Below are positions 1 through 64,000 of a stretch of 64,000 nucleotides of DNA, in pieces (position 1 is the stretch's first letter; each line of letters begins with the position of its first letter). The stretch comes from Gemmatimonadota bacterium. Lineage in GTDB: Bacteria > Gemmatimonadota > Gemmatimonadetes > Gemmatimonadales > GWC2-71-9. Below the pieces are notes generated by a model that made no database searches, was not told the DNA's origin, and saw only the letters and a program-made list of their open reading frames with translations. A program made the position numbers and the translations under genes. The stretch is from positions 62,001 through 126,000 of the forward strand of contig SHZU01000006.1 in NCBI GenBank assembly GCA_009692115.1, written 5' to 3'.

Positions 1-273
1 GGAGGCGCGGCCTCGATAGCGGGCCACAAGGTTCTGATACCGCGGCTGGTGGCCAAGGACGGCGATATCGCTCGCTGGGAATCCGGCGGCCTTGAGTCGG
101 GCCGCGATGGCTGCCGCCAGCTCCGGGGTGTGGCCGGCCGAGTCGCTGGTATTGACCTCGATCAGTTCTTTGAGGATGGACCGCTCGAGGACCCGGGCCG
201 GGTCGGCGGATTGGGCCAGTGCGGGGGTGCTCACCAGGGACCCAATGATCCCGATTGCCAAGACGACGCGCAT
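1..273 (-). CDS. M20-family metallopeptidase, N-terminal part (runs off the window)
   Basis: The minus strand opens an ATG at 273 preceded by GGAG eight bases upstream, and stays open to the window edge (91 codons seen). The first ~21 residues form a signal peptide (MRVVLAIG..., ending ...PALAQ), so the product is exported. The mature start (ADPARVLERSILKELIEVNTS, roughly residues 23-42) is the usual opening of secreted M20/M25/M40 dipeptidases, where a helix and a VNT[S/T] segment precede the metal-binding core. The zinc-binding His/Asp/Glu residues lie beyond the window, so the family call rests on the N-terminus alone and is tentative. Confidence 0.6.
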   Translation of the reverse strand, partial: MRVVLAIGIIGSLVSTPALAQSADPARVLERSILKELIEVNTSDSAGHTPELAAAIAARLKAAGFPASDIAVLGHQPRYQNLVARYRGRAS

Positions 274-546
274 GCGGTGCTCCAAGAAGACCTGCGAGGG
301 GTTGATACCGAGTCTCAAATATACGCCGCTACTACGAGGAAGGCCGTCGGGCCGTCTTGAGGACGACCCGGCGGCCGGGGTAGGGGACCGAGCTGGTGTC
401 TTTCGAGCCTACGGGATCGGATTGCCCTCGCGGGCCACGATCGTGGCCTAGTTCGTATCGGCCACCTTGAGTCGGGCGTCTGGGTCCTTCTTCCAGCCTC
501 TTCAACCCGATGCTGACCGATTTCTTGAAGACCCTCGGAGTCATGT
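274..546. other. non-coding stretch, possible decayed gene
   Basis: No credible gene fills this gap between the M20 gene and the terminator at 547-570. On the minus strand, short fragments in different frames look protein-like (for example a piece reading ATIVAREGNPIP and, in another frame, SSVPYPGRRVVLKT), separated by stops. This may be a frameshifted remnant of an old gene, but I cannot name the family. No tRNA-like cloverleaf was recognised. Confidence 0.25.
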
Positions 547-570
547 AAAAAAAGCGGGCCGAAGCCCGCC
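547..570 (-). terminator. rho-independent terminator of the coiled-coil lipoprotein gene
   Basis: Read on the minus strand there is a GC stem GGCGGGC/GCCCGC closed by a stable TTCG tetraloop and followed directly by seven T residues. It lies 24 bases past the stop codon of the lipoprotein gene at 594-1526 and is the cleanest intrinsic terminator in the first half of the window. Confidence 0.85.
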
Positions 571-593
571 TCCCTTCCCAACGATCCCGTGGT

Positions 594-1526
594 CTAGTTC
601 TCGACCAAGATCAAGAACTTCGAATTGGCCCAGAAGCTCTCGGGGTTGGTAATCTGGAGAGTGCCCCGGACTTTCCCCTTGGCTTGGGCGGCCAAGTTGG
701 CAAACGTCAGGTTCTGATTGGTGATGACCTTGTATTGCTTGTCGGCCTTGGGCATCGGGATCTCGGCGGTCTGGCGCCGGTCGATCGCGGTGAACGCCGA
801 CGGGTCGAGGTTGTCGGCCGGCTTCAGGGTCTCACCGGTGCGAGTCACCAACAAGAACCGGGTCCCGCCGACTTCGCGGATGATGCCCTTGTCCATCAGT
901 TCTTTCTTGGAGCCAACGACGTAGTAGACCGTGTTCTCGCGAGTGGTCAAGGCCGAGACGGTGTCTTGGAGGACGGTCTTTTCCACGGCCAGCGTGGCCA
1001 CCTGGGCCTTGGTCAGGTTGAGCTCGGACTCGAGGTTGGCGATCGAGGTCTTCTGGCCCTCGATCATCGCCTTCAAACCGTCGATCGTAGTCTGGAAATC
1101 GGCCAAGACAACCCGGAGGCTGTCGGACTCGCCGGTCAACTGTTTGATTTTCCGCTGGCTCGAAGCCAGCCGGGCTTCGCTGTTCTTGAGCCGCGCGGTC
1201 AGGTCCTTCACCTTCTTAAGGACCAAGACCAGGTGGCTCGGTGAGGCGGCCAAAGGGCTTTCCGGGGCCACGACCGGCTCGACCGCCTTCTTCTTGGCGC
1301 CGCCGACGGTCGCCAGCTCGACGTTGATGTCGGCCAGGAGCTTGGTGGTTTCCGCCAGATCGCGGAACAGGCTGTCCTTGGTGGCCGACACAGTGGACAT
1401 TTGCTGGACCTGGGTCCGGAAGAACTCGGTCGAATCGGAGGGGATCGATTGGACCACCTGGCCCCGGGGGGTGGCGTTGCAGGCGAGGCCGGTCAGCAGA
1501 GCGAGGGTGACGAGATGGCGTTTCAT
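594..1526 (-). CDS. coiled-coil surface lipoprotein (Cbp1-like)
   Basis: A 310-residue exported lipoprotein. The start at 1526 is chosen because it places a short signal peptide (MKRHLVTLALLTGLAC) with a lipobox LTGLAC directly at the N-terminus; the open frame extends upstream to 1670 but without signal-like sequence. Residues ~110-200 are rich in Lys, Glu, Ser and Leu with heptad spacing, a long coiled coil. The C-terminal ~100 residues form a compact domain beginning YYVVGSKKELMDKGII, the pattern seen in Bacteroidota/Gemmatimonadota proteins annotated as Cbp1-family adhesins or hypothetical. It is monocistronic, with its own terminator. Function is unproven; a cell-envelope structural or adhesive role is an inference from architecture. 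Confidence 0.75.
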   Translation of the reverse strand: MKRHLVTLALLTGLACNATPRGQVVQSIPSDSTEFFRTQVQQMSTVSATKDSLFRDLAETTKLLADINVELATVGGAKKKAVEPVVAPESPLAASPSHLVLVLKKVKDLTARLKNSEARLASSQRKIKQLTGESDSLRVVLADFQTTIDGLKAMIEGQKTSIANLESELNLTKAQVATLAVEKTVLQDTVSALTTRENTVYYVVGSKKELMDKGIIREVGGTRFLLVTRTGETLKPADNLDPSAFTAIDRRQTAEIPMPKADKQYKVITNQNLTFANLAAQAKGKVRGTLQITNPESFWANSKFLILVEN

Positions 1527-1760
1527 GGAGCTGTCTTTCTCCGTAGTGGCAAGACCTATCCCTGTCTGGGTCTTCAAGATACGGAAGATGGTCTGGTCGC
1601 TTTCCAAAGCCAAGGGACGACCGAGTCGGCCCGGTTGCACATCCTTAGACAGTGTCGGGTGCCTTGACACTTGCCCTATCTGATCCCGAAATTGTAGTCA
1701 GGCAATCAGTTCGGCCTCATCTTAGGGCCGATGTCCACTTTCTAACTTGAGGGATCCGGT

Positions 1761-4541
1761 ATGCCTCGTTTCCTGCAATCGTGGCTGTTGGTGTTCACCC
1801 TGAGTGTCGTCCCCGCCTGGCTGGCGGCCCAAACGGGGTCGATCGCGGGCCGAGTCACCGACAGCGCCCGCTCCGTCGGCTTGGGCGGCGCTCAGATCTT
1901 GGTTCGCGATCCCAGCGGTCGGGGCGCCGGGTCGGCCGTGAGTGCCTCTGATGGGAGTTTCCGGGTTGATCAGTTGGCTGCCGGGGTGTATTCGGTCTCG
2001 GTGGCGTTGATTCCGTATAGTGCGAAGCGGTTTGACGGCGTGACGGTCACGGCCGGCGGGACCGCCACGGTGACCGCGGCGCTCGTCAACCGAGCGTTCC
2101 TGCTTGATGAAGTCCGGGTCAGCTCGGTCTCCCGGGTCCCCGAGAAACTGAACGATGCTCCGGCCCGTATCACGGTGATTCCGGCGGTGCAGATCCAGGA
2201 GCGAGCGGCCCTTTCGGTGCTCGACCACTTGAAGACCGCGCCGGGCGTGTCGTTCTCGGAGGGTGGTCTGGTTCAATCGAACATCGTGTCCCGCGGCTTC
2301 AATAACATCTTTTCCGGGTCGCTGCTGACGCTGATCGACAACCGGTACGCGGCGGTGCCGTCGCTCCGGGTCAACGTACCGGCCTTCTTCTCCTCGACCA
2401 ACGACGACATCGAACAGATCGAGTTCGTGCTCGGACCTGGGGCGGCTCTCTACGGCCCCAATGTCACCAACGGCGTGCTCCACATCATCACCAAGTCGCC
2501 GTTGACCTCCCCCGGCACCACGATTTCAGTCGAGGGTGGTTACCGAGGCAAGTCGCCCTCCGTGGTGGGGACCTCGGCGGCCGACAAGAACGGCGGCGTG
2601 TTCCGGATGGGCTTTCGGCACGCGACGCGGCTTTCACCGAAGCTCGGATTCAAGGTGTCGGGCGAGTATCTGGCCGGCGACGACTGGCGCTACGCCGACC
2701 GGGGCGACACTCTCCGGCCGAAGGCGACCGGTGGCAAAGATCGGTGTACGTCGACGGCCATCGGCTGCCGCGATTTCGATATCCGGCGGTGGGGCGGTGA
2801 GGCCCGGGTCGACTTCAAGCCCAACGACAACACGGAGTGGATCACCAGCTACGGTCGGACCGAGGCCGGCAGTCTGATCGAGCTGACCGGGATTGGCGCC
2901 GGTCAGGCCCGGAATTGGCGATTCCAGCACCTCCAGAGCCGGTTCCGCCACAAAGAGTTCTTTGCCCAGGTCTTCGGCAACTACAGCAACGCCGGCGAGA
3001 CCTTTCTGCTCCGCGACGGCAACCCGATCCGCGACAACTCGCGAACCCTGGTTGCTCAGGCCCAACACGGTTTCGGGTTGGGTGCGAAGCAGACCTTCAT
3101 CTACGGCGTCGACTACATCTACACCGACGCCCGGACCAGCGGCACGATCAACGGGTCGAACGAGGGCGACGACACCATCAAGGAAGTCGGGGCGTATATC
3201 CACAGCGTGACGAAGCTGAGCCCGACATTCGACATCGTCTCAGCGCTCCGGGTCGACAAACACAGCCGGCTCGAATCCGCCGAGTTTTCGCCCCGGCTCG
3301 CGTTGGTCATGAAGCCGAATGAGGACGTCAACCTCCGCTTGACCTACAACCGCGCCTTCTCGACGCCCAGCAACAACAGCCTGTTCCTCGACATTGCGGC
3401 CGGCCGGGCCGGCCCTTATACCGTCCGCGCCCTGGGGGTGCCGAAGTCCGGGTTTCATTTTCGGGCCAACGGGGGCTGCGCCGGCGGAATCGACAACCTG
3501 TGCATGCGGGCGATTCCGGTCCCGGGGGCGCCAACCACGTTGCTCCCGGCGCGGGCCACGGCCCTATGGCAGCTAGCGGTCGGGTTGGTTTCGGCCAATC
3601 CGCTGGTTCCCGCCCTCCTGAAGCAGTTGCTGGCGGCCATCCCGGCCCCGACGACGCAGGTCAACACTCAGTTGCGGCTCCTCAACGCCACGACCGGACA
3701 GTTCACCGCGATTCAGCCCAACCAAGTAACCGATATCGGCGCCCTCCGGCCGAGTATTTCCAACACCCTCGAATTCGGGTACAAGGGCAATGTCAGCGGC
3801 AAGGCGAGGATTTCGGTTGACGTCTACTATGAGCGGCGCGAGAACTTCGTTGGCCCGCTGATCGTCGAGACCCCGAATGTGTTCCTGGACGGCGCCTCGT
3901 TGGCGGCCTACCTCACGGCGGCCTTTACTCCCGCGATTGGCGCAGCGGGGGCGGCCCAGGCGGTGGGTGCGTTGGCCCCAGCCCTGGCCGGAATCCCACT
4001 TGGCACCGTGGTGCCGAATGACGGTGGGTCGCTGGTGGGTCGTCCTGACATTTTCCTGACCTACCGAAACTTCGGGTCGGTCGATCTTTACGGGAGCGAC
4101 ATGGCCTTCGACTACATCGCCAACGACCGGTGGTCGTTTGCGGCGACCTACTCACTGGTCAACAAGGACTACTTCACCGCGGCTGAAGTGAACGGCCCGA
4201 CGAACATTGCACTCAACGGCTCCAAGAGCCGGGGGTCGGCCACGGTCCGGGTTCGGAACGACCCGCAGGGGTGGGCCAGTGAGGCGCGGGTCCGGTACGT
4301 CAAGGGGTTCCCAGTCAACTCCGGTGTTTACGTCAGCCCGCAGAACTCCGACGGCAGCTTCATCCCGACCGATTCCTACGGTGTGGTCGACATCCAGGGG
4401 AGCTATCGGCCCAAGTTCGGGGCTCGGAACATGATCATGTCGGTCAGCGTCAACAATGTGTTCGACAAGGGCTATGCCACCTTCGTCGGGGTGCCGAAGA
4501 TCGGGCGCCTGATCATGTCGAAGGTGTCGTACACGTTCTGA
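1761..4541 (+). CDS. TonB-dependent outer-membrane receptor with carboxypeptidase-like domain
   Basis: A 926-residue outer-membrane active transporter. After a signal peptide (~1-24) comes a carboxypeptidase regulatory-like beta-sandwich (~26-105, starting GSIAGRVTD), then the plug domain (~125-245, with VSRGFNNIF and a GPGAALYGPNVTNGVLHIITK segment), then the beta-barrel ending in an aromatic terminal strand KVSYTF, the Omp insertion signal. Residues ~590-740 contain unusually hydrophobic Ala/Leu-rich loops (ALLKQLLAAIP; a long Ala-rich stretch near 725-760) inserted between barrel strands. A TTGACA hexamer at 1664-1669 may be part of its promoter, without a convincing -10. No SusD-like partner is adjacent, so substrate cannot be assigned. 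Confidence 0.9.
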   Translation: MPRFLQSWLLVFTLSVVPAWLAAQTGSIAGRVTDSARSVGLGGAQILVRDPSGRGAGSAVSASDGSFRVDQLAAGVYSVSVALIPYSAKRFDGVTVTAGGTATVTAALVNRAFLLDEVRVSSVSRVPEKLNDAPARITVIPAVQIQERAALSVLDHLKTAPGVSFSEGGLVQSNIVSRGFNNIFSGSLLTLIDNRYAAVPSLRVNVPAFFSSTNDDIEQIEFVLGPGAALYGPNVTNGVLHIITKSPLTSPGTTISVEGGYRGKSPSVVGTSAADKNGGVFRMGFRHATRLSPKLGFKVSGEYLAGDDWRYADRGDTLRPKATGGKDRCTSTAIGCRDFDIRRWGGEARVDFKPNDNTEWITSYGRTEAGSLIELTGIGAGQARNWRFQHLQSRFRHKEFFAQVFGNYSNAGETFLLRDGNPIRDNSRTLVAQAQHGFGLGAKQTFIYGVDYIYTDARTSGTINGSNEGDDTIKEVGAYIHSVTKLSPTFDIVSALRVDKHSRLESAEFSPRLALVMKPNEDVNLRLTYNRAFSTPSNNSLFLDIAAGRAGPYTVRALGVPKSGFHFRANGGCAGGIDNLCMRAIPVPGAPTTLLPARATALWQLAVGLVSANPLVPALLKQLLAAIPAPTTQVNTQLRLLNATTGQFTAIQPNQVTDIGALRPSISNTLEFGYKGNVSGKARISVDVYYERRENFVGPLIVETPNVFLDGASLAAYLTAAFTPAIGAAGAAQAVGALAPALAGIPLGTVVPNDGGSLVGRPDIFLTYRNFGSVDLYGSDMAFDYIANDRWSFAATYSLVNKDYFTAAEVNGPTNIALNGSKSRGSATVRVRNDPQGWASEARVRYVKGFPVNSGVYVSPQNSDGSFIPTDSYGVVDIQGSYRPKFGARNMIMSVSVNNVFDKGYATFVGVPKIGRLIMSKVSYTF

Positions 4542-4563
4542 GCGAGGGCCTGGGAACCACCGA

Positions 4564-4925
4564 ATGCTGAAAAGCCTGATCGAGCGGCACCCGTGGATTT
4601 TCTACGTGGTGCCGTTCGCGGCGTTTATGGCCATGCTGGTCATCGGCCCCGCGTTGCCGGTGCCGCCCCGGGTCGAAGCCATCATCCGAGTGGCGGTGTT
4701 GATTGCGGTGATCGTGCTGGTGGCCCGACCGGTCCTGCACGTTTCGGTTGACCCAGCCACTCGGCGCGATTGGGCTCGGGGTTTTGGTCTTCGTGCTCTG
4801 GATCCTGCCTGACCTGCTGATGCCCGGCTACCGCGATTCGTTCTTGCTTCAGAACGGCCTCACCGGGCGGGTCGAAAGCTCGATTCCGGTCGAGGCGCGG
4901 ACCGAGAGCTTAGGCGACCTGATCT
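4564..4925 (+). pseudogene. decayed CAAX-protease-related (CPBP) membrane protein
   Basis: The frame from 4564 encodes a typical start for exosortase-associated CAAX prenyl protease-related proteins: ERHPWIFYVVPFAAFMAMLVIGPALP followed by a second membrane segment. Near 4740-4748 the homology jumps to another frame (TQPLGAIGLGVLVFVLWILPDLLMPGYRDSF...), showing a frameshift. It then stops resembling the family after about 4925 (VEARTESLGDL), so the EExxxR catalytic region and remaining membrane helices are missing. The gene follows the TonB receptor by 22 bases. Both a frameshift and a 3' loss are visible, so I call it a pseudogene; only the frameshift could be a sequencing error. Confidence 0.75.
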
Positions 4926-5006
4926 GGTGTCACGCGGTGACGAATCGGTGTTTGTCGGTGTGGGTGGTGGGGATGGGGGAGTGGAGGTAGTTGGTGAGTT
5001 TTCGCC

Positions 5007-5027
5007 ACTCGGCACTCGGCACTCGGC
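5007..5027. repeat. three tandem heptamers ACTCGGC
   Basis: Three exact head-to-tail copies of ACTCGGC lie in the non-coding tail of the decayed CAAX-protease gene, next to a G-rich stretch (4957-4987). A slippage-type microrepeat at the point where the ancestral gene was lost; no function is implied. Confidence 0.8.
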
Positions 5028-5564
5028 TTAGGTTTCGGGGGTGAGGGTGTCGGGGGGGGCGCTGTCGGGGGCGACGAAGATCCGGCGGACGCTCTTCCAG
5101 TAGGTTGATTTGGCCCTGGAGATGTCGCTCTCGATGACGCCCTTCCGCCGGTTGGCGGCGTGCACGTACTTGCCTTCACCGACGTAGATCCCGACGTGGG
5201 TGACCTTCCGGCCTTTCCCGAACATCAAGAGGTCGCCGGGGAGGAGTTGGGCGGTGTCCTTGGGGACGTCAATTCCGGTGTTGGCTTGCTGGGCGGCGGT
5301 GCGGGGGAGGTCCCGGCCGAACAGACCGGCGATCCACTGGACCAAGGCGCTGCAGTCGAAGGCCTGGCCGGGTTCCTTCGCGCCGAACCGGTAGCGAAGG
5401 CCGATTTGCTGGCGGGTCAAGGTCACCAACGAATCGCGCCCTTCCAGAATCGTTCGGCTGAGGGCCTCGAACGGTTTGGGCTGGGATTGAGCCACGGCCA
5501 TCGATCGCGTCGAACCGACGAGACAGAAAGCCAGCAAGGCGAGGCGTGGGGACCGGATCATCAC
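5028..5564 (-). CDS. NlpC/P60 cysteine endopeptidase
   Basis: A 178-residue exported peptidoglycan hydrolase, cleaving peptide stems of the cell wall. An N-terminal signal peptide (~1-25, ending VAQS) is followed by the NlpC/P60 domain (~45-165). The catalytic Cys71 sits in FDCSALV, the His in VTHVGIYVG (H123) and the third polar residue in YVHAANRRKGV (H135); RYRFGAKEPGQAFDC is the typical lead-in. No SH3b or LysM domain is fused, so it is a minimal single-domain enzyme. It stands alone, divergent from the operon that starts at 5703, with 138 bases between the two genes. Confidence 0.92.
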   Translation of the reverse strand: MMIRSPRLALLAFCLVGSTRSMAVAQSQPKPFEALSRTILEGRDSLVTLTRQQIGLRYRFGAKEPGQAFDCSALVQWIAGLFGRDLPRTAAQQANTGIDVPKDTAQLLPGDLLMFGKGRKVTHVGIYVGEGKYVHAANRRKGVIESDISRAKSTYWKSVRRIFVAPDSAPPDTLTPET

Positions 5565-5646
5565 CCAGAATATTTAGCGCCCCGACCGTCCCAAGTCCAC
5601 CGTAGAAAATCCGAAGAGCGGACTTTCGGTCGGTCAGGGTCGGTGG

Positions 5647-5652
5647 TATAAT
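5647..5652 (+). promoter_or_regulatory. TATAAT -10 element upstream of the four-gene operon
   Basis: A perfect TATAAT hexamer lies 50 bases before the ATG at 5703 in otherwise GC-rich DNA, in the divergent gap between the NlpC/P60 gene and the operon. The matching -35 (about 5624-5629, TTTCGG) is poor, so this may be an activator-dependent promoter. Confidence 0.45.
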
Positions 5653-5702
5653 CAGCGACGTCGCTACGTCGGGACGAATCCCAATCAATTTCGAGAACCC
5701 GG

Positions 5703-6890
5703 ATGCTCAAGACCACTCCGTTCCACCAACGGACGGCGCCGCTGATGCTCGGACAGGCGTGGCGGCGCTGGGCCGGGCACACGGTGGCGAGTTCGTATGA
5801 TCTGCTCCACGACCGGGAGTATGCGGCCGTTCGGAGCGCCGCGGCGCTCTTCGACGTCTCCCCGCTCCACAAATATCTGATTACCGGCCCCGACGCCGGC
5901 CGCCTGCTCGACCGGATGGTGACTCGCGACGTGGCGAAGTGCAAAGTGGGGCAGGTGCTCTACACCCCCTGGTGCGACGGCCATGGCAAGGTGATCGATG
6001 ACGGCACGATCAGTCGTCTCGCCGACACCACCTATCGCCTGACCGCGGCCGAGCCGAGTCTCCGGTGGATCGATCAGAACGCCTTCGGGCTGAACGTCGC
6101 CGTCGAAGAGGTGTCCGATGCGCTCGGCGCGTTGGCGCTGCAGGGGCCGTTGTCGCGAACGATTCTCAATCAAGTGGCCGAACACTCGCTGGACGGCCTC
6201 AAATATTTCCGGGTGATGTCGACTCGGATTGCGGGGGTCCCGGTCGATATTTCCCGAACCGGCTACACCGGCGACTTGGGCTACGAGCTCTGGATCCCGG
6301 CATCCGACGCGGTCAAAGTGTGGGACCGTCTCATGGAGGTCGGGTTCGACTACGGCATCGTGCCCGCCGGGATCTACGCCCTGGATCTCGTCCGGATCGA
6401 GGCGGGCTTGGTAATGGCCGATGTAGACTACCACTCGTCGCACCGGGCCCTCATCGAGGATCAGAAGTCGTCGCCATACGAACTGTCGTTGGATTGGACC
6501 GTCAACCTCGACAAGGGCCCTTTCAATGGGCGGCAGGCCTTAATTGCCGAGCGCCGGCGCGGGCCGGCCTGGCGTTTCGTCGGGATTGAAGTCGACTGGG
6601 AATCGCTCGAAGGGCTGTATGCGTTCCACGGCCTGCCGCCGGCGTTGCCGAGCGTGGCTTGGCGCACGAGCACTCCGGTCTATCGGGATGACCAGCAGAT
6701 TGGGTACGCCTCGAGCGGGTGCTGGTCGCCGTTGCTGAAGAAGTATCTCGCGTTGGCCCACATCAAGTCACCCCATTTTGCACCGGATACCCGGGTCGAA
6801 ATGGAAGTGACGGTTGAACATCACCGCCGTCGGGCCGCCGCCTGGGTCAGAAAGCTTCCGTTCTTTGACCCGGAAAGGAAGAAGACATGA
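5703..6890 (+). CDS. GcvT-family aminomethyltransferase
   Basis: A 395-residue folate-binding protein of the glycine-cleavage T / dimethylglycine-oxidase family, expected to move a one-carbon unit from an amine to tetrahydrofolate. The GCV_T domain covers ~30-290 (VRSAAALFDVSPLHKYLITGPDA; TRDVAKCKVGQVLYTPWCDGHGKVIDDG; ISRTGYTGDLGYELWI) and the C-terminal barrel ~300-390. No lipoamide protein, GcvH or GcvP gene is nearby, so this is not the housekeeping T protein. It is the first gene of a tight operon and its stop overlaps the next start (ATGA at 6887). The context of two FAD enzymes and a Rieske oxygenase suggests catabolism of an N-methylated compound; the substrate is unknown. Confidence 0.88.
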   Translation: MLKTTPFHQRTAPLMLGQAWRRWAGHTVASSYDLLHDREYAAVRSAAALFDVSPLHKYLITGPDAGRLLDRMVTRDVAKCKVGQVLYTPWCDGHGKVIDDGTISRLADTTYRLTAAEPSLRWIDQNAFGLNVAVEEVSDALGALALQGPLSRTILNQVAEHSLDGLKYFRVMSTRIAGVPVDISRTGYTGDLGYELWIPASDAVKVWDRLMEVGFDYGIVPAGIYALDLVRIEAGLVMADVDYHSSHRALIEDQKSSPYELSLDWTVNLDKGPFNGRQALIAERRRGPAWRFVGIEVDWESLEGLYAFHGLPPALPSVAWRTSTPVYRDDQQIGYASSGCWSPLLKKYLALAHIKSPHFAPDTRVEMEVTVEHHRRRAAAWVRKLPFFDPERKKT

Positions 6891-8464
6891 CCGCGCCCTA
6901 TGATGCCATCATCATCGGCGGCGGCCACAACGGTTTGGTGGCGGCCGCGTATCTGGCCCGGGCCGGCAAGCGAACCGTGGTGCTGGAGCGCCGCCATCTG
7001 ATCGGCGGAGCCGCGGTGAGCGAGCAGGTGTTCCCGGGCTTTACCTTTTCGGTCTTTTCCTACGTCGTGAGCCTGCTCCGGCCGGAGATCATTCGAGATC
7101 TCGAACTCCCGAAGTACGGGCTGCACATCCTGCCGTTGGAGAGCACCGTTACTCCGATGCACAACGGCGATTACCTGGCCGGCTGGGGCGATCCCGACCA
7201 GACCAGACGGGAGGTCTACCGGCATTCGCCGAAGGACGCCGAGGCGATGGTGGAGTTCGGCCGGCTGATGCATCACATGGCGATGGCCGTCAAGCCGATC
7301 TTGAGCATGATTCCACCCGATCCGACCTCGATGGCGCCGAGCGACTTGGCCGGGATGCTCAAATTGGGTGGCCACATGCGCTCGCTTGGGCCGGAGCGAT
7401 TTCATGCGCTCTACAAGCTGATGACCATGAGTTCGGCCGATTATCTCGACGAGTGGTACGAGTTCGAAACGCTGAAAGCCACCAAATCGGCCAGCGGCAT
7501 CATCGGCACTTTTCTCGGGCCCCGCTCCCCGGGCTCGGCCTATGTCCTCTTGCACCACTACATGGGCGAAATCGACGGCGCATTCAGGGCGTGGGGCTTT
7601 GCCAAGGGCGGAACCGGCGGCATCAGTAATTCGATCGGTCGGGCGGCCGAGGCCCTCGGGGCGACGATCCGGACCAACGCCGCGGTCCAGCAGGTGCTGG
7701 TCCGGGGCGGTAATGCCGTCGGTGTCGTGCTCGACACCGGCGAGGAAATCAAAGCCCCGATCGTGGTGTCGGGCCTCGACCCGAGGCGGACCTTTCTTGA
7801 TTTGGTCGAGTCAAAAGAGCTGCCGGACGATCTGCTCGAGACGGTGCGCCGGTTCAAGTTCCGGGGATCGTCGGGCAAGGTGAATCTGGCGCTCTCGGAG
7901 CTGCCGAACTTTATCTGCATGCCGGGTATCGGGCCGCAGCACCGGGGGGCGTTCTCGATCAGTCCCGACATGGACTACTTGGAGCGAGCGTACGACGATG
8001 CCAAGTACGGAGAGTTTTCGAAGAATCCCTATATGGACGTCGTGATTCCCTCGATGATCGACCCGAGCATGGCGCCTCCCGGAAAGCACGTGATGAGTGT
8101 GTTCGTCCAGTACGCCCCTTACAACCTGAACGGCGGCTGGACCGACGACAAGCGGGAGGCCTTCGGTGATGCCGTGGTCAACACCATCAATCGGTTTGCC
8201 CCGAACTTCAAGTCGTCGATTCTTCATCGCCAGGTTTTGACTCCGCTCGACATCGAGCGGATGACCGGCCTTTCGGAAGGCAACATTTTCCAGGGAGAAC
8301 TCGCGCTGCAGCAACTGTTTTTCCTCCGGCCGGCGGCCTCGTGGGCCAAGTACCGCACCCCGATCCGCGGGTACTACCAATGTGGTGCCGGTACCCATCC
8401 CGGTGGCGGGATCATGGGGGCGTCCGGCCGGTTGGCGGCGCAGAAGATCTTGGCGGACCAATGA
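6887..8464 (+). CDS. FAD-dependent oxidoreductase, PYROXD2/phytoene-desaturase-like (copy 1)
   Basis: A 525-residue flavoprotein. The N-terminal dinucleotide-binding motif is at ~9-38 (IIIGGGHNGLVAAAYLARAG then VVLERR), followed by the GGAAVSE segment. The C-terminal FAD signature GAGTHPGGGIMGASGRLAA is the hallmark of the COG1233 / PYROXD2 branch of phytoene-desaturase-like enzymes. Carotenoid genes are absent, so a carotenoid role is unlikely. It overlaps its neighbours by 4 bases on both sides (ATGA at 6887 and at 8461), arguing for translational coupling. It shares obvious end-to-end similarity with the next gene (for example the FRGSSGKVNLAL / FRGVVSKVMVAL pair), showing an old tandem duplication. 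Confidence 0.88.
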   Translation: MTAPYDAIIIGGGHNGLVAAAYLARAGKRTVVLERRHLIGGAAVSEQVFPGFTFSVFSYVVSLLRPEIIRDLELPKYGLHILPLESTVTPMHNGDYLAGWGDPDQTRREVYRHSPKDAEAMVEFGRLMHHMAMAVKPILSMIPPDPTSMAPSDLAGMLKLGGHMRSLGPERFHALYKLMTMSSADYLDEWYEFETLKATKSASGIIGTFLGPRSPGSAYVLLHHYMGEIDGAFRAWGFAKGGTGGISNSIGRAAEALGATIRTNAAVQQVLVRGGNAVGVVLDTGEEIKAPIVVSGLDPRRTFLDLVESKELPDDLLETVRRFKFRGSSGKVNLALSELPNFICMPGIGPQHRGAFSISPDMDYLERAYDDAKYGEFSKNPYMDVVIPSMIDPSMAPPGKHVMSVFVQYAPYNLNGGWTDDKREAFGDAVVNTINRFAPNFKSSILHRQVLTPLDIERMTGLSEGNIFQGELALQQLFFLRPAASWAKYRTPIRGYYQCGAGTHPGGGIMGASGRLAAQKILADQ

Positions 8465-10026
8465 AACAGGTCGATACGGTCGTGATCGGGGCCGGCGCCA
8501 GCGGATTGGTCGCGGCGGTGGCGTTGGCCCGCGGGGGGTCGCGGGTCGTGGTGGTCGAGCGAAGCTCGCTGATCGGAGGCGCCTTCCGGGAGATCGAGTT
8601 TGCCCCCGGGTTCAAGGCCGCCCCGCTGGCCGGCGATCTCGGCTGGATTCCGCCGGAGGTGGCTCGGGGCCTGGGCATCACGCTCGCTGCCCCGGCCGGC
8701 CCCGCGGTCTCGGTGGCGTCGGCCGACGGAAACGGCGGCTGGCTCGAGCTCCGGGCGGATCTGGCGGGCACCGCCGCGGGGATTCGGAAGTACTCTCCCA
8801 AGGATGCCGACAAATGGCCGGCGTTCGCCGCCCGGGTTCACAAGATCAGCGGGTTTCTCGGGGCGCTCTACGTCGCGCCGCCGCCCCGGATCGACGCCGA
8901 CAGCCTGGGTGAGTTTCTGGAGTTACTGAAGCTCGGCCGGAAGCTGAAAGGCCTCGGCAACGCCGAGATGATCGAAGTGCTCCGGACGATTCCGATGTCG
9001 GTGGCCGAGCTGCTCGATGATTGGTTCGAGTCGGACGTGCTCAAAGGCGCGGTGGCGGCCGATGCGATCACCGACATTTGCCGGGGACCGATGGGCGGGG
9101 GCACTGCGTTCAACCTGTTGCACCATCACGTCGGTCTCGCGCCCGGGGCCATTCGGGGCCGGCCGCTCCCGGCCGAGGGAGGCGCCGGGCTGGTGAAGCA
9201 ACTGGCCGACCTGGCGCGGGCCGTCGGGGTCGAGATCAAGACCGGCGTGGGGGTCAGGCAGGTCGTGGTCTCCAATGATCGGGTGTCCGGCGTGCTGCTC
9301 GACTCCGGCGACCCGATTGAATGTCGGGACGTGGTGTCGAGCCTCGATCCGTACCAGTCGCTGCTTGGGCTGGTGGATCCGGTTCACCTGGATCCGGACA
9401 TCATTCGGGCGGTTCGGAACATCAGGTTCCGAGGGGTGGTCAGCAAAGTGATGGTGGCGTTGGACGGTCTGCCGCCGCTTCCCGGGGGGGCTGCTTCGGT
9501 CGGCGCGATTTCGATTTCGCCGTCGATCCGGTATCTCGAGCGAGCCTTCGACGCGACGAAGTACGGACAACGGTCGGAGGCTCCGTACGTGGAGGTCCGG
9601 TTTCCCTCGATGGGCCGGCCGGACCTGGCCCCGGGCGGCAAGCATGTGGCGGTCCTGCATGTCCAGTACACGCCCTACCAACTACGAACCGGAGGCTGGG
9701 GACCGGCCGAGCGGGCGGCGTTAGGCGATCTCGCGGTGGCCACGGTCGATCAGGCCTTGCCGGGGTTTGCGGCGCGGGTGCTCCACCGGACCGTCCTCGC
9801 CCCGCCCGACATCGAGGCGGAGTTCGGACTCCGTGAGGGCGGCATCAATCAAGGTGAGATGACGTTGGACCAGATTCTTTTCATGCGGCCGATTGCCGGA
9901 TGGTCCCGATACGCCACTCCGGTGCCGGGGTTGTTCCTGTGCGGATCCGGCACTCACCCGGGCGGCGGCGTGACCGGCGCCTCCGGATGGCTGGCGGCCC
10001 AGGCGGTGCTCAAAGCGAGGAAATAG
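8461..10026 (+). CDS. FAD-dependent oxidoreductase, PYROXD2/phytoene-desaturase-like (copy 2)
   Basis: A 521-residue paralogue of the preceding gene. The ATG at 8461 is chosen because it overlaps the upstream stop as ATGA and places VVIGAGASGLVAA at residues ~6-18. The C-terminal signature GSGTHPGGGVTGASGWLAA is retained. The N-terminal half is shorter and more diverged than copy 1 (the loop after the Rossmann fold lacks several aromatic residues), so the two copies probably have different substrates or form a heteromer; this is inference. It is followed after 2 bases by the Rieske oxygenase gene. Confidence 0.87.
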   Translation: MKQVDTVVIGAGASGLVAAVALARGGSRVVVVERSSLIGGAFREIEFAPGFKAAPLAGDLGWIPPEVARGLGITLAAPAGPAVSVASADGNGGWLELRADLAGTAAGIRKYSPKDADKWPAFAARVHKISGFLGALYVAPPPRIDADSLGEFLELLKLGRKLKGLGNAEMIEVLRTIPMSVAELLDDWFESDVLKGAVAADAITDICRGPMGGGTAFNLLHHHVGLAPGAIRGRPLPAEGGAGLVKQLADLARAVGVEIKTGVGVRQVVVSNDRVSGVLLDSGDPIECRDVVSSLDPYQSLLGLVDPVHLDPDIIRAVRNIRFRGVVSKVMVALDGLPPLPGGAASVGAISISPSIRYLERAFDATKYGQRSEAPYVEVRFPSMGRPDLAPGGKHVAVLHVQYTPYQLRTGGWGPAERAALGDLAVATVDQALPGFAARVLHRTVLAPPDIEAEFGLREGGINQGEMTLDQILFMRPIAGWSRYATPVPGLFLCGSGTHPGGGVTGASGWLAAQAVLKARK

Positions 10027-10028
10027 CG

Positions 10029-11147
10029 ATGACGACCTTTCAACGCACGGTGGAGAGTTTTCAGCAGGGAACCTTGACGATGCCGGCCGAGCAGTATGTG
10101 TCGCCGGCGGTCTTTGCCGAAGAAGTCGATCGGATCGGCCACAAGGAATGGCACTGCGTCGGCCGAACCGAGCGGATCGCCAAGCCGGGCGATTTCTTCC
10201 TCCGGACTCTGGCCGGCGAGCCGCTGATCATTCTCCGCGACCGGCACGGCCAAGCGCGGGCCCATTTCAACGTCTGCCGGCATCGCGGGACCCAGATCTG
10301 TGAGAAAGAGTCGGGGCACTTTTCCGAGACGATCCAGTGTCCCTACCATGCCTGGACCTACTCGACCGACGGCCGGTTGATCGGGGCGCCCCACATGCAG
10401 GACACGGTTGGCTTTGCCAAGGCCGACTATGGCCTCCATCAAGCCCGGGTGGCGGAATGGGAGGGCTTTGTCTTCGTGAATCTCGACCCGAACGCGGCCC
10501 CGTTCGAGGAAGTGTTTGCCCCGATGATCGGCCGGTTGGCCCGGTTCGGCTTGGCTAACCTCACGATCGGGCGGCGAGTGTCGTACGACATCAATTCGAA
10601 CTGGAAGCTGGTGTTCCAGAACTACAGTGAGTGCCTTCATTGCCCGACGATTCATCCCGAGCTCAACTGCAAGCTCCCCTACACCAGCGGGGCGAACGAC
10701 CTCGTGGAAGGCCGCTATCTCGGCGGCTACATGGAGCTGACCGAGGGGAACGACAGCGTCACGATGTCCGGCAGACCGTGCGCCAGGCCGATTGCGGACC
10801 TCTCGGTGGCCGATCGCCGGCGAGCGTACTACTACACGCTGATGCCGAACCTGATGCTGAGCATCCATTCCGACTACGTCAACTACTACATGATGTGGCC
10901 GGTCTCAGCGGAGCGGTGCACCGTGGAGAGCGAGTGGCTGTTCCACCCCGACGCCTTCGGTGATCCGGCGTTCAATCCGGAGGATGCGGTCGCGATGTGG
11001 GATATCACGAACCGGCAGGACTGGCACATTACCGAGCAAAGTCTGATCGGCATCAAATCCCGCCGGTATCAGCCGGGCCCATTCTCGGCCCGGGAGAGTA
11101 TTCCGGCCGCTTGGGACCGCGCCTACCTCGCGATGATGGGCCGCTGA
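10029..11147 (+). CDS. Rieske non-haem iron oxygenase, alpha subunit
   Basis: A 372-residue ring-hydroxylating/N-demethylating oxygenase alpha subunit. The Rieske [2Fe-2S] ligands are visible as C83-R-H85 and C104-P-Y-H107, and the mononuclear iron ligands as H204 and H209 in NYSECLHCPTIHPEL. The start at 10029 lies 2 bases after the upstream stop; frame upstream of it is not protein-like. The family includes glycine-betaine, carnitine and stachydrine demethylases as well as aromatic dioxygenases. No ferredoxin reductase or beta subunit gene is adjacent, so the electron donor must be elsewhere. Partnership with the GcvT-like protein favours an N-demethylase role. Confidence 0.93.
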   Translation: MTTFQRTVESFQQGTLTMPAEQYVSPAVFAEEVDRIGHKEWHCVGRTERIAKPGDFFLRTLAGEPLIILRDRHGQARAHFNVCRHRGTQICEKESGHFSETIQCPYHAWTYSTDGRLIGAPHMQDTVGFAKADYGLHQARVAEWEGFVFVNLDPNAAPFEEVFAPMIGRLARFGLANLTIGRRVSYDINSNWKLVFQNYSECLHCPTIHPELNCKLPYTSGANDLVEGRYLGGYMELTEGNDSVTMSGRPCARPIADLSVADRRRAYYYTLMPNLMLSIHSDYVNYYMMWPVSAERCTVESEWLFHPDAFGDPAFNPEDAVAMWDITNRQDWHITEQSLIGIKSRRYQPGPFSARESIPAAWDRAYLAMMGR

Positions 11148-11462
11148 CCGCCTAGCGGGCCAACGCGGCTCGAGCTCTCGCGCCGCGGTGGTCGAGCGGG
11201 TCAGGTCGGTCTTGGGGTCGCCCACCAGTTCTTCGAGTCGGATTCTGGCGGAGTCGACGTCTTCGATGGCGGCGCCTCGGTTCCTCCCGAGGGTTCCCAC
11301 TAGGTCCAGGAGCACCGTCCGTTCGATCTCAGTCCACTGCTCCCAATAACCATCGGGCACCTCGCGGACCAGGGCGGCTCCCTCTTTCAGCCGCTTCAGG
11401 GTGTCGTCGGCGTCGGCCAGATCGGCGGCGGCACAGATGGCGGTGGCCACCACGGGCTCCAA
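11148..11462 (-). pseudogene. unrecognised open frame, probably a gene fragment
   Basis: On the minus strand a frame open from 11462 gives about 100 plausible residues (ATAICAAADLADADDTLKRL..., then a WEQWTEIERTVLLDLVGTL helix), but it runs without a stop into sequence antisense to the Rieske gene, and its upstream end abuts the truncated M24 peptidase remnant. I do not recognise a family. It is best read as a fragment left by a rearrangement, not as an intact gene. Confidence 0.3.
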
Positions 11463-12284
11463 CTGGGCCGTCGCTCGGGCCGAAGTGGACCGGGCGGTTC
11501 AAGCCGGCGGAAGGCTTGGCCGTGGACTTCATCGCCCGCCGGGTTCCGGACGAGGAGGCGTTCTACGCCAAGCTCACCCAGACGGTTTGGGATTTGACGA
11601 CCGAGATGTTTTCGAGCCAGGTGGTGACGCCCGGTACGATCCGGACCAGCGACCTGGTGTGGTGGTGGCGGCAGCGGGTCAATGATCTGGGGCTCGGGAC
11701 CTGGTTCCAGCCGTCGGTCGGGGTTCAACGACGGGGGAAAACCGCCAGTGAGTTAGGCGACGACCCGATCATCGAGCGGGGCGACGTGCTCTGGTGTGAT
11801 GTCGGGATTACGGCCCTCCGTCTCAACACCGACACTCAGCACAACGGCTACGTGTCCCGGACCGGCGAAACCGATGTGCCGGCCGGGCTCAAGAAAGCGC
11901 TTGCCAACGCCAACCGGCTCCAAGACATCCTGCTTCAGGAAACGAAGCCCGGCCGGACTGGGAATGCGGTCTTAGCCACGGTGCTAGGGCAGATGAAAGC
12001 GGAGGCTTTGGACGGCACCATGTACCCCCCCGATTGGGATGCACAATCACGGCGCCGGACCACTGATCGGGCTGTGGGACTACCAAGAAGGCGTGCCGGG
12101 CCGGGGCGACCACACGATCATTCCAGGGATGTGGTTTTCCGCGGAACTTCAGGTGACGACCCCGGTGCCGGAATGGGGCGGCCAACCGGTCCGGATTGCC
12201 CAAGAAGAAGACTTCATCCTGGGCGCCGATGGAGCCCGGCGCTGGGCGTTCCAGCACCAGGACAAGTTCCACCTGGTTCGGTGA
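11463..12284 (+). pseudogene. M24-family metallopeptidase, 5'-truncated and frameshifted
   Basis: The plus strand carries the C-terminal half of an M24 (pita-bread) aminopeptidase: an entry segment RFKPAEGLAVDFIARRVPDEE, then DLVWWWRQRVNDLGLGTWFQPSV, metal-ligand region DVGITALRLNTDTQHNGYV, and in a second frame MHNHGAGPLIGLWDYQEGVPGRGDH followed by the conserved C-terminus ending FHLVR. The frame changes at a run of seven C near 12015-12021. Upstream of ~11463 the expected ~200-residue N-terminal domain and signal peptide are absent. The homopolymer could be a sequencing error, but the missing 5' half cannot, so the locus is most likely dead. Confidence 0.8.
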
Positions 12285-12297
12285 ACGCGCGGCAGCG

Positions 12298-15200
12298 TCA
12301 AGGCTGCCGGAGGTCTCGCACGTTGTCCTTGGGGTCGCGGTCGATCAGTTTGTTGTACGGATCGACCCCGGCCTTCTTGGGCTGGGCGTCGACCACCACG
12401 GTAATCGTGGTGTCCCGGCTCCGAATCCAGTGTTTCGCAAGGTAGAGCGGCTTGCCGAGTTTGTTGCCCGCCTCCTTCTCACCGAACACCCCGATGTCCA
12501 CCAGATCAGCCATTGGGATCTCGGTTTGGCGGCCGAGGCTGTCGGCGCGGAACTTGAGCGACCGAATTTTGATCGCCACGTCGAACTTGCCGTCCGGCCG
12601 CGTCGTAACGACGGCGTCCTCGGCCTTGTCGTCCCAGAGCGTGATGGTGCGGAAGAAGTCCTCGATGGCGTACTTCACCGAGTCCGGGGTTTCAGCGTCG
12701 AGATAGCCGAGGAACTCCCGGCTTGTGGTGAACGGCGGCTTTTGGAACGCCTTGTCTTTGAGGAAGGCCGAGAGCGCGCGGTTCATGGCCGGCTCGCCGA
12801 TCAGGTCGCGAAGGGCGTAGAGGGCGAGTGACCCTTTGTTGTAGTGGATGTACCCCTGGTTTTCCACCAGCATCAGCGGCAGTTCCTTCTTGCTCTCCGT
12901 GCCCCGTCCGCCGAGATATTGATCCAGCTCGTGGGCCAGGAATTTCTGGAGGTTGGTCCGCCCAAACTCTTTTTCCATCGCGGTCAGGGCGGAGTAGTTG
13001 GCCAGGCCTTCGGAAAACAGAGTCGAGCCCTGCACGTTGGCGCCGATCACTTGGTGGGCCCACCACTGGTGACCCACCTCGTGAGCCGTCACGTAGTACG
13101 GCATGTCGAGGTCCCCGTCGCCCGATCCGGTTCGGAGAATGAACCCGATGCTTTCCGAGTAGGGAACCGTGTTCGGAAACGCTTGCGCGAATCCGGCGTA
13201 CCGTGGAAACTCGAGGATCCGGACCTGCTTGAACTGGTAGGGGCTGAAGTTGGCCGAGAAGTATTCGAGGGAGGCCTTCATCGAGGCCATCATCCGGTCG
13301 AGGTTGTACTCGTGGCCCTTGTGGTAGTAGATCTCGAGCTTGATGCCGTTCCACTCGTCCCGCATCACTTCGTAGCGGGCGGACAGGAAGGCGAAGAACG
13401 CCAGCATCGGTTCGTTGGCCTGGTACTCGAACACCCGGCGGCCGTTCTCGTGGTACTCGCGGACCAGGTAGCCCGGCGCGATGGCAATCTGGTCGGGCGC
13501 CGTGCTGACGGTGGCCTTGAACGAGATCCAATCGGCGTTCGATCCGAAGTAGGTCAACGCCCGCGCCGCCTCGTCGTCGAGCGAGGGCATTCGGGCTTTC
13601 GGGGCGAGCTTTTCCTTCCGCCGGTTGTCATCCGAGGCGATTTCGCCCCCTTCTTGATACCCCAGCACCGGGAAATACTCGTAGTTGACGAACGATCCGT
13701 TTGCCACGATTGCGGTGTTGGGCCCGTTCTCCGGAAATCCCCGCTCTTCGAGCCGCGCGCGGTACCGAAGCACGACCGTATCGTTCGGGGCCAACGGCGC
13801 GGCCAGCCGATAAATGTTGGTGCCGAGGAGGCTGTCGTTCACCACCACCTCGCCGGACCGATTCCAGGCCAAGGTGTCGATTCGGAGTTCTCGGCGGCTC
13901 GTGGTGATGAGCAACGAATCGATCGGCCGGGAGTGGTTGTTGACGTAGGTGAACGTGGCGCCGATCGTGAAGGCCCGCCGCTCGGGCTCCAGGTCAGTTC
14001 GAACCACCGCATCGATCATGCGAGGCTGCGGTAGCGTGGCGAGCGGCTTGTAGGTTCGTTCGTACTGGGCCTGGAGCTTGCGATTGGCCTTCGAGCTTCG
14101 ATAGTCGTTGAGCACGTTGGTGTTGTAGAAGATCGTCCCGCCGGCGGCGAACGCTACGGTCAGGCTGGCTCCCGCCACGCCGCGAACCGGGCCCGCCCAC
14201 CGACTCTTGGCCAGTCGGCTCCGAACCGACCACCCCGATTCCGTGCCCCGGACCCAGAAGAGATACGCCACGACGCCGAGCAACCCGGCGACCCCAGTCC
14301 AGTAGAATGCGTTGAGGACCAGATTCGGAACGAAGGGCCCGAAGCCGTTCATGTCCGAATACGTGAGCGGTGCCGCCGCTGCGTACTGGAATAGCTGATG
14401 CTCGAGACCGATTGGGCCCGAGGCCACTCGGAGGACATACACCAGGATCATCACCACATGGCCGACATACTTGTGGTTGACCAAGGCATGCACCGCCGTG
14501 GCGAGGATGGTGAGCTGGACCAACGACGGGAAGGTCGTCCCGAAGAAGTACTTGAGGTAGAGGCCGACCTCGAAGTTGTAGTAGCCCTTGCTGGCCTGGA
14601 TCACCATCCCGGTGACCATCAGCATCACGAGCAACAAGGCTTCGACCATGACAAGACCGCCGAGTTTCCCGAGCAGCGACACGCTGGTTCGGGTGGGCAG
14701 GGCATCGACGATCTGGTCGCTCTGGAGTTGCCGCTCGCGCCAGGCCGCCTCACCGGTGTAGATCGTGATCAAGATGATGAAAAACAGGAAGAACTGGCCC
14801 TCCAACACCTCGGCCATCGTGTAGGTGACCGGCCAGACTTTCGAGCCGTAGAGGGTGTCGACGAACACCGCGGTCATGCCGAGGTTGATGATCCCGATTG
14901 CCACGATCGCGACGAAGGGCACCTGCCGGACGATGGTCCAGAACGAGAGCCGCACGCTCGACACCACTTGGGTCCACCAGGCGCCGAAACCGAACCGCTG
15001 GGTCGGGGTCACGGCCCCGACGGCCGGCGCGGGTGGGGCGGCAACCTCGGCCTTTCGCTTCCGGCCGAGCGTGGGGGGCGCGCTCCGGAACCGGAATAGG
15101 GAGTAGGTCAGCGCCACCAGGCCGAGTGCCACGACCGACCAGGCGAGTCGGTTGCCCAAGAGCAGGCCGCCGAGAGGAATGAGCTGGGTGTTTTTCTCGA

Positions 15201-15876
15201 CCACCGTCCAGTATTGGGTGAGCAGGCTGAAAGCCTGAAGCCCGAGCGGGTCGAGCAGGGCCGCCAGGGCTTTGTTGTCGAGGTCGGTCGTGAGCCGGCC
15301 GGCGATCGACCAGGCCACCAGTAGTACCATGCCTTGGGTGTAGATCGCGAACAGACTTCGGGTCAGGGCGCCGACGGCAAAGAAGATGGCAGAGAGAACC
15401 AGGACCGACGGGATGATCAACACGGCGAACGGCGCCAGGTACGCCATCAAGTTCACGGGCAACATCTTGGTCTTGTCGACCCAGGGCATCAGCGAACCGA
15501 TCAGGAGCCCGAGCGGGATCCCGACGTGCACGAACACCATGATCAAGAACGATCCGAAAAATCGGCCGCCGAGGTAGGCGAAACGGGTAATCGGGGTCGT
15601 GAACAGCAACTCATGGGTGCGATACTGGTAGTCGCGGAGCACCGTGCTGCCGACCAGGCCCGTGGTGATCACTTGTCCGATAGCCACCAGGATCAGCATG
15701 GCCTGGGCAATGACCCAGGGGGCGTTCCGCATCACCTGTCCGGACCCGCCGCTGATCGTGATGACGTCGGAGGCCGACAAGGAGAAGGCCAGAAGGAAGT
15801 AGATCGCGACATACAGATAGGTGACCGGCCGGGTCAGGTGATATCGGACCTCGAACTGAAACATGGTTCCAAACAT
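12298..15876 (-). CDS. ABC transporter permease fused to M1-family aminopeptidase
   Basis: A 1192-residue membrane protein. Residues 1-~570 hold around a dozen hydrophobic helices in two ABC-2-type blocks separated by a charged linker (~270-300). The C-terminal ~570 residues are a gluzincin M1 peptidase domain with zinc motif H932-E-V-G-H936 followed by E956 in TLFSEGLANY. The GAMEN exopeptidase motif of classical M1 enzymes is replaced by FPNTVPYSESIGF, as in other permease fusions, so cleavage specificity may differ. The ATPase gene ends 3 bases upstream of this start, forming a two-gene operon. A role in exporting or processing peptides at the membrane is inferred; the substrate is unknown. 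Confidence 0.92.
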   Translation of the reverse strand: MFGTMFQFEVRYHLTRPVTYLYVAIYFLLAFSLSASDVITISGGSGQVMRNAPWVIAQAMLILVAIGQVITTGLVGSTVLRDYQYRTHELLFTTPITRFAYLGGRFFGSFLIMVFVHVGIPLGLLIGSLMPWVDKTKMLPVNLMAYLAPFAVLIIPSVLVLSAIFFAVGALTRSLFAIYTQGMVLLVAWSIAGRLTTDLDNKALAALLDPLGLQAFSLLTQYWTVVEKNTQLIPLGGLLLGNRLAWSVVALGLVALTYSLFRFRSAPPTLGRKRKAEVAAPPAPAVGAVTPTQRFGFGAWWTQVVSSVRLSFWTIVRQVPFVAIVAIGIINLGMTAVFVDTLYGSKVWPVTYTMAEVLEGQFFLFFIILITIYTGEAAWRERQLQSDQIVDALPTRTSVSLLGKLGGLVMVEALLLVMLMVTGMVIQASKGYYNFEVGLYLKYFFGTTFPSLVQLTILATAVHALVNHKYVGHVVMILVYVLRVASGPIGLEHQLFQYAAAAPLTYSDMNGFGPFVPNLVLNAFYWTGVAGLLGVVAYLFWVRGTESGWSVRSRLAKSRWAGPVRGVAGASLTVAFAAGGTIFYNTNVLNDYRSSKANRKLQAQYERTYKPLATLPQPRMIDAVVRTDLEPERRAFTIGATFTYVNNHSRPIDSLLITTSRRELRIDTLAWNRSGEVVVNDSLLGTNIYRLAAPLAPNDTVVLRYRARLEERGFPENGPNTAIVANGSFVNYEYFPVLGYQEGGEIASDDNRRKEKLAPKARMPSLDDEAARALTYFGSNADWISFKATVSTAPDQIAIAPGYLVREYHENGRRVFEYQANEPMLAFFAFLSARYEVMRDEWNGIKLEIYYHKGHEYNLDRMMASMKASLEYFSANFSPYQFKQVRILEFPRYAGFAQAFPNTVPYSESIGFILRTGSGDGDLDMPYYVTAHEVGHQWWAHQVIGANVQGSTLFSEGLANYSALTAMEKEFGRTNLQKFLAHELDQYLGGRGTESKKELPLMLVENQGYIHYNKGSLALYALRDLIGEPAMNRALSAFLKDKAFQKPPFTTSREFLGYLDAETPDSVKYAIEDFFRTITLWDDKAEDAVVTTRPDGKFDVAIKIRSLKFRADSLGRQTEIPMADLVDIGVFGEKEAGNKLGKPLYLAKHWIRSRDTTITVVVDAQPKKAGVDPYNKLIDRDPKDNVRDLRQP

Positions 15877-15879
15877 GGC

Positions 15880-16761
15880 TCAGGCCGCCTGGCGGGCGGC
15901 CAGGCCCAGGTGATGGAAGTACGCGTCTTCGAGGTCGGGTTCCATCGGTTCGAACCCGGCGGGGGCGGTGTCGCTGTAGACGTGAACCACGGGTACGCCC
16001 GCCAGCATCTGGGTGGAGATGACGTGGTGGCTGGCCTGAACGCCGGCCAGCTCGCTCTTGGCGATTTCCCGGCGCCAGAGTTTGCCCCGAAGGCCCGCCA
16101 CGATTTCGCGAGGGTCGCCCGCCAGGACCACTTGGCCTTTGTTGATGATGGCCATCGCGTGGCAGAGTTCCCGGACGTCTTCGACGATGTGAGTCGAGAG
16201 GATGACGACGATGTCTTGGCCGATTTCGGCGAGGAGGTTCAAGAACCGGTGGCGCTCGGTCGGGTCGAGGCCGGCGGTCGGTTCGTCGACAATGAGGAGC
16301 TTCGGGCTCCCGGCCAACGCGATCGCGATGCCGAGCCGCTGTTTCATGCCGCCGGAGAAGGTCCCGACATGCTTCTTCCGGGCGTCGGAGAGATTGGTCT
16401 GCTGCAGCAGGTGGGTAACCAGGTCTTTCCGCTGGCGGCCGTCGGTGACCCCCTTCATGGTCGCGAAGTGATCGAGCGTCAACTCGGCCGAAAGGTTGGG
16501 ATAGAGACCGAACTCCTGGGGCAGGTAGCCGAGCACTTTCCGGAGTTCGTCCGGTTGGGCCAACCCGTCCAGGGTTCCGAACCGGATCGACCCGCTGTCG
16601 GGCGGTTGCAGGGTGGCGATGGTCCGCATCAGGGTCGACTTGCCGGCGCCGTTGGGGCCCAGCAGGCCGAACATCCCGGTGCCGATGGTGAGGCTCACAC
16701 CGCCAAGGGCCCGAACGCCGTTCGGGTAGGTCTTCGAGAGGTTGTCGATGATCAGCTGCAC
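15880..16761 (-). CDS. ABC transporter ATP-binding protein
   Basis: A 293-residue ATPase that powers the permease/M1 fusion directly downstream. Motifs: Walker A GPNGAGKST (35-43), Q-loop in YLPQEFGLYPN, signature FSGGMKQR, Walker B KLLIVDEPTAGLDP and H-loop STHIV. The pattern is that of ABC-2 exporters (CcmA/NatA type). It is separated from the permease gene by 3 bases. The C-terminal ~70 residues after the ATPase core form an extra domain as in NatA-like subunits. Confidence 0.95.
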   Translation of the reverse strand: MQLIIDNLSKTYPNGVRALGGVSLTIGTGMFGLLGPNGAGKSTLMRTIATLQPPDSGSIRFGTLDGLAQPDELRKVLGYLPQEFGLYPNLSAELTLDHFATMKGVTDGRQRKDLVTHLLQQTNLSDARKKHVGTFSGGMKQRLGIAIALAGSPKLLIVDEPTAGLDPTERHRFLNLLAEIGQDIVVILSTHIVEDVRELCHAMAIINKGQVVLAGDPREIVAGLRGKLWRREIAKSELAGVQASHHVISTQMLAGVPVVHVYSDTAPAGFEPMEPDLEDAYFHHLGLAARQAA

Positions 16762-16840
16762 CAGTCGCTCCGCACGAGGAAGGTGGATTCAAGCCCCGGT
16801 AATGTCGTGCCGATACTGGAGGATTGGAAGGATCCCCCTC

Positions 16841-17101
16841 ATGTCGCCCTCTGCTTCCGCCGTGTGGCCTGTCGACGTCCTCCGGCGAAGCTCGGATCAG
16901 ATCCGGCGGGCCGCTCAGATACTCGCGGACATTACCGACGAGTCCGCCGAGGATCGGGCCGAGCGGTTTGCGGTGCTGTTTCCGGGGCAGGTGCCGCTCG
17001 ACATCGAGGAGATGAATGCCCACCGCCAGGTCACGCTCCTCACGGCCCAGCGGGCTTTTTCGGCGGGTCTTCGGCTCGGTCAGGACGAAGATCGTCTCTA
17101 G
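16841..17101 (+). CDS. small hypothetical protein (86 aa)
   Basis: The ATG at 16841 has GGAAGGA seven bases upstream. The product is a mixed-charge, soluble helical protein (SSDQIRRAAQILADITDESAEDRAERF; a proline-containing VLFPGQVPLDIEEMNAHR; a C-terminal QRAFSAGLRLGQ). No signal peptide or known motif is visible. It is divergent from the ABC operon and lies upstream of another unknown gene. It may be real because amino-acid content and codon use are gene-like, but I recognise no family. Confidence 0.45.
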   Translation: MSPSASAVWPVDVLRRSSDQIRRAAQILADITDESAEDRAERFAVLFPGQVPLDIEEMNAHRQVTLLTAQRAFSAGLRLGQDEDRL

Positions 17102-17170
17102 CCCCCTCTACCGTCTCCTCCTATATCACCTTATTCTAGGGTGCAACACCCCTTCGATGACGAGGTTGAT

Positions 17171-17689
17171 GTGGCAGACGAGCCAGAATACCTGCAACGA
17201 CTTAGAAAGAGCCGTGAAGAGCGCGAGGCCCGCCGTGCGGGTCCCGCCAGGGTCGCCGTTGCCGGACCCGTGCTTTCCACCCAGGAGCAGGAGGCGGTCC
17301 GCTGGGCCAAAGCGGCCGCCAAGGGCACCGAGCTCCGGTCGGTCCGGAACCTCAATGGGGCCCGGTTTGCGGCCATCCTCAGGCTCCAGGGGGCAAGCGG
17401 AGTGAAGTTCGTGTCCCTGGAAGGCTTTGCGAACCGGGAGGCCCTCGTTGAGCGGGTCAAGCCGGGGGCCACGGTCGGCGAAGAGGTCTTGGGTGCCTAC
17501 GAGGTTAAAGGTGGCCGGCCGGTCGAGGTCACCCTGGACGAGGCCAATCAGGTGGTGCTCAAGATGGGCGCTCCCCGGCCCGGCGCGAACCCGATGACCC
17601 CGGCCCAAATGATCCGGAAAGCTGAGGCCGAAGCGGTTGAGCGGGAAAAGAACCGGCCGAAGGACCGGGACAAGGGCGGCCGCCGCTAG
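17171..17689 (+). CDS. hypothetical soluble protein with basic C-terminus
   Basis: A protein of about 172 residues if GTG at 17171 is the start (ACGAGG six bases upstream); the frame also allows GTG at 17141. The N-terminus is a charged helix (EYLQRLRKSREEREARR), the middle a compact alpha/beta part (ARFAAILRLQGASGVKFVSLEGFANREALVERV), and the end strongly basic (EREKNRPKDRDKGGRR), suggestive of nucleic-acid or ribosome contact. No family is recognised. It precedes a flavoprotein gene by ~130 bases. Confidence 0.6.
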   Translation: MADEPEYLQRLRKSREEREARRAGPARVAVAGPVLSTQEQEAVRWAKAAAKGTELRSVRNLNGARFAAILRLQGASGVKFVSLEGFANREALVERVKPGATVGEEVLGAYEVKGGRPVEVTLDEANQVVLKMGAPRPGANPMTPAQMIRKAEAEAVEREKNRPKDRDKGGRR

Positions 17690-17720
17690 CCCAGGCCAGC
17701 CGGTCATTCGAACCAAACGG

Positions 17721-17736
17721 GGGCGCCTCGGCGCCC
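17721..17736 (+). terminator. GC hairpin after the hypothetical gene
   Basis: GGGCGC / GCGCCC with a CTCG tetraloop lies 32 bases past the stop at 17689. No T-tract follows, so it is at best a weak or protein-assisted terminator. Confidence 0.3.
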
Positions 17737-17818
17737 TCGTGCTATTTCACCAGACCCCTCATATTCGGTCCATGATTGGCCCCCCGGTTCCGGCCCGTGC
17801 CCGTCCAGTGATTTGGCG

Positions 17819-19036
17819 GTGATCGTCGTCATTGGGGCCGGTGCCGCCGGCTTCATGGCGGCCATCCAGGCCGCCCGGACCGGCCAGCCGGTCACCCTGT
17901 TGGAACGGACCGCCGACGGCGCCCGGAAGGTCCTGATCAGCGGGGGCGGTCGCTGTAACATCCTCCCGTCGGAACTCGACGAGCGTCGTTTCGTCACCGA
18001 CTCCTCGCGCCATACCATGGCCAAGATTCTCCGATCCTGGCCGGTGGCGGCGCAGCGGGATTTCTTTGAACAGTCGTTAGGGGTACCGCTAGCGCTGGAG
18101 CCGGCCACCGGCAAGCTCTTTCCGGTCTCCAATAAGGCCCGGGAGGTTCGGGATGCCCTGCTGTTCGCGACCCGCCAAGCGGGAACCAGGGTTCGGTTCG
18201 GAGCCACGGTAACTGCCGTAACGCCCGCCGCCGGAGGCTGGCAGGTGGGACTCGGTGATGGCTCCTTGGAGCGAGCCGACCGGATCATTCTGGCTACCGG
18301 GGGCCTGAGCGTGCCAGCCACCGGCAGCGACGGTTTTGGGTTGTCCGTCGCCCGCCAGCTGGGCCACACCATCCATCAGACCTACCCGGCGCTCACGCCG
18401 CTGGTGGCAGACCCGGCGGTCCACGCGGGTCTCGCGGGCGTTTCCCTCGAGGTGACCCTCCGAGGCCGGGACGACCAGGGGCGGGATCTCGCGACGACGG
18501 GCGGCTTCCTGTTTACCCACCGGGGGTACAGCGGGCCGACGGCGCTCGATCTTTCCCATTTGGCGGTCCGGTCGCGACTCGCCGGCGGGCCCCGGGCAGA
18601 AATCCGGGCTCAATGGACCCGGCATGACCGGGAAACGTGGGAGGGCATGCTTCGGAGCCAGGGTCGTCAGTCGGTGGCCACCGTCGTCCGTCGCGAGCTG
18701 CCCACTCGGCTGGCGGATCGGTTGCTCGAGGAAGCGGGTATCTCCGCCGATCGGACCCTGGCCCAGTTGGGTAAAGACGAGCGCCGGGTGTTGGTTGGGC
18801 TGCTGACCGACTACGAGCTGCCGTGGACCGGGGATGAGGGTTACCGGAAGGCCGAAGTGACGGGCGGCGGCCTCGCGTTGTCGGAAGTGAACCCGGAGAC
18901 CCTCGAAAGCCGACGGTTCCCCGGGCTCTTTTTCTGCGGAGAAATGCTCGACGCGTTCGGCCCGATTGGCGGCTACAACTTTGCCTGGGCCTGGGCCACC
19001 GGACGAGCCGCAGCGCTCGGCGCCGCGGCGTCCTGA
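17819..19036 (+). CDS. BaiN/HI0933-family NAD(P)/FAD-dependent oxidoreductase
   Basis: A ~405-residue flavoprotein of the HI0933-like family (BaiN, RdsA). The Rossmann motif VVIGAGAAGFMAAIQAAR is at the N-terminus, followed by the diagnostic KVLISGGGRCNI segment; ATGGLSVPATGSDGFG and the C-terminal FFCGEMLDAFGPIGGYNFAWAWATG signature complete the family pattern. Start is GTG at 17819; TTG at 17813 in the same frame is possible. Members reduce steroid or other small enone substrates in the few cases tested, but the substrate here is unknown. It is convergent with the M28 peptidase gene. Confidence 0.9.
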   Translation: MIVVIGAGAAGFMAAIQAARTGQPVTLLERTADGARKVLISGGGRCNILPSELDERRFVTDSSRHTMAKILRSWPVAAQRDFFEQSLGVPLALEPATGKLFPVSNKAREVRDALLFATRQAGTRVRFGATVTAVTPAAGGWQVGLGDGSLERADRIILATGGLSVPATGSDGFGLSVARQLGHTIHQTYPALTPLVADPAVHAGLAGVSLEVTLRGRDDQGRDLATTGGFLFTHRGYSGPTALDLSHLAVRSRLAGGPRAEIRAQWTRHDRETWEGMLRSQGRQSVATVVRRELPTRLADRLLEEAGISADRTLAQLGKDERRVLVGLLTDYELPWTGDEGYRKAEVTGGGLALSEVNPETLESRRFPGLFFCGEMLDAFGPIGGYNFAWAWATGRAAALGAAAS

Positions 19037-19042
19037 CCCTCT

Positions 19043-21289
19043 TTACTGACTGAGCCCGATCCGAGCCTGGTCGATCACCCGGGCCGCGGCTTCCAGGCGC
19101 CCCGCAATCCGGGCCGCCTGTTCCTCGGCCTCTTTCCAGACTCCCTGCTCAATGGCCTCCCGAACGCCGGGCATCGTCTTGACGCCGTAGCCGGTGTAGA
19201 AACCGGGGGCATAGATCTGATGACGGTACCAGGATCGCCGGGGTAGGCCTTCAGGGCTGGTGAACGCCTGCTCGACTTGGATCAGGACTCGGTTGGCCGT
19301 GGTGCGAGCGGTGCCCGTCAGTTTGAATCCCGCGGCGGCCTGGTCGAACCGATCCGCGGCAAGCCGGAGGGTTCCCATCGCGTTGTCGAGCGGTGCCCAG
19401 TTGAGGTGGGGCGCGACGTCCGCTCGGCCGGGCGCTTTCCGAACCAGCCGAGGGTCCTGGATGGCCGCGAAGACTCCTTCGTCCAACTGCCGGTTCCGCT
19501 CAATGGCTGCCTCGCGCCGGGCGGCCAGCAAGGCCTTGATCTCGTCGATGTAGGCCTGGTAGGTGTCCGTCATGTTGCCGAACTGGAACGGAAGCAGTTC
19601 GGCGCTCGCCAGCCGCATCATGGCCGTCCCCACCGTTTGCGCCAACGCCCGGCCATACACGAAGCTGGTATCACTGAAGCGCATGAAGTGTTCGACATTG
19701 TCGTAGATCGAGTGATAGACTCCGTCGCCGCCTTCACCCCCGAAGCCGAGGTTCAGCGAGGCGATACCGGCATGCTGCAGGAACGGCGAGAAATCGGACC
19801 CTGAGCCTAACGCCTCGATCCGGAGCTCGGCACGAGACCGGAGCTCGGCCCGGTCAGGCCCGCTCCCGGAGGCCAACCCCGCCAACTGGGCTCGTTTCCA
19901 GGCCGACAGTCCGGTTTCGGGGTCGGTGATGTCCCGGGCGACGTCGTTGATGAACCGTTCCAGCGAGTGCGAGCCGGCCATCCCGAGGAAGCCCCGGCCG
20001 TTCGAATCGGTGTTGAGGTAGGCGATGGCTTTGTCGGCGAGTTCGGCCCGGTGGGTTTCGACCCATTCGGTGCTGCCGAGCAGCCCTTGTTCCTCGCCGT
20101 CCCATGCCGCGTAGATGATGGTGCGGCGCGGTCGCCAGCCCTGTTTGAGCAGCGTGGCCAGCCCGCGCAGCTCCTCCATCTCCGCGATCAGCCCCGACAA
20201 CGGATCGGAGGCGCCGTTGACCCAGCCGTCCCGGTGGTTGCCCCGAATGATCCACTCATCGGGCCGCTCGGCGCCGGGGATTCGGACAATCACGTTATAG
20301 AGGGGGACCCGATTCCAGTTGAAGGCCAGCTTGATCCGGACCCGGGCCGGTCCAGGCGCGCCAGTCTTGTAGGTGATGGGGAGCGCCCCTCGCCACGACG
20401 GCGGGACGACGTCGCCGCCGAGGGCCGCCAAGAGCGGTTGGGCATCGCCGTAGGAGATCGGCAGCACCGGGATTTTCGTGATGGTCTCGATCTGATTCAA
20501 CGGGAGCGGGGTGACACCCGGCACCGAGCCGCGGCCGGGGGTCGACGGATCGCCGGGGTAGAGCGGCATGTCGGCCACGCTGCCCCGCTGCACGCCGTCG
20601 GAGGGCCGGTACGGTCCCTTGGGATAGACGTCACCCTGCCCATAGCCATCATCGGCTGGATCGGAGTAGATCAAGGTCCCGATCGCGCCGTGTTCGGCGG
20701 CCACTTTGGGCTTGATGCCGCGCCACGAGCCGCCGTACTTGGCAATCACGATGGCGCCTTTGACGGAAATGCCCCGGCGTTCGAGTTCTTCGTAATCGGC
20801 GGGCACGCCGTAGTTCACGAAGACGAGCGGGCCGGTGACATCGCCATCGATCGAATAGGCGTTGTAGGTCGGTAGTTGCTCGGCGAGCTGGGCGGACGAG
20901 GCGTCGCCCGGCACGATCGGTTCCTTCAGCTTGGCCACGAACCGGGTCGGCGCCACCATCTCGACGATTCGCTCCTTCGGAGTCGGGAAGAGGACCTCGA
21001 AGGTTTCGATCTTCGCGTCGAGGCCCCAGCTCGTAAAGAGTTTGACCAGCCACTCGGCGTTGGTCTTGCCATAGGGCGAACCGAGGTGCTGGGGCCGGGC
21101 CGCCAGCACTTTGAGATACGACCGGAGGCTGTCGGGGGCCGGGATAGCCTTGAACTTGGCCTCCCACTGTCGCTGGACCCGGCTGCCATCGGCGGAGAAG
21201 CCCCGCAGCGGGACGGGGTCCTGGGCCGGTTGCGCGATCAGGATACCGGGAAGGACAAAGATGGCAATGCGGGGCAGCAGGGCCTTCAT
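19043..21289 (-). CDS. secreted M28 glutamate-carboxypeptidase-II-like peptidase
   Basis: A 748-residue exported zinc carboxypeptidase. Signal peptide ~1-22 (ending LIAQPAQ). A PA domain interrupts the catalytic domain (~130-330; GPLVFVNYGVPADYEELERRGISVKGAIVIAKYG). Di-zinc ligands are visible: His in RGNHRDGW, Asp in GASDPLSG, Glu-Glu in AAWDGEEQGLLGS, Asp in LNTDSNGRG and His in GVYHSIYDN. The C-terminal ~130 residues match a transferrin-receptor-like dimerisation domain. Length and domain order match N-acetylated-alpha-linked acidic dipeptidase relatives. It is a single-gene unit and probably serves scavenging of peptides outside the cytoplasm. Confidence 0.94.
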   Translation of the reverse strand: MKALLPRIAIFVLPGILIAQPAQDPVPLRGFSADGSRVQRQWEAKFKAIPAPDSLRSYLKVLAARPQHLGSPYGKTNAEWLVKLFTSWGLDAKIETFEVLFPTPKERIVEMVAPTRFVAKLKEPIVPGDASSAQLAEQLPTYNAYSIDGDVTGPLVFVNYGVPADYEELERRGISVKGAIVIAKYGGSWRGIKPKVAAEHGAIGTLIYSDPADDGYGQGDVYPKGPYRPSDGVQRGSVADMPLYPGDPSTPGRGSVPGVTPLPLNQIETITKIPVLPISYGDAQPLLAALGGDVVPPSWRGALPITYKTGAPGPARVRIKLAFNWNRVPLYNVIVRIPGAERPDEWIIRGNHRDGWVNGASDPLSGLIAEMEELRGLATLLKQGWRPRRTIIYAAWDGEEQGLLGSTEWVETHRAELADKAIAYLNTDSNGRGFLGMAGSHSLERFINDVARDITDPETGLSAWKRAQLAGLASGSGPDRAELRSRAELRIEALGSGSDFSPFLQHAGIASLNLGFGGEGGDGVYHSIYDNVEHFMRFSDTSFVYGRALAQTVGTAMMRLASAELLPFQFGNMTDTYQAYIDEIKALLAARREAAIERNRQLDEGVFAAIQDPRLVRKAPGRADVAPHLNWAPLDNAMGTLRLAADRFDQAAAGFKLTGTARTTANRVLIQVEQAFTSPEGLPRRSWYRHQIYAPGFYTGYGVKTMPGVREAIEQGVWKEAEEQAARIAGRLEAAARVIDQARIGLSQ

Positions 21290-21445
21290 GAGTAGTTCCT
21301 TAGGGGGCAGGGGTCGGACTCAGGCAATTTGGCGGGGCGTACAGTCGCCCGCCACTGGCTGGTTTCGACTCAGCAGGCTTTACCCTTGCCTAGGGGCGAG
21401 CCGGGGTGCAACTTTCCGGTATCTACCATCTTAGGGCTGCCCAGT

Positions 21446-22570
21446 TTGACGACGATCAGCATCACCTTTCCCGCCAAAGACGCCGAGTCCTTCGTGCGCG
21501 ACGTCAAGAAGGAAGCGGATGCGTATTTCGCATCCCGGAACCTGTCGCCGAAGGCCACCCCGGGGATGGTGATCAAGACCGTTGCCTTACTCACGCTCAC
21601 CTTCGGCAGCTACGCGGCCATGTTGGTGCTCGATCCGACCTTCTGGCCGATGCTTGGTCTGATGATCCTGATGGGAATCGGGTTTGCGGGGATCGGCTTT
21701 GCCGTGACCCACGATGCGCTCCACGGTGCCTACTCCGACCGGCCCAAGGTCAACGCCGCCATCGGCTGGTTGTTCGACTTGCTCGGGGCCAACGGGTACA
21801 TGTGGAAGATTACCCATAATGTCATTCACCACACCTATACCAACATCGAGGGAATTGACGAGGACCTCACGGTCTCGCCGTTGCTCCGGTTGTCGCCGAC
21901 ATCGCCCTTGCTGCCGATTCACCGGTTTCAGCACTACTACGCGTTTCTTGCCTACGGCTTCTCGACCATTTTCTGGGTGTTTGTAAAGGATTTCAAATAT
22001 TTCTTCCAGAAGGATCTCGGGCCGTACAAAGACAAGAAGCACCCGACGGGCCAGTGGATCAACCTGTTTCTGACCAAGGCGATCTACTACACCTGGGCCA
22101 TCGTGGCACCGCTCGTGGTGCTCACAAATGTGACCTGGTGGCAGTTTCTGATCGCCTTCGCGGCCCTGCATTTGGTGGCCGGATTCATCCTCGGGGTGGT
22201 GTTTCAGTTGGCCCATGTGGTCGAGGGCATCGAGTATCCGGCCCCGGACCACCATGGCCGGATGGAACACCAGTGGCTTCTACATGAAATGGAGACGACC
22301 TCAAACTTCGCCCGGGGCAATGCCGCCCTGACGTGGTATGTCGGTGGTCTCAACTATCAGGTCGAGCACCATCTGTTCCCGAAGGTGTGTAGCGCGCACT
22401 ATCCGGCGCTCAGCCGGATCGTCGAGTCGGTGGCCCGGCGAAACGGGGTGCCGTATCATGAGCAGCCGACGCTGATGGCGGCGGTCCGGTCTCACTATCG
22501 GATGTTGAAACGTCACGGCGCGGAGGCGTGGCGGGCCGGGCACGGCCGAACCGCCCCAATCGCCGCCTAA
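21446..22570 (+). CDS. membrane fatty-acid desaturase
   Basis: A ~374-residue di-iron acyl-lipid desaturase. Three histidine boxes are present: HDALH (89-93), HNVIHH (124-129) and QVEHH near 315-319. The Q in the third box is the mark of front-end / linoleoyl-CoA-type desaturases. Four membrane segments surround the boxes. No cytochrome b5 domain is fused, so ferredoxin is a likely donor. Start is TTG at 21446 with AGGG about 11 bases upstream; no ATG is available near the conserved N-terminus. The next gene begins 7 bases after the stop, so the two are probably co-transcribed. Confidence 0.9.
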   Translation: MTTISITFPAKDAESFVRDVKKEADAYFASRNLSPKATPGMVIKTVALLTLTFGSYAAMLVLDPTFWPMLGLMILMGIGFAGIGFAVTHDALHGAYSDRPKVNAAIGWLFDLLGANGYMWKITHNVIHHTYTNIEGIDEDLTVSPLLRLSPTSPLLPIHRFQHYYAFLAYGFSTIFWVFVKDFKYFFQKDLGPYKDKKHPTGQWINLFLTKAIYYTWAIVAPLVVLTNVTWWQFLIAFAALHLVAGFILGVVFQLAHVVEGIEYPAPDHHGRMEHQWLLHEMETTSNFARGNAALTWYVGGLNYQVEHHLFPKVCSAHYPALSRIVESVARRNGVPYHEQPTLMAAVRSHYRMLKRHGAEAWRAGHGRTAPIAA

Positions 22571-22577
22571 CCCGGAC

Positions 22578-23591
22578 GTGGCGGTCCCCCCGGTCGAGCG
22601 GTTCGAATCGAGCACCGGGGTTCGGATTTATCGAGTCTCCTGCCAGGCCTTTCCGACCCTCGTCGTTCACACCTATCTCCTCATTGGCGCCGGTCCGATC
22701 ACCCTCGTCGATACCGGGAGCGGCTACGGCGATTCCACTCCCCAGTTGATGGCCGGCCTCGACAGCATCCGGACCGAGTTCGGTGAAGCCGTTTCCGCCC
22801 GCGATATCGGCCGGGTCATCATCACCCACGGCCACATGGATCACTTCGGCGGCCTGGCACAGATGGCCGGTCCGATCACCGCCGAAGTGGGGATCCACGA
22901 CCTCGACAAATGGGTCCTCGAGTCGTATGAGGAACGGGTCGTGGTCGCCACCAAGGGCATGGCGTTCTACTTGGAGCAGGCCGGGGTTCCGGCCGAACGC
23001 CGGGTCGGCCTGCTCGAACTCTACAGCTACGGCAAACGCCATGTGAAGAGTGTCGGCGTCGATTTCACGTTGTTCGACGGGCAGGTCTTCGACGGACTCG
23101 AGATCATCCACACTCCGGGGCATTGCCCGGGCCAAGTGTGCATTATGATCGGGGACGTTCTGCTGTCAGCAGATCACGTGCTGCCGAGGACCACGCCGCA
23201 TCAGAACCCCGAGAGCATTACGGCGTGGACCGGCCTGGGCCACTATCTCGAAGCGCTCGTCAAGATCGGCAAGGTGCCGGGGGTGCGGTTGGCGTTAGGT
23301 GGGCATGAGACGCCGATGACCGATTTCTATCCGCGGATCGAGGCGATCCGGGTCGATCATGAGCGAAAGCTGGACCGGATCTTCGGGATCTTGAAGGAGC
23401 CGGCCGGGCAGACGATCCAGGATCTGACCACACGGATGTATCCGATGCTTGACGGCTGGAACGTCCTGCTGGCGCTGACGGAGGTGGGGGCGCACGTGGA
23501 GTATCTCTACCAGCGGGGCTCGCTCCACGTGGCGAACATTGACCAAGTGGAGCGCGAGGTGAACCCGCCGCTTCGCTACGCCGCTCGTTAG
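22578..23591 (+). CDS. MBL-fold metallohydrolase
   Basis: A 337-residue metallo-beta-lactamase-fold enzyme. The metal site is H84-x-H86-x-D88-H89 (ITHGHMDHFGG), with further ligands in HTPGHCPGQ, LSADHVLP and LALGGHETPM. The long C-terminal helical part (~270-337) resembles the LACTB2/glyoxalase-II-like hydrolase group. Starts at GTG 22578, 7 bases after the desaturase. The coupling might point to thioester or lipid ester hydrolysis, but this is only context. Its last bases overlap the convergent aminotransferase-like gene by 4. Confidence 0.9.
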   Translation: MAVPPVERFESSTGVRIYRVSCQAFPTLVVHTYLLIGAGPITLVDTGSGYGDSTPQLMAGLDSIRTEFGEAVSARDIGRVIITHGHMDHFGGLAQMAGPITAEVGIHDLDKWVLESYEERVVVATKGMAFYLEQAGVPAERRVGLLELYSYGKRHVKSVGVDFTLFDGQVFDGLEIIHTPGHCPGQVCIMIGDVLLSADHVLPRTTPHQNPESITAWTGLGHYLEALVKIGKVPGVRLALGGHETPMTDFYPRIEAIRVDHERKLDRIFGILKEPAGQTIQDLTTRMYPMLDGWNVLLALTEVGAHVEYLYQRGSLHVANIDQVEREVNPPLRYAAR

Positions 23592-24865
23592 GCGACGCCG
23601 CTTCGGACAGCCTGAATCATCATCTCGGCGAACAAGTCGACGTCATCGATGGTGGTGAACACGTTCGGGGTGATGCGGAGGCCGCCAAATTCCGGGTGGA
23701 CAATGGCGACCGTCTGGATCTTGTGCTTGTCGAGCAGCCAGGTGTGCAGCTTGACCGGGTCGACACCGTTGATCCCGACCAGCGCGATGGCTCCGGCATA
23801 GGGGGTATCGAGCTGAGTCGGGATCATGACCCGGCTGCTCTCGGCCAGGAGCCGCTTGGCCCACCGATCCCGGAGATACCGCAGCCGCGCAATCTTCCGG
23901 TCGGCGCCGATCGACCGGTGAAAGGCCAGCGCCGCGGCGATGGCATTGTGATTCGCCGCCGGGTGGGTGCCGATCTCCTCGTATTTCCGAATATTCTCGT
24001 CCATCTCCTTCGGCGCCGCCATCAGCGGCCAAAGCCCCTTCTGCTTGTCCTTTTTGACATAGAGGAAGCCGGTGCCGATCGGTGCCAGCAGCCACTTGTG
24101 GAGGCTCGTCCCGTAGTAGTCGCATTTGAGGTCATCGCAGCGGAATGGAAAATGGGCGTAGGCGTGGGCGCCGTCGACGAAGACCTCGATCCCGAGCGGA
24201 CGGGCCATCTCGACGATTTCCCGGACCGGCATGATCTGGCCGGTCAGGTTGGTGATGTGGGTGACTTCGATGACCCGGGTGCGCGGAGTGATGGCGGCCC
24301 GAAACTGATCGACCAGGTACTGTGGTGACGGCGGCGGCACCTTGAAGGCAATCTGCTTGACGACGATTCCATCTCGGCGGACCCGTTGGTCCCAACTGGT
24401 GAGCATCCGGCCGTAATTCTGATTAGTGACGATCACTTCGTCGCCCCGCTTGAGATCCAATCCAAAAATCATGATCTCGTTGGCCTCGGAGGCGTTCCGG
24501 GTAATGGCGATCTCCTCCGGGTCGCAACCGAAATCTCGGGCCAGATCGCGGCGGACACTTTCGATCCGCGGTTCGAGGACGGACCACATGTGGTTGACCG
24601 GGAGTTCGTTGCTGAACCGGAGATCGCGAATCATGGCATCGAGCACGTGGGTCGGGGTCGGGCAGACCCCGCCGTTGTTCAAGTTGACCATGGTGCGGTC
24701 GGTGTCGAACGCCCGCTGAATTTCGCCCCAGTAACTCTCGTCCTCGGGGCCGCCGTCGCCCCGGTCGTTAGCCCGGAGCACCTTGCGGAAGGCGTCCGAG
24801 CGGAAGGCCGGCATGGCGGCGGACACCCCGACGACTGTGGACACGAAATCCCGGCGACTGGCCAT
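23588..24865 (-). CDS. Tat-exported class V aminotransferase-like PLP enzyme
   Basis: A 425-residue fold-type I PLP protein of the isopenicillin-N-epimerase / cysteine-desulphurase-like group. The start at 24865 gives a twin-arginine signal (MASRRDFVSTVVGVSAAMPAF), so it is predicted to leave the cytoplasm folded with cofactor. Class V features: ITRNASEANEIMIFGL, the Asp in EVFVDGAHAYAHFP, and the Schiff-base Lys in GTSLHKWLLAPIGTGFLYV. Exported CefD-like proteins are common in Bacteroidota and Gemmatimonadota, but their substrates are not known. The upstream open frame to 25132 is not protein-like and was rejected. Confidence 0.9.
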   Translation of the reverse strand: MASRRDFVSTVVGVSAAMPAFRSDAFRKVLRANDRGDGGPEDESYWGEIQRAFDTDRTMVNLNNGGVCPTPTHVLDAMIRDLRFSNELPVNHMWSVLEPRIESVRRDLARDFGCDPEEIAITRNASEANEIMIFGLDLKRGDEVIVTNQNYGRMLTSWDQRVRRDGIVVKQIAFKVPPPSPQYLVDQFRAAITPRTRVIEVTHITNLTGQIMPVREIVEMARPLGIEVFVDGAHAYAHFPFRCDDLKCDYYGTSLHKWLLAPIGTGFLYVKKDKQKGLWPLMAAPKEMDENIRKYEEIGTHPAANHNAIAAALAFHRSIGADRKIARLRYLRDRWAKRLLAESSRVMIPTQLDTPYAGAIALVGINGVDPVKLHTWLLDKHKIQTVAIVHPEFGGLRITPNVFTTIDDVDLFAEMMIQAVRSGVA

Positions 24866-25064
24866 GGTCGGACTCTGGGTGGGAGATGCTGCAATCTCCG
24901 CATTCCAGGGGATTCCCGCAAGCGGGCACGCGACTTGCCCCTGCCTCACTCCCATGCGAGCCTCCGAATGGAAGGTCCGAAGCGTCGATCTGCATGCCGT
25001 TGTCCCGCCGCGATTTGGGCGGCCGACTGCAGTCCGCTGCATCGGTGGGATCGGGCGGTCACTC

Positions 25065-28000
25065 TTGCGGGTTGCCCGAACCGGCTTGGGCCTCGGCTTG
25101 GTGGCCCTCGCCGGATGCAAGGGCACCGGCACCGCCGGGCTCGACCAGGAACCGCCGAAGCCAGGGTCGGCGTTGGTCTCGGTGGCCGGGCTTCCGAGCG
25201 GGGCGCCGGCTGCCCTGGTCCTGTCGGGGCCGGCGGGCTACAGCCGATCGATTACCGAGTCGGGGCCGATCGCCAACCTCCCGCCGGGCACCTACACGTT
25301 GGCCGCGGCCGACGTGGTGGTCGACGGCGATGGTTATGCGGTCGCGCCGGTGACGCAAGACGTCGTCGTACGTTCCTCCGCCACCGCGCCGGTGGGCGCC
25401 ACCTATGCGATCCTAACCGGCCGGTTGCTGTTGTCGATCGATGGCGTGGCCGCCGGAACGGCCGATGTCCTCGTGACGGGCCCCACCGGATTCAGCCGGA
25501 CCGTGACGGGGGCCGATACCGTGAAGGGTCTCCCGAATGGCACCTATGTGGTCCGGCCGAGGCCGGTCACGTTCGCCGGTGACCGCTACGAGTCACCGGT
25601 CGATTCCAGCGCCGTGTTGGTGACACCGGGCACTACGCCTTCGCCGGCCTCGGTGCAATACCAGTTGGCCTCGGGCCGGCTCGACCTGTCCATCACCGGC
25701 GTCCCCGCAGGGGCCACCCCGATGATCGCGCTCGACGGCCCGAGCGGGTTCTCGCTTGCGGCCACCGGACCCCAGCTGCTGAAGGGGCTCTTGCCCGGAC
25801 CCTATTCGCTCCATGGCGCCGTCATCAACAGCGACGGCGACCTCTACGAGGCCGACATCGTTCCCTCGACCGTCCAGGTGACGCCGACGCCCGTCGCGCT
25901 GAGTGCGGTCGCCACCTATCAGATCAAGACGGGAGCCCTGACGGTCAATCTGACTGGGCTGCCGAGCGGGGTCCTCGGCAATGTGACCGTGACCGGCCCC
26001 GGCGGGTTCTCGGACCAAGTCAACGCTGATCGAACCCTCCGGGGACTGGCCCCTGGTACCTACACCCTCGCGGCCGCTCCGGTCGCCGTCGGTGCGTCGT
26101 CATATCAGGGGCAGCCCGTGAGTCAGACCGTTGCGGTCACCGCCGGGAAACAGCCGGTGGTCCGCTCGGTGGCATACTCGTTAGGCGTCGGCAGCCTTCG
26201 GGTCACCATCGCGGGGGTCCCGTCTGGCTCGGTGGCCGCGGTGTCGGTGAACGGACCCAACGGATTTTCCCAGAACCTGACCGTCACGACGACGCTGTCC
26301 GGGTTGGCCCCCGGCAGCTATGTCATCGGCGCCGCCGGACTAGTGGCGGGCGGCTACACCTATGGGGCCACGCCGGCGAGCCAAGCCGCCGTGGTCTCGA
26401 TCAATGCCACGACCAACGCGACGGTAACGTACGCAGCCACGACCGGGAGCCTCGCCATTGGGGTCAATGGATTGCGGGGCGGGGCGCCGGCCGCCGTCAC
26501 GGTGACTGGGCCCGGTAGCTTCAACCAGAGCGTGACCGCCGGCACCACGCTGGCTGGGTTGGTCCCGGGGACCTACACTGTGGCTGCTGCATCAGTCAGT
26601 TCCGGAGGCACGACCTACAACCCGTCGCCCACGAGCCAGAGTGCCGTCGTCATGGCCGGCGCGACGGTGACCGCGACGGTGAACTACGCGGGGAACTCGG
26701 GCAACTTGGCAGTGACGATCACTGGCCTTCCGGGCGGGGCGTTAGCGGCGCTCACCGTGACCGGGCCCGGCGGATTCAACCAGAGCCTGACCGCCACCAA
26801 GACCCTCACCGGCCTGACCGCGGGTTCCTACACCATCGCCGCGACCAATGTGACGTCGGGCGGGATCGTGTACCTAGCCGGTCCGGCCTCGCAATCGGCG
26901 TCCGTTACCGTGGGGGGAACGACGCCGGCCACCGTGACCTACACGGCGACCGGCACGCTCACCGTGACGATCACCGGTCTGCCGGGCGGCAATCCGGCCG
27001 CCGTGACGGTGACCGGTCCGGGCGGATTCAACCGGGCGCTAACGGCGACTCAGTCCCTGACCGGTTTGACGGCCGGCTCCTACACCATCGCTGCTGCCAA
27101 CGTCCTGGTTGGCGGTACCACTTACCTCGCCGCCCCGGCCTCGCAGAGTGCCACCGTAACCGCCGGGGCCACCACCACCAAGTCGGTGGCCCACACCGCC
27201 ACCGGCTCGCTCGCCGTGACCGTAGTCGGTTTGCCGGGCGGAGCGATCGCTGCCATCACCGTGACCGGCCCAGGTGGCTACAACCAGTCCGTTACCGCTA
27301 CGACCACGTTGACGAGCCTCGCGGCCTGGTCGTACACGATCGCCGCCGGGAACACCTCCTCCGGCGGGACCTCCTATACGCCGGCTCCGACTTCTCAGTC
27401 GGCGACCGTGACCGGCGGGGCCACGGCCTCGGCGACCGTCACGTACACCATTGGGGCTCCGGTCCCGCTCAACCTGGTCATCGACGGCATGTATCTCACC
27501 CAGGCCGCCGCCAAGTACGACGGATCGACTCCGGTCATTGCCGGACGCGATGCGTACCTCCGGGTGTTCGTCAAGGCGAATCAAGCCAATACCGCAACGC
27601 CGACGGTCCGGGTCCGGCTGTATTCAGGCCCCTCACTGATCCAAACCTCGACCGTCATCGCGTCCGCCGCGAGCGTCCCGACCACGATCACGGAAGGAAC
27701 CTTCTCGAGCTCCTGGAATCTCCTGATCCCGGCCGCGACCGTGCAAGCCAATCTCCGGATCTTGGCCGACGTCGATCCGACCAATGCCGTGGTGGAGTCG
27801 AGCGATGCGGACAACACGTTCCCGGTGACCGGGACGCCGTTTGTGCTCGATGTCCGGACGGTCCCGACCTGGAATGTCCGGTTCGTTCCCGTGCTTCAGT
27901 CGGTGAACAGCCTCCAAGGCAACGTCACCGTCGGCAACGCCGCCACGTTCTTGGTCGATCCGCTCAAGCTGGTTCCGGTCGCGGCCTACAGCGCCGACGT

Positions 28001-29060
28001 CCGGGCCGTCTACACGACCAGCGCGCCGGTGCTGCAGTCCGGGAACGGCAACGGAGCGTGGGGGACGATCTTGAGCGAGGTGGCGGCGCTTCGGAGTGCG
28101 GACGCGAGCAGCCGGTACTACTACGGTGTCGTCAAGACCAGTTACGGCGGCGGCGTGGCCGGCATTGGATATGTCGGCGGCGGAATCCAGACGGCGTTAG
28201 GCTGGGACGCCCTGCCGAGCGGATCTGAGATCATGGCCCACGAACTCGGGCACAACATGGGCCGGTGGCATTCGCCCTGCGGTGGAGCCGGCAGGCCTGA
28301 TCCGGCCTATCCCTACGCCGGTGGCATCGTCGGAACCTACGGATTGGATTTGACGACCCTGGCCGTCAAGGCGCCGACGACCAACTTCGACTTCATGGGG
28401 TACTGCAGCCCGAATTGGGTGAGCGACTATACCTGGTCCGGATTGATCACCTACCGGCAAGCCGGGCCGAACAACGCGCCGCCCGCGCCGTCGAGTGCGG
28501 TGAGCGGCCTGCTGGTCTGGGGCCGAATCGGTCCGCTCGGTGTCGTGCTCGAACCGGCCTTCCGAGTAGCGCCGCCGGCCGCGATGCCGGCAGCGGGCTC
28601 GAGCGGCTATCGGGTCGAGGGCTTAGCGGCCAACGGCCGGATGCTGTTCTCCCATCCGGTTCAGCTCGAGCATACCATGACGATCAACATGGAGCATGAG
28701 GAGCACTTCGTGGCGGTCATCCCGCTCGACCAGGCTCAGGATGACGGGCTGGCCCAACTCCGCTTGGTCACGCCGGCGGGGCCGGTCAACCGGCTCTCGC
28801 CCCAGGCCATCGTTCAGGCCGGGGGCCGGCTCTTCCTGCGGAATCCCGGGGCCGCTATCACCTCACCCGCGGCGGCGCAGGCCACGATCACGTGGGATGT
28901 GGCGACCTATCCAATGGCGATGGTGCGGGATGCCGCCACCGGCGAGATCCTGTCGTTCGCCCGCGGCGGCGCGACGACGATCTGGACCAAAAGCCGGCAG
29001 TTTGACGTGACCTTCACCGACGGCGTTCGGTCGACGGTCCACCGGGTGTCGCTGCCCTAA
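25065..29060 (+). CDS. large repeat lipoprotein with metzincin protease domain
   Basis: A ~1331-residue surface lipoprotein. TTG at 25065 is chosen because it gives a compact signal peptide ending in lipobox LVALAGC; the frame is open further upstream (an ATG at 24954 is possible). Residues ~35-805 are nine tandem ~85-residue beta-sandwich repeats, each with a [LIV]xGLPxG, a VTGPGGFN and a GxYTIAA motif. Then follows a CARDB-like domain (~805-940) and a catalytic domain with the full metzincin site H1059-E-L-G-H-N-M-G-R-W-H and a downstream Met-turn FDFMGYC, resembling M66/StcE-type proteases. A short C-terminal beta domain ends the protein. It likely digests extracellular glycoproteins or matrix polymers; inference. 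Confidence 0.85.
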   Translation: MRVARTGLGLGLVALAGCKGTGTAGLDQEPPKPGSALVSVAGLPSGAPAALVLSGPAGYSRSITESGPIANLPPGTYTLAAADVVVDGDGYAVAPVTQDVVVRSSATAPVGATYAILTGRLLLSIDGVAAGTADVLVTGPTGFSRTVTGADTVKGLPNGTYVVRPRPVTFAGDRYESPVDSSAVLVTPGTTPSPASVQYQLASGRLDLSITGVPAGATPMIALDGPSGFSLAATGPQLLKGLLPGPYSLHGAVINSDGDLYEADIVPSTVQVTPTPVALSAVATYQIKTGALTVNLTGLPSGVLGNVTVTGPGGFSDQVNADRTLRGLAPGTYTLAAAPVAVGASSYQGQPVSQTVAVTAGKQPVVRSVAYSLGVGSLRVTIAGVPSGSVAAVSVNGPNGFSQNLTVTTTLSGLAPGSYVIGAAGLVAGGYTYGATPASQAAVVSINATTNATVTYAATTGSLAIGVNGLRGGAPAAVTVTGPGSFNQSVTAGTTLAGLVPGTYTVAAASVSSGGTTYNPSPTSQSAVVMAGATVTATVNYAGNSGNLAVTITGLPGGALAALTVTGPGGFNQSLTATKTLTGLTAGSYTIAATNVTSGGIVYLAGPASQSASVTVGGTTPATVTYTATGTLTVTITGLPGGNPAAVTVTGPGGFNRALTATQSLTGLTAGSYTIAAANVLVGGTTYLAAPASQSATVTAGATTTKSVAHTATGSLAVTVVGLPGGAIAAITVTGPGGYNQSVTATTTLTSLAAWSYTIAAGNTSSGGTSYTPAPTSQSATVTGGATASATVTYTIGAPVPLNLVIDGMYLTQAAAKYDGSTPVIAGRDAYLRVFVKANQANTATPTVRVRLYSGPSLIQTSTVIASAASVPTTITEGTFSSSWNLLIPAATVQANLRILADVDPTNAVVESSDADNTFPVTGTPFVLDVRTVPTWNVRFVPVLQSVNSLQGNVTVGNAATFLVDPLKLVPVAAYSADVRAVYTTSAPVLQSGNGNGAWGTILSEVAALRSADASSRYYYGVVKTSYGGGVAGIGYVGGGIQTALGWDALPSGSEIMAHELGHNMGRWHSPCGGAGRPDPAYPYAGGIVGTYGLDLTTLAVKAPTTNFDFMGYCSPNWVSDYTWSGLITYRQAGPNNAPPAPSSAVSGLLVWGRIGPLGVVLEPAFRVAPPAAMPAAGSSGYRVEGLAANGRMLFSHPVQLEHTMTINMEHEEHFVAVIPLDQAQDDGLAQLRLVTPAGPVNRLSPQAIVQAGGRLFLRNPGAAITSPAAAQATITWDVATYPMAMVRDAATGEILSFARGGATTIWTKSRQFDVTFTDGVRSTVHRVSLP
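25165..27450 (+). repeat. nine in-frame ~255-bp coding repeats
   Basis: The lipoprotein gene holds nine head-to-tail units of about 84-86 codons. The first three are diverged and the last four (about 26430-27450) are most alike, sharing blocks such as GTGACCGGGCCCGGCGG. The gradient suggests recent expansion at the 3' end by unequal recombination. Confidence 0.85.
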
Positions 29061-29231
29061 CCGCCGAGTTCGCGGTACCACGCGATGAACGCGACCCCGA
29101 TGAACTGCTTGGTGAAGAGCGTCCACTCCCCGAGCGAGGCGAGGAACGGCCTAGCCCGCCGCCGCGGCCGCCAGGTGAGCGGTGCAGGAGCCGGTCTGGG
29201 CCAGGAACTGGCGGCGGGTGTGGGTGGTCAT
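29057..29231 (-). pseudogene. remnant of a Tat-signal protein gene (internal deletion)
   Basis: One base downstream of the GntP stop on the minus strand an ATG at 29231 opens a twin-arginine signal (MTTHTRRQFLAQTG...AAAAAG) that ends at a TAG after 26 codons. In a shifted frame a gene-like C-terminus follows (PFLASLGEWTLFTKQFIGVAFIAWYRELGG) whose stop overlaps the stop of the metzincin lipoprotein gene. The pattern is the head and tail of one exported protein whose whole middle has been deleted. Family unknown; position next to a GntP permease would fit a sugar-acid enzyme, which is speculative. Confidence 0.7.
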
Positions 29232-29232
29232 G

Positions 29233-30621
29233 TCAGAAGGCTCCGAGGGTCGATCCGAGAATCAGCACGGCCACCAAGGCCACCAGCGGCCCGACGACGC
29301 TGACCATGAAGATGTCGAGGTACGACTCGCGATGGGTGAGCCGGCAGATGCCGAGCAGGGTAATGATCGCGCCATTGTGGGGCAGCGAATCGAGGCCCCC
29401 TGAGGCGATGGCCGCCACCCGGTGGAGTAACTCCGGACTGATCCCGGCGGCGGTGCCCATTTCGAGGTAGGTCTTGCCTAACATGCCGAGCGCGATGCTC
29501 ATGCCGCCCGATGCCGAGCCGGTGATGCCGGCCATGACGTTGATGGCGATGGCCTCGGAAATGAGCGGGTTGCCGGGGGTGATCCCGATCAACAAGGCTT
29601 TGATGGCGGCGAACGCCGCCAGGGAGGCGATGACTGATCCGTAGCCGACTTCCGAGGCGGTGTTGAAGATTGGGAGCAGGGAGGACATCGTCCCCTGATT
29701 GACCGTACTCAACAGGTCCGACCACCGCCGCCAGTGCAGCACGATGGCCGCGACCACGGCCACGCCCAAGGCCACGATCAGTGACCAAATGCCGCGCACG
29801 TCGTTCAAGGTCACCCCGCCGTACTTCTTGTCGGCCAAGTACGACACGTCCATGGCCGGGATGACCCACTTCGTGACGGCCAGATTGACGCCGATGACCA
29901 GGAGGATCGGGAGCAACGCCATCGCGAGTCCGGGTTCAGGCACCGTCGGACCGGCGTCCTGACCCTCGAGCGGGTGATCGCCGTACCCCTCGGCGGCCAA
30001 ACCGGCCGACCGGCTCCGGTGGTTGATCCAGAGCATCCCAAAGGCCGCCATGACGAGCGCGGCGAGCATCCCGATGCCCGGCGCCGCAAACGGATCGGTG
30101 CCGAAGTACGGCATCGGGATGGCGTTCTGGATCGCCGGGGTTCCCGGGAGTGCGCTCATCGTGAAGGTCGCCGAGCCTAGGATGATGGCACCGGGAATCA
30201 GCCGTTTGGGTGCGCCGGCGGCGCGGAACAAAGCCACCGCGACCGGGTAGGCCGCAAACGCAACCACGAACACGGATACCCCGCCGTACGTCAGGATCGC
30301 GCAGGAGAGCACGATGGCCAACGGAGCCCGCTTGGCGCCCAATCGGGCCACGATCCACCGGGCAATGGTCGAGGCCGAGCCCGAGTCGCTCATCAGCCGC
30401 CCGAAGATGGCGCCGAGCAAGAACAGGGGAAAATACTTGACCAGGAAACCACCGAGGCTGGTCATGAAGACCTGGGTGTAGGTCGCGAGCAGCCGAGGCT
30501 CACCGCCGAGCAGCGCGGCGAGCAGCGCCAGGACGGGGGCCAGCACCAGCACGTTGATTCCCCGGTAGGCGAGGTACATCAGCAGCGCCAGCGAAACGAG
30601 AATGCCGATGACACCGATCAT
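29233..30621 (-). CDS. GntP-family gluconate/sugar-acid permease
   Basis: A 462-residue inner-membrane H+ symporter. About 12 hydrophobic helices; family landmarks include the start IGVIGILVSLALLMYLAYRG, GAIFGRLMSDSGSAS, the LTYGGVSVFVVAFAAYPVA segment and SALPGTPAIQN. Known GntP members move gluconate, D-serine or related 2-hydroxy acids. It was once followed by an exported protein gene, now a remnant (29057-29231). No gluconate kinase or dehydrogenase is present in the window. Confidence 0.92.
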   Translation of the reverse strand: MIGVIGILVSLALLMYLAYRGINVLVLAPVLALLAALLGGEPRLLATYTQVFMTSLGGFLVKYFPLFLLGAIFGRLMSDSGSASTIARWIVARLGAKRAPLAIVLSCAILTYGGVSVFVVAFAAYPVAVALFRAAGAPKRLIPGAIILGSATFTMSALPGTPAIQNAIPMPYFGTDPFAAPGIGMLAALVMAAFGMLWINHRSRSAGLAAEGYGDHPLEGQDAGPTVPEPGLAMALLPILLVIGVNLAVTKWVIPAMDVSYLADKKYGGVTLNDVRGIWSLIVALGVAVVAAIVLHWRRWSDLLSTVNQGTMSSLLPIFNTASEVGYGSVIASLAAFAAIKALLIGITPGNPLISEAIAINVMAGITGSASGGMSIALGMLGKTYLEMGTAAGISPELLHRVAAIASGGLDSLPHNGAIITLLGICRLTHRESYLDIFMVSVVGPLVALVAVLILGSTLGAF

Positions 30622-30724
30622 GGACTGAGAATGTCCCCGGGCCGCGAAAAGAGCAAGAGGGTTCGGGGGCGGCTAAGTTTGCCCCAGGCGAATCCATCCC
30701 CGACCCGAATCCTGGACGCGACCG

Positions 30725-32914
30725 TTGGTACTCTTTTTTGTGACTGCTCTGGCGGCGGTAGACCTGGCCGCTACCCCAGATACCCTCCGGCCCCGGTTGG
30801 TCGTCGAGGCCGTTACGACGCCGATCCGGCTTGATGGGGTCCTCGACGACGAGGTCTGGCTCCGCGCCAAACCGGCTACCGGCTTCGTCCAAAGCGAGCC
30901 CGCCGAAGGCCAGCCGGCGTCCGAGGCTACGGAGGTCCGGGTGGCGTCCGACGGCCGGACGATCTTCATTGCCGCCTATCTCCACGACCGGGAGCCGGGC
31001 CGGTTGATCGTCAACGATATCAAGAAAGATTTCAAGGAAGAGGACCAAGACGATTTCGAAGTGCTCCTCGACACCTTCGGCGACCGGCGGAACGGCTACG
31101 TCTTCATCACCAACATCGCGAGCGCCAAAGCCGACCGGCAGGTGGCCAATGAAGGGCGAGAGGTCAATACCAGCTGGGACGCGGTCTGGTCCGTCAAGAC
31201 CCGGGTCACCGAGGACGGGTGGATAGTTGAGATGGCCATCCCGCTTCGGTCGCTCCGGTTTGATCCGGCCGCCGGTCACTCGTGGGGGATCAATTTCTCC
31301 CGCCGGATTCGCCGGCGAAACGAAATTTCGTTCTGGGCGCCGATCCCGCGGTCATACAACCTGGCCCGGGTGTCGTTGGCCGGCGATCTGGCCGGCCTCG
31401 CGATCGACGGGGCCGGAAAGAACCTCCGGATCAAACCGTACCTGCTGGGTCGGGCGGTCAGAGAGGTCGGCGGCGGGTCGTTTGCGGAACAGTTCGATGC
31501 TGGCGCGGATGTGAAGGTCGGTGTCGGATCAGGTCTGACCCTCGACGCCACGGTCAATCCCGATTTTGCCCAGGTCGAAGCCGACGAGCAACAGGTCAAC
31601 CTGACCCAGTTCAGCCAGTTCTTCCCGGAAAAACGCGAGTTCTTCCTTGAGAATTCCGGAATTTTCTACGTCGGCGACGCCGCCCGCAACAATCGCGTGG
31701 TTCTCAGCCCGGCGCCCGATGAGGATCTACTGCTCTTTTTCAGCCGGCGAATCGGGCTCGACAAAACCGGGCGGGAGGTTCCGATCCCCGCCGGCCTCCG
31801 CCTGACCGGAAAGCTGGGCGGCTTTTCCCTCGGCGCCGTCTCGATGCAGACGCGCGCCTCCGCGGGATCGCGGGCAACCAACTACGCGGTCTTTCGGCTC
31901 CGCAAGAATGTCCTCAAGGGATCCGATTTCGGGATCCTGTTCATGAACCGCCAGGCGACCGATACCTCCCGGGACTACAACCGGGTCTACGGCGTGGACG
32001 GGAACATCCGATTCTTCGGCAAGGTCGACTGGAATTCCTACCTGATCGGGAGCGCCACCCCGGGCAAGACCGAGGGTCAATATGCGGCCCGGACTTCGGT
32101 CAACTATGAGGGAAACTTCGTGCACGCCAAAGGCGGCGTGCTTCAAGTCGGTGATGGATTCCAGGACGACCTCGGCTATTACCGGCGGACCGGGGTCCGG
32201 AAGTATCTCTTCGATATCGGGCTTCGGCCCCGCCCGGCCTGGCTCAAGCGCCGCGGCGTCCGAGAAGCCCACCCGCATATCGTCTGGGACTTCTATACCA
32301 ATCTCTCGGGCCGGCTCATCGCGAAGAAACTCCACACCGGCAATACGTTTTTCTTCAGTAACGGGGCCTTCGCCGAACTGTCGTGGAATCCCGCCCTGCA
32401 GGAGATCATGTCGCCATTCAAGATCAGTCCGGACATCGCGCCGATCCCGGCCGGCCGCTATGCCTGGACGGAAAAACAGCTCTTCGTGAGCACCGATCCT
32501 AGTCGGGCATTGAGTCTGTCGAGCCGGTTCATCGTCGGCGGACTCTGGAGCGGCACCCAGCGAACGGTCAATGGCACCCTCACGATCCGGCCGAATTACC
32601 GGTTTCGCTTTTCCGCCGGCCTCCAGCGGACGTCGGCTGATCTCAATGCCCCGGCCGGGGCCCATTTTACCAGCACCTTGGTTACCGCCCGGGGCAATTA
32701 CAGTTTCAGTACCACCATGTTTCTCGACGCCATGGCCCAGTACGATCCGGGCCGCCACACGTTTAACGCCAACGTCCGGTTCAACTTGATTCACCATCCG
32801 CTCAGCGACCTCTACGTGGTACTGAATGAACAACGGATCAACGATCCGATGCAGCCCGACCTTGTGCCGGGCCGAAGCCTGATTGTCAAAGCCACCCACA
32901 TGTTGGCCTTCTGA
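30725..32914 (+). CDS. DUF5916-family outer-membrane protein with CBM9-like domain
   Basis: A 729-residue exported protein. Start TTG at 30725 gives a signal peptide (MVLFFVTALAAVDLAA). Residues ~25-215 are a carbohydrate-binding-family-9-like domain (PIRLDGVLDDEVWLRA; then DDFEVLLDTFGDRRNGYVF), followed by the DUF5916 barrel region (DATVNPDFAQVEADEQQVNLTQF and FFPEKREFFLENSGIF, both strong family marks) and many amphipathic strands to a terminal MLAF. The family is abundant in Gemmatimonadota and Bacteroidota; it is thought to sit in the outer membrane, with function not established. The SDR gene follows 10 bases downstream. Confidence 0.88.
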   Translation: MVLFFVTALAAVDLAATPDTLRPRLVVEAVTTPIRLDGVLDDEVWLRAKPATGFVQSEPAEGQPASEATEVRVASDGRTIFIAAYLHDREPGRLIVNDIKKDFKEEDQDDFEVLLDTFGDRRNGYVFITNIASAKADRQVANEGREVNTSWDAVWSVKTRVTEDGWIVEMAIPLRSLRFDPAAGHSWGINFSRRIRRRNEISFWAPIPRSYNLARVSLAGDLAGLAIDGAGKNLRIKPYLLGRAVREVGGGSFAEQFDAGADVKVGVGSGLTLDATVNPDFAQVEADEQQVNLTQFSQFFPEKREFFLENSGIFYVGDAARNNRVVLSPAPDEDLLLFFSRRIGLDKTGREVPIPAGLRLTGKLGGFSLGAVSMQTRASAGSRATNYAVFRLRKNVLKGSDFGILFMNRQATDTSRDYNRVYGVDGNIRFFGKVDWNSYLIGSATPGKTEGQYAARTSVNYEGNFVHAKGGVLQVGDGFQDDLGYYRRTGVRKYLFDIGLRPRPAWLKRRGVREAHPHIVWDFYTNLSGRLIAKKLHTGNTFFFSNGAFAELSWNPALQEIMSPFKISPDIAPIPAGRYAWTEKQLFVSTDPSRALSLSSRFIVGGLWSGTQRTVNGTLTIRPNYRFRFSAGLQRTSADLNAPAGAHFTSTLVTARGNYSFSTTMFLDAMAQYDPGRHTFNANVRFNLIHHPLSDLYVVLNEQRINDPMQPDLVPGRSLIVKATHMLAF

Positions 32915-32924
32915 CGAGGTGGCC

Positions 32925-33791
32925 GTGAACCGTTCCCACGTCCTCGTCACCGGCGCCTCGACTGGAATCGGCCAGGCCTGCGCCGTCCGCCTCGACCGCC
33001 TCGGGTATTCCGTCTTTGCCGGGGTCCGAAAGCCCGAGGATGGGGTTCGGCTTCAGGCCGCTGCCTCGGCCCGTCTGGTCCCGGTTCAGCTGGATGTCAC
33101 CAAGCCGCTCGAGATCGCTGCGGCGGCCGCTCAGATCGCCCTGGCGGTCGGCCCTCGAGGATTGGCCGGTCTCGTCAACAATGCCGGGGTCGCCGGCGGG
33201 GGACCGATCGAGTTCGTGCCGGTCGATACGGTGCGCCAGATCTTCGAAGTGAACGTGTTCGGGTTGCTGGCGGTGACCCAGGCGTGCCTCCCGATGCTCC
33301 GGACCGCCCGCGGCCGGGTGATCAACATCGGCTCGATCGCCGGCAAGGCCGTGTCGCCGATGGTGGTGCCGTATGGGATGTCGAAACACGCGGTCGAGGC
33401 GCTGACCGATGGCCTTCGCCTCGAATTGGGCGAAGCCGGGATTCACGCCTCGGTCATCGAGCCGGGCGCGGTCAAGACCCCGATTTGGGACAAGGGCGTG
33501 GAGGCTTTGGGTGACGCCGAGCGAACGTTGCCGAAGGTGGCGCTCGAACGATACGGCGCCAAACTCAAGGTGTTCGGCAAGGTCCTCGCCCACCTCAATG
33601 ACCGGGGCGTCCCGGTCGAACTGGTGGCCGATGCCGTCGTTGATGCCCTCGAGGCGACCACACCGAAGACCCGCTACCTCGTCGGCACCGACGCGAAGAT
33701 CCGGGCCTTCATCGCTCGGTTTCTGCCGAATCGTCTGGTGGACAGACTGGTACTTCGGGCCATTCAGCGGATGGAGGACGGACTGTCGTGA
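32925..33791 (+). CDS. short-chain dehydrogenase/reductase
   Basis: A ~288-residue classical SDR. Start GTG at 32925 is preceded by GAGG; an in-frame GTG at 32919 is possible. NAD(P)-binding TGASTGIG at 9-16, NNAG in VNNAGVAGG, catalytic Ser in INIGSIAGK and Tyr-x3-Lys in VPYGMSKHAVE. The C-terminal extension (~215-288) is typical of retinol-dehydrogenase-like SDRs. The stop overlaps the next gene (GTGA at 33788), so it is translationally coupled to a lipoprotein gene, an unusual partner. Substrate unknown. Confidence 0.93.
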   Translation: MNRSHVLVTGASTGIGQACAVRLDRLGYSVFAGVRKPEDGVRLQAAASARLVPVQLDVTKPLEIAAAAAQIALAVGPRGLAGLVNNAGVAGGGPIEFVPVDTVRQIFEVNVFGLLAVTQACLPMLRTARGRVINIGSIAGKAVSPMVVPYGMSKHAVEALTDGLRLELGEAGIHASVIEPGAVKTPIWDKGVEALGDAERTLPKVALERYGAKLKVFGKVLAHLNDRGVPVELVADAVVDALEATTPKTRYLVGTDAKIRAFIARFLPNRLVDRLVLRAIQRMEDGLS

Positions 33792-35764
33792 CCAGCCGCT
33801 GGCGGCCGCTGCTGGTCCTGACCGTCGTCCTCGCCGGATGTCTCGATCAGGAGCCGACCGGTGTGGGGGCCCTGCCGGGTTCGGCCGGTCGGATCGTGCC
33901 GGCCACCGCATGGCTCGAAACCGGGTCGGCCCTGACCTACCGGACGGTTCCCGACGGACCGTTCTCGCTCCGGCCCTCTCGCTCGGGCGTCGTCTCCCTG
34001 GCCGGGGCCACGGCCACCGCGGTGTCGCCCGGCGCCGTCGACCTCGAGGTGTTCGTACCGACGGGCAAGACCCGGGCGCGGGTTCTGGTCCTGCCGCCGG
34101 TGCCGTCGCTCCAACAGGGCGGGCTCGATCAGGGGCTAACCGAGGTCAGTTTGTTAGGCGTTTGGTCGGCCGATACCCGGACGGTGTTCGCGGTTGGCGG
34201 GGGCGGGACGATTCTGCTCTCCCGCGATGGCGGTCAGACGTGGCGGCCGATGGACTCCAAGGTCAAGGCCGATCTCACTGCCGTCTGGGGCACCAGCGAA
34301 CAGGACGTCTACGCCGTCGGGGCTCGGGGCGCGGTGGTCCACTACGACGGCGTCCGCTGGGAGCAGATCAACCTCCCGACAGTCGACGCGTTGCTCGAAG
34401 TCTGGGGCCTCGATCGCGACCACGTCTACATCGTCGGCGCGAACGCGGCATTCGCCTTTGACGGGACGGCCTGGCGGTCGATGCCCGGTGCCTCGGGTTC
34501 GGAACTCTGGTCGGTCTGGGGGACTCGGCCGAATCAGCTGTTCAGCTCGGGCCAGAACGGTGTGATTCTCCAATGGGACGGCCTCCGATGGCGGCCGATG
34601 CAGACTCCGACCCAGTACATCCTGTTCGGCCTGCTGGGCTTCGCCCCTGATGACGTCTACGCCGTGGGGATTCGGGGCACCCTGCTCCACTACGACGGTA
34701 TTCGGTGGAGCCCGATCGTGATCCCGAGCCAGGCCGATTTCTTCGCCATCGCCGGCACCTCGCGGAACAACATCATCTTGGTCGGGAACGGCGGGGCGGT
34801 GGTGAGCTACAACGGGACCGCCTGGACCCAGGCGCCCCAAACCGCCTCGTACGAGAACCTCCGCGCGGTCCATTTCGACCCCGCCGGCACGGCCCGGATC
34901 GTCGGGTGGTCTGGTACGGTCATCGAGCGGGGCCGCCAGGGCTGGATCAGACGGCTCACCTCCGCGACCCTGTTCGCTTCGGCGCTCGGTTCCGACGGCG
35001 CGCTCTACGCGGTCGGATTGGGAAGCACGGTGCTCCGTCGGCGCGGGGGCGTGGTCACGCCGGTGCCGGTGCCGGTGCGGCGCGATCTCTACGGCGTGGC
35101 GCGCGGGGCTGACGGGTACCTCTACGTCGTGGGAGACACCGGCACCGTACTCCGCTCGGCGGATGGCGCCACCTGGGAGATCGAAGCCACCCCGTCAACG
35201 GTGCTGCTCCGCTCGATCTGGGCCGATCCGACCGACCGGAATGCCATCTTCGTCGTCGGCGACCGGGGGACGATTCTCCGCCGCACCGGCGGGCAGTGGC
35301 AGGTCATGCCCGCACCGACCACCCGCTTTCTCCGGCATGTGTTCGGCGTCGGGAGCCGGGATGTTTTTGCGGTGGGCGATAGCGGCATGATCCTCCAGTT
35401 CGAGGGCCGAGGCTGGGTCACGATGGAAAGCCCCGTGTCAGAGCGGCTCCGCGGCGTCTGGGGCACGGCCCGAGACAACCTGATTGCCGTCGGCGAGGGC
35501 GGGGTGGCGATTCGCTATGACGGCCGGCGCTGGTACCGGCTCGAAACGGGCACCGACAAAGAGCTTCGGGCGGTTTCTGGAACCGGGCCCGCCGCGGTCT
35601 ATGCAGTGGGCCAGGAAGGCATTGCCCTTCGATTCAACGGTGCCATGTGGAAACCGGTTTCGACTACGTCGCCGGCGTTTCTCGTAGCCCTGAGCCCCGG
35701 CCCCTCGGGCGGCCTCGTCGCGGTCGGAACGATCCAGACTTTCCTGGACTTGGTGCCGCCCTGA
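33788..35764 (+). CDS. beta-propeller-like repeat lipoprotein
   Basis: A 658-residue lipoprotein: GTG start at 33788, signal peptide with lipobox VVLAGC at ~14-19, a short Ig-like N-terminal part (~30-105), then about a dozen ~40-45-residue repeats with the pattern L.xVWG...DVYAVG..G.[IL]LHYDG..W. These resemble the YCF48/BNR-like blades of photosystem-assembly and sialidase-type propellers, giving a probable one- or two-ring propeller. There are no catalytic residues, so a binding or scaffold role at the outer membrane is inferred. Confidence 0.85.
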   Translation: MTSRWRPLLVLTVVLAGCLDQEPTGVGALPGSAGRIVPATAWLETGSALTYRTVPDGPFSLRPSRSGVVSLAGATATAVSPGAVDLEVFVPTGKTRARVLVLPPVPSLQQGGLDQGLTEVSLLGVWSADTRTVFAVGGGGTILLSRDGGQTWRPMDSKVKADLTAVWGTSEQDVYAVGARGAVVHYDGVRWEQINLPTVDALLEVWGLDRDHVYIVGANAAFAFDGTAWRSMPGASGSELWSVWGTRPNQLFSSGQNGVILQWDGLRWRPMQTPTQYILFGLLGFAPDDVYAVGIRGTLLHYDGIRWSPIVIPSQADFFAIAGTSRNNIILVGNGGAVVSYNGTAWTQAPQTASYENLRAVHFDPAGTARIVGWSGTVIERGRQGWIRRLTSATLFASALGSDGALYAVGLGSTVLRRRGGVVTPVPVPVRRDLYGVARGADGYLYVVGDTGTVLRSADGATWEIEATPSTVLLRSIWADPTDRNAIFVVGDRGTILRRTGGQWQVMPAPTTRFLRHVFGVGSRDVFAVGDSGMILQFEGRGWVTMESPVSERLRGVWGTARDNLIAVGEGGVAIRYDGRRWYRLETGTDKELRAVSGTGPAAVYAVGQEGIALRFNGAMWKPVSTTSPAFLVALSPGPSGGLVAVGTIQTFLDLVPP

Positions 35765-35785
35765 GGGCGCGATTCGGCGGCGCCG

Positions 35786-36325
35786 CTACGGCCGCATCGG
35801 GCCGCTTCCACGCGGTGAGGGTGCCCCGTAATGAAGGTACAGAACGGTCGCGGCGGCGTTCGGCTTGAGGGTCACAATGTACAGTCGATCGTAGTCGGCG
35901 TCGGTCAACTCTCCCACGAATTCGCCCGAAAGCTTCTCGACGATCATCGGCACCACGTTACTGTGACTGACCACGAGGGCCTTGCTGCCGGGCGGCAACG
36001 CTTTGAGCGCCGCGATCAGTTCGTCGGTTTTGGCGGCGCCGAGGACGGTCGTCACGAGGCTGAGTTCCTGGCCGAGGGGCGCAGCGGTTTCCTGGGTCCG
36101 CTTGAACTCGGAACTGAAAATGGCCGAGACCTTCTGGTCCCGGAGGGTGTGTGCGAGGGCGCGGGCCCGAACGTTGCCCGCGTCAGTCAACGACGGGTCG
36201 GGTGTTCCGGGCCCCTTTTCCGCATGGCGAATAACGAAAACCGTGATGGCGCTGTCCTGGGCCACGGCGGGGCGAAGGCTCAAGAGGCCGAGCAGAGCGG
36301 TAAGGGCTAGTCGGGTCGAACGCAT
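35786..36325 (-). CDS. exported histidine phosphatase (SixA/PGM-like)
   Basis: A 179-residue branch-1 histidine phosphatase. Start at 36325 gives a signal peptide (MRSTRLALTALLGLLSLRPAVAQ). The catalytic R33-H34-A35-E36 motif, the second Arg in FSSEFKRTQETA and the second His in LVVSHSNVVP are visible. Short and lacking insertions, so closer to SixA or secreted phosphohydrolases than to phosphoglycerate mutase. Substrate unknown; located outside the cytoplasm. Confidence 0.9.
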   Translation of the reverse strand: MRSTRLALTALLGLLSLRPAVAQDSAITVFVIRHAEKGPGTPDPSLTDAGNVRARALAHTLRDQKVSAIFSSEFKRTQETAAPLGQELSLVTTVLGAAKTDELIAALKALPPGSKALVVSHSNVVPMIVEKLSGEFVGELTDADYDRLYIVTLKPNAAATVLYLHYGAPSPRGSGPMRP

Positions 36326-36437
36326 CGGGTTCCTCGGTATCGGGAGGTTCGAAGCATAAACGGGGCCAGCCGCCAGAGCCGGTTTGGCGTGGCTATCTTG
36401 GAGGCATCCTGCAGGGCATCCACCGCGGAGGGATCGC

Positions 36438-37874
36438 ATGGAGTTGGCCTCGATGAACGTGGCGATGGTGGGCGCGGCGCTGGCCGTGGCGGTTGGGTGC
36501 GCCCCGAACCCGGCGACCGGCCGACGTGAGTTATCCCTCGTCTCCGAGAGCCAGGAAATCGCCATGGGCCAGCAGGCCGCAGCCGAGGTGCGTCAGTCCA
36601 TGGGCTTGGTGCCGGATTCAGCGCTCCAATAGTATGTCCGCGCGATCGGGCTTCGGCTGGCCAAGGCGTCCGAGCGGCCCAACCTCCCCTGGTCCTTCGA
36701 CGTCGTCGACGATCCGGCCGTCAACGCCTTCGCGCTGCCGGGCGGATCGATCTTCGTCACCCGCGGCATTCTGAGTTACATCCAGAACGAAGCCGAGCTG
36801 GCGTCGGTCATCGGACACGAAATCGGTCATGTCACCGCCAAGCACTCGGTCCAGCAGATTTCGCGAGCGCAATTGGCGCAGGGCCTGCTCGGGGTCGGCA
36901 GCATTCTGAGCAGCGAGGTGGCGGCCGTCGCGGGGGTGGCGAGCCAGGGCCTCGGGATCATGTTCCTCAAGTTCGGCCGGGATGCCGAGACCCAAGCGGA
37001 TGACCTGGGCTTTCGGTACTCCCTCAACGAGGGCTACGACGTCCGCGCCATGAAGGGCATGTTCGAGATGCTAGGCCGGGTCAGTGGAGGTGCCAGTGCC
37101 GGGCGGTTGCCGCAGTGGCTTGCCACCCACCCCGACCCCGAGAACCGGATCGTCAAAACCGAACAGCGGCTGGCCCAAATCACTGTTGATCTGAGCCGGG
37201 CCAAGCTCAATCGGGATCTTTTCGTCCGGAACTTGGACGGGATGGTCTTCGGCGAAAACCCGCGTCAGGGGTACTTCGACCAGCAGCGCTTCAACCACCC
37301 CGATTTGGCGTTCCGGGTCGACTTTCCCGCCGGCTGGAAGACCCAGAATCAACCGACGGCGGTCGTCGGGGTCAGTGCCGCAGAGGATGCCATGTTCGCG
37401 CTGAGTATTCCCGGCAAGGAGGCGCCGTCCCAATCCCTGGCCAAGTTTCTCAGCCAACCGGGGATCCAGTCGGCCAATCAGACCACCGCTGCCGTGAATG
37501 GAATGGTCGCCGCTGCGGCGGACTTCCAGGCCACCACGCAGGACAGCCAGGTGGTGGCCGCCCGGATCGCGTTCGTCTCGTATGGGGGAAGCACCTACCA
37601 ACTGCTTGGCTACACGAAGCAGGCCGGCATCGCCGCCTACCGGGGCGTGTTTGCCCAGATGAATCAGAGCTTCAACCGGCTCACGGACCCAGCCGCACTC
37701 GCCAAGCAGCCGATGCGATTCAAGTTGGTCCGGCTCTCCAGAGACCTGAGTGTGGATGAGTTCAACCGCCAGAACCCAAGTGTGGTGCCGGCGCCGACGG
37801 TGGCGTTCCTGAACGGGGTCGATGGGGTCACCGACTTGCTCAAGGCGGGCACCTGGGCCCGCCGGGTCCAGTAG
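36438..37874 (+). pseudogene. M48-family zinc peptidase with in-frame amber stop
   Basis: The ATG at 36438 follows a strong GGAGGGA site and encodes a lipoprotein signal (lipobox VAVGC) and the start of an M48 domain (NPATGRRELSLVSESQEIAMGQ). A TAG at 36630-36632 stops it after 64 codons, but the same frame continues without any shift: YVRAIGLRLAK, then HEIGH (zinc ligands), then DAETQADDLGF with the third ligand, to 37874. Restored length is 478 residues, normal for BepA/YfgC-like proteases with a C-terminal extension. The stop replaces what is probably a Gln (CAG) codon. Either a very recent nonsense mutation, a base-call error, or amber readthrough. Confidence 0.85.
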
Positions 37875-37877
37875 CGG

Positions 37878-39185
37878 TTAGTCCTCTTCCCGGAGGCACT
37901 CCTCCAGGATCCCCATCCCGGTGTCGACGTCATATTCGTCGAGGATCAGGGGCGGAGCCAGGCGGAAAGTGCTCTGGCCGCAGCCGAGGAGCAGCAGACC
38001 CTTCTTGAAGGCCCGGTCGGTGAGCCGGTCGATCAGCTCCGGAGCGGGTTCTTTCGTGCTCCGGTCTTTCACAAACTCGATCCCGAGCATCAGGCCGCGT
38101 CCCCGGACGTCGCCGATCACGCCATAGTGCTCCTGTATCCGCCTGGCCTGGCCGATCATCCGGTCGCCCATCGCCTGGATGTGGGGCAGCGATTGCTCGA
38201 CGATGTCGAGCGTTGCCAATGCCGCCGCGCAGCACACCGGATTTCCCCCGAACGTGGAGCCGTGGGATCCCGGCTCCCAGGTCATGACGGACTCCTTGGC
38301 GATAAAGGCGCCGATCGGCATCCCGCTCCCCAGGCCCTTCGCGGTCACGATGATGTCCGGCTCGACGTTGTCCCAATCGCAGGCCCACATCTTCCCGGTC
38401 CGGCCAACGCCGCTTTGGACTTCGTCGGCCACTAGCAAGATCCCATACTGATCGCAGAGATCGCGGAGGGCGTTGAGAAACCCGACCGGCGGGATCACAT
38501 AGCCGCCCTCGCCCTGAATCGGCTCGACGAAAATGGCCGCGACGTCGTCTGGGCTTACCTGGCGAAGGAACAAGTCGTGCAAAGCCGCCAGCGACCGTTC
38601 GACGGCGTTCGGGTTCCGGTACGGGTTGGGGTAGGGTATGTGGTACACTTCCGGCAACAGCGGTCCGAAGTGCTTGTGCTGCTTGACCTTGCTCGACGTT
38701 AGGCTGAGCGCGCCGCAGCTCCGCCCGTGGAACGACCCCTGAAACGAAATCAAGGCCGTCCTACGGGTGTGGTAGCGAGCCAGCTTGATGGCTCCTTCAA
38801 TGGCCTCGGTGCCCGAATTCGACAAGAAGGTCCGCTTCCGGCTCGGCCCCGGCGCCAGTTGCGCCAGGCGCTCGGCCAGCTTCGCAAATCCCTCGAAATA
38901 GAAATCGGTGCCGCAAATGTGAAGGAATTTCTCGGCTTGGTCCTTGATGGCGGCGACTACGGCCGGGTGATTGTAGCCCGTCGAGGTGACCGCGATCCCC
39001 GCCATATAATCGATGTACCGGTTGCCGTCGACGTCCTCGACCATGGCGCCCCGGCCTCCGGCGATCACGAGCGGATATTCCTTGATATACGAGGTCGACG
39101 TCCAGGCGGCATCACGATCGATGATCGCCCGGCCCTTGGGGCCGGGAGGGGTGGTTAACATTCGGGGGTAGTCGCGATTGGTCAT
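37878..39185 (-). CDS. class III (GabT/ArgD-like) aminotransferase
   Basis: A 435-residue PLP-dependent omega-aminotransferase. Visible features: SNSGTEAIEGAIKLAR (phosphate-binding), FQGSFHGRSCGALS, EPIQGEGGY, the Asp in LLVADEVQSGVGRTG and the Schiff-base Lys in VTAKGLGSGMPIGAF; THGSTFGGNP-type segment also present. It sits 32 bases downstream of the KamA-type aminomutase on the same strand, implying a shared pathway acting on a diamino or omega-amino acid such as lysine or beta-lysine. The start at 39185 is the first Met before the conserved region. Confidence 0.9.
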   Translation of the reverse strand: MTNRDYPRMLTTPPGPKGRAIIDRDAAWTSTSYIKEYPLVIAGGRGAMVEDVDGNRYIDYMAGIAVTSTGYNHPAVVAAIKDQAEKFLHICGTDFYFEGFAKLAERLAQLAPGPSRKRTFLSNSGTEAIEGAIKLARYHTRRTALISFQGSFHGRSCGALSLTSSKVKQHKHFGPLLPEVYHIPYPNPYRNPNAVERSLAALHDLFLRQVSPDDVAAIFVEPIQGEGGYVIPPVGFLNALRDLCDQYGILLVADEVQSGVGRTGKMWACDWDNVEPDIIVTAKGLGSGMPIGAFIAKESVMTWEPGSHGSTFGGNPVCCAAALATLDIVEQSLPHIQAMGDRMIGQARRIQEHYGVIGDVRGRGLMLGIEFVKDRSTKEPAPELIDRLTDRAFKKGLLLLGCGQSTFRLAPPLILDEYDVDTGMGILEECLREED

Positions 39186-39217
39186 GGGGCCCGCCACAAT
39201 GAAAAGGTCCTGAGTTG

Positions 39218-40585
39218 TTAAGACGCCGCCGTCTGCGCGGCGGCCTGGTCCCGCCACCACTGCTGGCCTTCGGGCGGCAGGGTGTGAATCGGATCGTAGT
39301 ATTCATGGCGCTGACCGAGGGCCTCGGCGTTGCCCCATTCGATGCTGGTGAGATAATTCTTGGTCCAGTACGAGATCCCCTTTTCCCGGTCGTACTCGGC
39401 CAGTTGGTGGATCCACCGCTTCCCGACGAACGGCACGTCACAAACGATCCTGGGAGTCGCGAACCCGGGGAGGTACCCCATGATGTCGTGCTGAAGCTGT
39501 TGCGCTTCTGCGATCGACGTCCGCCAGTGCTCGGAGTTCGGGATCATGTCGCACATATAGAAGTAGTACGGCAGGATCTTGGCGTGGTCGAGCAACATGA
39601 AACAGAGGTCCAGCAGATCTTGGCTGGTGGCGTTGACGCCCTGGAGCAAGACCCCCTGATTGCGCACGTCACGGAAGCCGATCTCGAGGAGCCGCTTGGT
39701 GGCGCGCCCGACGAGCGGGGTAACCTGCTGGGCGGCGTTGGCGTGGGTGTGCAGGGCCAGATCGACGCCGCGATCGAACGCCTTCTTCGCTAGCCGCTCG
39801 AGTCCTTCGAGGACGTTGTCCTGGAGGTAGTGCTGCGGCAACCCGATCAAGCCCTTCGAGGCGAGCCGGATGTCGCGAATGTTCGGAATGTCGAGCAGGG
39901 CGGAGACGAACGGCTCGAGCTGGGTGATGTGCAAATTGGCAATGTCGCCGCCGGAAACGACCACGTCGCGGACCGTGGCCGTCTTCCGGAGATAGTCCAG
40001 CATCTGCTGATGGCGGTCCTTCTGCGGAATCTGGAACTTGAGCTTGGCGACTTGCGGCACATCGTTGCCGACGAGGTCCATCCGGGTGCAATGCCCGCAA
40101 TACTGCGGGCAGGTCGTCAGCAACTCGGCCAGGACCTTGGTCGGATACCGGTGGGTCAGCCCCTCGACGACCCACATGTCATGCTCGTGAAGACTGTCGC
40201 GCGAGGCCTTCGGATGGTTGGCCCACTCGGTCAGCCGGTCGTTCAGGGCCGGGAGCATGTACCGCCGCACCGGGTCGTTCCAGAGGTCGGCCATGTTCAT
40301 TGTACTGAGCATGTGCGGAGGCAGCAACATCGACATCGTGGCCCGTTGCTCCTGATCCTGGGCAATGCTGTCCATCAGGCTTTGGGGCAACAGGTCGCCC
40401 AAGGTGCTCTTCAATTCCCGAAGATTCTTGACCGAGTGCTTCCGCTGCCAGGTCGCATTCTCCCAGTCCGCCGTCGACACGCCGTGATAGCCGGGAATTC
40501 GAGTCCAATCCGGCTCCACGTACTGTTGGGGCGGCGGGTACGGAATCGGTTGGCCGGTCTTCAGTGGCGCTTGGGTCGGGTGCAT
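39218..40585 (-). CDS. kamA: KamA-family radical SAM lysine 2,3-aminomutase-like enzyme
   Basis: A 455-residue radical SAM, PLP-dependent aminomutase. The [4Fe-4S] motif is C159-P-Q-Y-C163-G-H-C166. A DVVVSGGD segment follows, and the C-terminal part has CDVPFVGK in place of the DAPGGGGK loop of clostridial lysine 2,3-aminomutase: the substrate-contacting Asp and PLP-binding Lys are kept but the glycine loop is not. It is longer than EpmB (~340 aa), so not the EF-P modifying type. Divergent from a GntR/FCD regulator and upstream of an aminotransferase. Activity on lysine is likely but not proven by sequence. Confidence 0.85.
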   Translation of the reverse strand: MHPTQAPLKTGQPIPYPPPQQYVEPDWTRIPGYHGVSTADWENATWQRKHSVKNLRELKSTLGDLLPQSLMDSIAQDQEQRATMSMLLPPHMLSTMNMADLWNDPVRRYMLPALNDRLTEWANHPKASRDSLHEHDMWVVEGLTHRYPTKVLAELLTTCPQYCGHCTRMDLVGNDVPQVAKLKFQIPQKDRHQQMLDYLRKTATVRDVVVSGGDIANLHITQLEPFVSALLDIPNIRDIRLASKGLIGLPQHYLQDNVLEGLERLAKKAFDRGVDLALHTHANAAQQVTPLVGRATKRLLEIGFRDVRNQGVLLQGVNATSQDLLDLCFMLLDHAKILPYYFYMCDMIPNSEHWRTSIAEAQQLQHDIMGYLPGFATPRIVCDVPFVGKRWIHQLAEYDREKGISYWTKNYLTSIEWGNAEALGQRHEYYDPIHTLPPEGQQWWRDQAAAQTAAS

Positions 40586-40625
40586 TTAGGCCTCGCGGAC
40601 GGAAGTACAGCTTGACGGGAACCAA

Positions 40626-40646
40626 GATAATATATTATATATTATC
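40626..40646. promoter_or_regulatory. 21-bp AT-rich perfect palindrome, candidate GntR operator
   Basis: Half-sites GATAATATAT and ATATATTATC are exact reverse complements separated by a single T. In a GC-rich genome this nearly pure A/T block stands out. It lies 41 bases upstream of the kamA start and 45 bases upstream of the GntR-regulator start, in the divergent gap, where it would serve as operator for both genes and supply the -10 elements. Confidence 0.65.
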
Positions 40647-40690
40647 GAGCAACCTGAAGGATTCCCCTCAAACTGGTGGAGGTAAGCGCT

Positions 40691-41395
40691 GTGGATCTCG
40701 CGGGGGTGCTCACCCGGATGCCGCGGGTTCGAAAGCAGGCTACCCATGAGTTGGTGGCCTCCGTGCTGCGGGAAGCGATCACGGCAGGCCACCTGCGCGG
40801 CAACGAGCCGCTCCCCCAAGACGAGATCGCGGCGCAACTCGACGTCAGCCACATTCCGGTTCGCGAGGCCCTTCGGCAGCTCCAGTCCGAGGGCCTGGTC
40901 ACGTACCAGCAGAATCGCGGGGCCTCGGTGGCGGCGCTGACCCCCGAGGAAATTCGGGAGATTTACGAGATCCGGGCCATTCTCGAGACCGCTGCCATCA
41001 CCCAGGCCTGTGCGGACATCGCCCCCGAGAAATTGAAGCGGGCGGTCCGGATTCTGGCCGAGTCGGAGCGAACCGATGACCCAGCCCGATGGGGCTCCCT
41101 CGACGTCGAATTCCACGAGTTGATCTATGCCTTGGAGGGTCGGCCCCGGCTTCACGAACTGATCGCCGGGCTCCTCAGACGGGTCGACCGGTATTGGCTG
41201 TCCCATGGCTTGATGCTGCGTCACCGCTCGGAGTTCGAGCAGGAACATCGCGCCCTCCTCGGGGCCGTTGCGCAAGGAGATGTGGGCGGGGCCGGCCGGT
41301 GTCTTCAGGGTCACCTGGCCGGCGCCTCGCGTCGCCTGATTGCCGAAATGGTTCGCCTGGAAGCCGCGGCTCCGAGCAGTTTGCCCGGAGCCTGA
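40691..41395 (+). CDS. GntR-family transcriptional regulator (FCD subfamily)
   Basis: A 234-residue regulator. The N-terminal winged helix (~12-75) has the family pattern LREAITAGHLRGNEPLPQDEIAAQLDVSHIPVREALRQLQSEGLV; the C-terminal all-helical FCD domain (~85-225) has metal-binding Asp/His positions in DVEFHELIY and later His residues (EHRALLGAV, LQGHLAG). Start GTG at 40691 has GGAGG eight bases upstream, better than the GTG at 40676. It faces kamA and the aminotransferase, so it most likely controls that operon in response to an amino acid or its product. Confidence 0.92.
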   Translation: MDLAGVLTRMPRVRKQATHELVASVLREAITAGHLRGNEPLPQDEIAAQLDVSHIPVREALRQLQSEGLVTYQQNRGASVAALTPEEIREIYEIRAILETAAITQACADIAPEKLKRAVRILAESERTDDPARWGSLDVEFHELIYALEGRPRLHELIAGLLRRVDRYWLSHGLMLRHRSEFEQEHRALLGAVAQGDVGGAGRCLQGHLAGASRRLIAEMVRLEAAAPSSLPGA

Positions 41396-41550
41396 CGCCC
41401 CGTCCGGGACCGGCTCCGGGGCCGAGTCGTTAGGCACCCCTGGCTATTCCGTTGGGACGACGCAACATGACGCTCAGGTCGCTCCTCCAAAGAGGCCCGG
41501 CATCTCACTTGCCTCTCTCGATGCCGACTCCTCAAACGGCACCGTCCTGA

Positions 41551-41907
41551 ATGGCAACTGCCAGCGATCGAAAACCCGAGTTGAGCTATGTGCTCGCGGC
41601 CACCACGACCGATGAAGTGCATAAAGCTGCAGCGTGGCTTCGCGAGGCCCGCCTTTCCGAGCGCGTCGAAATTGTCTTGGCGGCCCCCGGCAAGGTGTTT
41701 GGTCTGGTCGCCGGCCGGGTTATTCCGCCGTGGGTCCGGCTGGCATCGGCCGACAACACCCCCGACCGGAAGGTGATTCAGGTGGCGGGCGCCCGGCAAA
41801 CGACGGGCGCGGTGGTGATCGTGGTGAGTTGTGACGATGATCTCGACTTGAAGGTCCGGGATCCCTTTTCCGTCGAGGGCTCGCCCGCCGAAGGCCACGA
41901 TCCGTAA
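41551..41907 (+). CDS. short protein of unknown function (glycosyltransferase-2-like start)
   Basis: A 118-residue reading frame from an ATG at 41551. The first ~40 residues (LSYVLAATTTDEVHKAAAWLREARLSERVEIVLAAPG) resemble the opening beta-alpha-beta unit of family 2 glycosyltransferases, where a nucleotide-sugar-binding strand precedes a helix and a second strand. The remaining residues do not continue that fold. It may be a truncated relic or an independent small protein; no RBS of note. The 155 bases upstream hold no other gene. Confidence 0.45.
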   Translation: MATASDRKPELSYVLAATTTDEVHKAAAWLREARLSERVEIVLAAPGKVFGLVAGRVIPPWVRLASADNTPDRKVIQVAGARQTTGAVVIVVSCDDDLDLKVRDPFSVEGSPAEGHDP

Positions 41908-41979
41908 CTATGGGCCGGCAGCGAGCAGGTTGCGTTGCCGCCCATCATGGTCGAAGTCCTGGTCTAGCCGCTTCCGCCG

Positions 41980-43272
41980 CTACTGCCGGGTGGTCCGCCG
42001 CCGCATGAAATCCATCAGGATGAACTGGCCTAACGTCATGGTATTGGTGAAGTAGGCCTTCCCGCGGCAGATCTCGCCGATCGCTTTGACGAACTCGACC
42101 AAGGCCCGGTCTCGGGCGAGCATGAAGGTGTTGATGACGATGCCGCTTCGGCGGCAGGCGGCCACCTCATGAAACGTGGCTTTCAGGATGGCGGGGTCGA
42201 GCCCCATCGAGTTGACGTAGACCTCGCCGGACGGCATCGTCATGGCCGATGGCTTGCCGTCGGTAATCATGATGATCTGCCGCATGTCTTTCTTCTGCCC
42301 CATCAGCAGCCGCCGGGCGAGCTTGAGCCCTTCGGCTGTGTTGGTGTGATACGGGCCGACCTGGGCGCCGGTGAGGGTGGCCAGTGGAATTTCCTCGGCC
42401 CGGTCATGGAACAACACCACCTTCAAGGAATCGCCGGGGTACTGGGTCCGGATCAGGTGCGTCAGCGCCAACGCCACCTTCTTGGCCGGGGTAAAGCGGT
42501 CCTCTCCATAGAGGATCATCGAGTGCGAGCAGTCGAGCATCAAGACCGTCGCGGCCGAGGAGCGGTATTCCGACTGTTGGACCAGCAGGTCGTCGTACTC
42601 GAGATCCAATGGCAACGTCAGTCCGCCGCGGGCAATCGCCCTCCCCAGCGTGCCGGGCACGTCGAGGTTGAGGACGTCCCCGAATTCGTAAGGTTTTGAC
42701 GATGACTCCGCCTCGACTCCGGTCGAGAGGAACGGGGTGTCGTGAGTACCCAGGCTCGCCTTCCCAACGGTGCCGAGGAGGTTCTTGAGAGTTCGGTAGC
42801 CCAGGAAGTCGAGTCCTTTCCCGGTCAGATCAAACTGAACCTGCTCCGCCGCCGCCCGGGCTTGGCCCCCGGGACCGACCACCGCCGAGTAGCCGGCGGG
42901 AACCTGGGGGGGCTCTTTTGCCTTGAGGTACCCTTCGTCCATGAGCCGCTGAACGATCTGGTCGAGCATCCGGGACAAGTCCTGGTCCAGTTGCCGGCCC
43001 GCGGGCGACTCGGGATCGATCTCGCCGCGGAGGTACTTGACCATGTCCTGGGTGAGTTGGCCGGATTTGAGAAGGGCCTCGAGAATGGCCTCCTTGAGCG
43101 AGTTCATCGACCGGTCGCCGCCCTGGGGCGGTTCGGCCCACCAAGGCCATTCCTCGGGTCCGCCGGCAAACCCGGACTGGAGCAGGAAATCGCCGAGTTG
43201 GTCCAACAAGGCCTGGAGGTTGACGGCATCACCAAGCTCGGCGGTGTATTTGCCGTAGGTCGTGTATCGCAT
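41980..43272 (-). CDS. VWA-domain protein (MoxR partner type)
   Basis: A ~430-residue cytoplasmic protein. Residues ~1-220 are a helical, charged N-terminal region ([33 protein letters not shown]), followed by a von Willebrand A domain (~245-425) with MIDAS motif DCSHSM, Thr in [12 protein letters not shown], and Asp in MITDGKPSA. The start is one of two adjacent Met codons at 43275/43272. This type normally works with a MoxR-like AAA+ ATPase, here found at 45273-46742 on the same strand, separated by two plus-strand genes. A chaperone-like or metal-insertion role is typical for such pairs. Confidence 0.88.
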
Positions 43273-43321
43273 CATCCGTAAGGTCGTCCGGTCGGGCGGC
43301 CGGGGCAACTATCTTTCCCGC

Positions 43322-44620
43322 GTGCTTTCCAAAGTCCGCGCGGCAATCCTGTCGATCGGTGCCCTCCAGCACCGTAATTTCCGGTTGTTCATTGCGGGGC
43401 AATTCGTGTCGCTCTGCGGGACGTGGATGCAGAGCGTGGCCCTGTCCTGGCTGGTGCTCGAGTTGACCGACTCGACCTGGAAGACCGGCCTGGTGAGTTT
43501 CTTCGGCGCCTTTCCGGTCCTGCTGTTGACGCTCTGGGGCGGAGCGGTGGCCGATCGGGTCGACAAGCGATTCTGGCTGATGGTGCTCCAGACCTTCTTT
43601 CTGGTCGAGGCGTTGGCCCTCGGGATCTTGGCGTGGGCGGGGATGATTACCGTGCCCTGGGTCTACGCGCTGGCGCTGTTGACGGGCGTGGTCAGCGCCT
43701 TCGAGATCCCGATCCGCCAAGCGTACCTCGTGGAGATGGTCGGGAAGTCCAACCTGATGAGCGCCATTGCCCTCAACAGCTCGGCGTTCAATCTCTCACG
43801 GGTCGTCGGCCCGGCGCTGGCCGGCGTGGTGAACGCCACCCTCGGGCCGGCGGCCTGCTTCTTCATCAATGCCGTCAGTTTCTTCGCGGTGTTGATCGGC
43901 CTTTACAAGATCGACCCGCGCGAGGTTCGCTCCGACCAGAGCGGTCGCCGGGCTGGGCTCCGAGCCGGATGGGATCACGTCCGGGCCCTTCCCCTTCCCC
44001 GGGCGCTGGTGATACTCACCACCGTGTTCACGTTGTTCGGGTCGGCCTTGATCGCGATTCTTCCGGCCTTTGCCCGGAAGGCCCTGGGCGCGGAGGTCGG
44101 CGGGTACGGCGGGTTGATGTCGGCGTTCGGGATCGGGGCGGCCCTCGGCGCCCTCACCTTGGCCGCGATCGGCCAGCGGTTCCAGCGAGAGCGGGTGGCA
44201 TTCATCGCCGCCATCGCCGTCGGCGTCAGCTTACTGCTGTTGGGGTTGGTTCACGTGTTCGCGGTGGCTGTCGTCCTACTCGTCGTGGCGGGATTGAGCA
44301 TGGCGCTCAACGCCATCATGACGAATACGATCCTGCAAACCAGCGCCCCCGATCACATCCGGGGCCAGGTGGTCGGCCTTTATTCCTTCATCGTCATCGG
44401 CCTGGCGCCGTTCGGTTCCGCGCAGGCGTCGTGGATCGGCGAGCAGTTTGGACCGTCGTTCGCGATCGCATTGGGCGGGGCCGTCTGTTTGGTGGCGGCC
44501 CTGGTCATGGCGTGGCGGAATGGGCTCTTTCGTCCCCGGCCTGATGTCGGGCCGCTCGCGCGGATGACCGGGGAATACCCGGTCCTCGATTCCCCTGATG
44601 GCCAAGGAGGTGGGCGGTGA
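43322..44620 (+). CDS. MFS transporter (EntS/MFS_3-like exporter)
   Basis: A ~432-residue 12-helix major facilitator. N-terminal HRNFRLFIAGQFVSLCGTWMQSVALSWLV and the loop 2-3 motif GGAVADRVDKR are characteristic of the MFS_3 / enterobactin-exporter group. No siderophore genes are nearby. GTG at 43322 is taken as start, leaving 49 bases to the divergent VWA gene. Its stop overlaps the next start (GTGA at 44617), so it is coupled to the kinase-like gene. Confidence 0.9.
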   Translation: MLSKVRAAILSIGALQHRNFRLFIAGQFVSLCGTWMQSVALSWLVLELTDSTWKTGLVSFFGAFPVLLLTLWGGAVADRVDKRFWLMVLQTFFLVEALALGILAWAGMITVPWVYALALLTGVVSAFEIPIRQAYLVEMVGKSNLMSAIALNSSAFNLSRVVGPALAGVVNATLGPAACFFINAVSFFAVLIGLYKIDPREVRSDQSGRRAGLRAGWDHVRALPLPRALVILTTVFTLFGSALIAILPAFARKALGAEVGGYGGLMSAFGIGAALGALTLAAIGQRFQRERVAFIAAIAVGVSLLLLGLVHVFAVAVVLLVVAGLSMALNAIMTNTILQTSAPDHIRGQVVGLYSFIVIGLAPFGSAQASWIGEQFGPSFAIALGGAVCLVAALVMAWRNGLFRPRPDVGPLARMTGEYPVLDSPDGQGGGR

Positions 44621-45276
44621 TCATCACGATCTCTCGCGAACTGGGCGCCGGTGGGAGCGAGGTGGCCCGTCAGGTGGCCGAGGCGCTCGGGTGGCGGGTG
44701 GTGGATAACGAGTTGGTCGACCAGATCGCCGCCCGGACCGGGCTGAGCCCGGCCGAGGTCAGAGAACGTGAAGAGCGGGCGCCGGGGTTCCTCGAGCGGC
44801 TGATCCGGATGCTCACCAAGGCCGCGCCGGAAATGCTGACCCCGGCAGCCGAACACGTGCCTGAGTTGGAAGAAGCGCATTTGGTCCAGATGACCCAGAC
44901 GGTGGTGGAAGAAATTGCGCGGGAGGGGCGGGTGGTGCTGGTGGGCCGCGCGGCCCCGGCGGTGTTGAGCCGCGATCGCGATGCGATCCACCTCAAGATC
45001 GTCGCTCCGAAAGCCTGGCGGGTCGAGGCTGTCATGGCCAGGCTCGGGATCGGACCGGATGAGGCCGCGGCCGAGGTCGAGTCGTCCGACGCGAACCGGA
45101 AGCGCTATCACGAGCAGTATTACGAACGGGACTGGAACGACGCCTCCTACTACCACTTGGTACTCAATACGGCGGCGTTAGGTATCCCGCACACGGTGGC
45201 CACGATCGTCGGCCGGGCCAAGACGCTGTGGCCCCACGAAACCCGGGAGCGCCGAGTCCCGCCGCCGGCGCCTTAG
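44617..45276 (+). CDS. cytidylate-kinase-like protein (PF13189 type)
   Basis: A 219-residue P-loop-like protein of the cytidylate-kinase-like family. It opens ITISRELGAGGSEVARQVAEALGW, where the canonical GxxxxGK[ST] is replaced by GAGGSEVAR, as is usual in this family, followed by VVDNELVDQIA. ERDWNDASYYHLVLNT near the C-terminus is also a family mark. It is not the housekeeping CMP kinase by this pattern; its substrate is unknown. The last bases overlap the convergent MoxR gene (TTAG shared). Confidence 0.87.
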   Translation: MIITISRELGAGGSEVARQVAEALGWRVVDNELVDQIAARTGLSPAEVREREERAPGFLERLIRMLTKAAPEMLTPAAEHVPELEEAHLVQMTQTVVEEIAREGRVVLVGRAAPAVLSRDRDAIHLKIVAPKAWRVEAVMARLGIGPDEAAAEVESSDANRKRYHEQYYERDWNDASYYHLVLNTAALGIPHTVATIVGRAKTLWPHETRERRVPPPAP

Positions 45277-46742
45277 TCGTCGACCTCCCGGCGTTTGTCC
45301 TGCCGCTGCGTCCGGAGCGCCGTCCAGCCGTAGTCCTCGCTCCGGCTGATCCGATTTTGGGCGGCGAGGGCCTCCAAGACCAACTCGCACGCGGTAACCA
45401 GGGTGCCCGGGTCGGTGCCCGGGCCTTCGCTCACCAACTCCGCCACGGTCACCAGCCCGGGAACCACCCGGAACGCCTTGAGGCAGAGGTCGCTCGCTTC
45501 GTCGCCGGAGACCTTGAGGGCCTGCCCGCTGTCGAACCACGTCACGATCCGCTCCACTGATTCCGCCTCGATACTGTCGGCCCGGCCCAGGAAGGTTCGG
45601 TTGCAGGCCCTCCGGATCAGCTCCTTGGCGATGGCCTCGGATCCCTGCAGCTCGCCCTCATACTCGAGTTCGAGCTTGCCGGTGACCGCCGGGAGCCCGG
45701 CGTAGAGATCACTGATCCGGGGCACGACCGGCTGTTCGCGGTGGGCTATGGCGCGGCGTTCGGCATTGGACACAGCGGTCTCGAGCAGCGCGATCGGGAG
45801 ACGCTGGCTCACCCCGGATCGCTTGTCGACTCGCCGGTCGGCGCGGGCTTCGAAGGCCACCCGTTCAATCACTTCCCGGACAAACTCCGGAATCCGAACC
45901 GGTGGTCCCCCCCGCTCGACCCACGCTTCCTGGGCCGTAATCCGGACCCCGAGGTCGACGTCGCGAGGGTAATGAGTTTGGATTTCCGCCCCGATTCGGT
46001 CCTTGAGCGGGGTCACGATCTTGCCTCGGGCGGTGTAGTCCTCGGGATTGGCGGTGAACACGAGCAACACGTCGAGGGGGAGCCGGATCGGATATCCTTT
46101 GATCTGGACGTCGCCCTCCTGCATGATGTTGAACAGGCCGACCTGGATCTTGCCGCCCAAATCGGGGAGCTCATTGATGCCGAAAATTCCCCGGTTGGCC
46201 CGGGGCAAGAGGCCGTAGTGCATCGTGAGCTCGTCACTCAGCAGGTGCCCTCCCTTGGCTGCCTTGATCGGATCGAGGTCGCCGATCAGATCGGCGATCG
46301 TCACGTCGGGCGTCGCGAGTTTCTCGACGAATCGCGACTCGCGGTCGAGCCACCCAATCGGCGTCCGGCCGCCCAACTCGGCCAACTGGGCCCGGCCGAA
46401 CTTCGAAATCGGTCCGAAGGGATTGTCGTTGACTTCGCTTCCCGCGATGATCGGGAGGTGCTCGTCGAGGAACCGAACCAGGCTTCGGAGCAGCCGGCTC
46501 TTGGCCTGCCCGCGAAGCCCGAGAAGAATAAAATCCTGGCGGGCCAGCAAGGCATTGACGACTTGCGGCACGATCGTGTCGTCATAGCCGTGGATATCCG
46601 GGAACAGAGGCTGGTCGGATTCGAGCGCGGCCAACACGTTGGTCCGAATCTCGTCACGAACCGATCGGTGCCGGCGGCCCATCGCGCTCCAGGGGCTCGA
46701 TTCCAGCTCGGCGAGGGTGCTCGGGAGTAATAGCTTCGGCAT
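45273..46742 (-). CDS. MoxR/magnesium-chelatase-like AAA+ ATPase
   Basis: A 489-residue AAA+ protein. Walker A GLRGQAKS (~75), Walker B region IFGINELPDL (Asn instead of the usual Asp before Glu), then DVQIKGYPIRLPLDVLLVFTANPEDY (sensor 1) and LKDRIGAEIQTHYPRD (arginine finger). This is the sigma-54-interaction-like / BchI-type ATPase that pairs with a VWA protein; its partner is the gene at 41980-43272. The C-terminal ~150 residues are helical and poorly conserved. The upstream region carries no clear operator. Confidence 0.88.
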   Translation of the reverse strand: MPKLLLPSTLAELESSPWSAMGRRHRSVRDEIRTNVLAALESDQPLFPDIHGYDDTIVPQVVNALLARQDFILLGLRGQAKSRLLRSLVRFLDEHLPIIAGSEVNDNPFGPISKFGRAQLAELGGRTPIGWLDRESRFVEKLATPDVTIADLIGDLDPIKAAKGGHLLSDELTMHYGLLPRANRGIFGINELPDLGGKIQVGLFNIMQEGDVQIKGYPIRLPLDVLLVFTANPEDYTARGKIVTPLKDRIGAEIQTHYPRDVDLGVRITAQEAWVERGGPPVRIPEFVREVIERVAFEARADRRVDKRSGVSQRLPIALLETAVSNAERRAIAHREQPVVPRISDLYAGLPAVTGKLELEYEGELQGSEAIAKELIRRACNRTFLGRADSIEAESVERIVTWFDSGQALKVSGDEASDLCLKAFRVVPGLVTVAELVSEGPGTDPGTLVTACELVLEALAAQNRISRSEDYGWTALRTQRQDKRREVDD

Positions 46743-46801
46743 GTTTTCGGTGTAATCGGGGTGGGGTCGCGGTCAATCCGGACGTAAGTCGTTGCGCGCG
46801 A

Positions 46802-46829
46802 TTGACAAAGGCTGTTCAATTCGTATCTT
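46802..46829 (+). promoter_or_regulatory. sigma-70-type promoter of the small lipoprotein gene
   Basis: A perfect -35 TTGACA (46802-46807) and a TATCTT -10 (46824-46829) are separated by 16 bases. The -10 lies 79 bases before the ATG at 46909. It is the best-looking promoter in the window and drives a single very short gene. Confidence 0.6.
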
Positions 46830-46908
46830 AACAAGTCGTGTTTCCCCGCGTCCTGTGCGCGGATTGTCGGTTCCATACCAATGTAAACCCCGCTCACGGA
46901 GGAGTACC

Positions 46909-47070
46909 ATGTCGAAGTACGTCTTTGCTGCTGCCCTGCTGGCCTTGTCGGCCTGCGGCGAGAAGAAGGCTGATGCCCCGGCTGTTGATACCGCTGCCGT
47001 TGCCGCCCCGGCTCCTGCCGCGCCGGCCGCCGTTGACTCGATGGCTGTCGACACCACCAAGGCGCACTAA
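46909..47070 (+). CDS. 53-residue Ala/Pro-rich lipoprotein
   Basis: A tiny lipoprotein. ATG at 46909 follows GGAGGAG (46898-46904) at ideal spacing. Signal peptide MSKYVFAAALLALSAC with a perfect lipobox; the mature part is only 38 residues: charged GEKKADAP, an Ala/Pro-rich flexible stretch, and two DSMAVDTT/VDTAAV motifs. It has its own promoter and an excellent terminator, so it is likely expressed at high level. Similar small Ala/Pro lipoproteins act as envelope spacers in other bacteria (Lpp-like roles), but no homology is claimed. Confidence 0.8.
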   Translation: MSKYVFAAALLALSACGEKKADAPAVDTAAVAAPAPAAPAAVDSMAVDTTKAH

Positions 47071-47092
47071 CGCCTCGGGTGGTTGCAGTCCG

Positions 47093-47126
47093 AAAGAGCC
47101 CCGGTGCTAACGCTTCGGGGCTCTTT
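47093..47126. terminator. bidirectional intrinsic terminator
   Basis: An 11-bp perfect stem AAAGAGCCCCG / CGGGGCTCTTT with a 12-base loop. It has T residues at the 3' foot on the plus strand and, read in reverse, on the minus strand, so it can end both the small lipoprotein transcript and the convergent glycolate-oxidase/ygfZ operon. It overlaps the ygfZ stop codon by 2 bases. Confidence 0.85.
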
Positions 47127-48090
47127 AACTTTCTGCCGGTAACGATTCGATCGTCACGCCGTTGATCGTGGTCCCGGGTTCGATTTCGCGCCGGACTTTG
47201 GCCAGCCCGAGGGACGACCCATCCTCGAGCTGGAGGACAGAGCCGATTCGGACCACGACCTTCCCGGCCTCGAGAAGCTCGCCGGATGGGGGCGGATTCG
47301 TGCCCGGTGACCAACGAACCCGCCGGAGCAACCAATTGGGGTGGCCGCGAAAGTGGAGACGGGCCACCGTCTCCTGACCCACGTAGCATCCCTTGCTATG
47401 CGAGACGCCGCCGATCCCCCCATAGTCCACCTCCGCCGGCATGGTTCGGGCGTCGATTTCGGCGCCGAGGGCCGGAAACCCGCCGAGCACCCGGGCCGCG
47501 ACGAGGTCGTCCTCGGTTCCGAGCTCGGCGTCGCCGGCCGCGAGCTCCGCCGCCGCGGCCAGACACCCACCGGCCGAGCCCAATATCAGGATGCTGAACG
47601 GAGCTCGGTCGCTCCCTGGGGCGGCGACTTGGACGGTCTCGTCGCCGATCGGCCAGGTCGAGACCCGGCCCGGTTCGACCGGGTGGCCGAGTCGGTTGCT
47701 GATCAGATCCCGGGCCTGGGGGCCCACCACCCAAAGGCACTGGTCCACCGCGGTCCGGTTGGTGACCTTGGCCACCCGGGGCGGGAATTGGCGCCGCAGG
47801 AGGTCGGCCAACTGCGATTCGACCGATCCGTCGGCCACGAGGATCAAGTCCGTGACACCGGCAGGACGAAGGACCCAGCAGTCGGCGATGATCATGCCTT
47901 TGGGGGTCAAGAGGGCCCCGTACACCAAACTGCTCGGACCCGGCTTGACGATGTCGTTCGTGGTTATGCCTTGGACGCATTGCACCGCGCCGGGTCCGGT
48001 CACGGCGAATTGGGCCGGCCGACCTGCGACGACGATCGCGCTGCTTTGCAGCTGGCTCAGCCGGGTATTGGAAATTGCGATGGTCAGCAC
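47125..48090 (-). CDS. ygfZ: YgfZ/GcvT-domain folate-binding protein
   Basis: A 321-residue protein with the YgfZ signature KGCYVGQETVARLHFRG (~230-246), including the functionally required Cys. YgfZ proteins bind tetrahydrofolate and help maintain certain [4Fe-4S] enzymes, such as the tRNA thiolase MiaB and dehydrogenases. The N-terminal ~200 residues follow the GCV_T fold. It begins 14 bases after glcF, so it is probably the last gene of the glycolate oxidase operon, which fits a role in maintaining GlcF clusters. Confidence 0.92.
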   Translation of the reverse strand: MLTIAISNTRLSQLQSSAIVVAGRPAQFAVTGPGAVQCVQGITTNDIVKPGPSSLVYGALLTPKGMIIADCWVLRPAGVTDLILVADGSVESQLADLLRRQFPPRVAKVTNRTAVDQCLWVVGPQARDLISNRLGHPVEPGRVSTWPIGDETVQVAAPGSDRAPFSILILGSAGGCLAAAAELAAGDAELGTEDDLVAARVLGGFPALGAEIDARTMPAEVDYGGIGGVSHSKGCYVGQETVARLHFRGHPNWLLRRVRWSPGTNPPPSGELLEAGKVVVRIGSVLQLEDGSSLGLAKVRREIEPGTTINGVTIESLPAES

Positions 48091-48104
48091 AACTCAACGA
48101 TAGG

Positions 48105-49379
48105 CTAGTGGGGGGACGGGTCGTAGTAGCCGGCCACCCGGTAGGACCAATCGAGCAACTCAACCGGATGGGCCACCTTCGTCCGGAGCCCGGCGGCGGC
48201 GAGCCCGGCTCCGATCTGCATCAGGCAACCTGGGTTGCCGGTGACGATCAAGTCGGGCACCGGCGATGCAGCGCCGATCGCGGCGACCTTGTCGTCCAAG
48301 ACGGCTCTCGAGAGTTCGGGGTGGAGGACCCCGTAAATCCCCGCGCTTCCGCAACACCGATCTGATCCCGGCAGCTCCCGGGCCACCAGGGAGGGGATAG
48401 CGGCCAAGACGTCGAGGACTTCGCGATGGACTCGTTGGGCGTGTTGGAGATGGCAGGGCGCATCGTACCCAACCGTGAGGGCGAGCGGCCCTCCTGGCCT
48501 CGGTCCGGCGGCGGCCAGGAGCTCGCTGACGTCCCGCGTCCGGCTCCCGACATCGGCCGCGTCCACGGTGCCGAGGAGGTGGCCGAGATCCTTGAGGAGC
48601 GCACCGCAGCCGGCGCTGTTGACGACGACGAAATCGGCGCGGCCCAGGAACGCTTTGACGTTGCCCATCGCCAGGGCTCGGGCACCATCCTGATCGCCGG
48701 CATGGTCGTGCAGGGCGCCGCAGCATCCCTGGCCCTCCACTTCGACGACTCGGTATCCATTCACCTCGAGCGTCCGGCGGGTTGCCTCATGGACGTGACC
48801 GAACAGTCCATCCATGACGCAGCCGCGAAAGAGGGCCACGGTGCCACGGCTCTCCGGCAGCCGTTCCGGATGGCCTCCGCCCTCCCGGCGACTGGGCCGG
48901 GTGGCGGCTACCATGCCCGCTAAGAATCCCAGCCGCCCGGATCCGGCAACGAGCCGAGCCAATCCGGTGGCCCGTGCCACTCGAGCGAGGGCCGTGGCGA
49001 ACCGCCATCGCCACGGTTGACTGAACATGCCGAGGACCGCCCGGGCCTGACCCGAGAGGCCGCGTTCGGCGGAGATCCGGGCCCGGGCGGCCTCGAGGCC
49101 CCGGCCATACCCGACACCCGATGGGCACACCGGTTCACAACCGCGGCAGCCGAGGCAGGCATCGAGATGCTGGACCAGGCCGGGATCGTCGGCCGCCAGC
49201 TCGCCCCGTTCCAACGCCCGCATCAGCAAGATCCGGCCCCGGGGGCTGTCGCTCTCGTCGCCGGTGGCCAAATAGGTTGGACACGCGGGAAGGCAGAACC
49301 CGCAGTGGACGCACGGGTCGAGCGCTTCGAACCCGGCGCGAGCGGTTGAGACCCCGGGGTCAGGCATGGTCGGGGACAT
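48105..49379 (-). CDS. glcF: glycolate oxidase iron-sulphur subunit
   Basis: A 424-residue subunit with two [4Fe-4S] ferredoxin motifs, CVHCGFCLPACP (~23-34) and CLGCRGCEPVCP (~74-85), and two cysteine-rich CCG domains in the C-terminal half (HLxH-type GCCGALHDHAG; later RCCGSAGIY). GlcF passes electrons from GlcD to the quinone pool while glycolate is oxidised to glyoxylate. Its start overlaps the end of glcE by 20 bases. Confidence 0.95.
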   Translation of the reverse strand: MSPTMPDPGVSTARAGFEALDPCVHCGFCLPACPTYLATGDESDSPRGRILLMRALERGELAADDPGLVQHLDACLGCRGCEPVCPSGVGYGRGLEAARARISAERGLSGQARAVLGMFSQPWRWRFATALARVARATGLARLVAGSGRLGFLAGMVAATRPSRREGGGHPERLPESRGTVALFRGCVMDGLFGHVHEATRRTLEVNGYRVVEVEGQGCCGALHDHAGDQDGARALAMGNVKAFLGRADFVVVNSAGCGALLKDLGHLLGTVDAADVGSRTRDVSELLAAAGPRPGGPLALTVGYDAPCHLQHAQRVHREVLDVLAAIPSLVARELPGSDRCCGSAGIYGVLHPELSRAVLDDKVAAIGAASPVPDLIVTGNPGCLMQIGAGLAAAGLRTKVAHPVELLDWSYRVAGYYDPSPH

Positions 49380-50577
49380 CGAGCGGGGCCATCAGAATGC
49401 CGGTGGGATCGAACACGGCGCGGACTCGGTCACTTAATGGCCGGACCCCCTCACGGAAGGCGCCGAAATGCCCGGTCTTGGCGCGGAAGCTCCACGGGGC
49501 CCGTTCCACGGTGACGGGAATTTCCCGGGCGGCGAGTTGGTGCCGGAGGGTGATCAGCGTGCCCGCCGCCGGGTGCCCCGTCCACCGGAGGCCGCCCCGC
49601 CCGGCCGACGCGCTCAGCCGACCGGGGCCGAGGCGTTCGACCACGAGATCGGCCACTTCGGGAATCGACTGGGGGAGGACGCCAAGCCGGATCGTCACCG
49701 GCCCGTCGAGCGCCGCTTCAGCGATGGCTGATTGGAACGCCGCCGCCGCGGGGCCGGACAGGACCTCAAATGCCAGGTCGGCCCCGATCCTCCGGGCCCG
49801 CTCAGCCTCCGCGAGGACGCCCTCCTCGGTACCCGCGATGTCGACCAAGAGCCACCAGCCTAACGAGCCGGTGGCGGCCGGCGACACCAGTTCGACGGTG
49901 ACGGCATCAACGCCGGCGTCGACCAACGCCCGGGCCGCGTTGGCGAGGGGATCGAGGTCGCCGATGGCAAGCAGAGTTCGGTGAGCGGCCGGGAGCGCCC
50001 GGAGCCGAAGGTTGGTTTCAGCGATGATGCCGAACGCCCCAAACCCGCCGATCTGGACCTTGCTCAGGTCGAAGCCGGCCACGTTCTTGACCACGATGCC
50101 GCCGGCCCGAACAATCCGGCCGTCGCCGGTGACGACGGTGGTGCCAAGGACCTGATCGCGGAGCGGCCCGAACCGATGCCGCACCGCGCCGGCCGTGCCG
50201 GTGGCGAGGATCGAGCCGAGGGTTCGCTCCGGTGACCCGGGGGGATCGATGGCCACCCAAGTTCGGTGGGCCGCCAGGCGCTCGGCCACCGCGCGCCGAG
50301 TGGCGCCGCCCTGCACGGAGGCCACTAGGTCGGACGGGGCAACCGAGAGAATCCGGTTGAGTCGCTCCGTGCTCAGGGTCAAGTCGGCCGGCGCGTCGGC
50401 CGGCATCCAGGTGCGGGCGCCCTCGATTCGGACCTTCCACCCCTGCTCGTTAGCCAGCCCCAAGGCCGCGGCCAGCCCGTCGATCGAGTCGGGACTGATC
50501 CGGGGGCGCCCGTCCGGTCCCTCGGATCCGGTGAGGCCAAGCGTCGCCTTGATCCGGCCGAGAATACCGGGCGTCAT
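49360..50577 (-). CDS. glcE: glycolate oxidase FAD-binding subunit
   Basis: A 405-residue FAD_binding_4 protein, shorter than GlcD. The start at 50577 overlaps the glcD stop as ATGA; upstream Met codons were rejected. Conserved FAD-site segments are GGATRRAVAERL, ATGTAGAVRHRFGPLRDQVLG and VKNVAGFDLSKVQIGGFG. The C-terminal half is the FAD-linked oxidase C domain. It forms a complex with GlcD and GlcF. Confidence 0.94.
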   Translation of the reverse strand: MTPGILGRIKATLGLTGSEGPDGRPRISPDSIDGLAAALGLANEQGWKVRIEGARTWMPADAPADLTLSTERLNRILSVAPSDLVASVQGGATRRAVAERLAAHRTWVAIDPPGSPERTLGSILATGTAGAVRHRFGPLRDQVLGTTVVTGDGRIVRAGGIVVKNVAGFDLSKVQIGGFGAFGIIAETNLRLRALPAAHRTLLAIGDLDPLANAARALVDAGVDAVTVELVSPAATGSLGWWLLVDIAGTEEGVLAEAERARRIGADLAFEVLSGPAAAAFQSAIAEAALDGPVTIRLGVLPQSIPEVADLVVERLGPGRLSASAGRGGLRWTGHPAAGTLITLRHQLAAREIPVTVERAPWSFRAKTGHFGAFREGVRPLSDRVRAVFDPTGILMAPLDVPDHA

Positions 50578-51998
50578 CCGAGGGGTCCCGGTCGCCATTC
50601 GCGGCAGTAATGGATCGGAACGACTTTGCCGGGATTGGCCGACTCCGTGGGGTCGAAGGCTCGCCGTACGGCGCACATCGTGGCGAGGGTGGTCGGGTCG
50701 AAGATCAGCGGCATGTAGTCGATCTTGTCGGACCCGACCCCGTGTTCGCCGGTGATCGAGCCCCCGGCGGCGATACAGGCCTTCATGATGGCCGCGCTCG
50801 CGGCTTCGACGCGCTCGCGAAGTTCAGGGTCGCGATGATCATAGCAGATATTGGGATGGAGGTTGCCGTCGCCGGCGTGGAAGACGTTGGCGATGGTCAG
50901 GCCGTACTGGCGGCCCAACGCCGTGATGGTGTCGAGGAGGTCGGGCAGGGCCGTCCGGGGGACGACGGCGTCCTGCACCACCAAGTCCCGCGCGATCCGG
51001 CCCATGGCTCCGAACGCCTTCTTCCGGCCCTGCCACAACTTGGCTCGGGCGTCCGGGGTTTCGGCCGACCGCACGGTCCGGGCGCCGAATCGATGGAGCA
51101 GGGCTTCGACGACGACGGAATCGGCCCGCACCCCGGACTCGGTGCCGTCGAGCTCCACCAACAGAACCGCCGCCGCGTCGGTCGGATAGCCCGCGGCGTA
51201 GATCGATGCTTCCACCGCCTTGATGCAGGCTTGATCGAGCAGCTCGAGCGCGGCCGGCACCACGCCGGATTCGATGATGGTGCCGACCGCCTCGGTGGCG
51301 GCCCGCACCGATGTGAAGTCGGCGAGCAGCGTCCGGATCGCGGCCGGAATCGCCTCGAGCCGGACGGTAATTTCGAGAGCAATGCCGAACATGCCTTCCG
51401 ACCCGACGAAGAGGCCCACGAGGTCCGGTCCCCAGGGTTCACCTTGGCGGCTACCCAACGTGGCGACGGTGCCGTCGGCCAGGACGACCTCGAGGGCCAC
51501 CACATGGCTGGTTGTCGCGCCGTATTTGAGGCAGTGGGGCCCGCCGGCGTTCTCGGCCACGTTGCCGCCGATGGTGCAGGCGGTTTGGCTCGAGGGGTCG
51601 GGAGCGTAGAGGAGTCCGTATGGTGCGGCCGCGTCCGACAGCTTGGCGTTCACGACGCCCGGCTCGATCACCGCCCGGCGATCGACCGGATCGATGGATA
51701 GGATCCGGTTGAGCCGGGTCAGCGGGATCAGCACGGCGTTGGGGTTGGCCAAGGCGCCGCCGGACAACCCGGTGCCGGCGCCGCGAGCCACCCAGGGGAC
51801 CTGTCGCGTCGCCAACAGGCGCACGACGGCAATGACCTCGTCCTTCGAGCCGGGGAGCACGACGAGCATCGGGACCGAGGCATGGGTCGGGAGGCCATCG
51901 CCTTCATAGGTTCGCCGCTCGGCGTCCCGGACTTTGACCCACCGGGTGCCGACGATGGCGGCGAGTCCCGCTGCGAGCTCCGGGGCCGTCGTGCCCAT
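50574..51998 (-). CDS. glcD: glycolate oxidase catalytic subunit
   Basis: A 474-residue flavoprotein of the GlcD family. The ATG at 51998 shares one base with the upstream stop (TGATG). FAD-binding VARGAGTGLSGGALA and TIGGNVAENAGGPHCLKYGATTSHV, substrate/FAD site VFHAGDGNLHPNICYD and GEHGVGSDKIDYM are present. It oxidises glycolate (or D-lactate) to the 2-oxo acid. The long upstream open frame to 52685 is antisense-like reading through the LON gene and was not used. Confidence 0.95.
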   Translation of the reverse strand: MGTTAPELAAGLAAIVGTRWVKVRDAERRTYEGDGLPTHASVPMLVVLPGSKDEVIAVVRLLATRQVPWVARGAGTGLSGGALANPNAVLIPLTRLNRILSIDPVDRRAVIEPGVVNAKLSDAAAPYGLLYAPDPSSQTACTIGGNVAENAGGPHCLKYGATTSHVVALEVVLADGTVATLGSRQGEPWGPDLVGLFVGSEGMFGIALEITVRLEAIPAAIRTLLADFTSVRAATEAVGTIIESGVVPAALELLDQACIKAVEASIYAAGYPTDAAAVLLVELDGTESGVRADSVVVEALLHRFGARTVRSAETPDARAKLWQGRKKAFGAMGRIARDLVVQDAVVPRTALPDLLDTITALGRQYGLTIANVFHAGDGNLHPNICYDHRDPELRERVEAASAAIMKACIAAGGSITGEHGVGSDKIDYMPLIFDPTTLATMCAVRRAFDPTESANPGKVVPIHYCREWRPGPLG

Positions 51999-52642
51999 CA
52001 GTGGTGGGTTCCGTGGCCGTTGGTGCGGGCCCGGGCATGGATGGCGGCCCGGGCCTCGAGGTCCTCGACCAACCCGGGCATCGCGTCGAGCAGGCGGGTG
52101 ACTCGCTCCCGGTCCGACCTGATGGCCAGAAACGCCCGCTTGGCCTCGAAATCCCACTCGAGGAGGGCGGCCACTTGGAAGCTCAACGGTCCGGGGTCGT
52201 TCGAGAGTTCGGATTCTTCCGAACCGGCGGCCATCTCTGTCCGGGCCTTCGCGTATCGTTCGCCGAGTTGTCGCAACGTGAGGTAGTCCGCGGGGCTCGG
52301 GACGGTGGCGTCGAAACGGTCGGGGAGTTCGGTCGTCTCGCCGAGCGGGTAGGGAGTGTCGGTGGCCAAAATACCGAGGAGGACCACTCGCTCTTCTCCC
52401 GACACGACGAGGTTCGATCGCCCGTCGGGCAAAGGCTGAATGGCCCGAATCCGGGCCACGGTGCCGACCGTGCCGGTCTCGGGCATTCCGCCGCCGGGCC
52501 CCGGCGGCAGGATCACGAAGCGGTGGTCGTCTTCGGCGGCGTCCGCCGCGAGGTGGCGGTATCGTGGTTCGAAGACGTGCAGGGTGGTCAGCGCCCCAGG
52601 GAAGAGCACGAGGGTCAACGGAAAGAGCGGCAGGCCGGCCAT
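51998..52642 (-). CDS. LON N-terminal-domain protein
   Basis: A 214-residue protein consisting of the substrate-binding LON/PUA-like domain (LPLFPLTLVLFPGALTTLHVFEPRYR) without the AAA+ or protease domains, followed by a helical C-terminus. Such stand-alone LON-domain proteins are widespread; function is unclear. It is coupled to glcD through a one-base overlap and follows the sigma factor gene by 72 bases. Confidence 0.92.
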   Translation of the reverse strand: MAGLPLFPLTLVLFPGALTTLHVFEPRYRHLAADAAEDDHRFVILPPGPGGGMPETGTVGTVARIRAIQPLPDGRSNLVVSGEERVVLLGILATDTPYPLGETTELPDRFDATVPSPADYLTLRQLGERYAKARTEMAAGSEESELSNDPGPLSFQVAALLEWDFEAKRAFLAIRSDRERVTRLLDAMPGLVEDLEARAAIHARARTNGHGTHH

Positions 52643-52661
52643 GACGGTAATCTAGTGAGGC

Positions 52662-52696
52662 CACGAGAGGCGGGACGGAGCCCAAATCCTCTCGTG
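52662..52696. other. inverted repeat between sigma factor and LON genes
   Basis: CACGAGAGG and CCTCTCGTG form a 9-bp stem with a 17-base loop in the short gap between the sigma factor and LON genes. There is no T-tract, so it may be a processing site, attenuator or partial terminator. Confidence 0.45.
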
Positions 52697-52714
52697 ACCC
52701 GCCGTCGAGGGCGG

Positions 52715-53608
52715 CTAGGCGAGCGGGACGGCGTGTTGCAGGTACTTCACTTCCTCTGAGTTCCGGAGTTTCTCGAAGGCCCGCTCGCGGATCTGCCGCA
52801 CCCGTTCGCGGGTGACGCCGAGGAGCGCCCCGATTCCTTCGAGCGTGAGGGCTTCCGAGCCCTCGTCAAGTCCGTAGTAGAGCGAGAGGATCCGGCGCTC
52901 GCGAGCTGTCAGGTACTGCTCGAACAGCTTGCCGAGGAACTGCTTCTGCAGGCCGGCATCGACGAACTCCTCGATCTCGCCGCTGGCTTGCCCGGAGACC
53001 CGTTCGCCGAAGGTAGCGGAGCCGGAGTCGCCCTTCTCGATGGGGGCGTCGAGGGAGATTTCGACGGTCGACACCAACCGAGAGGAGCGGATCGTATCGA
53101 CCGATTGGTCGAGCACCCGGGCCGTTTCCGCATCAGTCGGCGACCGGCCGAGCTCCTGGCTGAGGAGGCTCTCGACCTTGGCCATCCGGAGCAGGGCGGC
53201 GTTCTGGTTGAGCGGAATCCGCACCGTCCGGGTCTGCTCAGCGAGGGCCTTGAGCACGCACTGACGGACCCACCACACCGCATAGCTGATGAATTTGACG
53301 CCGTGGGCCGGGTCGAACTTCTTGACGGCCTTGAGCAGCCCTTCGTTGCCGATGGCGACGAGTTCGCCGAGGTCGAGTCCGTGTCCCTGGAACCGCTTTA
53401 CATAGGAAATGACGAACCGGAGATTGGCGGTGACCAGCCGATCCATCGCCTCGGGGTCGCCTTTTTGGGCCCGTTTGGCGATTCGAATTTCTTCTTTCGG
53501 ATCGGTGATCATCGGCAACTTACGGATGTCCAAGAGGTACTGATCGAATGAACTGCCGGGAGCCGCCCGACCCGCTAGACGCGGGCGGCGTTCACGCTGG
53601 ATACGCAT
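52715..53608 (-). CDS. RpoD/SigA-family RNA polymerase sigma factor
   Basis: A 297-residue sigma-70 with region 1.2 (SSFDQYLLDIRKLPMI), region 2 (NLRFVISYVKRFQGHGLDLGELVAIGNEGLLKAVKKFDP; -10-recognising YAVWWVRQCVLKAL), region 3 and region 4 with helix-turn-helix TLEGIGALLGVTRERVRQIRERAFEKLR. It lacks region 1.1, like the short primary sigma factors of Bacteroidota. It is probably the housekeeping or a closely related sigma factor. A promoter candidate lies at 53702-53731. Confidence 0.95.
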   Translation of the reverse strand: MRIQRERRPRLAGRAAPGSSFDQYLLDIRKLPMITDPKEEIRIAKRAQKGDPEAMDRLVTANLRFVISYVKRFQGHGLDLGELVAIGNEGLLKAVKKFDPAHGVKFISYAVWWVRQCVLKALAEQTRTVRIPLNQNAALLRMAKVESLLSQELGRSPTDAETARVLDQSVDTIRSSRLVSTVEISLDAPIEKGDSGSATFGERVSGQASGEIEEFVDAGLQKQFLGKLFEQYLTARERRILSLYYGLDEGSEALTLEGIGALLGVTRERVRQIRERAFEKLRNSEEVKYLQHAVPLA

Positions 53609-53701
53609 TCTACCTCGACCTCGAGTGACGTTCTTCGTTTGTGTTCGTTGGGTGCTCGCGTCAGCGAGCGGAGGGTGTTGGTCATGACAACCAACGGCAA
53701 C

Positions 53702-53731
53702 AATCTAGGAAACTGTTAGACTGGGAGTCAA
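53702..53731 (-). promoter_or_regulatory. candidate promoter of the sigma factor gene
   Basis: On the minus strand TTGACT (53731-53726) and TAGATT (53707-53702) are spaced by 18 bases, leaving a ~94-base leader that contains a small hairpin (GCTCGC/GCGAGC at 53654-53669). The -35 has five of six and the -10 four of six consensus bases. Confidence 0.45.
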
Positions 53732-53858
53732 TAGCGTTAGGCCGTCAACATCGCGACTTCGTTAGGCGACAACGACTTGCAGCGTTTGTCTACGTCAAGT
53801 GGAAAACCGAGACAGCGCCAATGTGGACATGGCCGGTAACCGGAGCCCGGTCAACGAG

Positions 53859-54968
53859 TTACGGTGTTGGCGGTGTGGATGGCGTGTGGATATTGGCCGG
53901 CGCCATGGCGTCGCGATGACTGCCTAACGCTCGCCTAACGATGTCGTCGGAGACTTCAGTGGTCCACTCGGATTCCTGGGCCAGGACCCCCGGCGCCCGG
54001 GGAAGCGCCAGACGGAACGAGCCATGCCGGGCCTTCTTGTCCCGACGCATGGCGTCGAGCAACTGGTCGTCCTGCCCGGGGTCGGGGAGGCCGAGGGGCA
54101 CCCCGGCCCGGGCCAGCCGGTCGGCCAGGTCGGGGGCCAGGGATTCCGGCGCCAGGCCGCACCAGGCGGCGATCCTCGCCTCGATGATCAAGCCCAATCC
54201 GACCGCGTCGCCGTGGGGCAGGCGATAGCCGGCGAGCCACTCGAGGGCATGCCCGACGGTGTGGCCGGCGTTCAGAATGGCCCGCCGGCCGTGCTCATGC
54301 TCGTCGGTGGCGACGATGGCGGCCTTGATCTCGACGCTCCGGCGGACCAGCTGTCCGATGACGGCGGGATCGCGGGCCAGCAGATCCGCGAGGTGGCGAT
54401 CGATCCAGCCCCAATACTCGGCGTCCGCGACCAGCCCGTGCTTGATCGCCTCCACGACGCCGCCCCGGAGGTGGGTCGAGCGGAGGGTGCGGACCGCGAC
54501 CGGATCGATCAAGACGCCGGCGGGCGGATGGAAGGCGCCGACCAGGTTCTTGCCGTGGTGGGTATTGAGGCCGGTCTTCCCTCCAACCGACGCGTCGACC
54601 ATGGCGAGCAGTGAGGTCGGGACTTGGAGGTAGGGAATCCCGCGGTGGAAGGTGGCGGCCACGAACCCGGTCAGGTCACCCACCACCCCGCCACCCACGG
54701 CGACGAGGCCGGCATCGCGGCCGAAGCCCAAGTCCAGGAGTTGGTCGGTCAGGTCGCTCCACCGGCGCCGACTTTTCGACCCTTCGCCGGGCGGGACGAC
54801 CAGGACCGGGGCCTTGAGGTCGTGGGCGATCACCCGCGCCACGTTGCGGTCCGTGATGATCGCAAGGTGTCGCCCCGGGAGGCGTTCGGCCGCGAAGGCC
54901 GCGAGGCGTCCCAAGCCGCCGGGTTCGATGACCACCGGGTAGCTCCCGGTGGCGTGGCGGATCGTCAC
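53859..54968 (-). CDS. aroB: 3-dehydroquinate synthase
   Basis: A 369-residue enzyme for step two of the shikimate pathway (DAHP to 3-dehydroquinate; NAD+ and a divalent metal). Conserved blocks: VGGGVVGDLTGFVAATFHRGI, VPTSLLAMVDASVGGKTG, GGVVEAIKHGLVAD, and the metal ligands in NAGHTVGHALE and LPHGDAVGLGL. The start GTG at 54968 overlaps the upstream stop as GTGA; GTG at 54971 is the alternative. The extreme C-terminus (SHRDAMAPANIHTPSTPPTP) is a non-conserved tail. Confidence 0.96.
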   Translation of the reverse strand: MTIRHATGSYPVVIEPGGLGRLAAFAAERLPGRHLAIITDRNVARVIAHDLKAPVLVVPPGEGSKSRRRWSDLTDQLLDLGFGRDAGLVAVGGGVVGDLTGFVAATFHRGIPYLQVPTSLLAMVDASVGGKTGLNTHHGKNLVGAFHPPAGVLIDPVAVRTLRSTHLRGGVVEAIKHGLVADAEYWGWIDRHLADLLARDPAVIGQLVRRSVEIKAAIVATDEHEHGRRAILNAGHTVGHALEWLAGYRLPHGDAVGLGLIIEARIAAWCGLAPESLAPDLADRLARAGVPLGLPDPGQDDQLLDAMRRDKKARHGSFRLALPRAPGVLAQESEWTTEVSDDIVRRALGSHRDAMAPANIHTPSTPPTP

Positions 54969-55510
54969 CACGTGACGTCGCCACGCCCTTCCCGGTGGTT
55001 GGCCAGCCGGGCCAAGGTAAACAACAGGTCGCTGAGCCGGTTCAGATACATCACGAACAGCTCCGGCACCGCGACGGTGTCACTCAGCGCGACGAGGTGC
55101 CGCTCCGCCCGGCGGCAAACCGTCCGGGCCACATGGAGCGCGGCGGCCTTGGGGGTGCCGGCGGGGAGCACGAACGCGCGGAGCGGCGGCAGTTCCTGGT
55201 CGGCCTGGTCCATGATCGTTTCGAACTCGGTGACCCGGTCCGGTGACAACTGCGCCTTCTCCAACGCGGCCCGGACCTTTTCCGGGTCGGGGGTGGCGAG
55301 ATGGCCCCCGATCGAAAAGAGGTCGCGTTGCACCGTGGCGAACAGCTCGTCAAAGAACGCCTCGGGTTGATGGGCTCGGACCACGCCGATGAATGAGTTG
55401 AGTTCATCGATATCGCCATAGGCCGCGACGCGGGGGTGGTGCTTCGGCACCCGGCCGCCGCCAAACAAGCCGGTCGTGCCTTCGTCGCCGGTACGGGTGT
55501 AGATCTTCAT
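54965..55510 (-). CDS. PduO-type cob(I)alamin adenosyltransferase
   Basis: A 181-residue ATP:corrinoid adenosyltransferase of the PduO/MMAB family, making adenosylcobalamin. N-terminal TRTGDEGTTGLFGGGRVPKHHPRVAAYGDIDELNS is the ATP-binding signature; VLPAGTPKAAALHVARTVCRRAER and VMYLNRLSDLLFTLAR contain the conserved Arg and Asn of the active site. ATG at 55510 overlaps the dacB stop (ATGA); the long upstream frame to 56089 is not part of the protein. No B12-dependent enzyme lies in the window. Confidence 0.95.
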   Translation of the reverse strand: MKIYTRTGDEGTTGLFGGGRVPKHHPRVAAYGDIDELNSFIGVVRAHQPEAFFDELFATVQRDLFSIGGHLATPDPEKVRAALEKAQLSPDRVTEFETIMDQADQELPPLRAFVLPAGTPKAAALHVARTVCRRAERHLVALSDTVAVPELFVMYLNRLSDLLFTLARLANHREGRGDVTW

Positions 55511-56592
55511 GGCCGCTTCGTGGTCGGGTTGCCCATAGTATAGACGACTCGTCGTCGGGAGGTGCAGCGACCGAGATCGCCAATGGCAACGACGACACTG
55601 TCGATCCCCCGGGTCATCGTTCGGCCGCCCAGGGTGTGGTGGTTGGCCTGGACGCTGAACGTCCGACAGGGATCCTGGCTGGGTCGCTCCCGTTCGAGGT
55701 ACCCGGACAGCGAATTGACTGGTCCGATGCTCCCGGTTTTGGCGCGGACCCGGCCCTCGAGTGGGCCCTGGCGAAACCGATTGCGGAGCGTGCCGGTCAT
55801 CCCGCTTTGGGGCAATCCGGCGGCGAAGGCCTCGAACTCCGGGTGGCGGCGCATGAAGGCAAGCAGCCGGGCAAAGACCAGCGGCGAGATCGCGTTCTTG
55901 GCGGAAAGTCCGGATCCGTCGTGGATCATGATCTGGGTCGAACCGAGACCCACCTCGTCGATCAAGAACCGGCGCTCGACGGCGATGCCCTCTTGCCAGG
56001 ATCCGCCCAGTCCGAACTGGCGGCCCAGTTGCTTGTTCAACATCTCGGCGATCCAATTCTGACTGACATTGAGGATCGGGAAGACCCAATCGGCCACCGG
56101 CCGAGAGACGATCTCGGCGAGGTCGGGCGAACCGCGGAGTGATGTCGGCTGGCCGTCGGTGGTCGGTTCGAGGGTGACCGTCACCACATTCTCATTGAAG
56201 CCGAGTCCCGAGACCGGTGCGCCGTAGTCCCAGACGATGTCGTCGTTTTCCCAGGTTGGGTGCACCAGGATTGGCTCGAAGGCGCTTCCATCCCCGACGA
56301 TGGCCCCGGCAATCCGATTGATGCCCCGGGACCTGAGCGCGGCCGCCACGGGCCGGAGCCTGGCGGTCACGACGAGCTTGGTGTTGCTGGCCGGCATGAA
56401 CAGGCGGTCGGCGTTCCGCCCGAAGACCAGGCGGCCCGCCGGATCGAGCATCGCGATGCCCCAGTGGTGGCGGTCGAGGGGGGCCTGGTCGAGGGCCATC
56501 GTTAGGCGGGCTTTGGCGTTTTGCCCCCCCGCTGAGTCGGCCCACCACCCCGCCGCGGCCAGGAACGACCAAACGGCTCGGCGTAGTGTCAT
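55507..56592 (-). CDS. dacB: PBP4/DacB-like D-Ala-D-Ala carboxypeptidase, unusually short
   Basis: A 361-residue member of the S13 penicillin-binding-protein family. A signal peptide (MTLRRAVWSFLAAAGWWADSAGG) leads to the active-site motif ASNTK, an SQN triad in NVSQNWIAEMLNKQLG, and the KTG box RAKTGSIGP. PBP4 proteins are usually ~450-500 residues; here two internal blocks are missing, one directly after SNTKLVVTA and one before RPVADWVFPILN, both without frame loss. These remove most of domains II/III. It may be a genuine compact form or a gene eroding by in-frame deletion. It is the first gene of the dacB-adenosyltransferase-aroB operon. Confidence 0.8.
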   Translation of the reverse strand: MTLRRAVWSFLAAAGWWADSAGGQNAKARLTMALDQAPLDRHHWGIAMLDPAGRLVFGRNADRLFMPASNTKLVVTARLRPVAAALRSRGINRIAGAIVGDGSAFEPILVHPTWENDDIVWDYGAPVSGLGFNENVVTVTLEPTTDGQPTSLRGSPDLAEIVSRPVADWVFPILNVSQNWIAEMLNKQLGRQFGLGGSWQEGIAVERRFLIDEVGLGSTQIMIHDGSGLSAKNAISPLVFARLLAFMRRHPEFEAFAAGLPQSGMTGTLRNRFRQGPLEGRVRAKTGSIGPVNSLSGYLERERPSQDPCRTFSVQANHHTLGGRTMTRGIDSVVVAIGDLGRCTSRRRVVYTMGNPTTKRP

Positions 56593-56714
56593 GGAGCTGG
56601 TCACCTCATAGGATGGGCCGATCACGGGTCCTTGACGAGCGGCAAAAATAGCTGCCGGGACCGACCTTGCCGAGTGGTGGTGGCGTAACGTCAACAGGCT
56701 ACTACATTTAGACC

Positions 56715-58880
56715 GTGGAATCAACTCGACGAATAGGAGTGGCTACGGTCGGCTCGGCTCGGCATGTGTTGCGGAATTGGGCAGTGAGGCTCGGGGGACT
56801 TCGAGTCGGTTTGATCCTGCCCGCAATCTTGATCGCCGGCGGGATCGGCTCGGCGGCTGCCCAGGAATCCGGGCGGCTGATCCGCCGGCTCACGTTTGAG
56901 GGGAATCAATCGATCGCGACGCTCGCGCTCGAGGCCGCGATTTCCACCACGAAGTCGAGTTGGTTCGTGCGGTCGGGGGTGGTTCGCTGGCTTGGTCTGG
57001 GCGAAAAGCGGTATTTGAACGAGCGGGAGTTCCGGACCGATGCGGCCAGGATTCGGCTCTTCTACCAATTGAGCGGGTTTCTGGATGCCCGGGTCGACAC
57101 CGTCGTCGTGCGGATCCCCGGCGAGGCCCATATCACGTTTCGGATTACCGAGGGGGAACCGGTTCGGGTCCGGAGCTTCGTGGTGGCCGGCCTGGATTCG
57201 CTTGAAGACCGCGGCCGGTTGGTCGAGGATTTGCCGCTCCGAGTCGGGGCCCCCTACAACCGGTACTTGGTCGTGGCGACGGCCGACACGATTCAGAACC
57301 GACTCTGGAATCGTGGGTATCCCACGGCGTCGGTGCTGGTCGGAAAGCGGGCCGTTGACCGGGCCGCGCGGACGGCCGATCTGGAGCTGTTTGCGGATCT
57401 GGGTCTGCCGGCGACGATTGGGTCGATTCGAATCCAAGGGACGGTCGCCGTCGACTCGTCGTTCGTGCGGTCGCTGCTGGCGACCCGGACCGGGCGCCCG
57501 TTTCGCTATCTCGATCTCTATCGAAGCCAGCTCAACCTGTATCAGTCGGGACTGTTCCGATATGCGACCGTCGGGAATGACACCACGCTCTTCACCCTCG
57601 GCGACCCGACCGTGCCACTGACGGTCCAGGTCCAGGAAGGCCTCCTCCACCGGGCCCGTTCCGGGCTGGGCGTCGGAAGCAACGACTGTGTCCGGGCCAA
57701 TGCTGGGTGGACGGCGCGGAACGTCGGGGGCCGGGGCCGTCAGATCGACATCGCCGGCGAGGTGTCGAAGATCGGGGTGTCGGCCACGCCGTTTCGTTCG
57801 ACGATTTGTCGCGGGCTCGAGGACGACACCCTCGGATCGCGGAAAATGAACTACGGACTGTCGGTCTCGTTGCGCCGGCCGGTCTTCCTCTCGCCCTCGA
57901 ATGCCCTGACGGGCACCTTGTTCGCCGAGCGGCGGTCGGAAACCCTGGTGTATCGCCGGGAGGAGATCGGTACCAGCGTGACGTTTTCGCGGGACGCGGG
58001 TTTCGGATTTCCGGTCTCGCTGACCTACCGCCTCGGGTACGGAACGACGCAGGCCGGGGCGGTCAGCTTTTGCGCGTTTTTTCTGGCGTGCCGGTCGGAC
58101 GACGTGAAGCAGCTCCGGGACCGGCGGTTCGCGGCCATGCTGACCGGCACGGCCAGCCGCCAACGGGTCAACAACGTGCTCGACCCGACCCGCGGGTCCG
58201 TGGTCAGCTTCGAAGCGACCTTCAGCTCGCCGCTGATCGGGTCAACCCGCTTCTCGGAGTTTACCAGATTGGTGGCCGAAGCGTCCTGGTACCGGCCGTT
58301 AGGCAGCTCCGTGGTGCTGGCCGCCAGGGTCAAGGGCGGGCTGATCTTCTCGCCGCAGCTCCGCTTGGCGGCGGGCGCGGCCAACTTCGTACCGCCGGAG
58401 CAGCGATTCTATGCCGGTGGCGCCAACGATGTCCGCGGGTATGACCGCAACGAGCTCGGACCGGTGGTGTACGTCACCCCCGTCGGCAACGTCGGGCCGG
58501 GCGGCGCCGTCACGACCGCGGACTCCGTCCAGGTCGCGCCCATCGGCGGCAACACGCTGGTGCTCGGGAACCTCGAGCTTCGGTTGCCCTCGCCGTTCTT
58601 GAACGGCCGGCTCCGCTGGGTTGCCTTCGTCGACGGGGGAGGGGTCTGGGAGCGGGGCAGCACCTTGGGGGCCGGCGTGCGGGTCACCCCGGGCGCGGGG
58701 GTTCGCTTCACCACCCCGCTCGGGCCGATGCGACTCGACGTGGCCTACAACGGATCGGCCCTCCCCGAGGGCGCGTTGTATTCGGTCCAGGATGAGGTTC
58801 TCACCCTGGTGCGAAGTGACTATCGCAAGGCCGCGGGCCGAAAGCTCAACTTCCAGGTGTCGGTTGGGCAGGCGTTCTAG
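56715..58880 (+). CDS. tamA: TamA-like Omp85 outer-membrane assembly protein
   Basis: A 721-residue Omp85 protein. A hydrophobic N-terminal leader ends at SAAAQES (~49), followed by POTRA domains (~53-320: LIRRLTFEGNQSIATLAL; HITFRITEGEPVRVRSFVV; IGSIRIQGTVAVDSSFVRSLL) and a 16-strand barrel with the L6 motif FYAGGANDVRGYDRNELGP and C-terminal strand FQVSVGQAF. It is immediately followed by tamB, with no gap, so together they form the translocation and assembly module for outer-membrane proteins/phospholipid transport. Confidence 0.9.
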   Translation: MESTRRIGVATVGSARHVLRNWAVRLGGLRVGLILPAILIAGGIGSAAAQESGRLIRRLTFEGNQSIATLALEAAISTTKSSWFVRSGVVRWLGLGEKRYLNEREFRTDAARIRLFYQLSGFLDARVDTVVVRIPGEAHITFRITEGEPVRVRSFVVAGLDSLEDRGRLVEDLPLRVGAPYNRYLVVATADTIQNRLWNRGYPTASVLVGKRAVDRAARTADLELFADLGLPATIGSIRIQGTVAVDSSFVRSLLATRTGRPFRYLDLYRSQLNLYQSGLFRYATVGNDTTLFTLGDPTVPLTVQVQEGLLHRARSGLGVGSNDCVRANAGWTARNVGGRGRQIDIAGEVSKIGVSATPFRSTICRGLEDDTLGSRKMNYGLSVSLRRPVFLSPSNALTGTLFAERRSETLVYRREEIGTSVTFSRDAGFGFPVSLTYRLGYGTTQAGAVSFCAFFLACRSDDVKQLRDRRFAAMLTGTASRQRVNNVLDPTRGSVVSFEATFSSPLIGSTRFSEFTRLVAEASWYRPLGSSVVLAARVKGGLIFSPQLRLAAGAANFVPPEQRFYAGGANDVRGYDRNELGPVVYVTPVGNVGPGGAVTTADSVQVAPIGGNTLVLGNLELRLPSPFLNGRLRWVAFVDGGGVWERGSTLGAGVRVTPGAGVRFTTPLGPMRLDVAYNGSALPEGALYSVQDEVLTLVRSDYRKAAGRKLNFQVSVGQAF

Positions 58881-61800
58881 ATGAGACGCGTCGTGGCGCG
58901 TTCGGTCTACGTGGTGCTCTTGGCGCTGGTGGCGTCCGCGCTTGGCACGGTGACGGCCATGATGCGGACCCCACCGGGCCGGGACCTGTTGGCCCGGCTT
59001 CTGTCGGAGGAGTCCAACCGTCTGGTGCGAGGGTCGATCACGATTGGGCGGATCCGCGGCGACTTTGTCTCGACCCTCACGCTCGATTCGGTGGTAATTC
59101 GCGACACCACCGGCGCGCTGCTCGCCGACGTCGGCCAACTCGACCTCCGGTTTCGGCTCGCCAACCTGCTGAGCAAGCGGTTCTTGTTCGACGCGGTCCG
59201 GGCCGTGGCGCCACGGCTCGAGGTTACCAAGCATCGCGGCGGCCGGATGAACTACCAAGAAATTCTGAAGCTCGACGAGGGTCCGCCGGGCACCGGCCCC
59301 GGCACCCTGCTTCAGCTCGACCGGTTGGAGATCGTGGACGGACAGCTGACGATCCGGACCCCGTGGAATCCAGATGGCCGATTGACGACTGACACCCAGC
59401 GCGACTCGGCGTTGGCGGCGGAGCGGGCCCGTCCGGGACGGACCATCGAGGCGGGCGCGTTGCCGACCGACAGCTTGATGCTGGTCCGAGTGGTCAGTCG
59501 GCTTCACGGCCGGTTTCCATCGATGCGGATTTCCTCTCCGGACCGCCGCCCGTTTTCCACCACTATCGACTCGTTGGCGGCGGCGGTCAGCGATCCGGGC
59601 CTCACGATTCGTGACCTGAAGGGGGAGGTCACCCAGGGGGGAGACAGCCTGCTGTTCCGGTTGAACCGGGCGGCGTTGCCCGCCACGGTGGTCAGCGGGT
59701 CCGGCCGGCTCGATTGGCCGGCCGACACGGTGCTTTACCAATTTGCGCTCTCGGCAACCGCCGTTGACTTGGCCGATCTCCGCTGGGTTTCGCCGGAATT
59801 TCCGGCGCTTGCCGGGGTCGGGCAAGTCACGGCCAATTCGCTGGCCGGGAGCCGGACCGAGTACGATATCACCGGGCTCGACCTCCGGGGCGGCGGTAGT
59901 CGGGTCCGCGGTGATATGGTGGCCATCCTGGACAGCTATCGGGGGCTCGGGTTCCGGGGGCTCTCGCTCTTGTTGCAGAATTTCGATTTGGAAACCGTTC
60001 GGCCGTACCTCGACACCCTGCCGTTCGCCGGGCGGATCGCGGGTCCACTTAGGGCCGCCGGATTCTTCGACCGGATGTCGGTCGAGGCGGACTGGCAGTT
60101 CGCGGACGGCCGGGTCGAGGGGGGCGCGTCGAACCGGGTGGCGTTCGCGGGCGATCTGAGCTTCGGCGGGGCGGAGGGGATTTTTTTCCACAAGATGGCG
60201 CTCCGGCGGTCGGACTTTGATCTCCGGACGGTGCGGATGGTGACGCCCGCGGTTCGGCTGGACGGGCGATTGGTGCTCGACGGGTCGCTGGCGGGGCCGT
60301 GGCGGAATGTGGTATTCGACGGCCGGGTCGAGCACCAGGACGGCGATCGTCCGATGAGCGCCCTGACTGGTCGCACTCGGCTCGACACCCGCGGCGCCCT
60401 GCTCGGTGTCGACGCCGTCCTCACGGTCGACACGCTGGCCTTCGACGGGATTCGCCGAAGCTTTCCAACCACCCCGATGCGAGGCTCGGTTCGGGGCTCG
60501 GTGCGCTTGGCGGGATTCATGGATTCGGTGAGGATCGAGGCTGATGTGGCCGGCGCGATCGGGCACTACCGGGTGACCGGGGAGGCGGGCCTCCTCCCCC
60601 CCCGATGGGAAGCCCGGGGCCTCCGGATCGATTTCACGAATGCCGACGTGGCGATGGTGGGCGGCCGGGGACCGTCGACCCGGCTGACCGGCCGGCTTGA
60701 TCTCTCGGGGCGGATCGACAGTCTGGTGGCGCCGGAGGCTGGCCTTGCACTCCGGCTTCAGGCGGGGCGGATCGCGGATCTTGCCATCGATTCGGGTTCG
60801 ATGCGGCTCTCGATCCACGACAGCCTGCTGACCGTCGACACCGCGGCCGTGCATTGGTTGGGCGGCGGGTTTTTCAGCCGGGGCACCCTGGGCTGGTTCG
60901 AGCCCCATCGGGGGATCCTGTCGGTGGAGGCCGTGGCGTTGAGCCTGGCGCCGTTTGATTCGCTGCTGGCCTCCCTCGCCAGCCTCGCCCGGGGCCAGAT
61001 CAGCGAGGAGGATCTGCTGAGCGGCCGGGGGCGATTCGGCGCCACGGTGACCGGATCGCTGGACCGTTTCGTGGTGAAGGGATCGGCACGGGTCGACTCG
61101 GTCGGGTGGTTCGACTCCCGGCTCCGGCTCGGGAGCGGCACCCTCACGGCAGAGGGCGGCCGGCTCGATTCGCTGCGCTTCAGGACCGCGTTCACGATCG
61201 ACACGGTGGTCCGGGGCCGGTTGGTGTTCGACGACCTCGGCGTTTTGGCGGACGGGTCGCCGACGGACTTTCGCTGGACGGTCGGTGGCGGTGGCCGGGG
61301 CGGGAGCCGCCTGACGGCTTCGGGGGGATGGTCCGATCCGGTGAAGGGGCCCCGGGTCTTCAAGGTCGACTCCTTGGCCGTTGCGGTCGGGGGACGACGA
61401 TGGGTGCTCGAACGCCCGACGGCGGTGGTGCTCGATTCGGTGGCCATTACCGATAGCGTCGTGCTCGCGACCGATGATGGGTCGGGATTGATCGAGTTGT
61501 CGGGGAGCCTGCCGGGCCGAGGCCAGGGCCGGGCCGAGATTCGGGCGCTGGGTGTGGCGTTAGGCGATCTGTATGCGCTGGCCCAGCGCGACACGACCGG
61601 CCTCCGGGGGCTGGTCGCGATCGATGCGAGGATTTCGGGCACCCAGAAGGCTCCGACATTCCGGGGGTCGGCGACGGTGACCGGACCGGTCGTCGGCGAC
61701 GTGGTGGCCCCGTTGGTGCGGACCGTGTTCAACTACGAAGACCGGGTGCTGCAAGCCAACCTTACGTTCTGGCGGACCGGCCGGCCGGTTCTCGACGTCG

Positions 61801-63335
61801 ACGCGGTGCTGCCCCTCGACTTGGCCCTCGCCGCGGTGTCCCGACGTCAGTTGGCAGGGCCGATCGCGATCCGCGGTCGGGCCGACAGCGTCGACCTTGG
61901 GGTGATCGAGGCCTTTACCCCGAATCTCCGGAAGGTGCTCGGAACGCTGGCGGTCGACGCGACCGTGGGCGGGACCTGGGATGCCCCCCGGCTCGGGGGG
62001 TATCTCCGGGTCCGTGATGGTGCCGCTTATGTGCCAGGACTCCGGGTCACCTACGGCCCGATCAATGGCCGGATCCGGATGTCGGGTGACTCGCTGATTG
62101 CCGACTCGATCGTAGTCCGGAGCGGCTTCGGATCGGCCACCATCGGCGGGGGTATGCGGCTCGAACGGTTGACCCATCCGGTGCTCGGTCTCACGCTGTC
62201 CGCCGCTGACTTCGACCTGATCGATGTGCCCGATTACCTGACCCTCCGAGCCACCGGCGATGTGGCCCTCGCCGGCCCGATCGAACGGCCGGTCATGACC
62301 GGGAGCGCCCGGGCGACGTCGACGGTGCTCTATTTTTCCGATCTCATCACCAAGGACATCGTCAACCTGGAAGATCCGGCCAATGCCGATCTGGTCGACA
62401 CCACCGCCCTCCGGGCCCAGAATATCCGGGCTCAGTTTCAAAGCCGGTTTCTCGATTCCCTGGCGATCCGGGACCTTCGGTTCCGGATCGGTCAGGACGT
62501 CTGGCTTCGGTCGAACGAGGCCAACATCCAACTTGAAGGCCAGGTCACGGTTAACAAAGAGCGGCGCCAAAGCCGTCGGAGCGAGTATCGGATCAGCGGC
62601 CAGTTAACGACCCCAAGGGGGGCGTACACGCTCAAGCTCGGGCCGGTGTTCCGCACCTTCACCGTGGACCGGGGGACGGTCCAGTACTTCAACACCTCGG
62701 ATTTGAACGCCCAACTCGATGTGTCAGCGCAGTACGTCGTGCGGACCGGGGCGGGAGGCGGGCAAGACGAATATCCGGTTATTGCCAGGATTACCGGCAC
62801 GTTGCTGGTGCCCAGGCTCAATCTGGCGAGCGAACCCGGCCGGGCGCCGATGTCGGAGCGAGACCTCCTGTCGCTGCTGGTGACCGGAAGCAACTCGAGT
62901 GGCTTTCTGGCCCGGAGCGGGGAAGTGTTCAACCCCCAGTTGCTCGCCTCATTGGCCTCGTCCGCCTTTCTCTCGGAGATCGAGCGGGCGTTGATTTCGT
63001 CGCCGAATGCCGCCTTTGACCTGATCGAAATCCGTCCGGGCGTGGCCCAGGGTAACACGCTGTTCTCAAACGGCGGGAGCGTGACCCAGCTTTCGTTAGG
63101 TCGGCAGTTGGGGCGTCGGTTGTTTGCCACGCTCAACTTGGGCGGCTGCCTCCAGCGGTTCGAGTTCGCCCGTCAGTATTTTGGGGCGACCATCGAGTAT
63201 CGCCTCCACCCCTCACTCAAGTTCCAGATCGCGGCAGAGCCGGTGCAATCATGCTTGGCTCAATCGGCGACGCCGCTGACCCGGTCCAACCGGTACCAGT
63301 TCGGTGCGGACCTCAAATGGGATCGGGATTACTGA
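58881..63335 (+). CDS. tamB: TamB/YtfN-like translocation-module protein
   Basis: A 1484-residue AsmA-like bridge protein. One N-terminal membrane segment (~8-28) anchors it in the inner membrane; the rest is repetitive beta-strand sequence forming a periplasm-spanning groove. The C-terminal DUF490/TamB domain (~1120-1484) has the markers TLAVDATVGGTWDAPRLGGYLRV, LRSNEANIQLEGQVTV and the SLLVTGSNSSGFL segment. The ATG directly abuts the tamA stop. In current understanding, TamB-type proteins carry lipids between membranes and, with TamA, help assemble outer-membrane proteins. Confidence 0.93.
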   Translation: MRRVVARSVYVVLLALVASALGTVTAMMRTPPGRDLLARLLSEESNRLVRGSITIGRIRGDFVSTLTLDSVVIRDTTGALLADVGQLDLRFRLANLLSKRFLFDAVRAVAPRLEVTKHRGGRMNYQEILKLDEGPPGTGPGTLLQLDRLEIVDGQLTIRTPWNPDGRLTTDTQRDSALAAERARPGRTIEAGALPTDSLMLVRVVSRLHGRFPSMRISSPDRRPFSTTIDSLAAAVSDPGLTIRDLKGEVTQGGDSLLFRLNRAALPATVVSGSGRLDWPADTVLYQFALSATAVDLADLRWVSPEFPALAGVGQVTANSLAGSRTEYDITGLDLRGGGSRVRGDMVAILDSYRGLGFRGLSLLLQNFDLETVRPYLDTLPFAGRIAGPLRAAGFFDRMSVEADWQFADGRVEGGASNRVAFAGDLSFGGAEGIFFHKMALRRSDFDLRTVRMVTPAVRLDGRLVLDGSLAGPWRNVVFDGRVEHQDGDRPMSALTGRTRLDTRGALLGVDAVLTVDTLAFDGIRRSFPTTPMRGSVRGSVRLAGFMDSVRIEADVAGAIGHYRVTGEAGLLPPRWEARGLRIDFTNADVAMVGGRGPSTRLTGRLDLSGRIDSLVAPEAGLALRLQAGRIADLAIDSGSMRLSIHDSLLTVDTAAVHWLGGGFFSRGTLGWFEPHRGILSVEAVALSLAPFDSLLASLASLARGQISEEDLLSGRGRFGATVTGSLDRFVVKGSARVDSVGWFDSRLRLGSGTLTAEGGRLDSLRFRTAFTIDTVVRGRLVFDDLGVLADGSPTDFRWTVGGGGRGGSRLTASGGWSDPVKGPRVFKVDSLAVAVGGRRWVLERPTAVVLDSVAITDSVVLATDDGSGLIELSGSLPGRGQGRAEIRALGVALGDLYALAQRDTTGLRGLVAIDARISGTQKAPTFRGSATVTGPVVGDVVAPLVRTVFNYEDRVLQANLTFWRTGRPVLDVDAVLPLDLALAAVSRRQLAGPIAIRGRADSVDLGVIEAFTPNLRKVLGTLAVDATVGGTWDAPRLGGYLRVRDGAAYVPGLRVTYGPINGRIRMSGDSLIADSIVVRSGFGSATIGGGMRLERLTHPVLGLTLSAADFDLIDVPDYLTLRATGDVALAGPIERPVMTGSARATSTVLYFSDLITKDIVNLEDPANADLVDTTALRAQNIRAQFQSRFLDSLAIRDLRFRIGQDVWLRSNEANIQLEGQVTVNKERRQSRRSEYRISGQLTTPRGAYTLKLGPVFRTFTVDRGTVQYFNTSDLNAQLDVSAQYVVRTGAGGGQDEYPVIARITGTLLVPRLNLASEPGRAPMSERDLLSLLVTGSNSSGFLARSGEVFNPQLLASLASSAFLSEIERALISSPNAAFDLIEIRPGVAQGNTLFSNGGSVTQLSLGRQLGRRLFATLNLGGCLQRFEFARQYFGATIEYRLHPSLKFQIAAEPVQSCLAQSATPLTRSNRYQFGADLKWDRDY

Positions 63336-63336
63336 C

Positions 63337-64000
63337 ATGGCGCGCGCCGTGCTGATCTCCAACCCGGTTGCCTCCCGGACCACGATGGAGCTTGCCGATA
63401 CGGTGCGGCGGACCTTCCGGGCCGGGGGCTGGGGTGTCGACTGGCTCGTGACCCGCGGCCCCGTCGATGCGCGGCGGTTCGCCGAGGCGGCGGTCGAGTC
63501 GGGGGCGGACGCGGTGGCGGTGCTCGGTGGCGACGGGACCACCATGCAGGCGGCCGCCGGTTTGGTGGGGACCGGGGTCCCGTTAGGCTTGGTGCCTGGG
63601 GGGACCGGCAATGTGCTCGCCGGCAATCTTCGGATTCCGGCCGGCCCGATCCAGGCCACCGAACTGATTCTCCGGGGCCGACGCCGGCTGATCGATCTCG
63701 GTCGGATCGACCGGCCCGACGGGATCCACTACTTCGGTGTGGCGTGCGGGGCGGGTGCCGATGCCCGGATCATGGGCGGTACCCCGCCGGACATCAAACG
63801 GACGCTCGGCATCGGGGGCTACTTCAATACCGTCATGGAGCAACTTCCCGCGATTCGGTCGGTTCCGTTTCGGATCACGATCGACGGTGAAACAACCGAA
63901 AGCCGGGCGGCGGTGGTGCTGGTGCTCAATTGCGGCGAGATCATCCCCCCGTTCATCCGGGTCAGCCGGACGGCGGCGCCGGATGACGGTTGGTTCGACG
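63337..64000 (+). CDS. diacylglycerol/sphingosine-kinase-family protein (partial, runs off the window)
   Basis: An ATG one base after the tamB stop opens a frame that continues past the window edge. The first 221 codons give the DAGK catalytic domain: LISNPVASRT, the nucleotide-binding VLGGDGTTMQAAAG and GLVPGGTGNVLAGNL, then FGVACGAGADARIM. Family enzymes phosphorylate diacylglycerol or related lipids. Coupling to tamAB suggests a shared role in lipid handling of the envelope. Confidence 0.9.
   Translation, partial: MARAVLISNPVASRTTMELADTVRRTFRAGGWGVDWLVTRGPVDARRFAEAAVESGADAVAVLGGDGTTMQAAAGLVGTGVPLGLVPGGTGNVLAGNLRIPAGPIQATELILRGRRRLIDLGRIDRPDGIHYFGVACGAGADARIMGGTPPDIKRTLGIGGYFNTVMEQLPAIRSVPFRITIDGETTESRAAVVLVLNCGEIIPPFIRVSRTAAPDDGWFD

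Follow-up and report, generated by a model that had tools for sequence, protein, structure and literature searches.

A predicted Gemmatimonadota surface lipoprotein with an M66-like metzincin head on a stalk of nine repeats

The window analysed here is a 64,000-nt stretch of DNA from Gemmatimonadota bacterium (GCA_009692115.1, contig SHZU01000006.1, positions 62,001–126,000 of the forward strand). One of its genes probably encodes a vertically inherited lipoprotein of the outer surface, in which an M66-like metzincin is carried on a spacer stalk. Based on reading-frame inspection, the open frame spans 24783–29060 on the + strand, and the protein-coding ORF is taken as 25065–29060 (+). The features are as follows.

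25065–25115, + strand: predicted signal peptide MRVARTGLGLGLVALAG with a TTG start (reading frame; TTG shared with L031, L032, and L034, not L033).
25107–25118, + strand: lipobox LAGC, by sequence pattern; the Cys codon at 25116–25118 is the predicted lipid-anchored N-terminus.
25164–27452, + strand: nine tandem repeats of 84–86 aa each (repeat comparison, nine-unit HMM, and alignment), starting at 25164, 25416, 25671, 25929, 26187, 26442, 26697, 26949, and 27201.
27453–27857, + strand: CARDB-like beta-sandwich domain, placed between the stalk and the protease domain (weak Pfam CARDB match; 3idu match on a low-confidence model).
27858–28481, + strand: metzincin-type protease domain, M66-like (alignments, Pfam, and the 537-aa model; the 215-aa model speaks against it).
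28239–28271, + strand: zinc site HELGHNMGRWH (H, E, H, and H invariant in 47/47 heads).
28389–28406, + strand: Met-turn DFMGYC (D315, M317, Y319, and C320 invariant in 47/47 heads).
28482–29057, + strand: C-terminal beta-rich region, partly conserved (alignment; 5ag8 match in a low-confidence model).

The TTG at 25065 is likely the start codon, because three of the four congeners examined (L031, L032, and L034) have an in-frame TTG within nearly the same bases at the corresponding position; L033 has CTC instead. A signal peptide followed by a lipobox ending in Cys is the hallmark of bacterial lipoproteins, and lipidation is predicted here. A lipobox-like Cys near the N-terminus is also present in the homologues examined (by pattern; by eye for L055 and L056). 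The surface lipoprotein of the preliminary description stands as a predicted one. Six relatives from the same family share a conserved gene neighbourhood. A Pfam scan of the neighbours found a CBM9-like domain in one of their products.

In total, 55 heads were gathered (28 + 27 rows) and 47 of them aligned; head residues are numbered from 27447. H265, E266, H269, H275, M317, and C320 are invariant in all 47. Following the metzincin pattern, His265, His269, and His275 are the predicted zinc ligands and Glu266 the putative general base. The extended clan motif HExxHxxGxxH is present in the window, and Met317 lies downstream in 47/47 heads. Left out of the alignment were L033, L039, L045, L050, the larger L048 copy, L094, and both L109 pieces; HExGH is seen in seven of these eight; the exception is the second L109 piece, a C-terminal fragment that lacks it. 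Among the 30 best loci of the phylum search, 29 contain [AT]HExGH-x5-H-Cys and then DxMxYC, and the thirtieth, L026, has HELGHNFGRSH. This recurrence of the motif pair and the invariance in the alignment indicate that the zinc site is not due to chance, and the complete metzincin site that had been proposed is borne out. The Gly of HExxHxxG is kept in 30 of the 47 heads and replaced in 17, which is a departure from the M66 motif. A stricter pattern requiring it fits only 21/30 best loci, the other nine having Ser, Asp, or Glu at this position. A Cys follows the third His within six residues in every aligned head. The window head has two Cys only, and Cys320 probably forms a disulfide with Cys278, the one after the third His. 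The HAPCG and MGYC contexts are presumably peculiar to this head family when compared with adamalysin motifs. Farther downstream, the head alignment contains the conserved stretch WDxxxYPMAMVRDAxTGEILSFARGG...FSDGVRS.

No Pfam or NCBIfam model that matches the window protein does so above its cut-off. Against Pfam M66 (PF10462), it reaches 14.5 bits at full length and 16.0 bits with the head alone, while the gathering score is 20.6; a scan of its own genome with this model gave no match. Pfam M66 matches 35/47 heads at E ≤ 0.01 (best 2.1e-13), and its cut-off is passed by nine of ten divergent class-level relatives and by two of ten other, mostly closer, relatives. The G041 orthologue falls on either side of it, with 19.4 in one scan and 21.3 in another. 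The match surrounds the zinc site, covering head residues 233–293 in the window and extending to 342 in L042. Since Pfam M66 matches most relatives, the M66-like assignment made at the outset holds at the family level, but it does not reach the cut-off for the window protein itself. The window head resembles M66 enzymes (StcE and TagA) in its HExxHxxGxxH metzincin site and in the profile match around it. It differs in belonging to a predicted lipoprotein with a repeat stalk, whereas StcE is listed as T2SS-secreted in a table of PMC7542363.

Other profiles match weakly. Within NCBIfam, the window protein is matched best, though weakly, by the CpaA model (NF033511; E 0.0014), at 17–18.8 bits against a cut-off of 750 bits. 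The metzincin core is also weakly matched by the Mep72 model (NF052434) in 11/47 heads, far under its curated cut-off (13.3–15.7 of 645 bits). CARDB (PF07705) is matched at E 0.0088 in the window, with 16.7 bits against a cut-off of 22.7, and by 11/28 heads at E ≤ 0.01. Among the matches listed for the head profile against PDB sequences, the closest solved structures are of the adamalysin/reprolysin (M12B) and fragilysin type (leucurolysin-A, E 1.4e-4; fragilysin, E 0.0014), but these matches are limited to about 40–140 residues and end at the zinc helix. StcE is not among the best 60 of 79 or the best 60 of 143 PDB profile matches, which is not an exclusion. No paralogue of the head was found in the window's own genome at E ≤ 0.001.

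AlphaFold models of the 537-aa head (mean pLDDT 54) and of the isolated 215-aa protease domain (55) are both of low confidence, and they disagree. In the 537-aa model, the VIA-align rows include StcE, fragilysin, ADAM17, 6o38 (which we take to be CpaA-CpaB), and PAPP-A, at Z 6.0–8.2. StcE is the top row (Z 8.2, 238 residues, rmsd 5.7), with an alignment spanning the CARDB-like and protease domains; fragilysin has Z 7.6 and 6o38 Z 7.1. Dextranase beta-sandwiches tie near the top over the CARDB-like part (Z 7.7). On the same low-confidence model, 27453–27857 aligns with the CARDB domain of PF1109 (3idu; Z 7.4, 97 residues, rmsd 2.8), and the last 60 residues match the small domain 5ag8 (Z 7.0, 57 residues, rmsd 2.2). 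Foldseek gave no match to this model at E ≤ 0.001; dextranases head its ranking, in which fragilysin comes 6th and 6o38 35th. With the 215-aa model, unrelated proteins lead the VIA rows (Z up to 6.0), and metzincins are matched weakly (fragilysin, Z 3.5). The metzincin fold is therefore matched by the longer model and only weakly, behind unrelated proteins, by the shorter one, both at low confidence.

The head is a phylum-wide family of Gemmatimonadota. It was matched in 131 of 298 sampled genomes at E ≤ 1e-5, and 77 of the 131, counted by hand, contain at least two matches, which contradicts the suggestion that such a protein is unusual in a soil-type bacterium. A profile search of genome contigs returned 6 loci; among these, L051 and L052 correspond to the genes listed as L031 and L036, and each pair was entered in the counts a single time. 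Three distant metzincin lipoproteins found by a profile search of viral contigs were kept out of the counts.

The nine repeats of about 85 residues reported ahead of the protease domain are confirmed. Their pairwise identity is 26–71% at the amino-acid level and ≤67% at the DNA level. An HMM built from the nine units recovered the same nine in the window, although this test is circular. Repeats R5–R9 contain no Asp or Glu and 0–2 Lys/Arg per unit, and no conserved isopeptide Lys is seen in the nine-row alignment. The sequence pattern and weak PDB profile matches suggest a beta structure. When the nine units were scanned singly at E ≤ 1, three Pfam families matched, none convincingly; the best was Calycin_like (E 0.012, in two of nine units). 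The full-length protein scored 14.7 bits against Pfam BatD (cut-off 24.1). Going by Pfam and NCBIfam, the stalk unit matches no named family well and appears to be undescribed. No paralogue of the repeat was found in the same genome at E ≤ 0.01.

The unit is also seen on other heads. All ten examined proteins without the protease head, which are the places of the repeat search not coinciding by eye with a head match, contain the repeat, and three of them bear other named domains. Behind it are a glucose/sorbosone dehydrogenase, an NHL propeller, and two unnamed kinds of head, in lipoprotein-like proteins. Because the repeat also precedes non-protease heads, it looks like an interchangeable stalk. 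Conversely, the repeat was undetected in 19 head-bearing loci from other families of the class, and therefore the head does not need the stalk; the 20 loci taken from more distant rows of the phylum head search were picked by hand and are not random. The chances appear even that the 85-residue unit is an undescribed, lipid-anchored surface-display cassette of Gemmatimonadota, used in 1–18 units with at least five kinds of head, the protease family having the longest stalks seen, with a lineage-dependent length. Those heads would be the M66-like protease, a PQQ-type glucose/sorbosone dehydrogenase, an NHL propeller, and, as judged by eye, a lyase-like head and an uncharacterised beta-rich one.

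The repeat number differs among homologues. With the nine-unit HMM, 1–18 repeats were counted in 24 of 26 Gemmatimonadota proteins with the same head throughout, and the five congeners have 9, 7, 9, 8, and 7. Two head-bearing proteins, L042 and L049, have a different N-terminal sequence and no clear repeat. The variation among congeners could be taken to mean that the array is a selfish or phase-variable element that expanded recently, in line with the earlier proposal that the gradient of similarity along the repeats reflects a recent change in copy number. However, R7–R9, the repeats most alike, share 42–46% identical codons against 42% expected, and their synonymous positions are therefore saturated. 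Repeats 1–4 cluster by position across the five congeners in a FastTree phylogeny without support values, as positional orthologues. Recent repeat duplication is rejected on the codon comparison and the repeat tree. Together with the low DNA identity of the repeats, this contradicts a selfish or phase-variable array for the window genome, and such an origin is very improbable. The gradient would be, at least partly, one of constraint, because orthologous repeats are more conserved towards the head (identity to G041 is 49–60% for repeats 1–4, and 61, 72, and 68% for repeats 6, 8, and 9).

As for function, it is conceivable, if unlikely, that the repeats are glycan- or protein-binding modules shaping the substrate cleft as in CpaA, and that the enzyme is an O-glycoprotease acting on extracellular glycoproteins. 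According to PMC7542363, StcE (M66) and CpaA (M72) are glycoproteases, and CpaA of Acinetobacter consists of four tandem Ig-like repeats and a C-terminal metzincin head, which form the cleft together. The window protein shares this order of parts, in layout alone and not in repeat homology, and the CpaA model is its best NCBIfam match, weak as it is. Unlike CpaA, which is T2SS-secreted according to the same source, it is predicted to be lipid-anchored, and its nine repeats are variable in number. A cleft shaped precisely by both parts does not fit easily with 1–18 units in front of the same head, with the heads of L042 and L049, and with the presence of the repeat on other heads. Nothing in the results points to the mucin-degrading or virulence role for which M66 enzymes were cited at the outset. 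Nearly as likely as its opposite is a general protease for nutrient scavenging or processing of the cell's own surface, without glycan preference, whose resemblance to M66 is that of the metzincin core alone. The prominence of adamalysins/ADAMs and fragilysin among the listed PDB matches, from which StcE is missing, is consistent with it, as are the Pfam matches of the neighbouring genes, which indicate no glycan-degradation operon and include the one CBM9-like neighbour. On the other hand, M66 is the commonest Pfam match of the heads and is over the cut-off in many relatives. A general protease is compatible with the stalk part of the explanation favoured here. Since the stalk varies freely in length and its repeat precedes other heads, it is most likely a spacer and not the substrate-selecting part.

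In the favoured explanation, the protein would be exported by Sec, modified with lipid at the Cys encoded at 25116, and anchored in the outer membrane. The nine repeats, prealbumin/Ig-like as far as sequence tells, would form a stalk rich in Ser, Thr, Gly, and Ala, nearly uncharged in the five head-proximal units, and hold the M66-like head away from the cell. Zn would be bound via His265, His269, and His275, and extracellular proteins would be cut with Glu266 as base, as the invariant residues suggest. The protease would be inherited vertically.

M66-type metzincins are familiar above all as glycoproteases that pathogens secrete (PMC7542363). Gemmatimonadota are described in the literature as a phylum of soil and freshwater with few cultured members, and the papers on its genomics that were consulted contain no relevant passage on peptidases, M66, or metalloproteases. 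An M66-related head with an invariant site across such a phylum points to a broader ecological role of these enzymes, and the heads are candidates for proteases whose specificity may be new. The stalk unit, which different heads share, might offer a handle on how enzymes are displayed at the Gemmatimonadota surface.

The open reading frame at 24783–29060 contains the following features.

24783–29060, + strand: open reading frame
25065, + strand: likely TTG start, matched by an in-frame TTG in congener loci
25116, + strand: Cys codon of the lipobox LAGC, after a short signal peptide
25164–27452, + strand: nine repeats of 84–86 aa each
Between the repeats and the protease domain, + strand: CARDB-like stretch
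28239–28271, + strand: HELGHNMGRWH of the protease domain
28389–28406, + strand: DFMGYC
After the protease domain, + strand: beta-rich C-terminus

TTG 25065 is the likely start because three of four congeners (L031, L032, and L034, not L033) have an in-frame TTG, with nearly identical following bases, at the corresponding position. The layout in the preliminary description, nine repeats in a lipoprotein followed by HELGHNMGRWH and a Met-turn, is seen in this frame. A repeat profile recovers the same nine units, which is circular, as it was built from them. Homologues also have a lipobox-like Cys close to the N-terminus (by pattern; by eye for L055 and L056, from outside the phylum). The protein would be exported and lipid-anchored.

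The head, here everything after the repeats (residues numbered from 27447), is found once in its own genome. Head matches at E ≤ 1e-5 are seen in 131 of 298 sampled genomes of the phylum (51 of 119 genera). At least two are listed in 77 of the 131 (counted by hand); copy numbers are lower bounds because generally only four candidates were scored per genome. The named relatives L051–L054 are from Gemmatimonadota MAGs, L051 being a contig of the congener G041. Outside the phylum, L055 (titled delta proteobacterium) and L056 (Polyangium) show 26–30% identity. Across 47 aligned heads, no variation is seen at R39, P126, P177, H265, E266, G268, H269, H275, P289, G299, D315, M317, Y319, C320, and S326. 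HExxHxxG keeps its Gly in 30 of the 47, and a Cys lies at most six residues past the third His in all 47. The motif, this Cys, and DxMxYC are present in 29 of the 30 best loci of the phylum search. The window head contains just two Cys, so a disulfide joining the predicted zinc helix to the Met-turn is likely. The head would bind zinc and act as a protease.

Five loci (L044, L045, L046, L048, and L050) form a sub-group with HEWGHNFSR, where the metzincin Gly is replaced by Ser and all zinc ligands are retained. At L046, L047, and L048, two head-bearing genes adjoin, one with 3 repeats and the other with 8, 18, and 8, respectively. Three viral-labelled IMG/VR contigs (L057, L058, and L059) carry a gene for a distantly related metzincin lipoprotein whose motif reads HELGHNFGS[RK]HTHWCG.

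From sequence, a metzincin fold is a well-supported prediction for the head. Structure prediction of the catalytic domain, proposed earlier as a check, gives a mixed answer at low pLDDT. The AlphaFold2 model of the 537-residue head (seven sequences; mean pLDDT 54.2, pTM 0.43) has no Foldseek match at E ≤ 0.001. In VIA-align, where Z below 8 may reflect a common arrangement only, the M66 enzyme StcE is first (Z 8.2, 238 residues, rmsd 5.7, model residues 17–329). Fragilysin (Z 7.6, 137 residues, rmsd 3.6), ADAM17 (Z 7.1, 143 residues, rmsd 4.2), 6o38, which we take to be CpaA-CpaB (Z 7.1, 147 residues, rmsd 4.1), and PAPP-A (Z 6.0, 150 residues, rmsd 5.0) align within residues 138–339. Residues 23–139 match a CARDB domain (Z 7.4, 97 residues, rmsd 2.8) and also dextranase beta-sandwiches (Z 7.7). 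With the isolated protease domain (215 residues, pLDDT 54.7, pTM 0.60), the top matches are unrelated proteins (Z up to 6.0); fragilysin reaches Z 3.5.

The proposal of an M66-like head holds at the family level: Pfam M66 matches 35 of the 47 heads at E ≤ 0.01 (best E 2.1e-13), Reprolysin_3 29, and Reprolysin_5 25. The window protein itself is below every curated cut-off among the Pfam and NCBIfam models matched. At full length it scores 18.4 bits for Reprolysin_3 (cut-off 22.4) and 14.5 for M66 (20.6); its head scores 20.0 for Reprolysin_4 (22), and the score for NCBIfam CpaA is 17 (750). The M66 cut-off is exceeded by nine of ten divergent class-level relatives and by two of ten other, mostly closer, relatives. 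It is exceeded in 11 of 61 genomes of the family, where some places are short-framed and may be other M66 proteins, and by nothing in the own genome. Against solved structures, the head profile has adamalysins (E 1.4e-4) and fragilysin (E 0.0014) as its top matches, and StcE is absent among the best 60 of 143 matches. The apt label for the head is M66-like rather than confirmed M66.

Among 26 head-bearing Gemmatimonadota proteins (the window protein and 25 others, two duplicates removed), 24 have 1–18 repeat units, each with at least one unit above 20 bits. Homologues with differing repeat counts, proposed earlier as a check, thus exist. The best repeat scores in L042 and L049 are 15.3 and 1.2 bits, none clear, and a different N-terminal sequence is in place. 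Twenty more loci were picked from the more distant matches; of these, L112 alone, from the window's family, has a detected repeat. The repeat profile finds 17 of 61 genomes at E ≤ 1e-10. The ten places among these matches that do not overlap a protease match were fetched. These proteins carry 1–3 repeats each, preceded by a lipobox-like Cys in all ten (by eye), and none matches the protease head at E ≤ 1e-3. Pfam finds a glucose/sorbosone dehydrogenase domain in two (E 1.4e-45 and 1.7e-40) and NHL/propeller repeats in a third (E 2.2e-11). At 1e-3 it matches none of the remaining seven, and an NCBIfam scan covered six of these. By eye, L087, L088, L089, and L092 look like one lyase-like family, one of them with a very weak HepC match (E 0.0096), and L085, L086, and L091 look like another, uncharacterised family. 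Compared with Pfam one at a time, the units give nothing convincing (best E 0.012). The nearest solved structure is a surface anchored protein (E 0.0048). In the own genome, no other protein contains the repeat at E ≤ 0.01.

The nine repeats, R1–R9, are 26–71% identical in amino acids and 42–67% in DNA. Ser and Thr make up 24.9% of the array, and R5–R9 contain no acidic and at most two basic residues per unit. The similarity gradient among them had been read as recent copy-number change. In pairs of R7, R8, and R9, identical residues share identical codons in 42–46% of cases, against 42% expected under synonymous saturation from the gene's own codon usage; therefore none of these pairs is recent. 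Between the window and G041, identity is 49, 60, 54, and 57% for units 1–4, 61, 72, and 68% for units 6, 8, and 9, and 76% for the head. Identity rises headward, so the gradient exists between orthologues too. The earlier reading is not supported, and the gradient reflects constraint, at least partly. Unit counts within the genus are 9 (window), 7 (G041), 9 (G167), 8 (G109), and 7 (G037). A tree without support values was built from 46 units of six genomes; in it, the units at positions 1, 2, 3, and 4 form one cluster per position across the five congeners, with one unit of genome G121 inside the position-4 cluster. The last units cluster for the window, G041, and G167 but not for G109 and G037, and the units between positions 1–4 and the last make up the variable block.

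In each of the six same-family relatives (L031–L036), the genes flanking the protease include an aminotransferase class V, an SDR, and a YCF48-like gene; a desaturase is present in five and a metallo-beta-lactamase-fold gene in five. The other 14 of 20 loci searched are without these neighbours. Since the flanking genes are kept in L031–L036, the locus is vertically inherited within the family. In L031, L033, L035, and L036, no more than about 100 bases separate the protease from the SDR start; in L032 and L034 the distance is 1.3–1.5 kb. In the window, two genes at 29233–32914 intervene. One looks by eye like a GntP-type membrane transporter and has no match to Pfam at 1e-5, the other encodes a DUF5916/CBM9-like protein, and they match none of the 20 loci. 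Pfam matches of neighbouring genes give no pointer to mucin use. The window also encodes a predicted M28 peptidase with PA and transferrin-receptor-dimer domains (19043–21289, − strand), a predicted peptidase with an M1 domain (12298–15876, − strand), and a long TamB-domain protein (58881–63335, + strand).

According to PMC7542363, the Acinetobacter glycoprotease CpaA has four Ig-like repeats and a metzincin head, with a cleft made by both. Its tandem repeats before a metzincin head are the nearest described design to the window protein. The repeats here would act as a stalk. Their number varies and the unit recurs on other heads, which argues for a spacer.
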